Assembly: GCA_017883045.1 (NCBI GenBank)
Contig: JADGOJ010000006.1
Location: forward strand, 1 to 46,976
Direction: 5' to 3'
Origin: Acidimicrobiales bacterium
GTDB taxonomy: Bacteria > Actinomycetota > Acidimicrobiia > Acidimicrobiales > RAAP-2
Length of the DNA stretch: 46,976 nt
Under the pieces are notes generated by a model. That model made no database searches. It had not been told where the DNA came from and worked only from the letters and a program-made list of their open reading frames with translations. A program made the position numbers and the translations under genes. Below are positions 1 through 46,976 of this stretch, piece after piece; within the stretch, counting starts at the first letter, position 1; the number at the start of each line of letters is the position of its first letter.

Positions 1-362
1 GTGGGCCGTGCCAACTGGAGAGCAGCGTCCGATCAACCTCGTGCTCCGTAAAACCCCTGGTCGAATGCTCTGCACACCCCGAGTGCACACCCGGCTGCAC
101 TGGTCGACTCCTCCCACCGAAGTCGTAAGTCCAAGATTGACCCAGCTCTTCATCGCGCTAGGTTCCTTCCATCGAGGTGGACGCCGGCATTCGTTCACGT
201 CGGAAACCTACCCGCTCGGTGTGACGCGTGGTCAGGATCGCGCCTCGGAACTCCTTCTGGCAGATAGCCGAACGGCCTAGGCGCGGTAGTGGATGACTCC
301 CGTCGAAATCGAGGCGCTCAACGTGGCATTGGAGTCAGCATGAAACTACAAACCAAAACTCG
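1..362. other. Left-edge stretch without a supported gene
   Basis: I see no credible coding region, RNA gene or repeat here. Short open frames exist, but none gives a recognisable protein or has a ribosome binding site. The frame of the downstream MFS fragment is open back to about 297, but the extra residues do not look like transporter sequence. The N-terminal half of that transporter is therefore not in this stretch. Confidence 0.5.
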
Positions 363-1199
363 ATGGGTGTGTCAAGTAGATACTCCCCCTTCTTTGTTTC
401 GGGACCGCTGGCTGGCCGACTCGCTGACCGCCACGGACCACGCAACTTCGCCACTATCGGCTTGGTGTTCGCTGGGCTCAGCCTCCTCGGGCTGACCATG
501 ATCCCGATCGACTTCAAGTACCCGGTCTTCGCGATGCTGATTCTGATGATTGGCTTCTCGATGGGACTCTTCGCGGCACCCAATACAAGCGCGGTCATGA
601 ACAGCCTGCCGGCGACTCAGCGTGGCGCCGGCAGCGGCATGCTCAACACCCTGCAGAACTCGGCCGTCGTGCTGTCCATGGGCTTCTTCTTCACAATCAT
701 CACGATCGGCCTCGCGGCAACGCTCCCCCAGGCTCTCCTCACGGGTCTGACTGCCCAAGGGGTGCCGCTCGCCGCAGCCCGGGCCGCATCTCACGTCCCG
801 CCGATTGGCAGCCTCTTCGCCGCATTCCTCGGTATGAATCCCCTCACGACAATCCTGCCCGCATCAGCCCTCTCGACTTCTGGCGTACATACGGCAGTCC
901 TGACGGGTCACGATTTCTTCCCGAATCTGATTGCGGGTCCCTTCGCCCACGGTCTCCGGGAGGCCTTCGACCTGGCTGCACTCTTCTGCTTCATCGGGGC
1001 AATCTTCTCCTGGATGCGTGGCCCGGGCCAGTCCGAGGTACACCACACCTTGAGCGAGGACATTGAAGAAGGTCTCGCCGGTGTCGCGGAGATTGCCCTA
1101 TCCGAGATGGGCGTCGGATCGCCGGGAGAAGTCATGGAGCCGGGTGTTGAGCCCGCTACTGAACCACAATCCGAGGACCGAGTCACAGGAACAAGGTGA
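363..1199 (+). pseudogene. 5'-truncated MFS (DHA2/EmrB-QacA type) transporter, C-terminal half
   Basis: The 278-residue product matches only the C-terminal half of a 14-helix drug/proton antiporter. It opens near the cytoplasmic loop signature (GPLAGRLADRHGPR) and has hydrophobic helices around residues 28-45, 54-72, 95-120 and 220-238. It ends in a long acidic hydrophilic tail. Full-length DHA2 proteins are about 450-550 residues, so roughly 200 N-terminal residues are missing, although about 360 bases of sequence lie upstream. The ATG at 363 lacks a convincing ribosome binding site and the frame is closed by a stop at 294. I infer a decayed gene or a deletion junction rather than a functional efflux pump. 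A separately expressed half-transporter or an assembly junction cannot be excluded. Confidence 0.6.
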
Positions 1200-1334
1200 G
1201 CGACGTCTTGCTCACATCACTTGCAACACTGAACCGGTCAAGCGACTTCTGAGAGCTGGCCATCGGTCGCGAAGTACGGTCTGAGGAGAAACGAGTGGCA
1301 TCCCCATAGTTCTGGATGGAGGGATTGAACCAAA

Positions 1335-2102
1335 ATGTCCGAGGAACGTGAAGTGGTCTCAACATTTGACGGCATGACGGCCCTGGTCATCGGTGGGGCG
1401 TCTGGCATCGGCGCGGCGTGTTCACGCCGACTCGCGGCTGGCGGTGCGCGAGTCGTGGTTGCGGACCTCAACGCCGAGAAGGCCGCAGAGGTCGCGGAAT
1501 CGATTGGCGGCGAAGCCGTCGCGTGCGCCTGCGACATAGCGACGGTCGAAGGTCCCGAGGCCGCCGTGTCGACGGCCATGGACCTTGGCCGCGGGCTGCA
1601 GTTCGCGATCAACTGCGCGGCCATCGCCGGCGAGTCGCCGAAGCCGATCGGCGAGTTCGACGTGGAGACCTGGCACCAGATGATCAACGTCAACCTGACC
1701 GGGATGTTCTATTCCCTGCGCGCTGAGCTCGCCGCCATGCGCGCCTATGGCGAAAAGGCCTCGATCGTCAACATCGCCTCGATACTCGGAGTCGTGGCCG
1801 TTCCCAATCGCAGCGCGTACACGGCGTCCAAGCACGGCGTGGTGGGCTTGACCCGGACCGCCGCCCTCGAATACGCGCCCTGGGGTATACGAGTCAACGC
1901 CGTCGGGCCCGGCTACATCGAGACGCCGATGCTCGCGGGCATCTCCGAGGACATCAGGGAGCGCGCGGTCGGTCGTCACCCCCTCGGACGGCTCGGACAG
2001 GCGGAGGAGGTCGCAGAGCTGGTGTGCTTCCTCGGTTCACCAGGCGCGTCATTCATCACGGGGGCGTTCTACCCGGTCGATGGCGGCTATACGGCCCAGT
2101 AA
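1335..2102 (+). CDS. SDR family NAD(P)-dependent oxidoreductase
   Basis: This is a classical short-chain dehydrogenase/reductase of 255 residues. The cofactor-binding glycine motif GGASGIG is at residues 20-26. The usual NNAG element is NCAA (93-96). The catalytic Ser is S149 and the Tyr/Lys pair is Y162 and K166 in YTASK. The C-terminal segment ends in the common PVDGGYTAQ. A GGAGGG-type ribosome binding site lies about 12 bases before the ATG. The gene stands alone between the MFS fragment and a SnoaL-like gene, and no CAAGCGCTTG palindrome precedes it, so membership of the main regulon is not shown. The substrate is probably a hydroxyl or ketone on a cyclic or steroid-like compound, inferred only from the neighbourhood. 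Confidence 0.88.
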   Translation: MSEEREVVSTFDGMTALVIGGASGIGAACSRRLAAGGARVVVADLNAEKAAEVAESIGGEAVACACDIATVEGPEAAVSTAMDLGRGLQFAINCAAIAGESPKPIGEFDVETWHQMINVNLTGMFYSLRAELAAMRAYGEKASIVNIASILGVVAVPNRSAYTASKHGVVGLTRTAALEYAPWGIRVNAVGPGYIETPMLAGISEDIRERAVGRHPLGRLGQAEEVAELVCFLGSPGASFITGAFYPVDGGYTAQ

Positions 2103-2383
2103 GGGTCCGGCACTAACGGGGCGGCCTGCTCAACGCCGGCGCGCCGCGCCGTTCGCGCTGTCCGGCGACGAGGATTCACCACCGAGAGGGCGAGCACCAC
2201 CGCAGTCGCCGCTGCGTCGTCCTCCACTCGAGAACGAAGATCTCCTCGAACCCGACGATGTTGATCTGCTTGACCGCGGCATGGCTCGCAGTTAGCATCA
2301 TCGCGTCTGCGAACCCAGGGCCGTGGGCGACACGCAACAGCACCGAATGGCACGAATTGTTGGATTGAGAGGGCGTACCACTG

Positions 2384-2914
2384 ATGACCTCTGTAGAAGA
2401 ACTACTTGCCAGGATTGAAAGCCTGGAAGCGCGCGTTCGTGAGTGCGAGGACGAGCGCGAGATCCGAGAACTCCTGTCCCGCTACGGCTACAACGCAGAC
2501 TGCTGCCGTGACGACGAGTACGTGGCACTGTGGACCGAGGATGCGAGCTACGACCTGATCATAGCCATGACCGACCGAAACCAGGGTGACGAAACGACCC
2601 ACTCGTGGCGCGGGAAGGACGGCATCCGGGTGCTGATCACCGATCCGAACGGCCACCGACTCCCTGGCTTCTACGGTCACAGCATGCACGTGTCGAGCGA
2701 GAACCTCGTGATCCACGTCGACGGGGACACGGCCGTGGCGAACGGCTACTCACTCCTCTACAAGGAGGTGGGTGGGCAAATCCACCTGCTCTCCGCGGGA
2801 AGTAACGAATGGACGCTGAGGCGGGTTGAGGGCACGTGGCTGATCCAGGGGCGCAAGCGCAGTCAAACGGGGACCAGGGGCTTTGCCACCACCCTGAGTG
2901 CGACACCCGCATGA
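2384..2914 (+). CDS. SnoaL-like/NTF2-fold protein
   Basis: The 176-residue protein starts with a charged, probably coiled helix (residues 3-30, rich in E, R and L). A cone-shaped alpha+beta domain of the SnoaL_4/NTF2 superfamily follows: a helix with LLSRYGYNADCCRDDEYVALWTED, then strands ending in NEWTLRRVEGTWLIQGRK. Such proteins act as dehydratases, isomerases (ketosteroid isomerase has this fold) or hydroxylase partners. In steroid-degrading clusters they often accompany ring-modifying enzymes. The catalytic Asp/Tyr set of ketosteroid isomerase cannot be assigned from sequence alone. No CAAGCGCTTG site lies upstream. The next gene, a thiolase, has its own operator, so this is probably a separate unit. 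Confidence 0.8.
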   Translation: MTSVEELLARIESLEARVRECEDEREIRELLSRYGYNADCCRDDEYVALWTEDASYDLIIAMTDRNQGDETTHSWRGKDGIRVLITDPNGHRLPGFYGHSMHVSSENLVIHVDGDTAVANGYSLLYKEVGGQIHLLSAGSNEWTLRRVEGTWLIQGRKRSQTGTRGFATTLSATPA

Positions 2915-3105
2915 CATCCGGCCGAGCCGCACGACACAGTCGCGGGCGAACTGGTTCGGCGCACTCGAAGACCAGATGGTTCGAGGCCCGCAGGGCACCG
3001 TGAGATGAAGGTGTGGCACCCCGTTCGAGGACCCGAGAATGGCCGCGGCGACCGCGAGGATAGATTGCGAACGTGGACGAATCGGGTCGGACTCTGGTAG
3101 ATTAG

Positions 3106-3119
3106 ACCAAGCGCTTGCT
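3106..3119. promoter_or_regulatory. KstR2-type operator 1
   Basis: The 14-mer ACCAAGCGCTTGCT fits AnCAAGnnCTTGnT at every fixed position. It lies 34 bases before the ATG of the thiolase at 3154 and should control the thiolase/PaaY-like pair. The consensus is recalled for mycobacterial KstR2; binding here is inferred. Confidence 0.85.
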
Positions 3120-3153
3120 AGGTGGCGCTCGGACCCACGATTGCGAGAAGAAC

Positions 3154-4374
3154 ATGCCCGAGGCAGTGATCGTTGCCGCCACCCGCTCGCCCATTGGTCG
3201 GGCCTACAAGGGTTCATTGAGGGAGATGCGCAGCGACCAGCTCGCCACCCTGATGGTGCGCAGTGCGCTGGACCAGATTGCTCAGCTCGACCCGACCGAA
3301 ATCGATGACCTGATCCTGGGCTGCGCCCAGCCGGCCGGCGAGCAAGGATACGGCCTGGCGCGCGTGGTGGCGGTCATGTTGGGCCTCGACACCGTGCCCG
3401 GCACGACTGTGCAGCGCTACTGCGCTTCGAGCCTTCAGTCCATCCGCATGGCCGCCCACGCGATCCGATCGGGAGAGGGCCGCGTCTTCGTCGCCGCCGG
3501 CGCCGAGACAGTGTCGCGCTACGAGTTCGGCAAGTCCGACGGCATGCCCAACACGCACAACTCCATCTTCGCCGGCGCCGAGGCGCGCTCGGTCCTTCGA
3601 GGATCGGGCGGTCGAACGTCGTGGACCGACCCGCGTCTCGAAGGCTTGCTCCCCGACGTGTACCTCGCGATGGGCCAGACCGCCGAGAACGTCGCTGGTC
3701 GCTTCGGCGTGAGTCGTGCCGCACAGGACGAGTTCGCCCTGCGCAGTCAGACGTTGACCGAAGAGGCGATTGCGAGCGGGTTCTGGGCCCGCGACATCAC
3801 CCCGGTCACCACGCCGGACGGCACGGTCGTGACCGCCGATGATTGCCCCCGTCCGGGCACCACCCTCGAAGGGCTCGCCAGCTTGAAGCCCGTCTTCGAG
3901 GCGGACGGGACGGTCACCGCCGGCAACGCCTGCCCCCTGAACGACGGTGCCGCGGCGGTCGTGGTCATGTCGGACACTCGCGCCGCCGAGCTCGGCATCA
4001 CTCCCTTGGCCAGAATCCTGAGCACCGGCGTCTCGGCCATCTCCCCCGAGATCATGGGAGTCGCCCCCATCGAAGCGAGCCGGCGTGCCCTCGCCAATGC
4101 GGGCATGAGTGTCGGCGACCTGGATCTGGTCGAGATCAACGAAGCCTTCGCCGCGCAGGTGATTCCCAGCATTCGTGAACTGGGCATCGACGAGTCCATC
4201 GTCAACGTCCATGGCGGGGCCATCGCCATCGGCCACCCATTCGGCATGACGGGCGCGCGGATCGCCACGACGTTGATCCACGCCCTGGAATGGCGAAACG
4301 GGGAGATCGGCCTGGAGACGATGTGCACCGCGGGGGGCCAAGGCATGGCGATGGTGCTGCAGAGGATGTCCTGA
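3154..4374 (+). CDS. Thiolase (acetyl-CoA acetyltransferase family)
   Basis: The 406-residue protein is a degradative thiolase that cleaves 3-ketoacyl-CoA with CoA. The nucleophile is C90 in QRYCASSL. The C-terminal motifs NEAFA, GGAIAIGHPFGMTGAR (active-site His) and CTAGGQGMAMV (second Cys) are all present. I chose the ATG at 3154, preceded by GAGAAG, over an upstream TTG-type start, because the family begins with EAVIVAATRSPIG immediately after the Met. Operator 1 lies just upstream and a PaaY-like gene follows after 5 bases. A thiolase next to a PaaY relative recalls phenylacetate clusters, where beta-ketoadipyl-CoA is the substrate. I infer that it could cleave 2-methyl-beta-ketoadipyl-CoA at the end of the HIP pathway. 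It is distinct from the FadA6 at 33226-34380. Confidence 0.92.
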   Translation: MPEAVIVAATRSPIGRAYKGSLREMRSDQLATLMVRSALDQIAQLDPTEIDDLILGCAQPAGEQGYGLARVVAVMLGLDTVPGTTVQRYCASSLQSIRMAAHAIRSGEGRVFVAAGAETVSRYEFGKSDGMPNTHNSIFAGAEARSVLRGSGGRTSWTDPRLEGLLPDVYLAMGQTAENVAGRFGVSRAAQDEFALRSQTLTEEAIASGFWARDITPVTTPDGTVVTADDCPRPGTTLEGLASLKPVFEADGTVTAGNACPLNDGAAAVVVMSDTRAAELGITPLARILSTGVSAISPEIMGVAPIEASRRALANAGMSVGDLDLVEINEAFAAQVIPSIRELGIDESIVNVHGGAIAIGHPFGMTGARIATTLIHALEWRNGEIGLETMCTAGGQGMAMVLQRMS

Positions 4375-4379
4375 TAGCG

Positions 4380-4994
4380 ATGGGTGGGACGTACAGCATC
4401 GAGGGGGTCATTCCCGTGGTGCACCCAACCGCATTCGTCCACCCTGACGCTTCGCTCATTGGCGACGTGCACATAGGGGCCCACTGTTACATCGGCCCGT
4501 TCGCGTCCTTGCGCGGCGACTTCGGACGTATTGAGATCAGCGAAGGAACCAACGTCCAGGATTGCTGCGTACTGCACTGCTTCCCCGGCCGTTCAACCTT
4601 CATCGACGTTAATGGTCACATCGGACACGGCGCGGTACTCCACGGCTGCCGAATCGGCCCCGACGTGTTGATTGGAATTGGCGCCGTCATCATGGATGAG
4701 GTAGTCGTCGGCGCCCGAAGCTTCGTTGGAGCCCACAGCTTCGTCAAGTCCGGCATGGAGGTGCCGGACGGTTGGTTGATGGCCGGCAGCCCGGCACGTC
4801 AGGTGCGCCAACTCACCGACGTGGAGATGGATTGGAAGGCCAACGGTACCGTGATCTATCAAGATCTTGCGGCACGTTCACTCGCCAGCCTTCGCAGAGT
4901 GGAGCCGCTCGCCGAAGTTGAACCGGGGCGTCCTTCGCTCGCGGTCGACCGAACCATTGCTCGCCCCCTATCCGAGTACCGCGACACGCACTGA
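4380..4994 (+). CDS. Gamma-carbonic anhydrase-like hexapeptide protein (PaaY/CaiE type)
   Basis: The 204-residue protein is a left-handed beta-helix protein. Hexapeptide repeats run over about residues 20-140 and include VHPTAF, GDVHIGAHCYIGPFASLRGDFGRI and HIGHGAVLHGCRIG. The histidines expected to bind the metal in the gamma-carbonic anhydrase fold are visible. The order of motifs and the C-terminal DVEMDWKANGTVIYQDLA segment resemble PaaY/CaiE. PaaY is known as a thioesterase that relieves accumulation of dead-end CoA esters in phenylacetate degradation. It starts 5 bases after the thiolase stop, with AGAGGA about 14 bases upstream inside the thiolase end, so the two are co-transcribed. 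I infer a CoA-ester housekeeping role under operator 1. Confidence 0.85.
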   Translation: MGGTYSIEGVIPVVHPTAFVHPDASLIGDVHIGAHCYIGPFASLRGDFGRIEISEGTNVQDCCVLHCFPGRSTFIDVNGHIGHGAVLHGCRIGPDVLIGIGAVIMDEVVVGARSFVGAHSFVKSGMEVPDGWLMAGSPARQVRQLTDVEMDWKANGTVIYQDLAARSLASLRRVEPLAEVEPGRPSLAVDRTIARPLSEYRDTH

Positions 4995-5529
4995 ACCACT
5001 CGCGCCGGCCTGGCCATCACAGCAACCACGCCAGTCCATGAGCGCGTTGCGCAAGGCCGTTTGCTTGCTCGGCGCAGCAGTGCGCGCCGTGTCCAGTCGT
5101 CGCGGGCCGTTGCTCGCTCGAGCGAACACAGTTCGGACAATGCGTGCGGACGCCCGCCGCGTGCAAGCCCCGCAGGAGCGAACCTCGACTGAGACAGCTC
5201 GAAGGCAGCGGGCTCTACTCCGTCGACAACCTCGAAACCGACCGATCGCAGGGACGCAACACTCTCATCCACCTTGCCGATCTCGAGCCGCAGGCCCTGT
5301 ACGCCCGATCGCACGATGCCGCAGGCCGCCGGTTCGCCGAGTGCCTGACTCAATGGGACGAAACCGAAGCCGGTGTGTGCCACGACGGCTGCAGCGCCTT
5401 CTGCACCACCTTCGTCGAAGTTGAATGACCCTGCAGCCGCCACCCGCTGCCGGGCGTTGCGTGCACCTATATATATGGCTAGATTCAGTTCAGCGGCGCG
5501 GCGCCCGTCCCGCCTGGGCATGGTAATCA
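4995..5529. other. Intergenic stretch, mostly unexplained
   Basis: About 535 bases between the PaaY-like gene and operator 2. Open frames occur on both strands but none starts with a good ribosome binding site. A short AT-rich run (TATATATA, about 5470-5480) stands out against the GC-rich background and could mark a promoter. A possible decayed VOC-type coding remnant on the minus strand is listed separately. Confidence 0.4.
5177..5434 (-). pseudogene. Possible remnant of a VOC/glyoxalase-fold gene
   Basis: On the minus strand an open frame encodes a stretch of about 85 residues that includes GVQGLRLEIG and then VDESVASLRSVGFEVVDG. The pattern, a strand followed by a helix with xLRSxGxEVV, is typical of the C-terminal half of vicinal-oxygen-chelate domains such as methylmalonyl-CoA epimerase. 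The sequence on either side does not continue the fold and there is no clear start. I regard it as a decayed fragment or a chance resemblance. Confidence 0.2.
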
Positions 5530-5543
5530 ACCAAGCGCTTGGT
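5530..5543. promoter_or_regulatory. KstR2-type operator 2
   Basis: The 14-mer ACCAAGCGCTTGGT is a perfect palindrome and a full match to AnCAAGnnCTTGnT. It abuts the probable -10 box TATACT at 5543-5548, so a bound repressor would cover the promoter of the SDR pair downstream. Confidence 0.87.
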
Positions 5544-5548
5544 ATACT
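5543..5548 (+). promoter_or_regulatory. -10 box (TATACT) of a probable leaderless transcript
   Basis: TATACT lies directly after operator 2. Six bases separate it from a GTG in the frame of the next SDR, so transcription would start at or next to that GTG. The ipdC gene shows the same geometry on the other strand (-10 at 45515-45520, GTG at 45508). Confidence 0.5.
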
Positions 5549-5554
5549 TCCGAC

Positions 5555-6367
5555 GTGCCACCGCCCCTGCACTCGCCCTCCAGAGATCCCGACCGCGCTC
5601 CCGTGGCGAGAGAGGATCGTGACGCTCCTCGGATGGTGCTGATCCTCGGAGCGAGCGGTGGCCTCGGCTCGGCGATCGCCGAGATATTTCTCGCGCGGGG
5701 CCACCGGACGGCGCTGACCTTCCGGCGCCCCTCCTCGGTCATCGACGACCTCGCCACTCGATGGAACACGATGTCGCGCAGCTACCAGCTCGATCTGGGC
5801 GACGCCGATGCGTGCACGCACGTGGTTGACGCCGTGGTGTCCGACTTCGGCGAACTCCATACGCTCGTCTACGCCGCTGGGCCGAATGTGCCGATGCTTC
5901 ACTTGAGCAAGGTGTCACCGGCACAGTTCCGCGACCAGATGCTGAGCGACGCCGTCGCCTTCTTCAACGCCGTGCAACCATCGCTGCCGCACCTGCGCGC
6001 CGCGCACGGCAATATCGTGGCGGTGACCACCGCGGCCACCAGCCGCTACCCCGTGCGCGACGGCCTTTCAGCCGGTCCCAAGGGGGCGGTCGAGGCGGTC
6101 GTGCGCGCCATCGCCGCCGAAGAAGGACGCTTCGGCGTCCGGGCGAACAGTGTCGGTCCCGGCATGCTCACCAGCGGCATGGCCGAGCGGCTCATCTCGT
6201 CAGGTGAGCTCAATGAACGCTCGCTCGACGTCGCGCGAGCGAACATACCCCTGCACCGCTTCGGCGACGCGACCGACATCGCCGAGGCGGTGTACTTCCT
6301 CGCCTCGGATCGGGCCGGCTTCATCAGCGGCCAGAAACTCAACGTCGACGGCGGCTACAGCACCTAG
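5555..6367 (+). CDS. SDR-like protein lacking the catalytic tyrosine
   Basis: The fold is SDR: the glycine motif GASGGLG follows MVLIL, an AAG variant of NNAG is present, and the end is GFISGQKLNVDGGY. Where YxxxK should be, the sequence reads DGLSAGPKGAV, so the residue four before the Lys is Ser instead of Tyr. The preceding catalytic-Ser region reads VTTAATS. Classical hydride-transfer chemistry is therefore doubtful; it may be a non-catalytic partner of the next SDR, or act on an already activated enone. I placed the start at the GTG at 5555 because of the leaderless geometry. GTG 5603 or ATG 5633 (M27, right before the Rossmann strand) are alternatives. It leads a two-gene operon under operator 2. 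Confidence 0.8.
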   Translation: MPPPLHSPSRDPDRAPVAREDRDAPRMVLILGASGGLGSAIAEIFLARGHRTALTFRRPSSVIDDLATRWNTMSRSYQLDLGDADACTHVVDAVVSDFGELHTLVYAAGPNVPMLHLSKVSPAQFRDQMLSDAVAFFNAVQPSLPHLRAAHGNIVAVTTAATSRYPVRDGLSAGPKGAVEAVVRAIAAEEGRFGVRANSVGPGMLTSGMAERLISSGELNERSLDVARANIPLHRFGDATDIAEAVYFLASDRAGFISGQKLNVDGGYST

Positions 6368-6389
6368 GAGAGAGAACGGCGGCATCACC

Positions 6390-7139
6390 ATGATCGTGCC
6401 TTCACAGATTTCGCTCGGCTTCAGTCCAGACGACGTCGTCGTCGTTACTGGTGCGGGACGCGGCATCGGCCGCTCCACGGCCATCAACGGTGCCGCGATC
6501 GGCCTCAAGGTGGCGGTCTGGGACCTCGACGCGAGTTTCGCGGAGGACACCGCGAAGGCGATAGTGGCCGCGGGAGGTCGAGCCGTCGCGGTCACCGCCG
6601 ACGTCACCGATGCGGCCCAGATCGATGCCGGACTGGCGAAATCGGCGGAACTGGGCGAGCTTCGCTATCTGGTGAACAACGCGGGGCCGGCCAGTGCGTC
6701 CCAACTCGAATTCGATGAGGCGCTCGAAATGTCGGTGGGCAGCATGCACAAGGTCGCGACCGCGTGGATGGGTCGTGGGCGTCTCGACGACGCTGCACTC
6801 GTGAACGTCGCGTCGGTGGCCGGCAACGTGATCGGCACGGCGCCTGAGTGGTACCCGACCGCCAAGGCGGCGATCATGGGTTGGACGCGCCACCTGGCGG
6901 CCTACCGCAGCGACGTCGTTCGGGCCAATGCGGTCGCCCCCGGGATGACCGACACCCGCCGGCTCGCCGGCTTCAAGGAGAGCGACGTCGGGCAGCGTGT
7001 GCTCACGCGCATCCCGCTGCGGAGAATGGCAACACCCGACGAGATCTCGTGGGCGATCCTGTTCCTGCTGTCGCCCCTCGCCTCGTACGTCAACGGGGCC
7101 CTGCTCACCGTCGACGGCGGCTGGACGGTAACCCAGTAG
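6390..7139 (+). CDS. SDR family oxidoreductase
   Basis: The 249-residue SDR has the cofactor motif GAGRGIG, NNAG, a catalytic Ser in NVASVAG and the Tyr/Lys pair in WYPTAK, and ends in LTVDGGWTVTQ. It begins 22 bases after the Tyr-less SDR, with an AGGAGAGAG-type site upstream, so both share operator 2 and probably one mRNA. A complete active site beside a defective paralogue suggests either an ordinary pair with diverged functions or a heteromer in which only this subunit is catalytic. The likely job is oxidation or reduction of a ring or beta-hydroxyl CoA intermediate in HIP catabolism; the exact step is unknown. Confidence 0.88.
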   Translation: MIVPSQISLGFSPDDVVVVTGAGRGIGRSTAINGAAIGLKVAVWDLDASFAEDTAKAIVAAGGRAVAVTADVTDAAQIDAGLAKSAELGELRYLVNNAGPASASQLEFDEALEMSVGSMHKVATAWMGRGRLDDAALVNVASVAGNVIGTAPEWYPTAKAAIMGWTRHLAAYRSDVVRANAVAPGMTDTRRLAGFKESDVGQRVLTRIPLRRMATPDEISWAILFLLSPLASYVNGALLTVDGGWTVTQ

Positions 7140-7174
7140 GGCGGAGTCATCCGCGCTGTGGCGAATGCGCCGAT

Positions 7175-7771
7175 TTAGTTCGCACCGTTCCCGTCGTCGG
7201 TCGCACCGCGCGCCACGTCGAACACCGTGTAGAGCGGGTCGCCGGGACCGAACGCGCCTCGAATGATCGTGGCCTCGTCCCGGCCGATCAAGTCCCAATA
7301 CGACGGGCCCACCGGAGCGACCTTCGACCAGTCGTAGACCACGGTGCGGTGCGCGATGGCCCAGCGCGCGTCCCGCCACGCGAACCGGTCGAGGTAGCGG
7401 CCCCCGATCTGGCACAGCATGGTCACCTCATCCTCTTCTCTCACCACGACGCCGAGGTAGTAGCTCTCCACCGTCGCGCCCTCTCCCGTCAACTCGATCG
7501 AGATGTTGGAAAGGGCGTGCCACAGGGTGGTCACTCGGGCGTTCGATGTCGGGGAACTCAGCGACTGTTCCGTGATGAAGTCGGCCGCCGAGCCGGAGAA
7601 GCCCTCGTGCTCTTCGGTCGCGCCCTCGTGGTAGCAACTCAAGGCCAAGCCGACGTCGCGGCGATCGCTCGCTCGAACTCGTCGGTACAACACCTCCGCG
7701 ATCGCCTGCTTGTCGGTCAGGTTGCGCAGGGTCTGGCGCTCGTCAGTGACCGGGGTTGGGTGCTGCTCCAC
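7175..7771 (-). CDS. SnoaL-like/NTF2-fold protein
   Basis: The 198-residue product has the start typical of SnoaL_4 proteins: a helix with LTDKQAIAEVLYRRVRASDRRD followed by ALSCYHEGATEEH. The fold then runs through a strand-rich middle to RFAWRDARWAIAHRTVVYDW and a C-terminal tail of about 45 residues. Members of this family are small cyclase, isomerase or hydratase-like proteins with few conserved catalytic residues, so no reaction can be assigned. It is transcribed away from an alpha/beta hydrolase, with an interrupted palindrome (7783-7806) between them. The GTG at 7771 is chosen because GAGGA lies just upstream, although the spacing is short; a later start is possible. No CAAGCGCTTG site is present. 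Confidence 0.78.
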   Translation of the reverse strand: MEQHPTPVTDERQTLRNLTDKQAIAEVLYRRVRASDRRDVGLALSCYHEGATEEHEGFSGSAADFITEQSLSSPTSNARVTTLWHALSNISIELTGEGATVESYYLGVVVREEDEVTMLCQIGGRYLDRFAWRDARWAIAHRTVVYDWSKVAPVGPSYWDLIGRDEATIIRGAFGPGDPLYTVFDVARGATDDGNGAN

Positions 7772-7782
7772 GTCCTCGACCT

Positions 7783-7806
7783 GCTTTCACCAGCAATGGC
7801 GAAAGC
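7783..7806. promoter_or_regulatory. 24-bp interrupted palindrome between divergent genes
   Basis: The arms are GCTTTC-A-CCA and TGG-C-GAAAGC around the centre GCAA. Nine of ten arm positions pair. It lies 12 bases before the SnoaL-like start and about 90 before the hydrolase start. It is unrelated to the CAAGCGCTTG family, so it may bind a different regulator or form a leader hairpin. Confidence 0.45.
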
Positions 7807-7897
7807 GTAGTTCGGCCGACGGATACTCGCGTCGACGTTCGTCGCCGATGCGGTCGCCAGCGTTGGGACTTTGCGGGTGTGCCGCACGTATGCAACC

Positions 7898-8770
7898 ATG
7901 GTCAGGGTGGATGTCGCGACCATCAACTTCAAGGGCTTCGAAGGATTGAACCTCGTTGCCGACGTGCGCGGGGATCCCCAGGCGTGGCCCGTCCTCTTCC
8001 TGCACGGTGGGGGCCAGACCAGGCACGCCTGGGGCAAGACCGCCGAGACCGTGGCCTCCGAGGGTTGGCGATCGGTCACGCTCGATCTGCGCGGCCACGG
8101 CGACAGCGACTGGGCGGAGAACGGCGACTACTCGTTCACCGCGTTCGGCGCGGACTGCATCGCGGTCGCCGACCAGTTGGGGCACCCGCCGGTGCTGGTG
8201 GGTGCGTCACTCGGTGGCATGTCGGCGATGCTCGCCGAGGGCACCAGTGACCGGACCGTCTCGTGCGGTCTGGTCCTGGTCGACATCGCGCCCAAGACCA
8301 ATCCCGATGGAGTGCAGCGCGTGCGTCGATTCATGGAGTCCGGCGTCGACGGCTTCGACTCACTGGAGGAGGCGGCGGCGGCGATCGCGGCGTACACCCC
8401 CCAGCGGGTCCGCCCGGTGAACCCCGCGGGCCTGATGAAGGTGCTCCGCGAGCGCGATGGTCGTTGGTACTGGCACTGGGACCCCAAACTGCTGAACCTG
8501 GGTCGGACCGAGGTGCTGCCGCGGGAGTACGGCGGGCTGCTCGACGTGGCGATGGAGAACATCCACGTTCCCACCATGCTGGTTCGAGGACTCTTGAGTG
8601 ACGTCATTACCCAAGACGGGGTCGATGACTTGCTCGCCCGCAAGCCCGACGTCGACGTCGTCGAGATCAAGGGCGCCGCTCACATGATCGCCGGCGACCA
8701 GAATGACGCGTTCTCCGCGGCGGTCGTCACGTTCCTCCGGGAGCGCATTCGCCCGACGATCGGTTCCTAG
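7898..8770 (+). CDS. Alpha/beta hydrolase
   Basis: The 290-residue protein has the oxyanion-hole motif LFLHGGGQ, then LDLRGHGDS, the nucleophile elbow GASLGG (Ser in G-x-S-x-G), an acid-bearing region around RGLLSDVIT, and the late catalytic His in IKGAAHMIAGDQ. This is the usual hydrolase order and length. It resembles C-C bond and ester hydrolases that act on CoA-free acids or lactones. In steroid degraders such enzymes include the meta-cleavage product hydrolase HsaD, but I see no specific reason to call it that. I chose the ATG at 7898; an in-frame TTG at 7871 is weaker. TATGCA at 7889-7894 could be a -10 for a nearly leaderless start. It is divergent from the SnoaL-like gene. Confidence 0.85.
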   Translation: MVRVDVATINFKGFEGLNLVADVRGDPQAWPVLFLHGGGQTRHAWGKTAETVASEGWRSVTLDLRGHGDSDWAENGDYSFTAFGADCIAVADQLGHPPVLVGASLGGMSAMLAEGTSDRTVSCGLVLVDIAPKTNPDGVQRVRRFMESGVDGFDSLEEAAAAIAAYTPQRVRPVNPAGLMKVLRERDGRWYWHWDPKLLNLGRTEVLPREYGGLLDVAMENIHVPTMLVRGLLSDVITQDGVDDLLARKPDVDVVEIKGAAHMIAGDQNDAFSAAVVTFLRERIRPTIGS

Positions 8771-8827
8771 GCTCGCCACTCAACCGATCATCTCGACACG
8801 CCGACGGTAGGTTCTGTGGCGACGTCG

Positions 8828-9613
8828 CTATCGCAACGCAGCACCGGGCGGTCGCGGCGCCGACGACGTGCCGTTCACCAACGCTCCCCCGTCAACCATG
8901 ATCTCGGCACCGGTCATGTAGCTCGACGCGTCGCTGGCGAGGAACAGCACGACCGCGGCGACCTCGGCCGGCTCGCCGTGGCGACCGAGCGGCAGACCGG
9001 CGAAACGATTCGCCTCGCCCGCGACCACGGGCGTCATCATCGAGGTGTTGATCGCGCCCGGAAGAATCGTGTTCACGCGGATGCCGAGCGGGCCCAGCTC
9101 GGTCGCCGCGGTCTTGGCCAACCCGCGGAGTCCCCACTTGGATGAGCCGTACGAGGCGTGGCCCGCCAGCCCGGCGGCGCCGGCGAGTGACGAGATGTTG
9201 ATGATCGAGCCGCCGCCACCCTCGTGCATGGGCCCGCTGACGGCTCGAATGCCGAGGAACGGGCCGATGAGATTCACCGAGAGCGTCCGCTCGAAGGTCT
9301 CCACGCTCTCCTCCAGCAGCGGCGTCGACGAGTGAATCCCCGCATTGTTGACCAGGATGTCGAGTCGTCCGCGGATTCTGAGCGCCGTCGCGACGACATC
9401 GTCCCAGTCCGCGGCGCTGGTCACGTCGTGTCGGACGAACGTGGCGGCGTCACCGATCTCGCGACACAGCGCCTGTCCCTCATCCTCGAGCAGGTCCGTC
9501 AGCACCACGAAGGCACCGGCCGACGACAGCGCCATCGCGTCAGCGGCCCCCTGTCCCCGTGCGGCGCCGGTGATGATGGCGACCCGCCCTTCCAGACTGC
9601 GTCCATCGGTCAT
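8828..9613 (-). CDS. SDR family oxidoreductase (3-alpha/20-beta-HSD-like)
   Basis: The 261-residue SDR has the glycine motif GAARGQG (Gln replaces the usual Ile), NNAGIH, the catalytic Ser in NISSLAG and Y/K in YGSSK. It ends in AEIMVDGGALVNGTSSA. The Gln variant is common in actinobacterial SDRs related to 3-alpha(20-beta)-hydroxysteroid dehydrogenase, which fits oxidation of a steroid or cyclic alcohol; this is inference from family resemblance. AAGGGGAA lies 6 bases before the ATG. It converges with the hydrolase, with 57 bases between stops and no obvious terminator hairpin. No KstR2-type site precedes it. Confidence 0.87.
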   Translation of the reverse strand: MTDGRSLEGRVAIITGAARGQGAADAMALSSAGAFVVLTDLLEDEGQALCREIGDAATFVRHDVTSAADWDDVVATALRIRGRLDILVNNAGIHSSTPLLEESVETFERTLSVNLIGPFLGIRAVSGPMHEGGGGSIINISSLAGAAGLAGHASYGSSKWGLRGLAKTAATELGPLGIRVNTILPGAINTSMMTPVVAGEANRFAGLPLGRHGEPAEVAAVVLFLASDASSYMTGAEIMVDGGALVNGTSSAPRPPGAALR

Positions 9614-9817
9614 CCGTTCCCCTTTCGTGCTCTCGTAGCGCGCGAGATCGGCGATCGGCGTTTCCCCGTCGATCGTACGCAGGAGGTGGAGGCGCCTCGA
9701 GGGACCGGCGACGCGACTGCCGCGGCGAGACCCGGCGCGCGGACCCCGCGCCCCACGACCAACTCCGCACCGCTGGCGCGAAGGGTGGCGGACGTAGGGG
9801 CCCGCTTCAACCCGGCG

Positions 9818-11005
9818 TCATTTCGAGAGCAGTACAGCCGACCCGTGACCAAAGAGTCCCTGGTTGACCGTGATGCCCACGCGGGCGCCCTCGACCTGTC
9901 GAGGTCCCGCGGCTCCTCTCAGCTGCCAGGTGACTTCACACACCTGGGCGATTGCCTGGGCGGGCACCGCTTCGCCGAAGCAGGCCAGTCCGCCTGAGGG
10001 GTTCACCGGCACCTTGCCACCCATCGAGGTGGCGCCGTCGCGAAGCAACTGCTCCGCGCCACCCGCCTCACACAAGCCGATGTCCTCATACCAGTCGAGT
10101 TCCAGCGCCGTCGATAGGTCGTAGACCTCAGCCAAGCTGAGTTCTTCGGGGCCGATGCCCGCTTCCTCGTACGCCGCGTGCGCGATCGAGGCCCGGAAAC
10201 TCATTGCGGGTGGCGACACCGCGACCGCTGAATCGGTCGCGATGTCGGGCATGTCGAGGGCCGTGTTCGGAAAGCGCGGCGTAACGGTGGAGACCGCTCG
10301 GATACGCACCGGATCCAGGGCCCGCTGGCGCGCGAAGCGCATCGAGGTCAGCACCACCGCGGCCGCCCCGTCCGAGGTCGCGCAGATGTCGAGCAGGCGA
10401 AGTGGATCAGCCACCACGGCCGACGCCTCCACCTCCTCGAGCGTCACCTGCTTGCGGTAGCGGGCATTGTCGTTGTGAAGGCCGTGCAGCGCGTTCTTCA
10501 CCTTCACTGCCGCGAAGTCGGCCGTGGTCGAGCCATAGAGATCCATCCGCCGCCGCGCGTAGAGGCCGAAGTACGTCGGATTAGTCGCACCGACCAAGCG
10601 GAACCGTAGCCAGTCCGGGTCGTCCCAGCGCTCACCGATGTTGGGCGCGAGGAAGCCCTTGGGCGTGGTGTCGGCACCCACCACCAGGGCCACGTCGCAC
10701 AGGCCGGCGAGAATCCTGGTCCGGGCGGCCTCGATGGCGGCCGATCCCGATGCGCACGCCGCGTAGCAGGTCGCCACCCGGCTTCCGTTCCACCCGAGGG
10801 CGCGCGCAAAGGTCGACCCGGCGACGTAGCCGCCGTACCCGTTTCGAACGGTCTCGCCACCCACGATGAATTCCACGTCATTCCATTCGACGCCGGCGTC
10901 CGCGAGTGCCGCCTGCGCGGCGATGACGCCGTATTCAACGAACGAGCGTCCCCACTTGCCCCAGGGATGCATGCCGACCCCGAGGACGGCGACGTCGTTA
11001 CTCAT
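9818..11005 (-). CDS. Ltp/SCPx-like thiolase-fold protein lacking the His motif
   Basis: The 395-residue protein belongs to the lipid-transfer-protein (SCP-x) thiolase group. It keeps the nucleophile-region Cys in CYAACASGSAAI and the family segment MGGKVPVNPSGGL. The GHPxGATG motif, which carries the active-site His of true thiolases, is replaced by ACFGEAVPAQA. The C-terminus reads NQGLFGHGSAVLL. In known systems Ltp proteins pair with DUF35 proteins as retro-aldolases for steroid side chains (Ltp2 with the ChsH2 DUF35 domain). Its start overlaps the DUF35 stop by 4 bases (ATGA), so the two are translationally coupled. I infer an aldolase or acyl-transfer role in side-chain removal under operator 3. 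Thiolysis is not excluded. Confidence 0.85.
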   Translation of the reverse strand: MSNDVAVLGVGMHPWGKWGRSFVEYGVIAAQAALADAGVEWNDVEFIVGGETVRNGYGGYVAGSTFARALGWNGSRVATCYAACASGSAAIEAARTRILAGLCDVALVVGADTTPKGFLAPNIGERWDDPDWLRFRLVGATNPTYFGLYARRRMDLYGSTTADFAAVKVKNALHGLHNDNARYRKQVTLEEVEASAVVADPLRLLDICATSDGAAAVVLTSMRFARQRALDPVRIRAVSTVTPRFPNTALDMPDIATDSAVAVSPPAMSFRASIAHAAYEEAGIGPEELSLAEVYDLSTALELDWYEDIGLCEAGGAEQLLRDGATSMGGKVPVNPSGGLACFGEAVPAQAIAQVCEVTWQLRGAAGPRQVEGARVGITVNQGLFGHGSAVLLSK

Positions 11006-11448
11006 GACCCGGACGCCTCTGAAGTCGGGCGCCATTTCCACACCACATACTGGGTGTCGTCTCGAACCTCGAGTGGCTCGAGCACCAGTTCCACCGAGCT
11101 TCCAACCTTCAGGTCGCCGGGGCCGAAACCGGTCGCCACCTGGCCGAGGACGACCAGCCGCTCCGCTTCGAGTTCAACAGCCGCGATGGCGAAAGGTTCA
11201 AAGGGGTCGGTGGTGGGTATGAAGGGCGGCGGTGGCTGGTAGTGCGCGTCGGTGCAGCTCCACACCGTTCCCGTTCGCGAGAGCGGGACACTCGAGAACT
11301 CTCTCGACGAGCACGAAGGGTTCGTGCAGAAGGTGGCGACCGGTGGAAAGACGATAGTGCCGCACTTGGTGCATCGCTGGCCGACCAACGCCGGCTCCTC
11401 GCCGATGGTGAACCACCCTTCAATGGCGGGCATGATTTGCTGTGACAT
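11002..11448 (-). CDS. DUF35 zinc-ribbon/OB-fold protein, partner of the Ltp-like thiolase
   Basis: The 148-residue protein has a rubredoxin-like zinc ribbon with C26, C29, C41 and C46 (CTKC...CTNPSC), then an OB-fold with FAIAAVELEAERLVVLGQV and the C-terminal YVVWKWRP. DUF35 proteins pair with thiolase-like enzymes and shape or gate the acyl-CoA site; the ChsH2-DUF35/Ltp2 complex is the best known steroid case. GAGGAG precedes the ATG. It is the first gene of a minus-strand pair and is divergent from ipdAB across operator 3, so it is probably induced together with ring opening. Confidence 0.85.
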   Translation of the reverse strand: MSQQIMPAIEGWFTIGEEPALVGQRCTKCGTIVFPPVATFCTNPSCSSREFSSVPLSRTGTVWSCTDAHYQPPPPFIPTTDPFEPFAIAAVELEAERLVVLGQVATGFGPGDLKVGSSVELVLEPLEVRDDTQYVVWKWRPTSEASGS

Positions 11449-11502
11449 AGACGCTCCTCAGGCAGTCGACACCGGATCCGCCGATTTCCAAAGATTCTAT
11501 CA

Positions 11503-11516
11503 AGCAAGCGCTTGAC
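11503..11516. promoter_or_regulatory. KstR2-type operator 3 (shared by DUF35/Ltp and ipdAB)
   Basis: The 14-mer AGCAAGCGCTTGAC has an intact core and differs from AnCAAGnnCTTGnT only at the last base. It sits between divergent units. TTGACA (11512-11517) overlaps it on the plus strand, TACAAT follows at 11521-11526, and a TAGAAT box faces the other way at about 11493-11498. One site could repress both promoters. Confidence 0.85.
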
Positions 11517-11609
11517 ACGCTACAATCCACTCATCGCCGAACGCGGGATCATACCGCCTCTCCATTCCCGGAGTGGTTACGGGAGCGCTAGTCGAAGGGG
11601 GGAGTGGAC

Positions 11610-12464
11610 GTGAAGGACAAGCGCATGACGGAAGGTGAGGTCGTCGCACGCCTCGAATCAGGCATGACGATCGGCATCGGCGGATGGGGGAGCCGGCGCA
11701 AGCCCATGTCCATCATCCGCGAGATCATTCGATCACCACTCACCGACCTCACGATCGTCAGTTACGCCGGTCCGGATCTCGGTCTGCTCTGCGCCGCGGG
11801 CAAGGTCCGTAGGGCGGTGTACGCCTTCGCGTCACTCGACTCGATCGCCCTCGAGCCCCACTTCCGGCTGGCCCGCCAGATGGGGCTCGTCGAGGACGAA
11901 CCCTACGACGAGGGGATGTTGATGCTCGGGCTGCAGGCCGCGGCGTGGCACGTCCCGTTCCTCCCGACCCGGGTGGGCCTGGGTTCGGATCTGCTCAGGT
12001 TGAACAGTCGTCTGCAAATGGTGCAGTCCCCCTACGACGACGGCCAGGAGTTCGTTGCGGCGCCAGCGCTCACACTCGACGCGGTGATCTGCCACCTCAA
12101 TCGGGCCGACGCGGGTGGCAACGCGACGTTCCTCGGCCCGGACCTGTATTTCGACGATCTCTTCCTGCGAGCGGCCGACGTCAACCGGTTCATCTCCGTT
12201 GACAAGGTCGTGCCGACGGCTGATCTGGTCACCGAGGCGGGCAACGAGCAGCGGCTCCGAATCAGCCGGCTGATGGTCGACGGCGTGGTGGAAAGGCCCG
12301 GCGGCGCCCACTTCACCGACAACGCCCCAGAACACGGCCGCGACGAGGCCTTCCAGGCCATGTACGCCGGATCCGCGAAGTCCCCCGAGGCGTTTGCCAG
12401 GTTTCGAGACGAGTGGCTCGACGTGTCAGAAGATGAGTACCAGCAGAAGGTGGCGGCCCGGTGA
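11610..12464 (+). CDS. ipdA: IpdA, alpha subunit of the ring-C opening hydrolase IpdAB
   Basis: IpdA has the class I CoA-transferase fold but, with IpdB, hydrolyses a carbon-carbon bond of COCHEA-CoA and so opens the last steroid ring. The 284-residue product matches my memory of mycobacterial IpdA almost motif for motif: VKDKR, SGMTIGIGGWGSRRKPM, GPDLGLLCAAGKV, DEGMLMLGLQAAA, YFDDLFLRAA and VERPGGAHFT. I chose GTG 11610 over GTG 11604 because GGGGGGAG (11596-11603) is then 6 bases away and the N-terminus lines up with the family. ipdB follows after 60 bases. The operon continues through a CoA transferase and carboxylase subunits. Regulation is through operator 3. Confidence 0.95.
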   Translation: MKDKRMTEGEVVARLESGMTIGIGGWGSRRKPMSIIREIIRSPLTDLTIVSYAGPDLGLLCAAGKVRRAVYAFASLDSIALEPHFRLARQMGLVEDEPYDEGMLMLGLQAAAWHVPFLPTRVGLGSDLLRLNSRLQMVQSPYDDGQEFVAAPALTLDAVICHLNRADAGGNATFLGPDLYFDDLFLRAADVNRFISVDKVVPTADLVTEAGNEQRLRISRLMVDGVVERPGGAHFTDNAPEHGRDEAFQAMYAGSAKSPEAFARFRDEWLDVSEDEYQQKVAAR

Positions 12465-12524
12465 TGATGACCCCGGCAACGCCAGGACGACCCATCGAAT
12501 CCACCGCCGAGAAGGGGGCAGTTC

Positions 12525-13310
12525 ATGGCTAACGCGCCCACCACCGGCGAGTTCACGAGGGCCGACGTGTGCGCAATCGCCCTGGCGGAGTGCTTCCGCA
12601 ACGATGGCGAGATTCTGGCCAACCCGATTGGGACCCTGCCGATGGTCGGCGGACGGCTCGCGCGCGCGACCTTCGAACCCGACCTGATGATGACCGACAG
12701 CGAGGCGCTGCTCATCACCAACGACCAGGCCTATTCGTGGGGTGACGCCAAGGTCATCGAGACCTACAACCCATACCGGACGATGTTCGACGTCGTGTAC
12801 TCGGGTCGCCGGCACGTCATCATGGGCGCCAGCCAGATCGACCGCTTCGGCAACCAGAACATCGCCGCCATCGGGCGAGACTACGCACACCCGAAGCGCC
12901 AACTCATTGGCTTCAGAGGGGCGCCGGGGAACACCGTCTACAACAAGACGAGCTACTGGATCCCCAATCACTCGACCCAGGTGTTCGTCGACCAGGTTGA
13001 CGTCGTTACCGGCGTCGGGTGGGATCGGGCGATCGCCGCGGGCCCGAGCGTGACCGACTTCTACAATCTGCACCGCGTCGTCACCAATCTCGCCGTCCTC
13101 GACTGGGAGACCCCCGATCATCGGATGCGCCTGCGCAGTGTCCATCCGGGAACGACGGTAGAGCAGGTGGTGGCCCTGACCGGGTTCGAACTCGTGGTGC
13201 CGGACAACGTTCCACAGAGCCGCACCCCGACGCCCGACGAGCTGACGATCCTTCGCCGGGTCATCGATCCGCAAGACCGCCGTCAGCGGGAAATCGCCAA
13301 CAACTCCTGA
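12525..13310 (+). CDS. ipdB: IpdB, beta subunit of the ring-C opening hydrolase IpdAB
   Basis: The 261-residue protein matches IpdB: RADVCAIALAECFRNDGEI at the N-terminus, GRRHVIMGASQIDRFGNQN in the middle, then RGAPGNTVYNKTSYWIPNH and VHPGTTVEQV. The C-terminus includes LTILRRVIDPQDRR, the same as the family end pattern I recall. With IpdA it forms the heteromeric hydrolase that acts on the monocyclic CoA thioester left after EchA20. AAGGGGGCAG lies just before the ATG. A CoA-transferase gene follows 32 bases after the stop. Loss of ipdAB in mycobacteria is known to cause toxic CoA-thioester accumulation. Confidence 0.95.
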   Translation: MANAPTTGEFTRADVCAIALAECFRNDGEILANPIGTLPMVGGRLARATFEPDLMMTDSEALLITNDQAYSWGDAKVIETYNPYRTMFDVVYSGRRHVIMGASQIDRFGNQNIAAIGRDYAHPKRQLIGFRGAPGNTVYNKTSYWIPNHSTQVFVDQVDVVTGVGWDRAIAAGPSVTDFYNLHRVVTNLAVLDWETPDHRMRLRSVHPGTTVEQVVALTGFELVVPDNVPQSRTPTPDELTILRRVIDPQDRRQREIANNS

Positions 13311-13342
13311 CGCCAACCGACCGGCGAGACAGGTGGAGGTGC

Positions 13343-14605
13343 ATGATGAATGTTGAATCGCCCGACGGGCCAGGTGGATCAGACGGGGACTTCGGGCGAC
13401 CCCTCGACGGCGTGAACGTACTGGCAATCGAGCAGCTCCAGGCGCTGCCGATAGCGACCCAGATGATGGTGCGCATGGGTGCCCGCGTCGTGAAGGTCGA
13501 ACCGATCGCCGGTGAGACGGGTCGTCAGGCGCTCCCCGCCATCACCGACAAGTCCGGCCGCAAGGCCGGCGCCACCTTTCTCCGGTACAACCTCGGCAAA
13601 CAGAGCGTGGCGGTCGATATCCGCACCGAGCGCGGTCGCGACCTGGTGCTGGCGCTCGTGCCGCACTTCGACGTAGTGTGCGAGAATCTGGGCCCGCATC
13701 GCGCCGACAAGTTGGGCATCGGCTACTCGGTGCTCGAGGCGATCAACCCCCGCGTGATCGTCGCCTCGCTCTCGGGCTTCGGCAACACCGGCAACTCGCC
13801 CTACCAGGAGTGGCCCGCCTTTGCAGCGGTCGCCGAGGCGATGTCGGGCATCTACGAGTACTCGCGTCGCCCGCACCAACTGCCGATCGTGAACCCGATG
13901 GGCGGCGTGGGTGACACCGGCACCGGCCTCTTCACCCTGATTGGCATCCTCGCCGCCCTGCGCCACCGCGACCTCATGGGACGCGGCCAGTTCGTCGACG
14001 TCTCGATGTTCGACTCGATGATCTCGTTCAGCGACCTGGTGCCGAATTTCTGGTCGCTGGGACTGAAGCGCGACCCCGATCAGGAGCTGCGCATTCCGAT
14101 GATCAATACCGCCTTCAAGGCGAGTGACGGGTGGTTCCTGATGTCGGTCTTTCGCCGGCACCAGTTCGAGCGCCTCGCGCATCTGTTGAACCGCGAAGAG
14201 TGGATCACCGATCCCCGGTTCGATGAACCCTGGGGCTGGGTCGACCACATGGCCACCGTCATCCGGCCGGCCGTGGAGGAATGGGCGTCGTCGCGAACCA
14301 AGATGGAGGCCGCCAGGACACTGGCCGAGGCCAAGATCGCAGCCGCACCCGGCAACTCGGCCACGGATCTGCTCGAGGACCCCCACGTCATCGAGCGGCA
14401 CATGCTGGTCCAAGTCCCCCGGACCGACGGTGTCGAGCAGCCCGTCCTGGTGGCGGGCAATCCGGTGAAGATGTCGCGCATGCCCGAACGACCCGACGGG
14501 GAGTTCCCCACCGTCGGTGAGCACACCGACGAGGTGTTGCACGAGCTGCTCGGCCTGGACGCCTCGGCACTCGCGTCATTGCGCCACGAGGGCGTGATTG
14601 CGTGA
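13343..14605 (+). CDS. CaiB/BaiF family (class III) CoA-transferase
   Basis: The 420-residue protein has the interlocked-fold signature GVNVLAIEQ...MGARVVKVEP, then NLGKQSVAVDI, CENLGPHRADKLGIGY and GRGQFVDVSMFDSMISF. The likely catalytic Asp is in MGGVGDTGTGLF. The His typical of alpha-methylacyl-CoA racemases (AGHDxNY) is absent: the same region reads EWPAFAAVAEAMSG. CoA transfer between acids is therefore more likely than racemisation. GGTGGAGGT precedes ATG 13343. It sits in the ipdAB operon, so I infer that it moves CoA to or from a diacid or HIP-like acid and could activate substrates without ATP. The donor and acceptor are unknown. Confidence 0.87.
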   Translation: MMNVESPDGPGGSDGDFGRPLDGVNVLAIEQLQALPIATQMMVRMGARVVKVEPIAGETGRQALPAITDKSGRKAGATFLRYNLGKQSVAVDIRTERGRDLVLALVPHFDVVCENLGPHRADKLGIGYSVLEAINPRVIVASLSGFGNTGNSPYQEWPAFAAVAEAMSGIYEYSRRPHQLPIVNPMGGVGDTGTGLFTLIGILAALRHRDLMGRGQFVDVSMFDSMISFSDLVPNFWSLGLKRDPDQELRIPMINTAFKASDGWFLMSVFRRHQFERLAHLLNREEWITDPRFDEPWGWVDHMATVIRPAVEEWASSRTKMEAARTLAEAKIAAAPGNSATDLLEDPHVIERHMLVQVPRTDGVEQPVLVAGNPVKMSRMPERPDGEFPTVGEHTDEVLHELLGLDASALASLRHEGVIA

Positions 14606-14676
14606 GGACCACAGCGCCCGACGTCGACCGACGTGCAGTGACCCGCAACCACAGAGACAGATAGAGAGCACCGTCC

Positions 14677-14916
14677 ATGGAACTGGTAGGGATTAGGGCT
14701 GAAACGGCCGGTAGCATCTGGAAGATCCTGGTGACCCTGGATGACCAGGTGGCAGTGGGGGATGTCGTGGCGATCCTCGAGTCGATGAAGATGGAGATAC
14801 CGATCGTCGCACCGATCGCGGGAAGGGTCACCGAGATCCTGGTCGCCGAGGGGTCGTCGGTATCGGGCAATCAGCTGGTCGCCATGCTGGAACAAGTGGA
14901 ACGGGACGTTCGCTGA
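14677..14916 (+). CDS. Stand-alone biotin carrier protein (biotin/lipoyl attachment domain)
   Basis: The 79-residue protein is a single biotinyl domain. The biotin acceptor is K38 in ESMKME, and the hairpin before it (GDVVAILE) and the mirror half (PIVAPIAGRVTEILV) are complete. Such carriers serve acyl-CoA carboxylases or decarboxylases. Its stop shares a base with the ATG of the carboxyltransferase (TGATG at 14914-14918), so the two are translationally coupled. No biotin carboxylase gene lies in this window, so the subunit must be supplied from elsewhere or the complex works as a transcarboxylase or decarboxylase. The gene follows ipdAB and the CoA transferase. Confidence 0.9.
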   Translation: MELVGIRAETAGSIWKILVTLDDQVAVGDVVAILESMKMEIPIVAPIAGRVTEILVAEGSSVSGNQLVAMLEQVERDVR

Positions 14917-16451
14917 TGGCCTGGTTGGATGATGTCGAGGAGATCGAGCGCCGTCGTGCGCGGGCGCTGGCGCTGGGCGGCGCCGAGCGCGTTCAGCGTC
15001 AACACGACGCGGGGCGACTCACCATTCGAGAGCGGATCGACGCCCTGCTCGATCCCGGATCGTTCGTGGAGATGGGAGCGCTCGCGGGTGAGGGCGATGG
15101 CGAGAAGTTCCTCCCCGCCGGCTACGTCGGCGGACTCGGGCGGATCGACGGTCGCGACATCGTGGTCGGCGGCGAGGACTTCACCGTTCGCGGCGGCTCC
15201 GAAAGGGACGGGCGCACCAAGGACCGGATGATTCTGGAGATCGCCAACGAGTTCAAGGTGCCCACGGTGCTGCTGCACGACGGCGCCGGGGGGAACATCG
15301 AGAACACGCTTCGCCGCGGCTACATGCAGATCCCCACGTGGTCAAACGACGGCCTGGAGGTGGACCTCCTGGCCACCGTGCCCGTGGTCGCTGGGGTCAT
15401 GGGCTCGGTCGCCGGCGGGCCGGCGACCCGCGCCATGCTCTCCCACTGGTCCGTCATGCCCAAGAAGTCCGCCCAGCTATTCATCGCCGGACCGCCCGTC
15501 GTGAAACGAGCAATCGGGCTCGACGTCACCAAGGACGAGCTCGGCAGTTCCGAGATGCAGGTGCACGCGAGCGGCGCCGTCGACAATGAGGGCGAGGACG
15601 AATACGACTGCTTCCGCCAGATGCGCGAGTTCCTCTCGTATATGCCGCGCAACGTCTGGGAGCTCCCCCCGCACCGGGAGCCCAACGACCGGCCCGATCG
15701 CAAGGAAGAGGCGCTGCTCAGCATCGTGCCGAAGAACCGCCGCCAGCCGTACGACATGAAGAGCCTCATCATGATGGTCGTGGACGACGGCATCATGTTC
15801 GAGATTCGGCCCCATCACGGACGGTGCCTGATCACCGCGCTCGCGAGACTCAATGGTCACGTCGTGGGCATCATGGCCAACAACCCAATGGTCAACGGCG
15901 GCGCCCTCGACGGGCCGGGCGCGGACAAGCAGGTTCACTTCATGGAGCTCTGCGACCAGTTCCGCATTCCGATCGTCTACTTCGTTGACTGCCCCGGCTT
16001 CCTGGTCGGCCCGGACGCGGAGCGCTCGGGCGCACTGCGCCGCGGCATGCGGGCCTTCTGGACCACCTTCAGCATCACGGTGCCGCTGATCCAGATCATC
16101 GTGCGCCGCTGCTACGGAGTCGGCAGCGTGACCTCCAGCAGGACCGACCACCTCAAGTTGCGTATCGCGTGGCCCTCAGGTGAGTTCGGCGGCATCCCGA
16201 TCGAGGGTGGTGTCGACGCGGCGTTCCGGCGCATCATCGAATCGGCGCCCGATCCCGTCGCCAAGCGCGTCGAGATCGAAGAACGGATCGGCCGACTTCG
16301 GTCGCCCCTGCTCGCGGCCGAAGCCTTCGGCGTGGAGAATATCATCGACCCCCGCGAGACACGGCCGCTGGTCATCCGGCTCTTGGAGATGGCGCAGCAG
16401 AAGCGGGGCTACTCGCTCGGAATCAAGTCCCGGCCGGGCGTCCGCCCCTAG
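14916..16451 (+). CDS. Acyl-CoA carboxylase carboxyltransferase (beta) subunit
   Basis: The 511-residue protein is a fused N/C carboxyltransferase of the propionyl/acetyl/methylcrotonyl-CoA carboxylase family. It has RLTIRERIDALLDPGSFVE, the first oxyanion region VLLHDGAGGNIE, GSVAGGPATRAML, and in the C-domain MVNGGALDGPGADKQVHF, DCPGFLVG, and GGVDAAFRR near the end. Substrate cannot be told from sequence. HIP degradation releases propionyl-CoA, so carboxylation to methylmalonyl-CoA is the simplest inference. A specialised methylcrotonyl- or geranyl-CoA-like activity is possible. It is last in the plus-strand operon that begins with ipdA and converges on echA20 with 100 bases between them. 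Confidence 0.9.
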   Translation: MAWLDDVEEIERRRARALALGGAERVQRQHDAGRLTIRERIDALLDPGSFVEMGALAGEGDGEKFLPAGYVGGLGRIDGRDIVVGGEDFTVRGGSERDGRTKDRMILEIANEFKVPTVLLHDGAGGNIENTLRRGYMQIPTWSNDGLEVDLLATVPVVAGVMGSVAGGPATRAMLSHWSVMPKKSAQLFIAGPPVVKRAIGLDVTKDELGSSEMQVHASGAVDNEGEDEYDCFRQMREFLSYMPRNVWELPPHREPNDRPDRKEEALLSIVPKNRRQPYDMKSLIMMVVDDGIMFEIRPHHGRCLITALARLNGHVVGIMANNPMVNGGALDGPGADKQVHFMELCDQFRIPIVYFVDCPGFLVGPDAERSGALRRGMRAFWTTFSITVPLIQIIVRRCYGVGSVTSSRTDHLKLRIAWPSGEFGGIPIEGGVDAAFRRIIESAPDPVAKRVEIEERIGRLRSPLLAAEAFGVENIIDPRETRPLVIRLLEMAQQKRGYSLGIKSRPGVRP

Positions 16452-16551
16452 GTGTACTCAGCCAACCCGGGCGAGCCACCGACGAGCTTCCGCGCGACGA
16501 AGCCCATCGATCCCGCCAGTATTGCCTTCCGCCTCGCGAGTGACGATGTCG

Positions 16552-17319
16552 TCACGCGTCGTGACGTCCGAAACCCTCTCGAACCTCGTCCGCTACACCA
16601 CTGAGATTCAGTTCGAACGTGAAACCCTGCTCGTAGCGGTAGCTGCGCCTGACGTCCCACAGATCGATGCCGTTGAGCGACTCCTTCGCGGCGCGGATCA
16701 CGCGGGGATCCTTGGAGGCGATCTCGCGGGCTATCGACATCGCCGCCTCGCGCAGTTCCGGTCGCGGCACGACGCGCAGCACCGAACCGAACGCATGGAG
16801 CTCCGCGGCAGTCGCCACCGCTGACGTGTACATCATCGCGCGCATCTTGTGCTGGGGCACCAGTCGCGAGAGGTGCGTCGCCGCGCCGAGGGCGCCCCGA
16901 TCGACCTCCGGGAGACCGAAGGTGGCGTCCTCGCTGGCCACGATGACATCCGAGTTTCCCACCAGGCCGATGCCGCCGCCGAGGCAGAAGCCCTGCACGG
17001 CGGAGATGACCGGTACCGCGCACTCGTACACCGCCGCGAACGCCGCCGCGCATCCGCGGTTCGCACCGATGAGCGCTTCGAAGCCCTCTTCGGCCTGGAT
17101 CTCCTTGATGTCCACGCCGGCGTTGAAACCCCGGCCCTCGGCGCGCAACACGACGACTCGGACCGCGGGATCCTCACCCAGGCTACGCACGACGCGGGCG
17201 AGCTCGAACCAGCACGCCACGGAGAGCGCGTTCACGGGTGGCCGATCGACCACCACCTCGGCGATGCCGAGTTCCCCCACGGTCACCGTGATGTCGTTGC
17301 TCGCAGTTGCATCCGTCAT
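16552..17319 (-). CDS. echA20: EchA20, crotonase-fold ring-D opening hydrolase
   Basis: The 255-residue crotonase is a close match to EchA20 as I remember it: LRAEGRGFNAGVDIKE, ANRGCAAAFAAVYECAVPVI, GFCLGGGIGLVGNSDVIVAS, ATFGLPEVDRGALGAATHLS and EQGFTFELNLSGVADE. EchA20 hydrolyses the D ring of HIEC-CoA to give COCHEA-CoA, the IpdAB substrate. Oxyanion-hole glycines are in GRGFNAG and GGGIGLV. Its ATG overlaps the upstream MaoC stop by 4 bases (ATGA). The operon order is ipdF, FAS1-type MaoC, catalytic MaoC, echA20, all from operator 4. Confidence 0.95.
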   Translation of the reverse strand: MTDATASNDITVTVGELGIAEVVVDRPPVNALSVACWFELARVVRSLGEDPAVRVVVLRAEGRGFNAGVDIKEIQAEEGFEALIGANRGCAAAFAAVYECAVPVISAVQGFCLGGGIGLVGNSDVIVASEDATFGLPEVDRGALGAATHLSRLVPQHKMRAMMYTSAVATAAELHAFGSVLRVVPRPELREAAMSIAREIASKDPRVIRAAKESLNGIDLWDVRRSYRYEQGFTFELNLSGVADEVREGFGRHDA

Positions 17320-17726
17320 GACAATGCTCCCCTCTCATCGGCGCAGAATGTTGCCCACCCGAGTACGGCCACGCCTCCCGTCTGGCGGCGACACACGAGT
17401 TCGACGTCGACTCGCTGTTCGCCATCTTCTTCGTACTCGCGCGCAACGGTACCCGAACTGGTGAGGATGTCGCCGGGCCACACCTGCTCAACGAAGCGGA
17501 CTCGGAAGCGACGAATCCGGTCAGCCCCGAGCCAGTCGGTGGCCCACGTGGCGAGCATGCCGGCCTGCATCATGCCCAGGGCCAGCGGCGACGGGAAGCC
17601 GGCGTGACGGGCGAACGCCTCGTCGTGATGGATTGGGTTCATGTCGCCCGATGCGCCCTGGTAGCGGACGATGTCGGTCATCGTTATCGGGCCGACGACC
17701 AAAGGCGGCGGCACGGGCGCAGTCAC
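17316..17726 (-). CDS. MaoC-like hydratase, catalytic subunit (pair A)
   Basis: The 136-residue hot-dog protein carries the hydratase-2 dyad D28-x4-H33 in GDMNPIHHDEAFA, then FPSPLALGMMQAGML. Such proteins hydrate trans-2-enoyl-CoA to the (R)-3-hydroxy form and often need a partner lacking the dyad. That partner is the gene just upstream (17723-18172). The GTG start overlaps its stop by 4 bases (GTGA), and the gene overlaps echA20 by 4 bases, so ribosome coupling runs through the whole operon. I infer hydration of an enoyl-CoA made by FadE30 or another ACAD of the cluster. Confidence 0.87.
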   Translation of the reverse strand: MTAPVPPPLVVGPITMTDIVRYQGASGDMNPIHHDEAFARHAGFPSPLALGMMQAGMLATWATDWLGADRIRRFRVRFVEQVWPGDILTSSGTVAREYEEDGEQRVDVELVCRRQTGGVAVLGWATFCADERGALS

Positions 17727-18172
17727 GATGGTTCCTCCGGTGGTCTCGAGGTCTCGACACCAGTCATCTTCGACTGGGCGACGAGCACCCCATTCTCATT
17801 GAGAAAGTCGGTCACCATGACTGCGAACGTCAACGTTCCTCCGCGCTTGCCCTCCTTCTCAAACACGTCGGTGATCGTCGAGCGCGCCTTCAAACGAGTG
17901 CCGGCCCGCGGCGGCGCGCCGAAGAAGGTGAACTCCTGCTCCGCGTGGAGCCCGCGTTCCTGGTCCATGGCCACCTCGTGCCACGGATTGGACGACGGCC
18001 CCTGCCAGAAGATCATGGTCGTGAGAAACGTTGGCTCGCACACCGGTGACGGGTCCGCCAGGTAGCTCGGATTCGTCGACCACGTGGCCTGGGCGAACTC
18101 GCGAATCTTGCCCTTCTCGATCTCCATCTCGAACCAGTCGCCGGACCTGCCGACTGCAGCGTGGTCAACCAT
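17723..18172 (-). CDS. FAS1-like/MaoC hot-dog subunit without catalytic dyad (pair A)
   Basis: The 149-residue protein has the hot-dog core of FAS1-type dehydratase domains: IREFAQATWSTNPSYL, CEPTFLTTMIFW, HAEQEFTFFGAPPRAGT and KRGGTLTFAVMVTDF. The positions where the partner has Asp and His read TNPSYL, so the dyad is missing. Comparable non-catalytic subunits in ChsH1/ChsH2 and HadA/HadB complexes shape the acyl pocket. GAGGAGG precedes the ATG, and the gene follows ipdF after 23 bases. Together with 17316-17726 it should form a heteromeric enoyl-CoA hydratase. Confidence 0.83.
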   Translation of the reverse strand: MVDHAAVGRSGDWFEMEIEKGKIREFAQATWSTNPSYLADPSPVCEPTFLTTMIFWQGPSSNPWHEVAMDQERGLHAEQEFTFFGAPPRAGTRLKARSTITDVFEKEGKRGGTLTFAVMVTDFLNENGVLVAQSKMTGVETSRPPEEPS

Positions 18173-18195
18173 CAGTGCCTCCTCGTCCGCCCGTA

Positions 18196-19008
18196 CTAGG
18201 CATGCTGGCTACTGACCGAGATGACTTCACCGGTCATGTACGACGAGTACTCGCTCGCCAGGAAGACGATGACGTTCGCCACCTCCCACGGTGCCGCCGC
18301 GCGACCGAAAGCCTCCCGGGACGCGAGCCGGTTGAGCAGCTCCTCATCCGCGGACTTGGCGAGGTGGGCGTGCATGGCGATGCTGGGGGCAACCGCATTG
18401 ACCCGAACGCCCGATCGAGCCACTTCCATGGCGGTGCACCGCGTCAGCGCCATGACCCCCGCCTTCGCGGCGGCGTAGTGCGCCTGCTCGGCCTGAGCCC
18501 TCCAGCCGAGCACCGACGCGTTGTTGATCACCGCGCCGCGGCCCTGCTTAACGAGGTAGGGCAACGCCGCCCGCATGCAGTAGAAGGTGCCGGTCAACGT
18601 CACGCCGAGGACCGAGTGCCACTGCTCGTCGGTCATCTCCATCACGTTCGCGGTGCCGCCGAGTCCGGCGTTGTTCACCAGGACGTCAAAGGATCCCAGT
18701 TCGGCGACCACCGTGCGAAACAGTTGGTCAACTTGCTGGGGGTCTGTCACGTCACACGGCACGGCGAGCGGCGACTCACCGGTCACCTCGGAGAGCATTT
18801 CGGCCGATTCGGCCAGGCGACGCTCATGGCGATCACTGATCACGACCCGGGCGCCTTCCTCGGCGCAGCGGCGAGCCGTCGCGAAGCCGATCCCCGTACC
18901 CGCGGCCGCCGTCACCACCACCGTCCGTCCGACCAGGAGACCGTGGCCCGGCGGACCGTATGCGGGCGTAGGCAGTGCCTCGGACCCTGAACCAGTTCCT
19001 GTCTCCAC
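18196..19008 (-). CDS. ipdF: IpdF, SDR dehydrogenase of HIP catabolism
   Basis: The 270-residue SDR matches IpdF closely: GHGLL before the cofactor strand, VVVTAAAGTGIG, ISDRHERRL, NNAGLGG, NNASVLGWRAQ with the catalytic Ser, Y/K in HYAAAKAGVMALTRC, GEAFGRAAAPWEVA and the end GEVISVSSQHA. IpdF oxidises the C5 hydroxyl of the hydroxylated HIP-CoA-type intermediate to the ketone before ring D is opened. I use the GTG at 19008, preceded 5 bases upstream by AGAGGA, not the longer frame that starts at 19038. A TATAGT -10 box lies at 19141-19146 and operator 4 overlaps its -35 region. Confidence 0.93.
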   Translation of the reverse strand: METGTGSGSEALPTPAYGPPGHGLLVGRTVVVTAAAGTGIGFATARRCAEEGARVVISDRHERRLAESAEMLSEVTGESPLAVPCDVTDPQQVDQLFRTVVAELGSFDVLVNNAGLGGTANVMEMTDEQWHSVLGVTLTGTFYCMRAALPYLVKQGRGAVINNASVLGWRAQAEQAHYAAAKAGVMALTRCTAMEVARSGVRVNAVAPSIAMHAHLAKSADEELLNRLASREAFGRAAAPWEVANVIVFLASEYSSYMTGEVISVSSQHA

Positions 19009-19320
19009 AACCGTCCTCTTTCTGGCGCGAGGCCGCACACTCGAGGTGCATCTGGCGATCCGGGACCGGTTGTTCGGCCCGGCCCGAAAGCCCCATCGCC
19101 TTGAAATCCCTGCGGGATTGCCGAGGCGCGCGTTGTGGCGACTATAGCAGTGGTGATGATGCCAAGCAAGCGCTTGTCTCGATTGCCCGAGAGCGATAAC
19201 CTCAGTGTCGTGTCCCTACTCCGCCCGCATCTCACGAGTTCGGCGCCCGTCGGGCGCGCGTTCTCCTCGGTCGCTGCGCACTTCATGCTGCGACGACTGA
19301 CGGACGCGGACTAGGTCGGT
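19009..19320. promoter_or_regulatory. Divergent promoter region of ipdF and fadE30
   Basis: This stretch of about 310 bases separates ipdF and fadE30. On the minus strand TATAGT (19141-19146) faces ipdF. On the plus strand TTGTCT (19174-19179) and GATAAC (19195-19200) are plausible -35 and -10 boxes for fadE30. Operator 4 covers the -35 region of both. No other gene or repeat is evident. Confidence 0.5.
19165..19178. promoter_or_regulatory. KstR2-type operator 4 (shared by ipdF and fadE30 units)
   Basis: The 14-mer AGCAAGCGCTTGTC has the intact CAAGCGCTTG core and one mismatch to AnCAAGnnCTTGnT at the last base. It lies centrally between divergent ipdF and fadE30 and overlaps plausible -35 elements on both strands. 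Confidence 0.87.
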
Positions 19321-20532
19321 ATGGATCTCCGTTTCACTCCGGAGGAAGAGGCGTTTCGCGTCGAGCTCCGCTCGTACCTCGACGAGTTGCTCCGCGGCGA
19401 GTTCGCAGTCGTGCGTGGTCGCGGCGGACCGGGCGACGAGGACTCGCTCTTCGAGGAGCGCCTCGCCTTCGAGCAACGTCTTGGTGCCGACGGCTGGACG
19501 TGCGTAGGGTGGCCGACTTCCTTTGGCGGCAAGGGCCTTCCATTGCCCTTGCAGGTGATCTACTTCGAGGAGTGTGCCCGTGCCGGCGCCCCGGGCAGGC
19601 TCGGGCACATCGGTGAGGGACTCATCGGACCGACACTGATCCACTACGGCACGCCCGAGCAACAAGAACGATTCCTCCCCGCCATACGACTGGGCCGGGA
19701 ACTGTGGTGCCAGGGGTTCTCCGAACCAAACGCCGGCTCGGACCTGGCCGGCGTCAGTACCCAGGCCCGACGCGACGGTGACGAGTGGGTCATCAACGGC
19801 CAGAAGGTCTGGACGTCCCTGGCCCACGTCAGCCACTGGTGCTTCGTGCTCGCGCGGACCAATCCCACCGCCCCCAAGCACCAGGGCATCTCGTTCCTGT
19901 TGGTGCCCCTCGACGCCGCGGGGATTGAAGTGCGTCCGATCGTCCAGTTGACCGGCACCGCCGAGTTCAACGAGGTCTTCTTCACCGAGACCAGAACGGC
20001 GGCTGACCTGGTGGTCGGCCAGGTGGATCGTGGTTGGGAGGTCGCGATGGGCTTGCTCTCCTTCGAGCGCGGCGCCTCGACCCTCGGCCAGCAGTTCGCG
20101 TTTCACCGGGACTTCGAGGCGATCAAGTCCCTGGCCCAGGCAAACGGCAAGTCCTCCGAGCCCCGGTTCCGCCAGCAACTGACGGCCCTGTGGGGGCGCC
20201 TCGAGATCATGCGTCTCAACACCCTTCGCATGCTCACCGAAGCCGAGCGGCCCGGGCTGTCGGGTGCCGCGTACATCTCCAAGCTCTACTGGGCACGGCT
20301 GCACCAGGACCTCGGCGAATTCTTCGTGGACACCGTGGGCACCGACGCGATGATCGCGGGCGGGCCGTCCGGCGACTTGAGTCCCGCCCAGCGCCTGTTC
20401 TTGTTCACCCGAGCGGATTCGATCTACGGCGGCTCGGATCAGATCCAGCGAAACATCATTGGAGAGCGCGCCTTGGGCCTGCCGCGAGAACCACTCGCGA
20501 GCAGTGGCCCCGGTGCGACGAAAGGAAGTTGA
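19321..20532 (+). CDS. fadE30: FadE30, acyl-CoA dehydrogenase of the HIP propionate side chain
   Basis: The 403-residue ACAD matches FadE30: RGGPGDEDSLFEERLAFEQ, WCQGFSEPNAGSDLAGV, GQKVWTSLAHVSHWCFVLAR, TGTAEFNEVFF, and the end SIYGGSDQIQRNIIGERALGLPRE. The Glu usual after the C-terminal Tyr is Gly here. The base is more likely E249 in SFERG, the isovaleryl-CoA dehydrogenase position. FadE30 is known to start beta-oxidation of the propionate side chain of the (hydroxylated) HIP-CoA. The ATG follows operator 4 by 142 bases. A second gene, an SDR, starts one base after its stop, so they form an operon. Confidence 0.94.
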   Translation: MDLRFTPEEEAFRVELRSYLDELLRGEFAVVRGRGGPGDEDSLFEERLAFEQRLGADGWTCVGWPTSFGGKGLPLPLQVIYFEECARAGAPGRLGHIGEGLIGPTLIHYGTPEQQERFLPAIRLGRELWCQGFSEPNAGSDLAGVSTQARRDGDEWVINGQKVWTSLAHVSHWCFVLARTNPTAPKHQGISFLLVPLDAAGIEVRPIVQLTGTAEFNEVFFTETRTAADLVVGQVDRGWEVAMGLLSFERGASTLGQQFAFHRDFEAIKSLAQANGKSSEPRFRQQLTALWGRLEIMRLNTLRMLTEAERPGLSGAAYISKLYWARLHQDLGEFFVDTVGTDAMIAGGPSGDLSPAQRLFLFTRADSIYGGSDQIQRNIIGERALGLPREPLASSGPGATKGS

Positions 20533-20533
20533 C

Positions 20534-21409
20534 ATGAGCAGAATTGCCGAAGGCCGCGTCGTGGTGATCACTGGAGCGGGCACGGGCCTCGGTCGTTCGC
20601 ACGCGCTCGAACTCGCGCGCCAAGGCGCGTGCGTGGTGGTCAACGACATGGGCATGACCGCGAACCAGACCGTCGAGGAGATTCTCGGCGCCGGAGGTGT
20701 CGCAGTCGCCAGCATCGGTGACGTCGCCGACTGGTCGTATTCGGCGTCGCTGATCAACGTCGCGGTCGAAACCTACGGACAACTCGACGCACTCGTCAAC
20801 AACGCCGGACTCGTCCGCGACAAGATGTTCGTCAACCTGAGCGAAGAGGAGTGGGACCTGGTCCTGCGCGTCGACCTGAAGGGTCACTTCTGCCCCTTCC
20901 GTCACGCGGCCGCCTACTGGCGCGAGCAGTCCAAGCAGGGCAAGACGGTGAGAGCACGCGTGGTCAACACCACCTCGGGCGCCGGCCTGCTCGGCAGCCT
21001 GGGCCAGTCGAACTACGCCGCCGCCAAGGCGGGCGTCGCCGCCCTGACCCTGGTGACGGCGGCCGAGCTCGCCCGCTACCAGGTGACGGTCAACGCCATC
21101 GCGCCGGCGGCGAGGACCTCGATGACCGAGGAGGTGTTCGCCGAGTCGATGGCCACCCCGACGTCGGGATTCGATGCCATGAGTCCGGACAACGTCTCAC
21201 CACTCGTGGTGTGGCTCGTGAGTGAAGAGGCGGGCGACGTGACCGGCCGCGTGTTCGAAGTGTCAGGAGGGATTGTCAGCGTCGCCAATGGATGGCAGTC
21301 CGGCCCAAGCGTCGACAGGAAGGATCGCTGGAATCCCGGCGAACTCGGCCCCGTGGTCCGCGACCTGCTCGGCCGGGCGCCGACGCCGGCACCCGTGTAC
21401 GGCGCCTGA
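20534..21409 (+). CDS. SDR (HSD17B4/MFE-2-type hydroxyacyl-CoA dehydrogenase-like)
   Basis: The 291-residue SDR has ITGAGTGLGRSHAL, VNDMG, NNAGLVRDKMF, TTSGAGLLGSLGQSNYAAAKAGV (catalytic Ser, Tyr, Lys) and NAIAPAARTSMTE, with a C-terminal extension of about 50 residues. RDKMF after NNAG and the AR-T pattern are typical of the (3R)-hydroxyacyl-CoA dehydrogenase domain of multifunctional enzyme 2. It starts 2 bases after the fadE30 stop with AAAGGAAG upstream. The order dehydrogenase then (R)-hydroxyacyl-CoA dehydrogenase, together with D-x4-H hydratases nearby, suggests that side-chain oxidation runs through (R)-hydroxy intermediates. Substrate assignment is inference. Confidence 0.88.
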   Translation: MSRIAEGRVVVITGAGTGLGRSHALELARQGACVVVNDMGMTANQTVEEILGAGGVAVASIGDVADWSYSASLINVAVETYGQLDALVNNAGLVRDKMFVNLSEEEWDLVLRVDLKGHFCPFRHAAAYWREQSKQGKTVRARVVNTTSGAGLLGSLGQSNYAAAKAGVAALTLVTAAELARYQVTVNAIAPAARTSMTEEVFAESMATPTSGFDAMSPDNVSPLVVWLVSEEAGDVTGRVFEVSGGIVSVANGWQSGPSVDRKDRWNPGELGPVVRDLLGRAPTPAPVYGA

Positions 21410-21428
21410 CCTCAGCGCCTCGGTTGAC

Positions 21429-22559
21429 TCAGGCGCCGAGGACCGACGCGGCCACCATCTCTTCGAGGTACCGGGTGTCCCACCAACTGAGTTGAAGGGC
21501 CTTGGCCCGTCGGAAGTAGAGCTGGATGTCAAAGTCGATGGTGAATCCAACGCCGCCGAAGATCTGCTCACCCAATGCGGTCACGTCCCGGAAGGTTTGA
21601 CATGCGAAGAGCTTGGCCATCGGAGCCAGCCGATCGGTCGAGCGTCCCACCGAACGGGCCCACGCAGCCTCGTGCATCAACTGGAATCCCCCGTCGACCG
21701 CGGTCGCCGCGTCGGCCAGATTGTGAGCCAGCGCCTGAAAGGCTCCCAGTTGCTTGCCGAACTGCTCACGGTCCTTGGCGTACTGCACGGTGATGTCGAG
21801 GGCATACTGCGCACCGCCCATTGCCTGCGCGGCGAGCAGGATGATGGCGTCTCGCATGACGGCGTCCCAGGTGGCCCAGCCAGTCCCCGCGGCGCCGATT
21901 CGGCCCGCCTCGGTCACGGTGACTCCCTCGAACTCGACGAGGAACTGGTTGTCCGAGGCGATCGTGTGTTGTTGGGTGAGCGTCACACCGGGGGCACTCG
22001 GATCCACGAGGAAGATGTCGATCTCGTTGCTTGCCTCACCCGTTCGGGCCAGCACCACCAAGGCGGTCGCCTCTTGGGCGAACGCGACGTGGCGCTTGGT
22101 TCCGCTGAGAACCCATCCGTCACCCTTGGGCACCGACCTCAGCTGGACGCCCTTCGGTCCGAATCCGTTGTCGGGCTCGAGCCACGCCGGCGTGAGAATG
22201 GCCTCGCCCGTGGCGATCCGGGGCAGCCACGCCTGACGCTGGTCGGCGGTGGCCGCGAGGGCCAGCGCCTGGCCGCTCAGCACCGCGCTGACGAAATGTG
22301 GGGTGGGCGCAAGGCTGCGACCGAACTCCTCGTAGAGGACGACCCCCTCAATCGCTTCGCAACCACCGCCGCCGTATTCTTCTGGCAGCATCAGACCGAT
22401 GAGTCCAAGTTGTCCAAGTTGGCGCCACAACTCACGCGAGTAGCCCACCGGGTCGTCTTCCAACTCACGAACGACGGTGAGCGGGCTATGCGTATGGCAC
22501 ACACCTCGAGCGCTTTCGCGAAGCATCTCTTGCTCTTGAGAGAATTCAAGATCCAGCAT
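21429..22559 (-). CDS. Acyl-CoA dehydrogenase, non-catalytic-type partner subunit
   Basis: The 376-residue ACAD has the N-terminal helical domain (SQEQEMLRESARGVC), LPEEYGGGGCEAIE, the middle beta domain (WLEPDNGFGPKG, GWVLSGTKRHVAFA) and the C-terminal QIFGGVGFTIDFDIQLYFRRAK. The Glu seen at residues 244-249 in the catalytic subunits (LERF or FERG) is not present, and the C-terminal motif has no Glu after Tyr. Steroid ACADs such as ChsE1/ChsE2 work as alpha2beta2 heteromers with one active subunit. This gene is last in the unit ACAD (23725-24906), MaoC, MaoC, ACAD, so it probably pairs with the first gene. Operator 5 heads the unit. Confidence 0.85.
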   Translation of the reverse strand: MLDLEFSQEQEMLRESARGVCHTHSPLTVVRELEDDPVGYSRELWRQLGQLGLIGLMLPEEYGGGGCEAIEGVVLYEEFGRSLAPTPHFVSAVLSGQALALAATADQRQAWLPRIATGEAILTPAWLEPDNGFGPKGVQLRSVPKGDGWVLSGTKRHVAFAQEATALVVLARTGEASNEIDIFLVDPSAPGVTLTQQHTIASDNQFLVEFEGVTVTEAGRIGAAGTGWATWDAVMRDAIILLAAQAMGGAQYALDITVQYAKDREQFGKQLGAFQALAHNLADAATAVDGGFQLMHEAAWARSVGRSTDRLAPMAKLFACQTFRDVTALGEQIFGGVGFTIDFDIQLYFRRAKALQLSWWDTRYLEEMVAASVLGA

Positions 22560-22602
22560 TTCTACCTCCTGAGCCTTTCGATCTGTCGGGAGTCGTCCTT
22601 GG

Positions 22603-23082
22603 TCACGGCCGCCACCGATCCCCTCGGCGCTTCCATGGATTGTCGGTCGGGCTGGCGGGGACCGCGATGGAGGCGACGGCGCGAGTCTTCAATTGATCCT
22701 CGACGTGCAGTTCCACGGTCACCTTCACCCACGCACAGCCCTCGTCGTCGACGGACACGTCGGTCACGGAACCCGTGAGCTTCATGGTGTCGCCGGGGAA
22801 TACCGAACCCAGCATGCGAAACGTGACGCGCCCCAGTCGGCCGAACGGGCCGGTCCAGTCGGTCAGGTACCGCTCGAACCAAGCGGCCTGGTTCGGGGTG
22901 TTCAAGAAGATGTCGCGCACGCCGTTGCGAATCTGGGCGAAGTCGCGGTCGTGGTGCATCGGGCGGTCGTCACGACTGGCCAGGGCGCCCAGGACCACGG
23001 TCGTCGCCGTGACGTCGTGGGACAACGGGGGCAGCAGGTCGCCCTCTGCGATGTCGCTGAAGGTGAGTCGGGGCGTTGTCAC
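22603..23082 (-). CDS. MaoC-like hydratase, catalytic subunit (pair B)
   Basis: The 159-residue hot-dog protein carries D38-x4-H43 in RDDRPMHHDRDF, then FLNTPNQAAWFERYLTDWTGPFGRLGRV, a stretch also seen in steroid MaoC hydratases of the ChsH1 type. I placed the start at GTG 23082, which overlaps the upstream stop by 4 bases (GTGA); a longer upstream frame is only a shadow. The partner subunit is 23079-23642. A 43-base gap leads to the second ACAD. By analogy with ChsH1/ChsH2 the pair should hydrate an enoyl-CoA formed by the flanking ACAD heteromer. Confidence 0.85.
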   Translation of the reverse strand: MTTPRLTFSDIAEGDLLPPLSHDVTATTVVLGALASRDDRPMHHDRDFAQIRNGVRDIFLNTPNQAAWFERYLTDWTGPFGRLGRVTFRMLGSVFPGDTMKLTGSVTDVSVDDEGCAWVKVTVELHVEDQLKTRAVASIAVPASPTDNPWKRRGDRWRP

Positions 23083-23642
23083 TGGTTTGGCCTCCGATAT
23101 CCCAATCCGGTCAGGGTGTCCACCCCGACCAGTTCGTCTCGCTGGTTCCGGTATTCGACATCGATGACCCAGAACCGACCCGTGCCGAGTTTCGTGGTCT
23201 TCTCCTCGCTCACCGAACGCAGGATCTGGCAACACTTCAAGCGGTCCCCCGGTCGCACCGGCTCGTGGAACACCAGCACGTCATCGGTCATGATCGCCTC
23301 GGGCAACTCGAGACGAGCCTTCAGATCGAAGTGGACGCGAAGGGGCAACGCCGTGCCGGCTTGGCGACCCGGGGCCCAGTGGTGAGGACGCAGCCACACC
23401 GACAACATCGTGGGAGGGGCGATCGGCCCACCAGTGATCTCCTCGGCGACGTCGTCGTCCCAGAACAGCGGGTTGCCGTTCTCCACCGACGCGCAGGTGG
23501 TCCAGATGTAGCCCCGCTCGCAGGGGAACTCGGCCTCCTCGTCGTACTGACGCACGCCGATGAGTGCGGTCACGTCGGCCGGCAACTCCGCTCCGGTGAC
23601 TGGATGCTCCTGGTCGGGTTGGCCCGGTTCAGTCGGGTTCAT
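23079..23642 (-). CDS. FAS1-like/MaoC hot-dog subunit without catalytic dyad (pair B)
   Basis: The 187-residue protein has an N-terminal FAS1-type dehydratase fold: IWTTCASVENGNPLFW, GGPIAPPTMLSVWLRPH, and VFHEPVRPGDRLKC. NGNPLFW lacks the catalytic His. A C-terminal strand region (GRFWVIDVEYRNQRDELVG) completes the hot dog. It is the second gene of the minus-strand unit, about 80 bases after the ACAD, and overlaps the catalytic partner by GTGA. It probably forms a heteromeric hydratase like the N-terminal part of ChsH2, but without a fused DUF35 domain. The DUF35 function is a separate gene at 11002-11448. Confidence 0.84.
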   Translation of the reverse strand: MNPTEPGQPDQEHPVTGAELPADVTALIGVRQYDEEAEFPCERGYIWTTCASVENGNPLFWDDDVAEEITGGPIAPPTMLSVWLRPHHWAPGRQAGTALPLRVHFDLKARLELPEAIMTDDVLVFHEPVRPGDRLKCCQILRSVSEEKTTKLGTGRFWVIDVEYRNQRDELVGVDTLTGLGYRRPNQ

Positions 23643-23724
23643 GCACGCCCCCTTCGCTTGATAGATACGCCACCAGTGCCGTCGCTGGGCGCACAGGAAT
23701 AGAGGTCTGACGTTCCGGCGTCCA

Positions 23725-24906
23725 TCAGAAGTTCCTCGGCAGCCCGAGCTTGCGCACAGCGATGATGTTCTTCTGAATCTCTGAGGAACCGCCGCCGACA
23801 GTGTCGATCACCGTGTACCGGTAGGTTGACTCGGCTCGTCCCTCCATCGGGGCTCCGGGGGTCCTGACCCGCAACTGACCGCCCGGCCCCGCGAGATCCA
23901 TCGACGCGTTGGCGAGCCGCTTGGAGTACTCCGTCGCGAAGAGCTTGTACTCCGACGCCTCACTGGTCGGCGCGGCCCCGCCCTTCGAAGAGTGATACAC
24001 GAACTTGAGGCCAAGAACGCGTGCCACCTCGGCCTGGGTCACAAGCTGGGCGATGCGTTGACGAGTGACCGGATCGTCCTTCATCGGCTCGCCGTCGCGT
24101 TGGCCATTGGCGACGCACTCGATCAGGAGATCGAGTCGCTGCTGAATCTGTGAGAAGGTGAAGAGTGTGAATCGCTCCAGGTCGAGCGCTTCCGAGATGT
24201 ACTGGAACCCGTGATTGATCTCCCCGACGACGTAATCGTCAGAGACCCATACGTCGTCAAGGTAGACCTCATTGGTTCGCTCATCACCGATCGTCCAGAT
24301 CGGCTTGACCGTTATGCCGGGATGGTCGAGCGGAACAAGAAACAACGTGATGCCGTGGTGCTTGGGTGCGTCCGGATCGGTCCGAGCGCCAAGCCAGTAC
24401 CACTCGGCAAAATGTGCGGACGTGGTCCACGTCTTCTGTCCATTGAGGAGCCAGCCGTCGCCATCACGAGTTGCCTTGAGTTGCAGGGATGCGAGGTCGG
24501 AGCCGGAATTTGGCTCGGAGTAGCCGACGGCGAATTCAACCTCGTTGCGCAGTATCTTGGGAAGGAACTCCGCCTTCAGCTTCTCGCTGCCGTGACGAAT
24601 GATGGTCTTGCCAACGATCCCCACACCCTTTCCGATTTGGGGACCGCCCCGACGGGCCAGGGACTCGTTGAGCAGGAACTCTAAGACGCCGTCGCCGTCC
24701 TGACCGCCATACTCCTTGGGCCAGGTGATGCCGAGCCAGCCCTGGCGTCCGAGCTCGGCCATGAAGGCCCGGCGCTTTGGGGTATCCACGATCTGGGCCA
24801 TGTTCTCACGGGTCGGATCGAAGACCTCGGGGTCGTCATGTTCGTCCAAGAAGCGTTCGACTTCGGCAGCAAAATTCAACTGTTCGGGCGAGAACTCAAA
24901 GTCCAT
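23725..24906 (-). CDS. Acyl-CoA dehydrogenase, catalytic subunit of an ACAD pair
   Basis: The 393-residue ACAD begins MDFEFSPEQLNFAAEVERFL and has GITWPKEYGGQ, VGYSEPNSGSDLAS, LNGQKTWTTSAHFAEWYWLGAR, DERTNEVYLDDVWV and the end GGGSSEIQKNIIAVRKLGLPR. The probable base is E244 in LDLERF. The C-terminal Tyr-Glu of medium-chain enzymes is absent. I chose ATG 24906, with GGAGG 10 bases upstream, over GTG 24915. It is first in a unit with two MaoC subunits and a second ACAD. That arrangement, two ACADs plus two MaoCs, is the same toolkit used for C3 or C5 steroid side chains. Operator 5 lies about 110 bases upstream and is shared with the divergent synthetase. Confidence 0.9.
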   Translation of the reverse strand: MDFEFSPEQLNFAAEVERFLDEHDDPEVFDPTRENMAQIVDTPKRRAFMAELGRQGWLGITWPKEYGGQDGDGVLEFLLNESLARRGGPQIGKGVGIVGKTIIRHGSEKLKAEFLPKILRNEVEFAVGYSEPNSGSDLASLQLKATRDGDGWLLNGQKTWTTSAHFAEWYWLGARTDPDAPKHHGITLFLVPLDHPGITVKPIWTIGDERTNEVYLDDVWVSDDYVVGEINHGFQYISEALDLERFTLFTFSQIQQRLDLLIECVANGQRDGEPMKDDPVTRQRIAQLVTQAEVARVLGLKFVYHSSKGGAAPTSEASEYKLFATEYSKRLANASMDLAGPGGQLRVRTPGAPMEGRAESTYRYTVIDTVGGGSSEIQKNIIAVRKLGLPRNF

Positions 24907-25015
24907 CCGTCGCACACCTCCGTTTACCAGGCCCTCGGGCTATCCCCCATGCGGTCATCCTTCAGGATGTCCACAGTGGTCGGCGGAGAGAACAGTACCA
25001 TCAAACAGAGGTTCT

Positions 25016-25029
25016 AGCAAGCGCTTGGT
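25016..25029. promoter_or_regulatory. KstR2-type operator 5 (shared by ACAD unit and synthetase unit)
   Basis: The 14-mer AGCAAGCGCTTGGT matches AnCAAGnnCTTGnT fully. TATCAT at 25042-25047 is a plausible -10 for the plus-strand synthetase, so the operator would cover its -35 region. The minus-strand ACAD starts 110 bases away. Confidence 0.87.
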
Positions 25030-25141
25030 TGCCGAGTCCTGTATCATGATTGCTGCTTCGCGAGTGTTCGCTGCTGGACGTCGCGGCGACGTGAAGTACG
25101 CGCCACAAGAGCGTGGAACTGTTGACGAATTGGGGGTTGAT

Positions 25142-27301
25142 GTGGTTGCACGACGCATGGCTGAGAACACTCTGAGGTCGCTCGACCTCGAGAGGTTCTT
25201 TGCGCCAACCAGCGTGGCTCTCATCGGGGCATCCGAGACCGAAGGAAGCCCTGCCGCGGGCATGACCAGGTTCATGCTGAAGTGGGCCTCCCAAGCGGCG
25301 AACCCGGCGATCTACCTGGTGAATCCCAATCGCGATTCGATCGCCGGACTTCCGTGCTACAAGACCATGGACGACGTCCCGATTGCCGTGGACGTGTGCG
25401 CCATCCTCGTGAACGACGTCCGTCCTGCGGTTGAGGCCGCCATACGCAATCGTGCTCGCTACGCCATCGTCTTCGGCAATGGATTCGCCGAGTCCGGCGA
25501 GCAGGGTCGTCAAAGCCAGGCCGCGCTCGAGCAACTCGTGCGCGCGAGCGAGACCCGGCTGTTCGGTCCGAACACCGTCCTCAACGCCTTTGACGTCAGA
25601 GACACTGGCCTGCTCGCCGACCAGAAAGGCATCGGACTCGTGACCCAGAGCGGACACCAGGGCCGCCCCGTCTTTCAGACCCAAGAGAATGGGACTGCCG
25701 TCGCCTTCTGGGCAACGACGGGAAATGAGGCTGACGTGGAGTTCGCCGACCTCGCTCGCTTCTACGCTGATCGCCCTGAGGTCGGCGTGATCAGCGCGTA
25801 CGTCGAGGGATTCCACGACGGGCGAACGATGCTCCAGGCTGCTGACCACGCGCTCGGCACCCATACACCAATCGTGCTGATCAAGGTGGGGAGAACCAGT
25901 GCCGGCTCCGCAATGGCCCTCTCCCACACCGGCAAGCTCACCGGTGCAGATGGCGTCGCGCAAGGCGCATTCCGCCAAACCGGAGTCATCCGGGTTGATG
26001 ACATCGACGAGTTGATCGAAGTGTCCCAGATGCTCGTCCGGGCCAAGCCCCCACAAGCTGACGGGGTGTGTCTCTACTCGATCTCGGGTGGCACCGGTGC
26101 GCACCTGGCCGACGTCTGCGCGTCGGCCGGGCTTCGACTGCCCAGACTGTCCGATGAGACCCAACGCCAACTGCACGAATGGATCCCCGAGACCCTCGAC
26201 GTCGCCAATCCCGTCGACAGCGGAGGGCATCCAACCGGTGACGCGCGCGGGATCAAGATCCTCGAGACGCTCGTCCAGGATCCCGATGTCGCCGTGCTCA
26301 TTTGCGCCATCACCGGTGCCACACCGCCGATGAGCGACCGATTCGCCGAGGATCTGGTTCGCGTGGCCGAGACCACCGACAAGCCCGTCTGCGTGATCTG
26401 GAGTTCTCCCTCGGGCACGGAGTCCGCGTACCGAGACGTGCTGCTCGGCTCGCACCGGCTGATCACCTTTCGTAATTTTCGCAACTGCGCGCGCGCCGTG
26501 GCCGAGTACCTCAACTACTACCAGTTCGCGTCGCAGTACGAATCCCCCTACGGGATGGAACTCGACGACCGCCACGGCGGCAGCCACCGGTCCGAGGCAA
26601 CGGAGATGTTGCGCGACAAGGGTTCCCTCACCGAACACGAAGCGAAGGGCCTCCTGTCCAACTACGGCATTCCCGTGACCCGCGAGTTCGTGGCCACCTC
26701 GGCCGACGATGCACTGCACGCCGCGGAGATGCTGGGTTTTCCGCTCGTTATGAAGGGTGTTCGTTCGGACATTCTGCACAAGTCCGAGCTCGGTCTCGTG
26801 CGCACCAACGTCCAGGATCTTGAGGCGGTGCGCCGAACCTTCGACGACCTCGTCTCCATCCTCGCGGGCATTCCCGGCGATGACTCGACGGCGGGCGTTC
26901 TGCTGAGCGAGCAGGTGCGCGGCGGGGTCGAGATGATCGTCGGCGTCGTCTCCGACCCGGTCTTCGGCCCGGCGGTCATGGTGGGCCTCGGTGGGGTGAC
27001 CGCGGAGTTGTTCAAGGACGTGCAGTTCCGGGTGCCTCCCTTCACGAGGCATGAGGCGCGGCGAATGGTCATGGACCTGCGATCGTCGCCCCTGTTGCTC
27101 GGCTACCGCGGGACGCCACCGGCGGACCTGGACGCCCTGCTCGACGTGATCATGGGCTTCCAGGACATGGCCGTCGACCTCGAAGGCGTCGTCGCCGAAG
27201 TCGAGGCGAATCCGGTCTTCGTCACCGAACACGGTGCGCTCGCCGCGGACGCTGTCGTCGTGCGCGCCGGGGGGTCGGCCACAACGACGGACGCCGCCTG
27301 A
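25142..27301 (+). CDS. ADP-forming (NDP-forming) acyl-CoA synthetase, fused alpha-beta
   Basis: The 719-residue protein has the order CoA-binding Rossmann domain (FFAPTSVALIGASETEG), succinyl-CoA ligase-like domain (LVTQSGHQG), the phospho-His loop ALSHTG (H262), and a C-terminal ATP-grasp domain (EAKGLLSNYGIPV, VMKGVRSDILHKSELGLV, MVGLGGVTAELFKDV). Such enzymes interconvert acyl-CoA, ADP and Pi with acid, CoA and ATP, so they can activate an acid or harvest ATP. The open frame reaches upstream over the operator. I chose GTG 25142 because GGGGGT lies 5-6 bases before it and the -10 TATCAT overlaps an earlier ATG. ATG 25157 is also possible. It leads the plus-strand unit under operator 5. Confidence 0.9.
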   Translation: MVARRMAENTLRSLDLERFFAPTSVALIGASETEGSPAAGMTRFMLKWASQAANPAIYLVNPNRDSIAGLPCYKTMDDVPIAVDVCAILVNDVRPAVEAAIRNRARYAIVFGNGFAESGEQGRQSQAALEQLVRASETRLFGPNTVLNAFDVRDTGLLADQKGIGLVTQSGHQGRPVFQTQENGTAVAFWATTGNEADVEFADLARFYADRPEVGVISAYVEGFHDGRTMLQAADHALGTHTPIVLIKVGRTSAGSAMALSHTGKLTGADGVAQGAFRQTGVIRVDDIDELIEVSQMLVRAKPPQADGVCLYSISGGTGAHLADVCASAGLRLPRLSDETQRQLHEWIPETLDVANPVDSGGHPTGDARGIKILETLVQDPDVAVLICAITGATPPMSDRFAEDLVRVAETTDKPVCVIWSSPSGTESAYRDVLLGSHRLITFRNFRNCARAVAEYLNYYQFASQYESPYGMELDDRHGGSHRSEATEMLRDKGSLTEHEAKGLLSNYGIPVTREFVATSADDALHAAEMLGFPLVMKGVRSDILHKSELGLVRTNVQDLEAVRRTFDDLVSILAGIPGDDSTAGVLLSEQVRGGVEMIVGVVSDPVFGPAVMVGLGGVTAELFKDVQFRVPPFTRHEARRMVMDLRSSPLLLGYRGTPPADLDALLDVIMGFQDMAVDLEGVVAEVEANPVFVTEHGALAADAVVVRAGGSATTTDAA

Positions 27302-27434
27302 CTGCGAACCCAGCGATCACACTGGGCGCCGTGCTCGGCACCCTTCGCCGCGTCGCGGAATCACTTCGTGCCTCGAGCCGTGCGTGGGGCAGCATGGAGA
27401 CACCAGACCAACTCTGACCCGAAGGAGGGTGGCA

Positions 27435-28373
27435 ATGGAAATACGTAACGTGGGACGTTCCGGTCTACTCACCTCGATCGTGGGACTGGGCTGCAACAAC
27501 TTCGGCATGCGACTCGACAAGGGCGCGTCGGCGGACGTGGTGCACGCCGCACTGGACAACGGGTACACGATGTTCGACACCTCGGACAGCTACGGGAACG
27601 GCGTCTCCGAGGAGTTCCTCGGCGCGGCCCTCGGCACCCGCCGGAGCAACGTCGTCATTGCGACGAAGTTTTGCTCGCCGATGGGTGAGGGCCCCTACAT
27701 GCGCGGCGCATCGAGGCGCTACCTGCTTCAAGCCTGCGAGGCGAGCCTGCGACGTCTCGGGACGGACTACCTCGATCTCTACTACCTCCACCGGCCCGAC
27801 CCGCGCACGCCGATCGCCGAGACGCTCGACGCCCTCGATGACCTGGTGCACCAGGGCAAGGTCCGCTACGCGGCGGCTTCGAACCTGACCGGCTGGCAGA
27901 TCGCCGACGCCATGCACGTGGCGAACGCGGCGAACGGCGCCGCGTTTGTGGCCAATCAGGTCGAATGGAGCCTTCTCGCCCGCGGTGTCGAGGCCGAGTG
28001 CGTGCCGGCGAGTCGCCACTTCGGGGTCGGCATCGTCCCGTATTTCCCGCTGGCGTCGGGGCTCTTGACGGGCAAGTACCACAAGGGCCAGGAGTTCCCG
28101 AAGGGCACCCGGCTGGCCGAAGTGCCGTACTTCGCAAGCATGGCGACCGAAGGGCGCTTCGACCAGATCGAGCGACTACGACGAGTGGCCGAAGACACTG
28201 GTCATACGCTCATCGAGTTGGCGATGTCGTGGCTGGCCGCTCATCAGGAGGTCTCTTCGATCCTCGTGGGCGCAACCACGGTGGAGCAGGTGAGCGCCAA
28301 CGCCCAGGCCGTCAACTGGCAGCTGAGCGCCGACGACCTCGCCGCCGTCGAGTCCGCGTTGACCGGGCCGTGA
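27435..28373 (+). CDS. Aldo/keto reductase
   Basis: The 312-residue protein is an AKR TIM barrel. The tetrad can be read as Asp in FDTSDSYG, Tyr in the same segment, Lys in IATKF and His in YYLHRPD. A later segment VEWSLLARGVEAE and the NADP-binding end VSSILVGATTVEQVSANAQA are typical of the AKR groups close to voltage-channel beta subunits and YhdN. AAGGAGGG lies 5 bases before the ATG. It follows the synthetase after 133 bases and precedes MaoC pair C, so it may share operator 5, though the gap could hold a separate promoter. A role in reducing a ring ketone or detoxifying an aldehyde is inferred. Confidence 0.88.
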   Translation: MEIRNVGRSGLLTSIVGLGCNNFGMRLDKGASADVVHAALDNGYTMFDTSDSYGNGVSEEFLGAALGTRRSNVVIATKFCSPMGEGPYMRGASRRYLLQACEASLRRLGTDYLDLYYLHRPDPRTPIAETLDALDDLVHQGKVRYAAASNLTGWQIADAMHVANAANGAAFVANQVEWSLLARGVEAECVPASRHFGVGIVPYFPLASGLLTGKYHKGQEFPKGTRLAEVPYFASMATEGRFDQIERLRRVAEDTGHTLIELAMSWLAAHQEVSSILVGATTVEQVSANAQAVNWQLSADDLAAVESALTGP

Positions 28374-28406
28374 CGACGTCGGTCTCGCGACAGGGCCAAG
28401 CGCCGA

Positions 28407-28886
28407 GTGGCGATGATTGAGTTCCCCATCGAGCGCGGCGCCATCATGATGTTCGCGCGCAGCATCAACGATCCGAATCCCATCTACTGGGACGCGGCGT
28501 ACGCCGAGTCGTCCGCGGTCGGCCACATCATCGCTCCGCCGACATTTGTCGTGTCGATCGCGAAGTTCGACCCCTCCTTCCCGCTCCGTCCGACGATCGG
28601 CGAACCATGGGTGGGTTCGGGCCGGGAGCCATCGGGCCGGCCACCCCAGGAGAGCGGGAGCGGTCTGGCGGCCGAACAGCACTTCGAGTACTTCCGCCAC
28701 TTCGAGCCCGGCGAGGTCTTGACCGCGACGTCGAGGACCGGCGAGACCTGGCAGCGCGAGGGTCGCCGAGGCGGCACGCTCACCTTCGTCGAGCGGATCA
28801 CCGACTTTCGCGACGCGCAAGGTGCCGTCGTGGTGACAGCACGGTCAGTGAGCGTGCGAACCTCGAAGAGGATCGAGATCGGCTGA
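28407..28886 (+). CDS. FAS1-like/MaoC hot-dog subunit without catalytic dyad (pair C)
   Basis: The 159-residue protein has a FAS1-type dehydratase fold: AIMMFARSINDPNPIYWD, VGHIIAPPTFVVSIAKF, AAEQHFEYFRHFEPGEVL and RRGGTLTFVERITDF. The position of the catalytic His is Tyr (DPNPIYWD). GTG 28407 and ATG 28413 are both possible starts. It ends one base before the catalytic partner, so the two are a tight operon. RRGGTLTFVxxITDF is shared with the pair A subunit, pointing to a common origin. Product is a heteromeric enoyl-CoA hydratase with 28888-29310. Confidence 0.84.
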   Translation: MAMIEFPIERGAIMMFARSINDPNPIYWDAAYAESSAVGHIIAPPTFVVSIAKFDPSFPLRPTIGEPWVGSGREPSGRPPQESGSGLAAEQHFEYFRHFEPGEVLTATSRTGETWQREGRRGGTLTFVERITDFRDAQGAVVVTARSVSVRTSKRIEIG

Positions 28887-28887
28887 G

Positions 28888-29310
28888 ATGGCACTGCGAC
28901 TCTCGACGCTCGCGCTGGGCCAGACCTTCGAAGAGGTCGTCGTCGAGAACCTCACCCGAACCCAGATGGTGCAGTACGCCGGCGCCTCGGGCGACTTCTT
29001 CCCCCTGCATTCCGACGAGGTCTACGCCACCCGGGCCGCGGGCTACCCGACGGTGTTCGCGCACGGGATGTTGATCATGGGACTCACCTCGCGGATGGTG
29101 ACCGACGTCGTTGGCGATGCTCGTCTCACGCGGTTCGGCGGACGGTTTCTCACCCAGGTCTGGCCCGGCGACACGCTCACTTCGCGCGCCGAAGTGGTGG
29201 AGATCGTGAACAGCCCGGACACACCGTGCGTTCGCCTGACGGTGACGACCGTCAATCAGGACGACGTCGCGGTCTTCGCCGGCGAGGCCACGGCCCTCAT
29301 CGACCGGTAG
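28888..29310 (+). CDS. MaoC-like hydratase, catalytic subunit (pair C)
   Basis: The 140-residue hot-dog protein carries D36-x4-H41 in GDFFPLHSDEVYA, followed by GYPTVFAHGMLIMGL and RFLTQVWPGDTL, the standard hydratase-2 pattern. WPGDxLTS is also found in the pair A catalytic subunit, so the pairs are paralogues. Its ATG follows the partner stop after one base. It is the third such pair in 13 kb, all near KstR2-type operators. Which enoyl-CoA each pair handles (side chain, opened ring, methyl-branched diacid) cannot be read from sequence. Confidence 0.86.
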   Translation: MALRLSTLALGQTFEEVVVENLTRTQMVQYAGASGDFFPLHSDEVYATRAAGYPTVFAHGMLIMGLTSRMVTDVVGDARLTRFGGRFLTQVWPGDTLTSRAEVVEIVNSPDTPCVRLTVTTVNQDDVAVFAGEATALIDR

Positions 29311-29423
29311 CCCCAGCATGGGGCGGACGGGCCGAGGATGCGCCGCCCGGTCGCGGTCATCCTTCCCCGAGGGGCGTTCACGCTGGCGTCATGCAGGCAG
29401 CCGGGCTCCACACCAGGGAGTTG

Positions 29424-29930
29424 TCAAGGGCGGGGCAGGAACGCCGCGGTCGAACCGTTGATGCCGATGTCTTGCAGGCCGAGTTTGCGGTGGTCCCAGG
29501 AACGTACTCGTTCCGTGACGAACCTGACCGCGACCCGCTTGTGGATGAGGGCCTCGATGGCCGGGTTCGTCGCTTCGCTGTGTGGCCCCATGTAGCGCTC
29601 GTACACGCTGACGCCGACCCGCCAAAGGACGTCCCGGTCGTCGTGGATCTCCGTCGTGCCCTCCAACGTCACGCCGCGAAGGGTGTTGTAGGTGAATCCG
29701 TCCTCCATCAAGAGCGAGGCTCGGGGGTCCCGCCTGAGATTGGTGACCTTCTGGGACTTGGCCTTCGTCTCCACCCAGACCTCCCCGTCGATGACCGCGT
29801 ACCACATCGCGACGAGGTGGGGTACTCCATTGGGACCGATCGTCGCGACGGTGGCGGTTCTGTTCTGGATCAGGAACCGCTGGATCTCATCGTCATCCAT
29901 CGCTACTTGACTGCGCTGCTTGGTCCCCAT
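29424..29930 (-). CDS. PPOX-class F420/flavin-binding oxidoreductase-like protein
   Basis: The 168-residue split-barrel protein has the pattern of F420-dependent FDOR proteins: DEIQRFLIQNRTATVATIGPNGVPHLVAMWYAV (strands 1-2 with ATIGPNG), KVTNLRRDPRASLLMEDG, LRGVTLEGTTEIHDD, and a C-terminal RVRSWDHRKL. Members reduce enones or bind F420, heme or flavin, and are abundant in actinobacteria. I chose ATG 29930, with GAGGTGG about 6 bases upstream; GTG 29939 and ATG 29900 are alternatives. It converges with MaoC pair C. It has no CAAGCGCTTG site directly upstream on its strand, but operator 6 is in the same intergenic region, about 330 bases away. Confidence 0.82.
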   Translation of the reverse strand: MGTKQRSQVAMDDDEIQRFLIQNRTATVATIGPNGVPHLVAMWYAVIDGEVWVETKAKSQKVTNLRRDPRASLLMEDGFTYNTLRGVTLEGTTEIHDDRDVLWRVGVSVYERYMGPHSEATNPAIEALIHKRVAVRFVTERVRSWDHRKLGLQDIGINGSTAAFLPRP

Positions 29931-30305
29931 CTGCGCCACCTCGTCTCGGTCACGTCGTCACGACTCATCGGAACTCTAGGCCGCGTCGCGTGGGCACCCA
30001 TCGAGACATCCACGCTCCGGATCAGACGTCGTGGTCTTCCACGCAGGCGGGTCGTCGCCGGCGTCGCCGCCACACCATCGCCCCACGTCGCGCCGTGCCC
30101 CCGGGGCCGACGTCGAATCGCCTGAGGCGAAGAGCGTGGCGACGTTCGCGACATCGTCGCCTGATGTCGTGAACGTGGGACGCCGGATGTTCAGGCTCCG
30201 ATCCGTCCGCCCGCGTGACAAGAGATCTCGACCTGTGGTAGAAAAGGCAGTGGACAGCGGTTGATTGAGCGCTTGCTCAAGTAGCAGATCGAAGGAGGAA
30301 GAGAA
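29931..30305. other. Intergenic region of the F420-type gene and the DegT-fold gene
   Basis: About 375 bases between divergent genes. It contains degenerate operator 6 (30264-30277) next to the DegT-fold gene and the site GGAGGAAG before its TTG. The rest shows no convincing gene, repeat or hairpin. Confidence 0.45.
30264..30277. promoter_or_regulatory. Degenerate KstR2-type operator 6
   Basis: ATTGAGCGCTTGCT keeps the right half GCGCTTG and the outer A and T, but the left half CAAG is TGAG. It is embedded in another palindrome, TTGAGC-GCTT-GCTCAA (30265-30280). It lies about 30 bases before the DegT-fold start, the same place as the perfect sites. Confidence 0.55.
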
Positions 30306-31514
30306 TTGGCTCGTCGAGTCCTGTATGCGCAGAGTGCGCACGACCAAGTCGAAATTGATGCCGTCATGGAGGTTCTCAACGGAGGACCACAGGCGTTGCG
30401 GATCGGGAAGAACGTCACCGAGATGGAGCATCGCGTGGCGGGCCTCTTCGGCAAGTCCCAGGGCCTGATGTGCAATTCAGGCTCATCGGCGATCTTCCTC
30501 GCCTTTGCGCTGCTTGACCTACCCACCGGTTCCGAGGTCATCACCAGCGCCCTCACCTTCTCGACCGACGTCTCCGCCATTGTGAAGGCGGGACTCATCC
30601 CGGTCTTCGTGGACGTGGAGCCGGACACGTTCAATGCCGACGTGTCCCGCATCGAGGAACTGATCACGCCGCTGACCAGGGCGATCTTCCTGCCAAACCT
30701 CATTGGCAACGCGCCCGACTGGGACGCGGTGCGCAAGATCGCCGACGAGAAGGGACTGGTCGTCATCGAGGACTCGTGCGACGCGCTCGGTGCCACGCTC
30801 CGCGGCACGCCGACGGGCCTTCGAGCGGACCTGAGCGTTACCAGTTTCGCAATGTCCCACGTGATCACCTGCGCCGGCAACGGCGGCATGGTGATCTTGG
30901 ATGACGAGAAGCTGCGCGACAAGGGACTCATGCTGCGCAGATGGGGCCGGCGTTCGGAGCCCCACCTGTTCGGGTCCGAGAAGACCGGCCGGGTCTTCCG
31001 TGAGGAACTCGACGGAATCCCCTATGACAATGACTTCATCTTCGACGTGCTGCCGTGGAACTTCGAACCGTCGGAGTTGGGTGCCGCCTTTGGCTTGCAG
31101 CAGCTCAACAAGTTGGCGAGTTTCTACGAGCGGCGTCAGGCGAACTTCGACGGCTACTCGGCGTTCCTGCGCAAGTACGAAGGCGTGTTCGTCCCGCCCC
31201 GCCAGCTCGAGGGGCTCGTGACCGCCTGGCTCTGCTATCCGTTCCTCGTCGGTGAGCAGGCCAACTTCACGAGGCCGGACCTCCAGGAGTACCTCGAAGG
31301 CAATGGCGTCGACACCCGAACTGTTTGGAGCGGCAACGTCACGCGCCAGCCGATGATGCGAGGGGTGACCTATCGGACGCCGGTCGACGGATTGCCGAAC
31401 GCCGACCGAGTGATGGAGCGGGGCCTCCTGCTTCCCTGCAGCCATGGTCTGACCTCCAGCGACATCGACTACGTGTGCGAGTTGCTCGCCCAGTTCGTCG
31501 CGTCGCACCAGTAG
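30306..31514 (+). CDS. DegT/DnrJ/EryC1-fold PLP/PMP enzyme with His replacing the catalytic Lys
   Basis: The 402-residue protein has the fold-type I sugar aminotransferase/dehydratase pattern: NSGSSAIFLAF, IPVFVDVEPDTFNADV, and IEDSCDALG with D156 for the pyridine nitrogen. At the Schiff-base Lys position the sequence is TSFAMSHVITCAGNGG, with H185. GDP-4-keto-6-deoxymannose 3-dehydrase (ColD) and CDP-sugar 3-dehydrase (E1/RfbH) are known to have His here and to act as PMP-dependent dehydratases. Further E1-like traits are DTRTVWSGNVTRQPMM and NADRVMERG. The Cys-rich iron-sulfur segment of E1 is absent. The TTG start has GGAGGAAG 5 bases upstream. No nucleotide-sugar gene lies nearby, so the substrate may be a ketone of the steroid pathway; that is inference. 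Confidence 0.9.
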   Translation: MARRVLYAQSAHDQVEIDAVMEVLNGGPQALRIGKNVTEMEHRVAGLFGKSQGLMCNSGSSAIFLAFALLDLPTGSEVITSALTFSTDVSAIVKAGLIPVFVDVEPDTFNADVSRIEELITPLTRAIFLPNLIGNAPDWDAVRKIADEKGLVVIEDSCDALGATLRGTPTGLRADLSVTSFAMSHVITCAGNGGMVILDDEKLRDKGLMLRRWGRRSEPHLFGSEKTGRVFREELDGIPYDNDFIFDVLPWNFEPSELGAAFGLQQLNKLASFYERRQANFDGYSAFLRKYEGVFVPPRQLEGLVTAWLCYPFLVGEQANFTRPDLQEYLEGNGVDTRTVWSGNVTRQPMMRGVTYRTPVDGLPNADRVMERGLLLPCSHGLTSSDIDYVCELLAQFVASHQ

Positions 31515-31771
31515 CGACACCAGAGCTATTGCATCCGTCACTCGTGGAAACGAGACGGTTCCACAGTCCGATGACCGTGGTTCAACACCGCTGGGAAGCG
31601 CTGAGGAGATGGTGACAGGGGTGATGAGAAGGTGAGCCACGGAGAGCCCAAGGACGACTGGGGACGACTGGGGACGTCAATCGGGTTCCCTCGAGTGCCC
31701 CGTGCCGCTGGCGCTGCAAATCAGCCATTCCTCCACCAAATGCCAGTCGTGATACGCTCTCTTGGTTATGG

Positions 31772-31785
31772 AGCAAGCGATTGAT
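31772..31785. promoter_or_regulatory. Degenerate KstR2-type operator 7
   Basis: AGCAAGCGATTGAT matches AnCAAGnnCTTGnT except for one base in the right half (ATTG instead of CTTG). It is 222 bases before the racemase start, farther than the other sites. It could act on a distant promoter whose leader includes the inverted repeat. Confidence 0.5.
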
Positions 31786-31832
31786 TGGTCGAGAGATTGG
31801 ACCAACCTTGACGCTGTTCGCCCGATCACCGA

Positions 31833-31876
31833 CCAGAGGCGTCCTCCTCTCCCCTCCCCGGGCAGGGCGCCTCTGG
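31833..31876. repeat. 9-bp inverted repeat, possible leader hairpin
   Basis: CCAGAGGCG (31833-31841) and CGCCTCTGG (31868-31876) pair perfectly around a 26-base C-rich loop. It lies between operator 7 and the racemase start. No U-run follows, so a classical terminator is unlikely. An attenuator, a protein-binding leader or a factor-dependent stop are options. Confidence 0.4.
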
Positions 31877-32006
31877 TTCGTGTGACGTTGACGTCCGCAC
31901 CGCGCCGGTGTCACCGCCAATGCCATCGAGAGCCGCGAGTGTGTTGCGATCGCGCCGCGCGCTCGGGTGAGACACTGGCAGTCATGGAACCCGTGAGGTC
32001 GTTATA

Positions 32007-33179
32007 GTGCAATCGCCGGTGGGCGCCGGCTCGCTCGGCGCCATCAAGGTCCTGGACCTCGGCACACTCGGGCCTGGGGCGCGCGCCTCTAGGATCCTGG
32101 CCGACTATGGAGCATCCGTACTGCGAATTGATCCCCCGCGGGACCACTCCGGTGTCGTGCTGCCGTACTACGCCTACGGGGCCATGCGCAACATCGATCG
32201 CTGTCGGGTCGACTTGAAGCACGACGAAGGACGGGTGGTGGTGCTCGACCTCGCCGCACGTGTCGACGTCATCGTCGAAGGGTTTCGTCCAGGCGTCGCC
32301 GATCGACTCGGCATCGGCTACGACGCCATCTCGGCGGTCAATCCGTCAATCGTCTACTGCGCCGCCACGGGCTACGGACAGACCGGCCCGTACGCGAACT
32401 GGGTGGGCCACGATCTCAACTACCTGGCGATCGCCGGCTTCCTGAGTTCGAGTGGACGCGACGCGCAGGGCGTGCCGGTCCTGCCAGGCGCGACGGTCGC
32501 CGACGCCGCCGGCGGCGGCCTCCACGCCGCGATGGCAGTCATGGCAGCACTCCTGGGCCGCGCGACGACGGGAGCCGGCGCGTACCTGGACGTGTCAGCG
32601 ACCGACGGCGTATTGGGTCTCATGGCCATGAACGTGGATGAGTACCTCGCCACGGGTGCGGTGCCCGGCCCCGGTCACGGCGTGCTGACCGGTCGCTACG
32701 CGTGCTACGGCGTCTACGAGTGCGCGGACGGCCGGTACCTGGCGCTGGGCGCCGTCGAGTCGAAGTTCTTCGCCAACGTCTGTCGCGAGTTGGGGATCTT
32801 CGAGTGGGCGGCCAAGCAGTACGACGACGACGCGCAACCCGAACTCGTCCGGGTCTTGCGAGCCACCTTCGCCCGGCGGACCCGCGACGAGTGGGTCTCG
32901 CTCCTCACGGCCTTCGACAGCTGCGTCGCGCCGGTGCTCTCGATCGACGAGGTGGTCACCAATCCCCAGATCGTCGCGCGCGGCGCGATCACCGAGGCCG
33001 TCGAGCCGAGCCGGGGTGCGTTCGGACAGCTGGGTCCGGTGTGGGCAGGCAGCCGGAGACCCGAGCAGCCAGTGGTCCTGGCCGACGAGGGCACGAGCGT
33101 CGCCAGACAGGTGCTGCGCGATCTCGGCTACGCCCAGGACCGCATCGACGATCTCGTGGCGCACAGAGTGGTCGAGTAG
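32007..33179 (+). CDS. Alpha-methylacyl-CoA racemase-like CaiB/BaiF protein
   Basis: The 390-residue protein has the CaiB fold with KVLDLGTLGPGARASRILADYGASVLRIDPP and GVADRLGIGYDAISAVNPSIVYC. It also carries both residues of the AMACR racemase site: H135 in WVGHDLNYLAIAG and D166 in GATVADAAGGGL, matching the known His126/Asp156 pair. Racemases of this type invert the methyl-bearing carbon next to the thioester, so that ACADs can act on it. HIP ring opening leaves a methyl-branched diacid, which would be a plausible substrate (inference). GTG 32007 overlaps a TATAGT box, so GTG 32019 is an alternative start. Operator 7 and a leader hairpin lie upstream. It converges with fadA6. Confidence 0.85.
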   Translation: MQSPVGAGSLGAIKVLDLGTLGPGARASRILADYGASVLRIDPPRDHSGVVLPYYAYGAMRNIDRCRVDLKHDEGRVVVLDLAARVDVIVEGFRPGVADRLGIGYDAISAVNPSIVYCAATGYGQTGPYANWVGHDLNYLAIAGFLSSSGRDAQGVPVLPGATVADAAGGGLHAAMAVMAALLGRATTGAGAYLDVSATDGVLGLMAMNVDEYLATGAVPGPGHGVLTGRYACYGVYECADGRYLALGAVESKFFANVCRELGIFEWAAKQYDDDAQPELVRVLRATFARRTRDEWVSLLTAFDSCVAPVLSIDEVVTNPQIVARGAITEAVEPSRGAFGQLGPVWAGSRRPEQPVVLADEGTSVARQVLRDLGYAQDRIDDLVAHRVVE

Positions 33180-33225
33180 CGACCCCGTTCGCCCAGTCGT
33201 CCAGGCGCCCCACTTCCCGAGTGAA

Positions 33226-34380
33226 TCAGCCGAGTCGCTCGATGATCGTCACGTTGGCCTGCCCGCCACCCTCGCACATGGTCTGCAGTCCGTAGCGGCC
33301 ACCGGTTCGCTCGAGCTCGTGCAGCATCGTAGTCATGAGCCGGGTGCCGGTCGCTCCTAGCGGATGGCCAAGGGCGATGGCGCCGCCGTTCACATTGACC
33401 TTGTCAAGATTGGCGCCCGTCTCCTTCTGCCACGCGAGCACTACCGACGCGAACGCCTCGTTGATCTCGATCACGTCCATCTGATCGAGTGACATGCCCG
33501 TCCGGCGAAGTGCGTACGCGGTCGCGGGGATCGGGGCAGTGAGCATGAGGATCGGGTCCGCACCACGAGCCGAGATGTGGTGCACGCGCGCGCGGGGGGT
33601 AAGGCCGTACTTCGCCACGGCGTCCTCGGACGCCACCAGGACCGCCGACGCACCGTCACAGATCTGGCTCGCGACCGCGGCCGTGAGCCTCCCGCCCTCG
33701 GTCAGGGACCGAAGGGTCGCCATCTTCTCGAGCGACGTCTCGCGCCGCGGACACTCGTCGACCGACACGCCGGCCACGGGCACGATCTCGCGCGTGAAGC
33801 GACCGGCGTCAATCGCCGCATTAGCCCGGCGGTGGCTCTCCAGCGCGAACCGCTCCATCTCCTCGCGGCTGATGTCCCACTCTTCGGCGATGCGTTGGGC
33901 GGCGTAGAACTGCGAGACGGGCGCATCCCCGTAGCGTGCGCGCCAGCCAACCGAACCACTGAAGGGATCGGTGAACCCGAACGCCTCGCCCGCAAGCATC
34001 GCGGCCGATATTGGGATCTGGCTCATGTTCTGCACGCCGCCAGCCACGACCAGGTCCGCCGTTCCGCTCATCACGGCCTGGGCTGCGAAGTGAACCGCCT
34101 GCTGGGACGAGCCGCACTGCCGGTCAACCGTGACTCCCGGGACATCCTCGGAGAATCCGGCGGCCAACCAGCACGTCCGGGCGATGTCCCCGGCCTGCGG
34201 GCCGATCGAGTCAACACATCCCATCACGACGTCGTCGACCACGCTCGGATCGACGCCCGACCGATCCATTAGCGCGGTCAAGACCGCCGCTCCCAGGTCA
34301 GCCGGGTGCACCCGGGACAGCCCGCCGTCGCGCTTGCCCACCGGGCTCCGTACTGCTTCGACGATGTACGCCTCAGCCAT
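33226..34380 (-). CDS. fadA6: FadA6, thiolase of the HIP ring C/D pathway
   Basis: The 384-residue thiolase is a near motif-for-motif match to FadA6: AEAYIVEAVRSPVGKR, HPADLGAAVL, VTVDRQCGSSQQAV with nucleophile C89, GGVQNMSQIPIS, SREEMERFALESH, GGAIALGHPLGATG (His) and TMCEGGGQANVTIIERL. FadA6 is thought to cleave the beta-keto diacyl-CoA formed after IpdAB opens ring C, releasing acetyl-CoA. AGGAGG lies 4 bases before the ATG. It is the second gene after an SDR (34449-35231) with a 68-base gap. I see no KstR2-type palindrome in front of this unit, which is odd for a core gene of the pathway. Confidence 0.95.
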   Translation of the reverse strand: MAEAYIVEAVRSPVGKRDGGLSRVHPADLGAAVLTALMDRSGVDPSVVDDVVMGCVDSIGPQAGDIARTCWLAAGFSEDVPGVTVDRQCGSSQQAVHFAAQAVMSGTADLVVAGGVQNMSQIPISAAMLAGEAFGFTDPFSGSVGWRARYGDAPVSQFYAAQRIAEEWDISREEMERFALESHRRANAAIDAGRFTREIVPVAGVSVDECPRRETSLEKMATLRSLTEGGRLTAAVASQICDGASAVLVASEDAVAKYGLTPRARVHHISARGADPILMLTAPIPATAYALRRTGMSLDQMDVIEINEAFASVVLAWQKETGANLDKVNVNGGAIALGHPLGATGTRLMTTMLHELERTGGRYGLQTMCEGGGQANVTIIERLG

Positions 34381-34448
34381 GCTTCCTCCTTGCCAGCTCA
34401 CCGCGCCAACCCCTCGGGACCGGCGCCGCTCCACCTGACGTCGCGCCG

Positions 34449-35231
34449 TCAATCATCGCGGCCCTCCGCACGTTGCATCTCGTAGAGGAACGACGGGATC
34501 TCCCCGCCGCCGTCAACGAAGATGTTTGCGCCGGTGACGTACGAGGCGGCGGGCGAGGCCAGCATCGTGCAGACCGCGGCCACTTCGGCGGGCTCGGCGA
34601 GGCGACCGACCGGAATCGTCCGGGCGACTGAGTCGATCGAGGAGTACCGGTCCTGGGCGTCGATCGTCTTGATGAGTCCGGGGCTCACGCAGTTGACTCT
34701 CACCGCGGGCGCCCACTCGATGGCGAGTGATTGCGTCAGGACGATGAGCCCAGCCTTGGACGCGTTGTACGCCGCCGTGCCCGGAGGCGGACGAAGCGCG
34801 GCGACACTCCCCACGTTGATGATCACCCCCCCACCCGTCTGGCTCTGCATGACCTGATTTGCCCGCTGGGCCACGTAGAACGGCGCGAGCAGGTTCAGTT
34901 CCACGATCTTCGCGAAGGACTTGGGGCTGATCGACGCCGACTCGGCGTTGCCCGATCCACCCGCGTTGTTGACCACCACGTCGAGGTGGCCGTAGCGCTC
35001 GACCACTTGGCCAATCAGCACATCGACCTGGTCAGGTCGGCGCACGTCACAAGGAAGGAAGAGCGGCGCGCCGTGGTCGGTCCCGGGGGGAGGCGGCGTT
35101 CGACCGCATACCACCACATCGGCGCCGCCGCTGGTGAACGCTTGCGCAATGGCTGCACCGAGTCCGCGCGCGCCACCGGTCACCAGCACGACCGGTCGAT
35201 ACCCTTCGATCGAGTTCGTCTTGGTGGTCAC
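34449..35231 (-). CDS. SDR family oxidoreductase upstream of fadA6
   Basis: The 260-residue SDR has VLVTGGARGLGAAIA, NNAGGSGNAES, NVGSVAALRPPPGTAAYNASKAGL with catalytic Ser, Tyr and Lys, VRVNCVSPGLIKT, and the end TGANIFVDGGGEIPSFL. The GTG at 35231 is chosen because the sequence before it has no SDR character. GGGACGAG lies about 6-12 bases upstream and a possible TACAGT -10 at 35252-35257. It probably oxidises a 3-hydroxyacyl-CoA or ring alcohol, feeding the beta-keto product to FadA6, which follows it. No CAAGCGCTTG motif was found in the 290 bases upstream. Confidence 0.88.
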   Translation of the reverse strand: MTTKTNSIEGYRPVVLVTGGARGLGAAIAQAFTSGGADVVVCGRTPPPPGTDHGAPLFLPCDVRRPDQVDVLIGQVVERYGHLDVVVNNAGGSGNAESASISPKSFAKIVELNLLAPFYVAQRANQVMQSQTGGGVIINVGSVAALRPPPGTAAYNASKAGLIVLTQSLAIEWAPAVRVNCVSPGLIKTIDAQDRYSSIDSVARTIPVGRLAEPAEVAAVCTMLASPAASYVTGANIFVDGGGEIPSFLYEMQRAEGRDD

Positions 35232-35523
35232 CGTTCTCGTCCCGTCACCACGACTGTAGCCACCGACCAGGCGCGCGTCGCGGTGGCCCCGGCAACGTCG
35301 AGGTGCGGCGAGGCGCTGGGCCACTGCGTGGCGCGTGGCCGCACGTGGAAACGACGAGCCCGCATCCCCTCGCCACGACGTCTCGCGGGACCGGATGCAA
35401 CTCGCCGCCAGTCCCGTGCCGCTTCCAGCATCGAAGCCGTGTACCACGCGGCGGCTCTCACGGCCGTGCCACGACCGTCACCACCACAGGGAACGACGTT
35501 CGCCTCGCCATCTCGAGCTTCGC

Positions 35524-36306
35524 TCACCTTGGTCCGTCGTTGTCCGAGGACTCATTCGTGACCCTGGCCTTCCCGAAGTAGGCCTCCTTCAGCACATCGA
35601 GGTCCACGATCTCTCGCGCGGGAGAGTCAAGGATCACGCGGCCGATCTCAAGCACGACCACGTGGTCAGCCACCTCGATGGCGGCCTCGACCTGCTGCTC
35701 GACGAGCAGCACTCCCATGCCGGCCTTCTTCAAGTTGACCAGGATTGACATCACCTCATCGACGATCGCCGGCGCGAGGCCGCCCGAAGGCTCGTCGAGC
35801 ATCAAGAGTGAAGGCTCAGCCATGAGGGCCTGACCAATTGCCACCATCTGTTGCTGTCCACCGGATAGCTGGCCGACGACCACCCTTCTTCTCTCGCCCA
35901 GGGCGGGGAACATGTCATAGATGCGAGTCAGGTGCGCTGGCATCTTGCGGCGCCTGATCCCCAGGGTGTAGCCACCCAAGAACAGGTTCTCCTCCACGGT
36001 GAGACGGTGGAAGACGCGCTTGCCATCCTGGACCAGTGCCATCCCCTTGACAACCCTCCGGTGAGTCTGGAGGCCCGATATGTCCTCTTCGCGGAAACTG
36101 ATGCTCCCGCCTCCGATCTTGGTGAGTCCGGCGATCACCCTCAGCGTCGACGTCTTGCCAGCGCCATTGCGTCCGAGAATCGCGGTCAACTTGCCGGGGT
36201 GCACCGTCAGTGACACGTCCCAGACGGCACGGATGTCGCCGTAGCCCGCCGCAAGGTTCCTCACCTCCAGCAACGGGGCCACGGGCACCTCAACCGGGCC
36301 GGTCAT
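35524..36306 (-). CDS. livF: LivF-type ABC transporter ATPase
   Basis: The 260-residue ATPase has Walker A GRNGAGKT (45-52), LSGGQQQM signature, Walker B LLMLDEPSGGL and the switch His region VLLVEQQVEAA. LLVEQ is typical of the LivF branch of branched-chain amino acid/amide (HAAT) importers. It is last in the operon livK, livH, livM-livG fusion, livF, and its ATG overlaps the stop of the fusion gene by 4 bases. The C-terminal tail (residues 245-260) is Asp/Glu/Ser-rich. The gene name reflects the family; the substrate need not be an amino acid. Operator 8 in front of livK suggests a HIP or steroid-derived acid (inference). Confidence 0.92.
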   Translation of the reverse strand: MTGPVEVPVAPLLEVRNLAAGYGDIRAVWDVSLTVHPGKLTAILGRNGAGKTSTLRVIAGLTKIGGGSISFREEDISGLQTHRRVVKGMALVQDGKRVFHRLTVEENLFLGGYTLGIRRRKMPAHLTRIYDMFPALGERRRVVVGQLSGGQQQMVAIGQALMAEPSLLMLDEPSGGLAPAIVDEVMSILVNLKKAGMGVLLVEQQVEAAIEVADHVVVLEIGRVILDSPAREIVDLDVLKEAYFGKARVTNESSDNDGPR

Positions 36307-38135
36307 GATGCGTGCCCCGTGGTCTCGGCCTCGATAGCCGCCGCCGCCGCGCCAACGTCCTTCACGCCCAGGTACTCCTTCAGCACCCGGGGGTTCACCT
36401 CGATGTCCGCTGGTGCTCCCGAGGCGATGATCTCGCCCTGAGCGAGCACGTGGATGGTGTCCGCAAGCGAGAGGACGAGACGGAAGTTGTGCTCGACGAG
36501 GATCACCGTTCCACCGGCGTCGCGGACCCGCCCGATCAGCACGGCGAGGCGGGCGACCTCGCCTTCGTCTAGGCCCGACGCCGCTTCGTCGAGCAGGATG
36601 ACACTCGGGTTGGAGACGAGCGCCCTGGCGATCTCGAGCAGTCTCCTGGTCCCCAGGGGCAGCGAGACGGCCTCTTCGTCCGCCAGTTCACTGAGTCCGA
36701 CGATCGCAAGGGTCTGCGCCACCCGCTCCTCATCGTGCGCGCGCACCTTCCAAAACTTCGGAAGGCGCAACGCCGCCGACGCAATGGAGACACGCTCGGG
36801 CGAGTAGCGGCCAGCGAGCACAGCCTGCGAGACCGTGATCCCGGTCGGGATCACGGGGGTCTGGAACGTTCGCGCGAGACCACGACCGGCGATCTCGTGG
36901 GGGCGACGATTGTCGAGTCGGACGCCGTCAAGATCGATGGTGCCGGCGTCGATCGGGTAGAAGCCGCAGATCATGTTGAGCAGCGTCGTCTTGCCCGAAC
37001 CGTTGGGTCCGATGAGCGCCGTGACTTGCCCACGCTCCGCGGTCAGACTCACGTCGCGCAGCGCCACGTTGCCCCCGAATGACTTCGAGACGCCCTTGAC
37101 CGACAGCGTGGCACCAGCCATCGGTTCGAAGTGGAAGTCCTGGGGGGAGTGTGTCGTACTGCGAGTTACGTGGTCCGGTCGGACCACGTAACGCTTCCAC
37201 GCCCTGGTAATCAGACCGGTGAGTCCGTCCGAGAGGAGCACCCCGCCCGCGATCAAGAGAATGCCGTAGAAGATGAGGGCATCCTGCTGGAACGACGTCG
37301 ACACGCTGGGGCCCAACTGCATGATCACCGCACCCAGCACGGCGCCATAGACGCTCGTCGCCCCGCCGAGGATCGAGGCGGCAAGAATCGAGATGGCGAG
37401 GGCGAAGGAGAACGACCCGGGTGAAACGTAGCTGTCGAGATTCGCGAAGAGGGCCCCGGCCACACCTGCGGGAACCGCACCGAGGGCGTAGGCCACAAGC
37501 TTGGTTCGAAACACCGAGATCCCGAGCGACGACGCGAGCACCGGGCTCTGTCGCATGACCCGCAGCGCGATCCCGTGCCGCGACGTGACGAGGTTGCGCA
37601 TGAATGCGAGCCAGATGATCACCGAGAGCATGCACACCAGGTAAAAGCCGTAGTTTGTGAGCAGGGCGCCGAAAAGGGTCGGAGGCGCAATGCCGACTGC
37701 ACCAGATGGGCCTCCCGTGACGTTGATCAAGATGTTGGTGATATCTGGGATCAGCAGCACGAGGAAGAACGAGGTCATCGCCAGCGACCAACTGCCCAGG
37801 CGCAATCCGGGGATCCCGGTCAAGAGCCCGACGACGAGCGCCGCACCGATCGCCGCGAGGATCTGCAGAAGGATGTCAGTGGAGCCGTGGGCACCCATGT
37901 AGGCGGCCACGTACGCCCCCGTCGCGTAGATCGCCGGCTGGCCCAGGGCCAGTTCACCGGCGTAGCCCAGACTCAGGTTGAGCCCGCTGACGAGCAGCGT
38001 GAGGAAGCCGATGAGCAGCAGTTGTCGTTGGTTCGCATCACTGAGGCCCAACTGCGGAAGGAGGAGGAGGAGGATCGCCGCGACCACCGGAAAGGTGAAC
38101 GAGGGAACGGACTTCAATCGATTGAGGACTGACAT
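36303..38135 (-). CDS. livM-livG: LivM-LivG fusion: ABC importer permease joined to ATPase
   Basis: The 610-residue protein joins two normally separate parts. Residues 1-315 are a LivM permease with about ten hydrophobic segments (e.g. 14-31, 38-56, 90-112, 165-178, 245-270, 285-302) and SLNLSLGYAGELALGQPA. Residues 340-600 are a LivG ATPase with Walker A GPNGSGKT (376-383), LPLGTRRLLEIARAL signature and Walker B VILLDEAASGLDEGEV. It sits 2 bases after livH and overlaps livF by 4 bases. Such fusions are known in some actinobacterial and proteobacterial LIV systems. It acts at the cytoplasmic membrane with LivH and LivF. Confidence 0.92.
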   Translation of the reverse strand: MSVLNRLKSVPSFTFPVVAAILLLLLPQLGLSDANQRQLLLIGFLTLLVSGLNLSLGYAGELALGQPAIYATGAYVAAYMGAHGSTDILLQILAAIGAALVVGLLTGIPGLRLGSWSLAMTSFFLVLLIPDITNILINVTGGPSGAVGIAPPTLFGALLTNYGFYLVCMLSVIIWLAFMRNLVTSRHGIALRVMRQSPVLASSLGISVFRTKLVAYALGAVPAGVAGALFANLDSYVSPGSFSFALAISILAASILGGATSVYGAVLGAVIMQLGPSVSTSFQQDALIFYGILLIAGGVLLSDGLTGLITRAWKRYVVRPDHVTRSTTHSPQDFHFEPMAGATLSVKGVSKSFGGNVALRDVSLTAERGQVTALIGPNGSGKTTLLNMICGFYPIDAGTIDLDGVRLDNRRPHEIAGRGLARTFQTPVIPTGITVSQAVLAGRYSPERVSIASAALRLPKFWKVRAHDEERVAQTLAIVGLSELADEEAVSLPLGTRRLLEIARALVSNPSVILLDEAASGLDEGEVARLAVLIGRVRDAGGTVILVEHNFRLVLSLADTIHVLAQGEIIASGAPADIEVNPRVLKEYLGVKDVGAAAAAIEAETTGHAS

Positions 38136-38137
38136 TG

Positions 38138-38998
38138 CTAGACCACCCGCTCCCGGATCTTGCCGAACAGGCCGTTCGGCTTGAGTAACAGGACGAGGAG
38201 CAGTATCACGAAGACGACCACGTCAGGGTAATTCGAATTGAGATACCGAGCGGCGAACTCCTGGGCGAACCCGACAACAAAGCCCCCGATCAGGCCTCCG
38301 GGAAGACTGCCGAATCCCCCGATCGCGAGGGCCACGAAACCGTACAGCGCGATTGCCGAGGCGAGACCCGCCCCGGCAAAGGTTTGCGGACCGAGAATCG
38401 GCCCGAGGAGGCCGGCGAGGAGGCCCGAGAAAGCGAATGCACCCAAAGCGAGTCGACGGACGTTGATCCCCCGCAGCAGGGCGGCCTCACGGTTCTCGGC
38501 GATTGCCAGCATGGCAAGCCCGATCATCGTTCGCCGGCTCATCAGCATGAGGGCGAAGACGATCACGAAAGTGATGACGATGATCACGAGCTCGTCGGGC
38601 AGGACGCGTCCACCGAACAGCGTCTGGACCTGACTCGAACCAAAGAAGGGGACCGCGAGCGGGCTGGGTCCCCAGATCCGCTGGACCGCGCCGTTGATCA
38701 ACGTGGCGAACCCCACGGTGGTGACGAGTTGCGCTTCAGCCACCCGCACGAAGCGAATCGCAATCCGCTCCTCCAGGATCGCCGCGAGGAAGACCACGCC
38801 ACCGGCGAGAACGAAGACAAAGAAGATCGGCCACTTCAGAATCACGATCCCCGCGTATGACAGGTAGACACCGAGCATCATGAACTGGGCGTGCGCGAAG
38901 TTGAACACTCCAGAAGCCGTGAAGACGACGTTGTACCCGGTGGCCACGAGTGCGTACACGGCACCAATGGTCAGTGCCGACCAGACGAGCGTCATCAT
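38138..38998 (-). CDS. livH: LivH-type ABC transporter permease
   Basis: The 286-residue membrane protein has about eight hydrophobic segments and the LivH pattern: WSALTIGAVYALVATGYNVVFTASGVFNFAHAQFMMLG at the N-terminus, then AIAENREAALLRGINVRRL (the EAA-like coupling region) and GGFGSLPGGLIGGFVVGFAQEF near the end. It should form the channel with the LivM part of the fusion. It lies about 310 bases after livK with a strong hairpin in between, which suggests lower expression than the binding protein. The ATG at 38998 lacks a strong ribosome binding site; the ATG at 38995 is equivalent. Confidence 0.92.
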   Translation of the reverse strand: MMTLVWSALTIGAVYALVATGYNVVFTASGVFNFAHAQFMMLGVYLSYAGIVILKWPIFFVFVLAGGVVFLAAILEERIAIRFVRVAEAQLVTTVGFATLINGAVQRIWGPSPLAVPFFGSSQVQTLFGGRVLPDELVIIVITFVIVFALMLMSRRTMIGLAMLAIAENREAALLRGINVRRLALGAFAFSGLLAGLLGPILGPQTFAGAGLASAIALYGFVALAIGGFGSLPGGLIGGFVVGFAQEFAARYLNSNYPDVVVFVILLLVLLLKPNGLFGKIRERVV

Positions 38999-39308
38999 GA
39001 GCGCGCACCGCCCGTGGCGCTCGACGCCAAGTGGCGCCCATAGTAAATCCGGTCAGGATGTCCACCCTCGTCAGCGGGCAAGAACCGCAATCCTGCTGTC
39101 CCGCGGCCAATTCCAGCCGCATCGCGGGTCAGCACACACTTCGGCTCGCCGACAGCGACGTTCTCGTCACCCCTCTTGCGAACTGCAGTCACCACCCAAC
39201 CTCCACGCGTTCGAAATCGATTTCAGTCACATGACGCAGACCGCCGGGGCGACGAGTGGGTGCTCGTCGCCCCGGCGGTCCACTAGATGTCTCTCAGATC
39301 CTGACCGA
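38999..39308. other. livK-livH intercistronic region
   Basis: About 310 bases between livK and livH on the same strand. Apart from the strong hairpin at 39239-39280 I see no gene or operator. The rest, roughly 240 bases, could hold a weak internal promoter, but no clear boxes stand out. Confidence 0.45.
39239..39280 (-). terminator. 18-bp perfect hairpin after livK (terminator or attenuator)
   Basis: GACCGCCGGGGCGACGAG (39239-39256) pairs perfectly with CTCGTCGCCCCGGCGGTC (39263-39280) around a 6-base loop. It begins 28 bases past the livK stop on the minus strand. No T-run follows, as is common for actinobacterial terminators. In this place it would raise the livK/livH ratio by partial termination or by protecting the livK mRNA 3' end. 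Confidence 0.75.
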
Positions 39309-40544
39309 TTAGCACTTCGCCTTCGGCGAGTCGTACTGACCGTTGACCAGAAGCGATGGCGAGGCAAAGTTGAACGCGCTCGGCGGCTGGTTCGGAGCGT
39401 GAGACTTGCTGGAGAAGTAGTAGTTGGGGAACACACCAGTGTGCGCCGAATTCTTCTTCAGTTTCTCCAACGCCTTGGCAATCTTGACCGGATTCAGTGA
39501 ATTCGCCTGCTTCGCAGCGGCGGCCAGGAGCTGGACCGAGTCGTACTGGTACCCGAAGATCAACGACGCCGGGTCGTGGGAGTTCGAGTAAAAGTTGATG
39601 TTCGCGATCATCGTGTTCAAGTCAGCAGGCTGCTTGGCTGCCCAGACCGTGCTGTTGAAGACGAGGACCTTGAGGTTCGCCAGGCTGGGCGTGCACAGGA
39701 GTCCACCCTGCGACGGCGGTACACCGATGACGTTTGAAGATGCGGCGACGGCAGTGTCACCGAGAATCGGAACATTCCACCCGATCTTGGTGAGGTCCTG
39801 GAGCACATAGCCGACAACGCCTCCATAGCCTTCGAAGAGAAGGTACGAAGGATTGAGCGCCTGGAGGGCGAGCAACTGCGGAGTCACATCAATCGCGCTG
39901 TCCGCGAAGCTCTGAGTGCCAACCACCTTGACCCCGGCCGCCTGGCAGTCCGTGTTCATCATCGCCGACAGCGCACTGCCGTAGGGATCGACTCCATAGA
40001 TGATGCCGACACTCGTTCCGCCGTGCGCCTTTACGTAGGGGCAGAAAGCCGACGCGTAGTTGGCCACCGATGGGCTCATGTCAAAGTTATACGGGAAACT
40101 CTTGGGATCGCCCGAGTTCGCTGTTGGCCCAATGTTGAAGGTGATGACCTTCGCCCTGTTGGCGATGGGCAGCACCGCGCTGGACGTACCACTCGGACCG
40201 CCCCAGAGGTAGGCAAGCGGCTTGTGGCCGCCTGAGATCGCACCCTTGAGCTCGGTCACCGCGGTCGTCGGATCACCGGCATCGTCCTTGTAGGTGACCT
40301 GGATCTGGTGGCCGAGGATCCCGCCTCGCTGGTTCAAAACCTTGACCGACGCCTTGATGGCGTCAAGGGTCATCTCGGCGTTCGCAACCAAGCCCGTGAA
40401 GCTAATAGGGGTTGTAACGAGGAGTTGTACCGGTGCCTTCTTCGCACTGGCGCCGGCAACTGTCGAAGCCATTGAAATCGGGACGCTAATTCCAGCTAAA
40501 ACGATCGCTGCGCTTGCACACACCGATGACCATTTGAATCTCAT
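39309..40544 (-). CDS. livK: LivK-type ABC substrate-binding protein
   Basis: The 411-residue protein is a type 1 periplasmic-binding-fold protein. It has an N-terminal signal peptide (RFKW, then a hydrophobic stretch at residues 8-30, with a signal peptidase I-like AGASA-KK end). Mature features include PISFTGLVANAEMTLDAIKASVKVLNQ, GGILGHQIQVTYKDDAGDPTTAV and GYQYDSVQLLAAAAKQA. I see no lipobox Cys, which is unusual for a binding protein of a Gram-positive-type importer. AAGGGGGAA lies just before the ATG, and operator 8 is 30 bases upstream. In this family ligands range from amino acids to amides, urea and aromatic acids. A steroid-derived acid is a hypothesis based on the operator. Confidence 0.92.
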   Translation of the reverse strand: MRFKWSSVCASAAIVLAGISVPISMASTVAGASAKKAPVQLLVTTPISFTGLVANAEMTLDAIKASVKVLNQRGGILGHQIQVTYKDDAGDPTTAVTELKGAISGGHKPLAYLWGGPSGTSSAVLPIANRAKVITFNIGPTANSGDPKSFPYNFDMSPSVANYASAFCPYVKAHGGTSVGIIYGVDPYGSALSAMMNTDCQAAGVKVVGTQSFADSAIDVTPQLLALQALNPSYLLFEGYGGVVGYVLQDLTKIGWNVPILGDTAVAASSNVIGVPPSQGGLLCTPSLANLKVLVFNSTVWAAKQPADLNTMIANINFYSNSHDPASLIFGYQYDSVQLLAAAAKQANSLNPVKIAKALEKLKKNSAHTGVFPNYYFSSKSHAPNQPPSAFNFASPSLLVNGQYDSPKAKC

Positions 40545-40573
40545 TGTTCCCCCTTGACGGATATCGATAGCCG

Positions 40574-40587
40574 AGCAAGCGCTTGGC
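40574..40587. promoter_or_regulatory. KstR2-type operator 8 (ABC importer)
   Basis: AGCAAGCGCTTGGC has the intact core and one mismatch at the last base of AnCAAGnnCTTGnT. On the minus strand a TATCGA or GATATC -10-like box follows within a few bases and livK starts 30 bases downstream, so the repressor would block the importer promoter directly. Confidence 0.85.
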
Positions 40588-41107
40588 TGACTGCATAGTA
40601 TCGGAGGTCCGGACTTGTGTCAAGGCACCCCCGACGATCGAAGGCTATTTGTTGCACCGGGGTCCCACAATGGCAGGAGCCGGTATTTCTCGCCAGTTCG
40701 AATTGGCAAAGTACGTGGTCTCAGCGATCGCCGTCGAAGGGTGACGCTGCCCCCGAACCGGACCGCCATGACAGCGGTCGCCGGCGATCACTCGGGTCTT
40801 GTTCGCGTCGGCCCGGCGGTGCGATGGCGAGCCAACAGACGAACCAACGGCGTCAACCCGGCGGAGATTGGCGGCACTCCAGGAGAGCAGCGACGCCACC
40901 GCACGAGGACCGACACTCCAACGTGACCGGATCACTCAACGTGGAGCACGGCCTTTCGCGCATGGATGTCGAGTGAGTTGGACGCTGCCAACTCAGCGAA
41001 CACCGACACTCGTGAGCTCAGGCCGCCGTGGCACGGACTCCCCTCGAGCCCGGAACTGCCCACTGCATCGCACCGCTCCTCCGATCAACCCCGCGGGATC
41101 GCCGGGA
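40588..41107. other. Intergenic region between livK and fadE32/33
   Basis: About 520 bases between the importer promoter and the end of the ACAD pair. Short open frames occur on both strands but none has a ribosome binding site and a recognisable product. I see no hairpin strong enough to call a terminator. Confidence 0.4.
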
Positions 41108-42097
41108 TCAGATCTCGAGCCACTGGGCGACGCGAGCGACATGCACCTCGCTGTCGCCCCAGTCGGCGCAGCGAGCCCATGATCGCTTGACGAAATGGTG
41201 CAGGTCGTACTCCACGTTGTAGCCCATCGCGCCGTGGCACTGAATCGATGTTCGTGCGACCTGCCGGGCGGTGTCGGTCGCGAGAGCCTTGGCCATCGAG
41301 ATGTCGCGACTGGCCCAGTGGTCGCCGCTCGCCATCGACGCAGCTGCACGCCATACGGCGGGTCTGGCGAATTCGACGGCGATGAGCGAATTCGCGAGCG
41401 CGTGCTTCACCGCCTGGAAACTGCCGACCGGCACTCCAAACTGCTCCCGCGTCTGCACGTACTGCGTGGTCATGTCGAGCATTCGAGCGCTCAGACCCAC
41501 CAACTCCGCGGCTACGGCCAGCGTCACCCGGTCAATGGCGCGGGGCAGCCCTGCCAAGGGCAGCGTTGCCGGGGCACCATCGACCCGGACCCGTCCGGAT
41601 CGACGCGTCGCGTCGACCGTTGTCACCGGATCGACGTGGACCCGGCTCCGCGACACGAATCCGAGCTCGCCGTCTCGAACAATGATGAAGCCGTCGCTCA
41701 TCTGCGCGTGCGCAACGTGTCCCTCGCCCGTATCGCATGCGACCAGGGCGTCTCCGGCAAGAACCCTGTCGAAGAATTCCTGCTGACTCGGTGCGTCCGC
41801 CAAGAGGGGTGCGGCCATCGAAATTACTTCGCCCAGCGGTCCGGGTGCGGCGACGTAGCCCAACTCCTCGAGCGCCACGACCATGAAGACCTCATCGCAC
41901 CCAAGCCCGCCTCGCAACTCCGGGACCACGAGCCCCGGGACGCCCATGTCGCCCAACAACCGCCACAGGCCTCGCACACGCTCATCGCCGTCGGGCGAGG
42001 AGGCGTCCCGAAGAAGCTCGGTCGGACAGTGCGCGCGCAGCGCCGAGCGCAGGCCGTCGCGCACTGCCAGCACATCTTCAGAGAGGGCGAACCTCAC
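41108..42097 (-). CDS. FadE32/FadE33-type acyl-CoA dehydrogenase partner
   Basis: The 329-residue ACAD is shorter than usual (about 380). It has RFALSEDVLAVRDGLRSALRAH, LRGGLGCDEVFMVVALEELGY, and the C-terminal QYVQTREQFGVPVGSFQAVKHALA and CHGAMGYNVEYDLHHFVKRSW. It lacks the LER-type catalytic Glu found in FadE31, which supports a structural, FAD-binding partner role as in known FadE31-FadE32/33 heteromers. I chose GTG 42097, with GGGAGGA 5-6 bases upstream and 31 bases after the fadE31 stop; the longer open frame runs over fadE31. FadE31/32 is thought to oxidise the methyl-branched diacyl-CoA left after thiolysis. I cannot decide between FadE32 and FadE33. Confidence 0.88.
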   Translation of the reverse strand: MRFALSEDVLAVRDGLRSALRAHCPTELLRDASSPDGDERVRGLWRLLGDMGVPGLVVPELRGGLGCDEVFMVVALEELGYVAAPGPLGEVISMAAPLLADAPSQQEFFDRVLAGDALVACDTGEGHVAHAQMSDGFIIVRDGELGFVSRSRVHVDPVTTVDATRRSGRVRVDGAPATLPLAGLPRAIDRVTLAVAAELVGLSARMLDMTTQYVQTREQFGVPVGSFQAVKHALANSLIAVEFARPAVWRAAASMASGDHWASRDISMAKALATDTARQVARTSIQCHGAMGYNVEYDLHHFVKRSWARCADWGDSEVHVARVAQWLEI

Positions 42098-42128
42098 GAG
42101 CGTCCTCCCGGTCTCAAGAGCTTGGCGA

Positions 42129-43268
42129 TCATCGTCGCGGCATCCCCAGCATCCGCTCGGCGATGAGGTTGCGCTGGATCTCATTGGTGCCGGCGTAGAT
42201 CGGACCGCCGAGCGAGAACATGAAGGCCCTGCTCCAGGGGCCATCGACCTCGGCCTCGGAACCCAGGATCTCCATTGCGGTCTCTTGGATCTCGACGTCG
42301 AGCTCGCTCCAGAACACCTTGTTGAGGCTGGACTCGGAGTTTCGAACCGTCCCTTCGAGCATGCGAGAGACCTGGCCGAGCGTGAATAACCGGTAGGCCT
42401 CTGCACCCATCCACGCCCTCGCGACTCGCAGTCGAAGCGGTTCGCCCAAGGTCGCGCCCTGACGATCGGCGAGGTGTCGAAGTCGTTCGACGCTCGCGGT
42501 GAACCGTCCTGGGGAGCGAAGGGTCAAACCACGTTCCGAGTTGGTCGTCGACATCGCAATGCGCCATCCCTGCCCCACTTCGCCGAGGACCGCGTCATCA
42601 GGCACGAAGACGTTGTCGAAGAACACCTCGGCGAATCCCTCGTCGCCGTCGAGCCTTCCGAAGCCGCGCACCGTCACTCCCTCGGAATCCAACGGGACCA
42701 GGTAGTAGGTGAGGCCGTGATGGCGAACGCTCTCGGGATCGCTGCGAAAGAGGCCGAATACGTGGGTGCAGAACGCCCCTCGTGTCGTCCAGGTCTTCTG
42801 CCCACTGAGACGCCAGCCGCCACCGGCCTCATCACGCACCGCCCGGCTGACGATGGAGGCGAGGTCGCTGCCCGAACTCGGTTCGGACCATCCTTGGCAC
42901 CACGATTGCTCGCCCGAGGCCATGAGCGGCAGGTACGTGTCCTGCTGTTCGGTGGTCCCGAAGGTGAACAGCGACGGAGCCAGGAGGAAGATGCCGTTCT
43001 GGGTCACACGCTGAGGGCCACCGGCCCGGTAGTACTCCTCTTCGAAGATCAACCACTCCCAGACAGTGGCGTCTCGACCTCCGTACTTCTCCGGCCAAGC
43101 AACCACGGACCAACGTGCCTCATACAGCTTGCGCTCCCACTCGAGGTGAAGAGCGAAGCCCTCACGCGTGTCGCCGGAAGGAAGCTCTGGACTCGGCACC
43201 TCGCGCTCCAACCAGGAGCGCGCCTCGGCGCGAAAGGAAGCCTCACTAGGGGTGTCGGTCAGATCCAT
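42129..43268 (-). CDS. fadE31: FadE31, acyl-CoA dehydrogenase of the HIP pathway
   Basis: The 379-residue ACAD resembles FadE31: WPEKYGGRDATVWEWLIFEEEYYRAGGPQR, WCQGWSEPSSGSDLAS, FGLFRSDPESVRHHGLTYY, GEVGQGWRIAMSTTNSERGL, KVFWSELDVEIQETAMEILG and the end GGPIYAGTNEIQRNLIAERMLGMPR. Ala replaces the Glu after the C-terminal Tyr, and E245 in NSERG is the likely base. GGGAGGAG lies 4 bases before the ATG. The partner gene follows after 31 bases. Operator 9 lies about 107 bases upstream. The complex likely desaturates the 4-methyl-5-oxo-octanedioyl-CoA-type intermediate (known pathway, inferred here). Confidence 0.92.
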   Translation of the reverse strand: MDLTDTPSEASFRAEARSWLEREVPSPELPSGDTREGFALHLEWERKLYEARWSVVAWPEKYGGRDATVWEWLIFEEEYYRAGGPQRVTQNGIFLLAPSLFTFGTTEQQDTYLPLMASGEQSWCQGWSEPSSGSDLASIVSRAVRDEAGGGWRLSGQKTWTTRGAFCTHVFGLFRSDPESVRHHGLTYYLVPLDSEGVTVRGFGRLDGDEGFAEVFFDNVFVPDDAVLGEVGQGWRIAMSTTNSERGLTLRSPGRFTASVERLRHLADRQGATLGEPLRLRVARAWMGAEAYRLFTLGQVSRMLEGTVRNSESSLNKVFWSELDVEIQETAMEILGSEAEVDGPWSRAFMFSLGGPIYAGTNEIQRNLIAERMLGMPRR

Positions 43269-43374
43269 GAACTCCTCCCCTCGGGTTGTCGGCGAACGCG
43301 TGGTGCCCCGCACACTGTGTCAGGCTGATGATTCAGTCGCACAAGCGCAGTTGACGTCGTTGATCCACAATTCA

Positions 43375-43388
43375 ATCAAGCGCTCGCT
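43375..43388. promoter_or_regulatory. Degenerate KstR2-type operator 9 (fadE31)
   Basis: ATCAAGCGCTCGCT matches AnCAAGnnCTTGnT except for one base (CTCG for CTTG). It can also be read as CAAGCG-CT-CGCTTG (43377-43390), the same half-sites moved 4 bases apart. A TAGAAT -10-like box faces fadE31 just beyond it. Confidence 0.65.
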
Positions 43389-43520
43389 TGCTATTCTAAT
43401 GTGCAACCCCGCCAGCGTCAATTGAGCGTCCTCACGCGGCGCGTAGCGGCGCTGGCATTCAGGGTGACGAAGGCATCATTGAGCAGTTCGCGCCGCCCGA
43501 TGAACGGGCTCGACGAGCGT

Positions 43521-44159
43521 TCACTCGTCGCCGTAGAGGTACGTGAGGTCGACGCCGGGCGCGACGAACCCGCGAAGAAAGACCTTGCAGCAGTCCTCTG
43601 CCAAGGCGTGGTAGCCGTACTGTTCCGATGACTTGAACCACCTAACGGTGAGCCATATCGAGTCACGCAGGAGGTGATAGACGAGCCAGGTCGGCACGTC
43701 AGATCGAAAGGACCCACTGGCCACACCCGCATCCAGGACGCTCATCCAGGCCGTCCGGACGTTATTGGCGAGAGCCTGGATGGGCGCCAGCCGCGGAGAG
43801 TTTGCGATGTAGTTCACATCGTTCTGGTAGATCTCCGCCGCATGGAGGTGAGTCGAGGTGCACTCCAACGACGCGTGGACGAGTCCTCGGAACTGTTCAA
43901 TGGCGTCGCCCTTCTTGCCCAACACTTCGTCGTATCTCTTGGCGAGTTCGTCAAGGAAGCTGACCATGATCTCTTCGACGATGGCATCCTTGGACGGGAA
44001 GTAGTGGTACAGACTTCCCGACAGGATTCCCGCCGCCTCACCGATCTCTCGCACCGTCGTCGTTCCGATACTCGTTTGCGCGAAGAACTCCGCCGCCACC
44101 TCGACGATGCGCAATCTCCGGTCTTGAGTAACCTCTGGTTCAGCCGTGCGTTTGGTCAT
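43521..44159 (-). CDS. kstR2: KstR2-like TetR-family repressor
   Basis: The 212-residue regulator has a TetR helix-turn-helix at about residues 17-62 (RIVEVAAEFFAQTSIGTTTVREI, then GILSGSLYHYFPSK). The ligand domain shows AEIYQNDVNYIANSPRL and LVYHLLRDSIWLTVRWF. GILSGSLYHxF, IYQ and RDxxWxxVRW are the traits I associate with mycobacterial KstR2, which is released from DNA by HIP-CoA. Its expected operator, AnCAAGnnCTTGnT, occurs up to ten times in this window. No such site lies before its own gene. An 11-bp palindrome ACTCATTGAGT (44191-44201) does. It is flanked by ipdC and fadE31, both with operators. Confidence 0.9.
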   Translation of the reverse strand: MTKRTAEPEVTQDRRLRIVEVAAEFFAQTSIGTTTVREIGEAAGILSGSLYHYFPSKDAIVEEIMVSFLDELAKRYDEVLGKKGDAIEQFRGLVHASLECTSTHLHAAEIYQNDVNYIANSPRLAPIQALANNVRTAWMSVLDAGVASGSFRSDVPTWLVYHLLRDSIWLTVRWFKSSEQYGYHALAEDCCKVFLRGFVAPGVDLTYLYGDE

Positions 44160-44350
44160 TTTGCCGTACTCCGCCTGTCAGGTATCGGGAACTCATTGAG
44201 TCAGTTTACTTTTGATAATCCGGAATTGGCGCATAAGGCCTGACGAATCATGGTGCAGCCCCGAACCGACCGAGAGGAGGCCGGGACCTGGCGCTCGCCA
44301 CGTTCCGGCCGGTCCCCCACGCGCCGAAGCGCCACTGCGCCGCGGACCAC

Positions 44351-45508
44351 TCACGAACCCCCGATTATGGTGTTGATGCGCTCCGCTGCCGAGAGCGCTT
44401 CTCCGATGATCTGATCAAAGAGTTCGGCCACGGAAATCACCTCGTCGATGACCCCAACCACTTGTCCCGTCGGGAGAATCCCCGCATCTTCACGACCATC
44501 GACGAGGGCGGCCTTCGTGAGCATTGGCGCATTGGCCGCCATGACCACCTGGCTCCAGGACATATCCGAGTTGCGGTGCATGGAGATGCCGCTCTTCACG
44601 AGGCGCCCCAGTGACGAACCACCCAGCTCGCGAAATGCGATCGCCGACCGGAGCGCACCGGCGGCGCGGAGCAGGCGCGACGACTTCTCAAGACGCTCGA
44701 CCACGTCCGTTCGGATCACGCGCTGCGGTCGCCCGTCGATGGCGCTGGTCACAACGGTGTCGAACACACCAGCCTTCAAATACCTGTACTTGACCGCGTC
44801 GGGAACGTGGCTCTCCTTGGTGAGCAGAAACCTGGTACCCATCGCTATGCCATCGGCACCCAGGGCCAGCGCCGCCACGAATCCTCGCCCATCGCGGATT
44901 CCCCCAGCCGCGATCACCGGAACACGGGCGCCGACCGCATCCACTACCTGGGAGACGAGCAGGCTGGTGGGCACCGTTCCCGTGTGGCCACCACCTTCGC
45001 CTCCTTGTGCGATGACGGCGTCAATCCCCATGTCGGCGACCTTCTGGGCGTGGCGCACGGCACCGACGGTGGCAATGCACCGCACTCCCCCGGCGTGCAA
45101 CCTCTCGATCACGTCGCCGCCCGGCGCACCAGCGAAGGACACCACGGGCACCTGTTGGGCGATCGCCAGGTCGATCCGACGATCGATGTCCGGCAGGTCG
45201 AGTACGACGTTGAGTCCAAAGGGCTTTGACGTGCGCTGCTTCACCCTCTGGATCGCCTGCTCAAGCTCGGCGTAGCTCATGGTCGCCGACGCGAGGATGC
45301 CAAATCCACCCGCGTTGCTGGTGGCTGCGGTCAGGCTCGCTCCGGCAACCCAGCCCATGCCCGTTTGCACGATCGGATACCGCACGCCGAGCAGCGCAGA
45401 AGCCCTCGTCTCGAATGGGCTAGCTCCCGCCGTCACCTGGACGGGGCGTCCCGCACCACCGCTCTCGTCCGTTGGGAGGCCACCAACATCTGGAATGTCT
45501 GATGTCAC
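44351..45508 (-). CDS. ipdC: IpdC, FMN-dependent oxidoreductase of HIP catabolism
   Basis: The 385-residue TIM-barrel protein belongs to the nitronate monooxygenase/IpdC family: YPIVQTGMGWVAGASLTAATSNAGGFGILASATMS, then KPFGLNVV, AQGGEGGGHTG and VPVIAAGGIRDGRG (FMN phosphate loop), and GIAMGTRFLLTKESHVPDAVK. The match to IpdC is strong and it is about 30 residues longer at the N-terminus. IpdC catalyses an FMN-linked oxidation step on HIP-CoA-type intermediates before ring opening. GTG 45508 is chosen: TATCCT (45515-45520) is a good -10 six bases before it, so the mRNA is probably leaderless. Operator 10 abuts this promoter. fadD3 is divergent on the other side. Confidence 0.93.
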   Translation of the reverse strand: MTSDIPDVGGLPTDESGGAGRPVQVTAGASPFETRASALLGVRYPIVQTGMGWVAGASLTAATSNAGGFGILASATMSYAELEQAIQRVKQRTSKPFGLNVVLDLPDIDRRIDLAIAQQVPVVSFAGAPGGDVIERLHAGGVRCIATVGAVRHAQKVADMGIDAVIAQGGEGGGHTGTVPTSLLVSQVVDAVGARVPVIAAGGIRDGRGFVAALALGADGIAMGTRFLLTKESHVPDAVKYRYLKAGVFDTVVTSAIDGRPQRVIRTDVVERLEKSSRLLRAAGALRSAIAFRELGGSSLGRLVKSGISMHRNSDMSWSQVVMAANAPMLTKAALVDGREDAGILPTGQVVGVIDEVISVAELFDQIIGEALSAAERINTIIGGS

Positions 45509-45844
45509 GTTGCTAGGATATCGAACAAGCGCTTGTTGTGCTCTGACGTTCAGCTCAATCACTCTCTTTAATCTCTAGTTTCGATGTGGACAGGTGGGAA
45601 TCGCAATCGTGTTGTCACAAAGGACCTTCACGTGCACGTCGCGAACGCGCCGACTCGGCAAGGGTTTTCGCGCTGACCGTGCCACGCCGGCAGCCCCAAG
45701 CGCGCCCTCACGGTCCTGCCGACCTGGTCGGGTTCCGCTGGCAGACCCACAGAACCGATGTTGCCTCGCAACTCGTTCATGGCAGAATCCGACGGTGGAG
45801 CCGTTCCCAGTAGCGACCGAGTGCCACCGGTGACCGCCAGCGAG
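45509..45844. promoter_or_regulatory. Divergent ipdC-fadD3 regulatory region
   Basis: About 335 bases between the divergent ipdC and fadD3. It holds operator 10 near the ipdC end and the ipdC -10 box (45515-45520). The remaining 300 bases on the fadD3 side hold no second palindrome and no clear gene. Confidence 0.5.
45524..45537. promoter_or_regulatory. KstR2-type operator 10 (ipdC, possibly fadD3)
   Basis: AACAAGCGCTTGTT is a perfect 14-bp palindrome and a full match to AnCAAGnnCTTGnT, the most symmetric copy in the window. It lies 3 bases upstream of the ipdC -10 box and about 300 bases before fadD3. Confidence 0.9.
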
Positions 45845-46976
45845 ATGACGACAATTCCGGCCGTCCTGGCCTCGACGGTGCGTCAGTATCCCGACGTCGA
45901 AGCCGTCGTGTGCGGGCCGACAAGGCTCACCTACGTCGAACTGGCCGAACGCGTCCGCATTGCCGCTCGCGCCTTCATGGCGAGCGGGGTCACCAAGGGT
46001 GACCGAGTCGCGCTCTGGGCGCCTAACTCCGAGCGTTGGCTCGTCACGGCACTGGGCGTGGTGTCGACGGGTGCCATCCTGGTCCCGGTCAACACCCGGT
46101 TGAAGGGGGCCGAGGCTCGCCACATCCTCAGCACGAGCCAGACCTCGATCCTGGTGGCGGAAGATGGCTTCCTCGACTTGGCGCTCGTCGACATGCTGCG
46201 TGAGGGTGGCGACGCGCCCACAGCGGGTGCGCCCGTCCCGGCGCTGCCCGATCTTCGCGAGCTCATCGTGTTCGGCTCCTCCGATCTGGCCGAAGTGACG
46301 ACGTTCGACACATTCCTCGCCAGGGCCGGCCTCATCTCAGAAGCCGAGGTCGAGGCCGCCGGTGCGTCGGTCTCGCCCGATGACCCTTCGGACATCATCT
46401 TCACGTCCGGCACAACCGGTCGGCCGAAGGGGGCGACGCTCCTGCACGGACAGACCATACGTCTGTACACCGCGTGGAGCGACAACGCCGGACTGAAGGC
46501 AGGGGACCGGTTTCTCGGCGTCAACCCGTTCTTCCACTGCTTCGGCTACAAGGCCGGCCTGCTCGCCTGCGTCATCAAGGGCGCGACCATGGCGCCCGTG
46601 GCGGTGTTCGACGCGGTCGCGACAATGGAGTTGATCGAAACAGAGCGAATCAACATAGCCCCAGGGACGCCAACGCTCTACATCACCCTCCTCGATCATC
46701 CTCGGCGGCACGAATTCGACCTCTCCTCGTTGCGAGTCGCCGTCACGGGCGGATCAGTCGTGCCAACGGCGCTGGTGAAGCGGATGCGCAGCGACCTGGG
46801 CTTCGGAACCGTCCTCAACGCCTACGGCCTGACCGAGGCGTGCGGCTTCGTGACGAGTTGTCGGCCCGACGACTCCGACGAGATCATCTCCAAGACGTCA
46901 GGCCGCCCGGTCGACGGGGTGGAGGTGGCCATCATCGGGTCCCGAGACGAAAGGCTCGGTCCCGGTGAGCACGACG
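45845..46976 (+). CDS. fadD3: FadD3, HIP-CoA ligase (3' end outside the window)
   Basis: About 377 residues of an AMP-forming acyl-CoA ligase are present; the family is about 500, so the C-terminal domain lies beyond the right edge. Visible motifs are TIPAVLASTVRQYPD, VNTRLKGAEARHIL, the P-loop FTSGTTGRPKGA (about 185-197), VNPFFHCFGYKAGLLACV, LLDHPRRHEFDLSSLRVAVTGG and NAYGLTEACGF. These match FadD3, which activates HIP to HIP-CoA, the KstR2 effector. I chose ATG 45845; in-frame GTGs at 45830 and 45821 are alternatives, and none has a strong ribosome binding site. It is divergent from ipdC. Confidence 0.92.
   Translation, partial: MTTIPAVLASTVRQYPDVEAVVCGPTRLTYVELAERVRIAARAFMASGVTKGDRVALWAPNSERWLVTALGVVSTGAILVPVNTRLKGAEARHILSTSQTSILVAEDGFLDLALVDMLREGGDAPTAGAPVPALPDLRELIVFGSSDLAEVTTFDTFLARAGLISEAEVEAAGASVSPDDPSDIIFTSGTTGRPKGATLLHGQTIRLYTAWSDNAGLKAGDRFLGVNPFFHCFGYKAGLLACVIKGATMAPVAVFDAVATMELIETERINIAPGTPTLYITLLDHPRRHEFDLSSLRVAVTGGSVVPTALVKRMRSDLGFGTVLNAYGLTEACGFVTSCRPDDSDEIISKTSGRPVDGVEVAIIGSRDERLGPGEHD

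Follow-up and report, generated by a model that had tools for sequence, protein, structure and literature searches.

The window analyzed here, a 46,976-nt stretch of DNA from an Acidimicrobiales bacterium, codes on its minus strand for a complete LIV-type importer (35524-40544), in which Pfam searches identified livK, livH, a fused livM-livG and livF, each of the four genes matching its expected family far above the cut-off. This is the typical LIV/HAAT set in one operon, with a binding protein, two BPD_transp_2 permeases and two ABC ATPases. The substrate-binding protein LivK (39309-40544, 411 aa; Peripla_BP_6, 8.7e-40) has a type I binding-protein fold in its AF2 model and is followed by the LivH permease (38138-38998; BPD_transp_2, 3.4e-30), the LivM-LivG fusion of permease and ATPase (36303-38135, 610 aa; BPD_transp_2, 1.3e-31, and ABC_tran, 6.9e-28) and the LivF ATPase (35524-36306; ABC_tran, 4.1e-29). 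A strong hairpin lies on the minus strand between livK and livH (39236-39283; -55.8 kcal/mol, z -8.1), and the same gap in G022, the genome of a second species of the genus, has a hairpin in the equivalent position (z -4.3). Possibly, this element sets the binding protein at a higher amount than the permease.

Upstream of livK, pattern scans located a KstR2-type operator, AGCAAGCGCTTGGC, at 40574-40587 (minus strand). The original prediction of a whole importer behind an intact operator 30 bases before livK is confirmed, with a spacing of 31 nt between the operator core (40576-40585) and the ATG. Over the block 40571-40590, 19 of 20 bases are identical to the Rv3557c/Rv3558 oligo that purified KstR2 binds in EMSA (PMC3068626). 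The published motif is AnCAAGnnCTTGnT, a 14-bp palindrome near the start codon, with which the livK site agrees at 9 of 10 fixed positions, having C in place of the final T. In G022, all 20 bases of the block are the same, while the rest of the promoter alignment matches at 78 of 163 positions (48%). A consensus scan also predicted a sigma-70-type promoter, TTGACA-17-TACTAT (40595-40623, minus strand; 10 of 12 bases), which would place the operator at about the transcription start. The predicted promoter is weak by itself, as the stretch contains 2 such sites versus 0.9 expected, and its TTGACA is kept in G022.

The same scan detected six further operator-like sites in the window with the same core as the livK site. 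They are found before a thiolase (3106-3119), before an SDR pair (5530-5543), between ipdA and a divergent DUF35/lipid-transfer pair (11503-11516), between the FadE30 and IpdF candidates (19165-19178), between an acyl-CoA dehydrogenase and an ADP-forming acyl-CoA synthetase (25016-25029) and before the IpdC candidate (45524-45537). The sites at 11503 and 19165 have the same place in G022, and the last one precedes the IpdC candidate and then kstR2 on the same strand, so autoregulation of kstR2 is possible. As a class, CAAGNNCTTG is common in the whole 2.28-Mb assembly (30 places), and it occurs 9 times in the window versus 0.29 expected, a count reached in 0 of 100 shuffles. The remaining two matches of the window, CAAGATCTTG at 4860 and CAAGAGCTTG at 42115, are inside sequence read as coding and look like chance occurrences. 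CAAGCGCTTG has 11 copies in the assembly, 7 of them within the 47-kb window (binomial P about 5e-10); two of the four outside (contigs C6 and C107) are inside long ORFs.

Aerobic and anaerobic steroid degradation share HIP as an intermediate, and accumulation or exchange of this compound has been described; genes for its degradation surround the importer. A KstR2-like TetR repressor (43521-44159, minus strand) matches PDB entries 2ibd (7.1e-41), 4w97 (1.3e-38) and 4w1u (1.4e-38), with the best unrelated TetR reaching only 1.8e-13, and its recognition helix is conserved (GILSGSLYHYF here versus GILSGSLYHHF). On the plus strand, orthologs of the CoA-transferase-like subunits IpdA (alpha, 11604-12464; 6co6_A, 1.1e-86; next family, 2.5e-20) and IpdB (beta, 12525-13310; 6co6_B, 1.6e-77; next family, 5.8e-19) are encoded. 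The minus strand carries a nitronate-monooxygenase-like gene that is an IpdC candidate (44351-45562, true start probably near 45478; NMO, 1e-77), two acyl-CoA dehydrogenases identified by Pfam, FadE_e (42129-43313) and FadE_d (41108-42406, true start probably near 42139), and an enoyl-CoA hydratase family member that is an EchA20 candidate (16552-17319; PRK07938, over cut-off). Homologs of the IpdC candidate adjoin ipdAB in most HIP loci of other families, those of FadE_e are found near ipdAB elsewhere and those of the EchA20 candidate adjoin ipdA in many HIP loci. An acyl-CoA dehydrogenase (19321-20532, plus strand) is divergent from an SDR (18196-19038; PRK07831, over cut-off), and their homologs are paired in L033 and L034; the names FadE30 and IpdF for these two are putative. 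Downstream of livF, on its strand, there are an SDR dehydrogenase (34449-35447, start uncertain; adh_short_C2, 6e-57) and a thiolase (33226-34452; PRK07801, over cut-off) that is probably part of the livF transcript and whose homologs (67-74%, tblastn) are near ipdAB in four HIP loci of other families (L032-L034 and L045). No FadD3-type HIP-CoA ligase was seen in the window, and contig C53 of the same genome codes for an AMP-forming ligase near an operator, for which the FadD3 family is second best (326 bits versus 657 needed). Given the KstR2-like repressor, the near-identical operator, its conservation and that of the gene order in G022 and the HIP genes around it, the predicted KstR2 control is well supported, and the LIV operon very likely belongs to a KstR2 regulon that serves HIP catabolism.

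The system is known from two species alone. G022 keeps the order NMO-KstR2-FadE-FadE-LivK-LivH-LivMG-LivF-thiolase, and among the 61 genomes of the genus (our genome plus 60) LivK and KstR2 are each present only in ours and G022, as is strong IpdA, with one weak match in G058 (30% identity, 9e-22). LivK homologs appeared at 1e-18 in a single genome (our own) of 396 from the phylum and at 1e-25 in two of 172 from the family, and a wider contig search returned one locus, that of the G022 MAG. CAAGNNCTTG was found in 0 of 15 HIP loci of other families of the order. Complete-looking LIV genes are near ipdA outside the genus in three genomes (G084, G093 and G061); we dropped LIV-ipdA linkage across families as support, with 3 of 16 loci (expected 1.2, P 0.12, spans examined being unequal between loci) not above chance. 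The linkage that was to be sought in relatives holds for gene order and operator in G022, but is no more frequent than by chance outside the genus.

Profile searches for KshA, HsaC and Mce gave no match to any of them in our genome, and MlaD/Mce domain proteins numbered 0 in both it and G022, with 5 of 18 genomes positive. G022 has a weak KshA_C match (22.2 bits, or 24.2 with neighbors, for a cut-off of 23.3) and a weak HsaC match (18.8 bits over 44 residues). In 16 further genomes of the order that carry IpdA, KshA_C is strong in 6 and HsaC in 4, and 6 have neither KshA_C over the cut-off nor strong HsaC. The controls of these absence tests are imperfect in this order, in which the HsaC cut-off was reached in 0 of 18 genomes, and both species are represented by incomplete MAGs (94% for ours and 85% for G022). 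KstD was discarded as a marker: the full-length FAD_binding_2 matches in both genomes are SdhA and NadB, and G062, a KshA- and HsaC-positive control, also shows just these two, which makes it uninformative. Since neither genome has a convincing gene for KshA, HsaC or Mce, HIP synthesis from steroids is probably impossible in them, and our uncultured, soil-type species seems unable to open intact steroids.

Several known systems resemble this one in part. The KstR2 regulon of mycobacteria and rhodococci (Kendall 2010, PMC3068626) likewise combines a repressor and palindrome of the KstR2 type with ipdAB and with genes for FadE, enoyl-CoA hydratase and thiolase, and the operator is close to the start codon there as here; the 15 genes described for that regulon include no importer, whereas the present cluster contains a complete LIV importer in addition. 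The Mce4 sterol importer also serves actinobacterial steroid uptake but belongs to a different protein family. CamABCD and CamM of Rhodococcus jostii RHA1 likewise take up partly degraded steroid metabolites, perhydroindane structures in the case of CamM and aromatized A-ring ones in that of the ABC system CamABCD, as summarized in reviews; in those summaries, they act in cholate catabolism in the reuptake of the cell's own products, and CamM is an MFS carrier, unlike the LIV importer. LIV/HAAT importers whose binding proteins take aromatic acids (among others, R. palustris 3uk0, 4eyq and 4f8j and Bordetella 4q6w; 20-21% identity) resemble the system in having a type I binding protein, a pair of permeases, a pair of ATPases and acid ligands. 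Neither a LIV importer nor any other dedicated importer for HIP was described in the literature searched, outside which most subscription papers lie.

As to the cargo, fold and sequence of LivK may be compatible with amino acids and aromatic acids too. Its AF2 model (pLDDT 77.4, pTM 0.79) rests on 44 LIV-operon binding proteins (pLDDT 32.5 for the two-sequence version), picked from 52 HMM matches by omitting eight (low scorers L139 and L136, weaker L137, L168, L150 and L131, and overlong ORFs L149 and L161). The best fold match is the 3-hydroxybenzoate complex 4q6w (Z 40.1, rmsd 2.3, 350 aligned), followed closely by binders of leucine, alanine and pyroglutamate (Z 38.0 to 37.6), and no steroid acid ligand is among the titles of the structure matches listed. 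An ordinary amino-acid or small-acid importer merely located inside the regulon, for example for nitrogen supply, would be the default for the family and would suit these fold neighbors. We take the amino-acid-binding residues of the leucine-binding protein to be Ser79, Thr102 and Glu226; LivK keeps the threonine (Thr141), and Asp263 may align with Glu226, for which reason we dropped the loss of the glutamate as proof against amino-acid ligands. However, the serine is Ser118 here and Ala in G022, LivK is 12-21% identical to 42 other LIV-operon binding proteins of the order, it scores 47 bits with the NCBIfam branched-chain model (cut-off 477), and within the genus it is limited to genomes with HIP genes, which makes this reading very improbable.

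A different carboxylic acid, cyclic or aromatic (arylalkanoate, terpenoid or resin type), is an unlikely cargo but a better candidate; once activated to its CoA ester, to which the repressor would be tuned, it would pass through the same beta-oxidation enzymes. The solved sequences closest to LivK are R. palustris binding proteins, some with aromatic acids, and 6 of 10 opened contexts (of 17 records, with no control set) of remote relatives on named plasmids adjoin catabolic genes, namely, phenylacetate genes in four and an aromatic dioxygenase plus acyl-CoA ligase in two; the SDR, thiolase and CaiB genes of the window also far exceed a minimal HIP set. Against this, IpdA and IpdB are much closer to the HIP-specific pair than to other CoA transferases, and the repressor, like the operator, resembles that of KstR2 systems. 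The importer could also recover HIP or other metabolites leaked by the cell itself during degradation of whole steroids, the upper pathway being unassembled or divergent. MAG completeness and the weak G022 matches leave room for this, and reviews describe such re-uptake of cholate metabolites by the R. jostii carriers; yet the searches that found no convincing KshA, HsaC or Mce in either species gave strong KshA_C or HsaC, or Mce, in other genomes, and we consider re-import quite improbable.

With KshA, HsaC and Mce apparently missing, HIP or a related steroid acid becomes the more likely cargo, and we favor, as the probable ligand of LivK, HIP or a close indane acid shed by other bacteria. 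The catabolic genes beside the remote LivK relatives and the 3-hydroxybenzoate complex as top fold match are in line with this reading as well. KstR2 is induced by HIP-CoA according to the literature. Without inducer, a dimer of the KstR2-like protein would occupy the palindrome where livK begins and prevent transcription. Trace HIP entering the cell would be converted to its CoA ester, and, if this repressor responds in the same way, KstR2 would be released, so that importer and ring-degrading enzymes would rise together in a positive loop. Outside the cell, LivK would bind HIP or an indane acid closely related to it, LivH and LivM would pass this ligand inward, and LivG and LivF would provide the ATP-driven power. 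The acid would be supplied by other steroid degraders, since the host seems to be without the HIP-making steps.

Seemingly unable to open whole steroids, yet equipped with genes to digest the last two rings and with a pump very likely under the same regulator, the bacterium probably feeds on fragments leaked by other microbes. More tentatively, both species could be dedicated HIP scavengers that dropped or never had the upper pathway and rely on a high-affinity LIV importer within a KstR2-driven feed-forward loop. The system would also exemplify how the KstR2 regulon can recruit a LIV-type importer. LivK and the repressor, both suited to production in E. coli, would open HIP cross-feeding to direct testing and provide a genetic marker by which to recognize HIP scavengers in metagenomes. 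Considering the 6 of 16 other IpdA-positive genomes with neither KshA_C nor strong HsaC, a division of labor in steroid degradation may be common in the order.

All four genes of the predicted LIV importer are present on the minus strand of the window: livK, coding for the binding protein (39309-40544), livH (38138-38998), a livM-livG fusion (36303-38135) and livF (35524-36306). The operator AGCAAGCGCTTGGC lies at 40574-40587, 31 nt upstream of the livK ATG (30 in the original prediction). A consensus scan placed a TTGACA-17-TACTAT promoter at 40623-40595, weak evidence alone, as the stretch contains two such promoters versus 0.9 expected; with this promoter, the palindrome would approximately span the transcription start. 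A strong hairpin separates livK from livH (z -8.1), and it may keep the binding protein more abundant than the permeases. The Acidimicrobiaceae MAG palsa_646 (G022) has a hairpin at the equivalent position (z -4.3), with a stem that differs in sequence from the window's.

The TetR protein encoded at 43521-44159 matches the KstR2 structures 2ibd, 4w97 and 4w1u at 1e-38 or better, against 1.8e-13 for the next TetR, and its recognition helix reads GILSGSLYHYF compared with GILSGSLYHHF in KstR2. In Kendall 2010 (PMC3068626), the KstR2 motif is given as AnCAAGnnCTTGnT, located 22 to 82 bp from the start of repressed genes, with a regulon of 15 genes and three 30-bp probes bound by the purified protein; the livK block shares 19 of 20 bases with one of those probes. 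The inducer of KstR2, according to PMC9782250, is HIP-CoA. KstR2-type regulation of the livK operon is strongly supported.

The general operator class CAAGNNCTTG occurs nine times in the window versus 0.29 expected, a count reached by none of 100 shuffles, and is at background across the whole assembly (30 places). For the narrower core CAAGCGCTTG, 7 of the 11 places in the assembly fall within the window (P about 5e-10). We searched 61 relatives with a pattern containing one extra required base, which gave per-strand matches of 5+7 in the window's own assembly, 2+4 in G022 and 0 to 3 on either strand in the remaining genus genomes. Some more distant genomes lacking KstR2 come close to or surpass the own assembly (G074, 8+8; G076, 6+9; G077, 5+8), so the number of matches per genome is not a marker by itself, but their clustering is. 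Two further CAAGCGCTTG sites are found on another contig of the assembly (C53, region 2363-8938), one directly upstream of an F420-type LLM oxidoreductase that has an AMP-forming ligase in its vicinity, the other 120 bp upstream of a CaiB-type CoA transferase; these genes are likely additional regulon members.

The same linkage was recovered in one related genome, G022, which keeps the order NMO, KstR2, FadE, FadE, LivK, LivH, LivMG, LivF and thiolase, with identities of 70% for LivK, 83% for LivH, 81% for LivMG, 77% for LivF, 86% for the thiolase and 76% for KstR2. Its livK has CAAGCGCTTG 33 nt upstream of the ATG, and the operator block is identical in 20 of 20 bases, compared with 78 of 163 aligned bases outside the block. 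Two more sites are shared, one at ipdA, the other in the interval separating the FadE30 and IpdF candidates. Among the own assembly and 60 genus genomes, LivK (1e-30), KstR2 (1e-25) and IpdA better than 1e-100 were each found in these two only (G058 has a weak IpdA match, 9e-22, 30%). The association of LivK with strong IpdA (Fisher, 5e-4; 1/60 without the own assembly) comes from two species and could reflect one shared acquisition, that is, a single event. The set also includes 39 genomes from elsewhere in the order: 16 of them have strong IpdA (better than 1e-75), and none of the 39, these 16 included, has LivK at 1e-30; among 172 family genomes, LivK is again found only in the own assembly and G022. 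Neither CAAGNNCTTG nor a KstR2-like gene (tblastn) was found in the HIP loci of 15 genomes from other families of the order (L031-L045).

Against the solved IpdAB pairs, IpdA scores 1.1e-86 and IpdB 1.6e-77; against other CoA transferases the values are 2.5e-20 and 5.8e-19. HIP loci of other families carry, in varying sets near ipdAB, homologs of the window's NMO, FadE pair, enoyl-CoA hydratase, thiolase, SDR and FadE; locus neighborhood and family matches suggest the putative names IpdC, EchA20, FadE30 and IpdF. An ADP-forming acyl-CoA synthetase (25109-27301), about 80 bp downstream of an operator-like site, could substitute for FadD3, activating HIP or another acid. A candidate DegT-like aminotransferase gene, judged from its translation, lies amid beta-oxidation genes at 30306-31514.

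The 9,10-seco upper pathway is probably missing from the own assembly and G022, both incomplete MAGs. We searched these two and the 16 other IpdA-positive genomes. Profiles for KshA_C found nothing in the own assembly and one marginal match in G022; 8 of the other 16 exceeded the cut-off, 6 of them strongly. HsaC had no match in the own assembly and scored 18.8 bits in G022; none of the 18 genomes reached the 450-bit cut-off, with strong matches (145 to 222 bits) in 4 of the other 16. Mce domains occurred in 5 of 18, neither the own assembly nor G022 among them. Full-length FAD_binding_2 matches, examined for KstD, corresponded to SdhA and NadB in both, as they did in the KshA- and HsaC-positive G062. 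Six of the other 16 (G084, G087, G061, G085, G097 and G068) have neither KshA_C over the cut-off nor strong HsaC, and are possible further HIP-only degraders.

With regard to cargo, the solved sequences closest to LivK are Rhodopseudomonas palustris binding proteins, some with aromatic acids (6e-11), followed by the leucine-binding protein (2e-8). Of the order's other LIV binding proteins, the 42 compared are 12 to 21% identical to LivK. The structure model (pLDDT 77.4, pTM 0.79) comes closest to a Bordetella protein whose structure includes 3-hydroxybenzoate (Z 40.1). Pyroglutamate, alanine and leucine binders come next (38.0 to 37.6), and aromatic-acid binders after them (36.8 and below). 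Thr141 is compatible with the amino-acid site; Ser118 is Ala in G022, and the alignment at Asp263 is ambiguous. A cyclic acid fits best as the cargo class, and HIP is a specific guess from context.

Named plasmids provided 17 records with remote LivK relatives (23.5 to 28.4% identity among the 15 listed). Of the 10 contexts opened, all of them around LivK relatives, four were paa (phenylacetate) clusters. In two others the neighbors are aromatic dioxygenase and AMP-ligase genes (pIBU218, from an ibuprofen degrader, is one of these), in two more they are FAD oxidoreductases, and in the last two they are the terpene gene AtuA and an asparagine permease, respectively. The phenylacetate clusters, on proteobacterial plasmids (L176, L179, L181, L183), have a LIV importer, complete or almost so, adjoining paaN, and one of these records includes a TetR gene annotated as KstR2. 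On pRW412a and pIBU218 (L175, L182), an orphan LIV-type binding protein follows the AMP-ligase in the ibuprofen-degrader cluster; the main text of PMC9195938 contains neither the word transport nor substrate-binding.

According to reviews, CamM and CamABCD of Rhodococcus jostii re-import cholate metabolites, CamM handling the perhydroindane ones, and the importer, a LIV family member, would resemble them in this mode of working. Our literature searches found no LIV importer for HIP, in line with the original prediction. For the proposal of a KstR2-controlled HIP or steroid-acid importer, the observed genes and operator are confirmed, the regulation is strongly supported, and the cargo is probable. 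What is new is the placement of a LIV importer within a KstR2 regulon.
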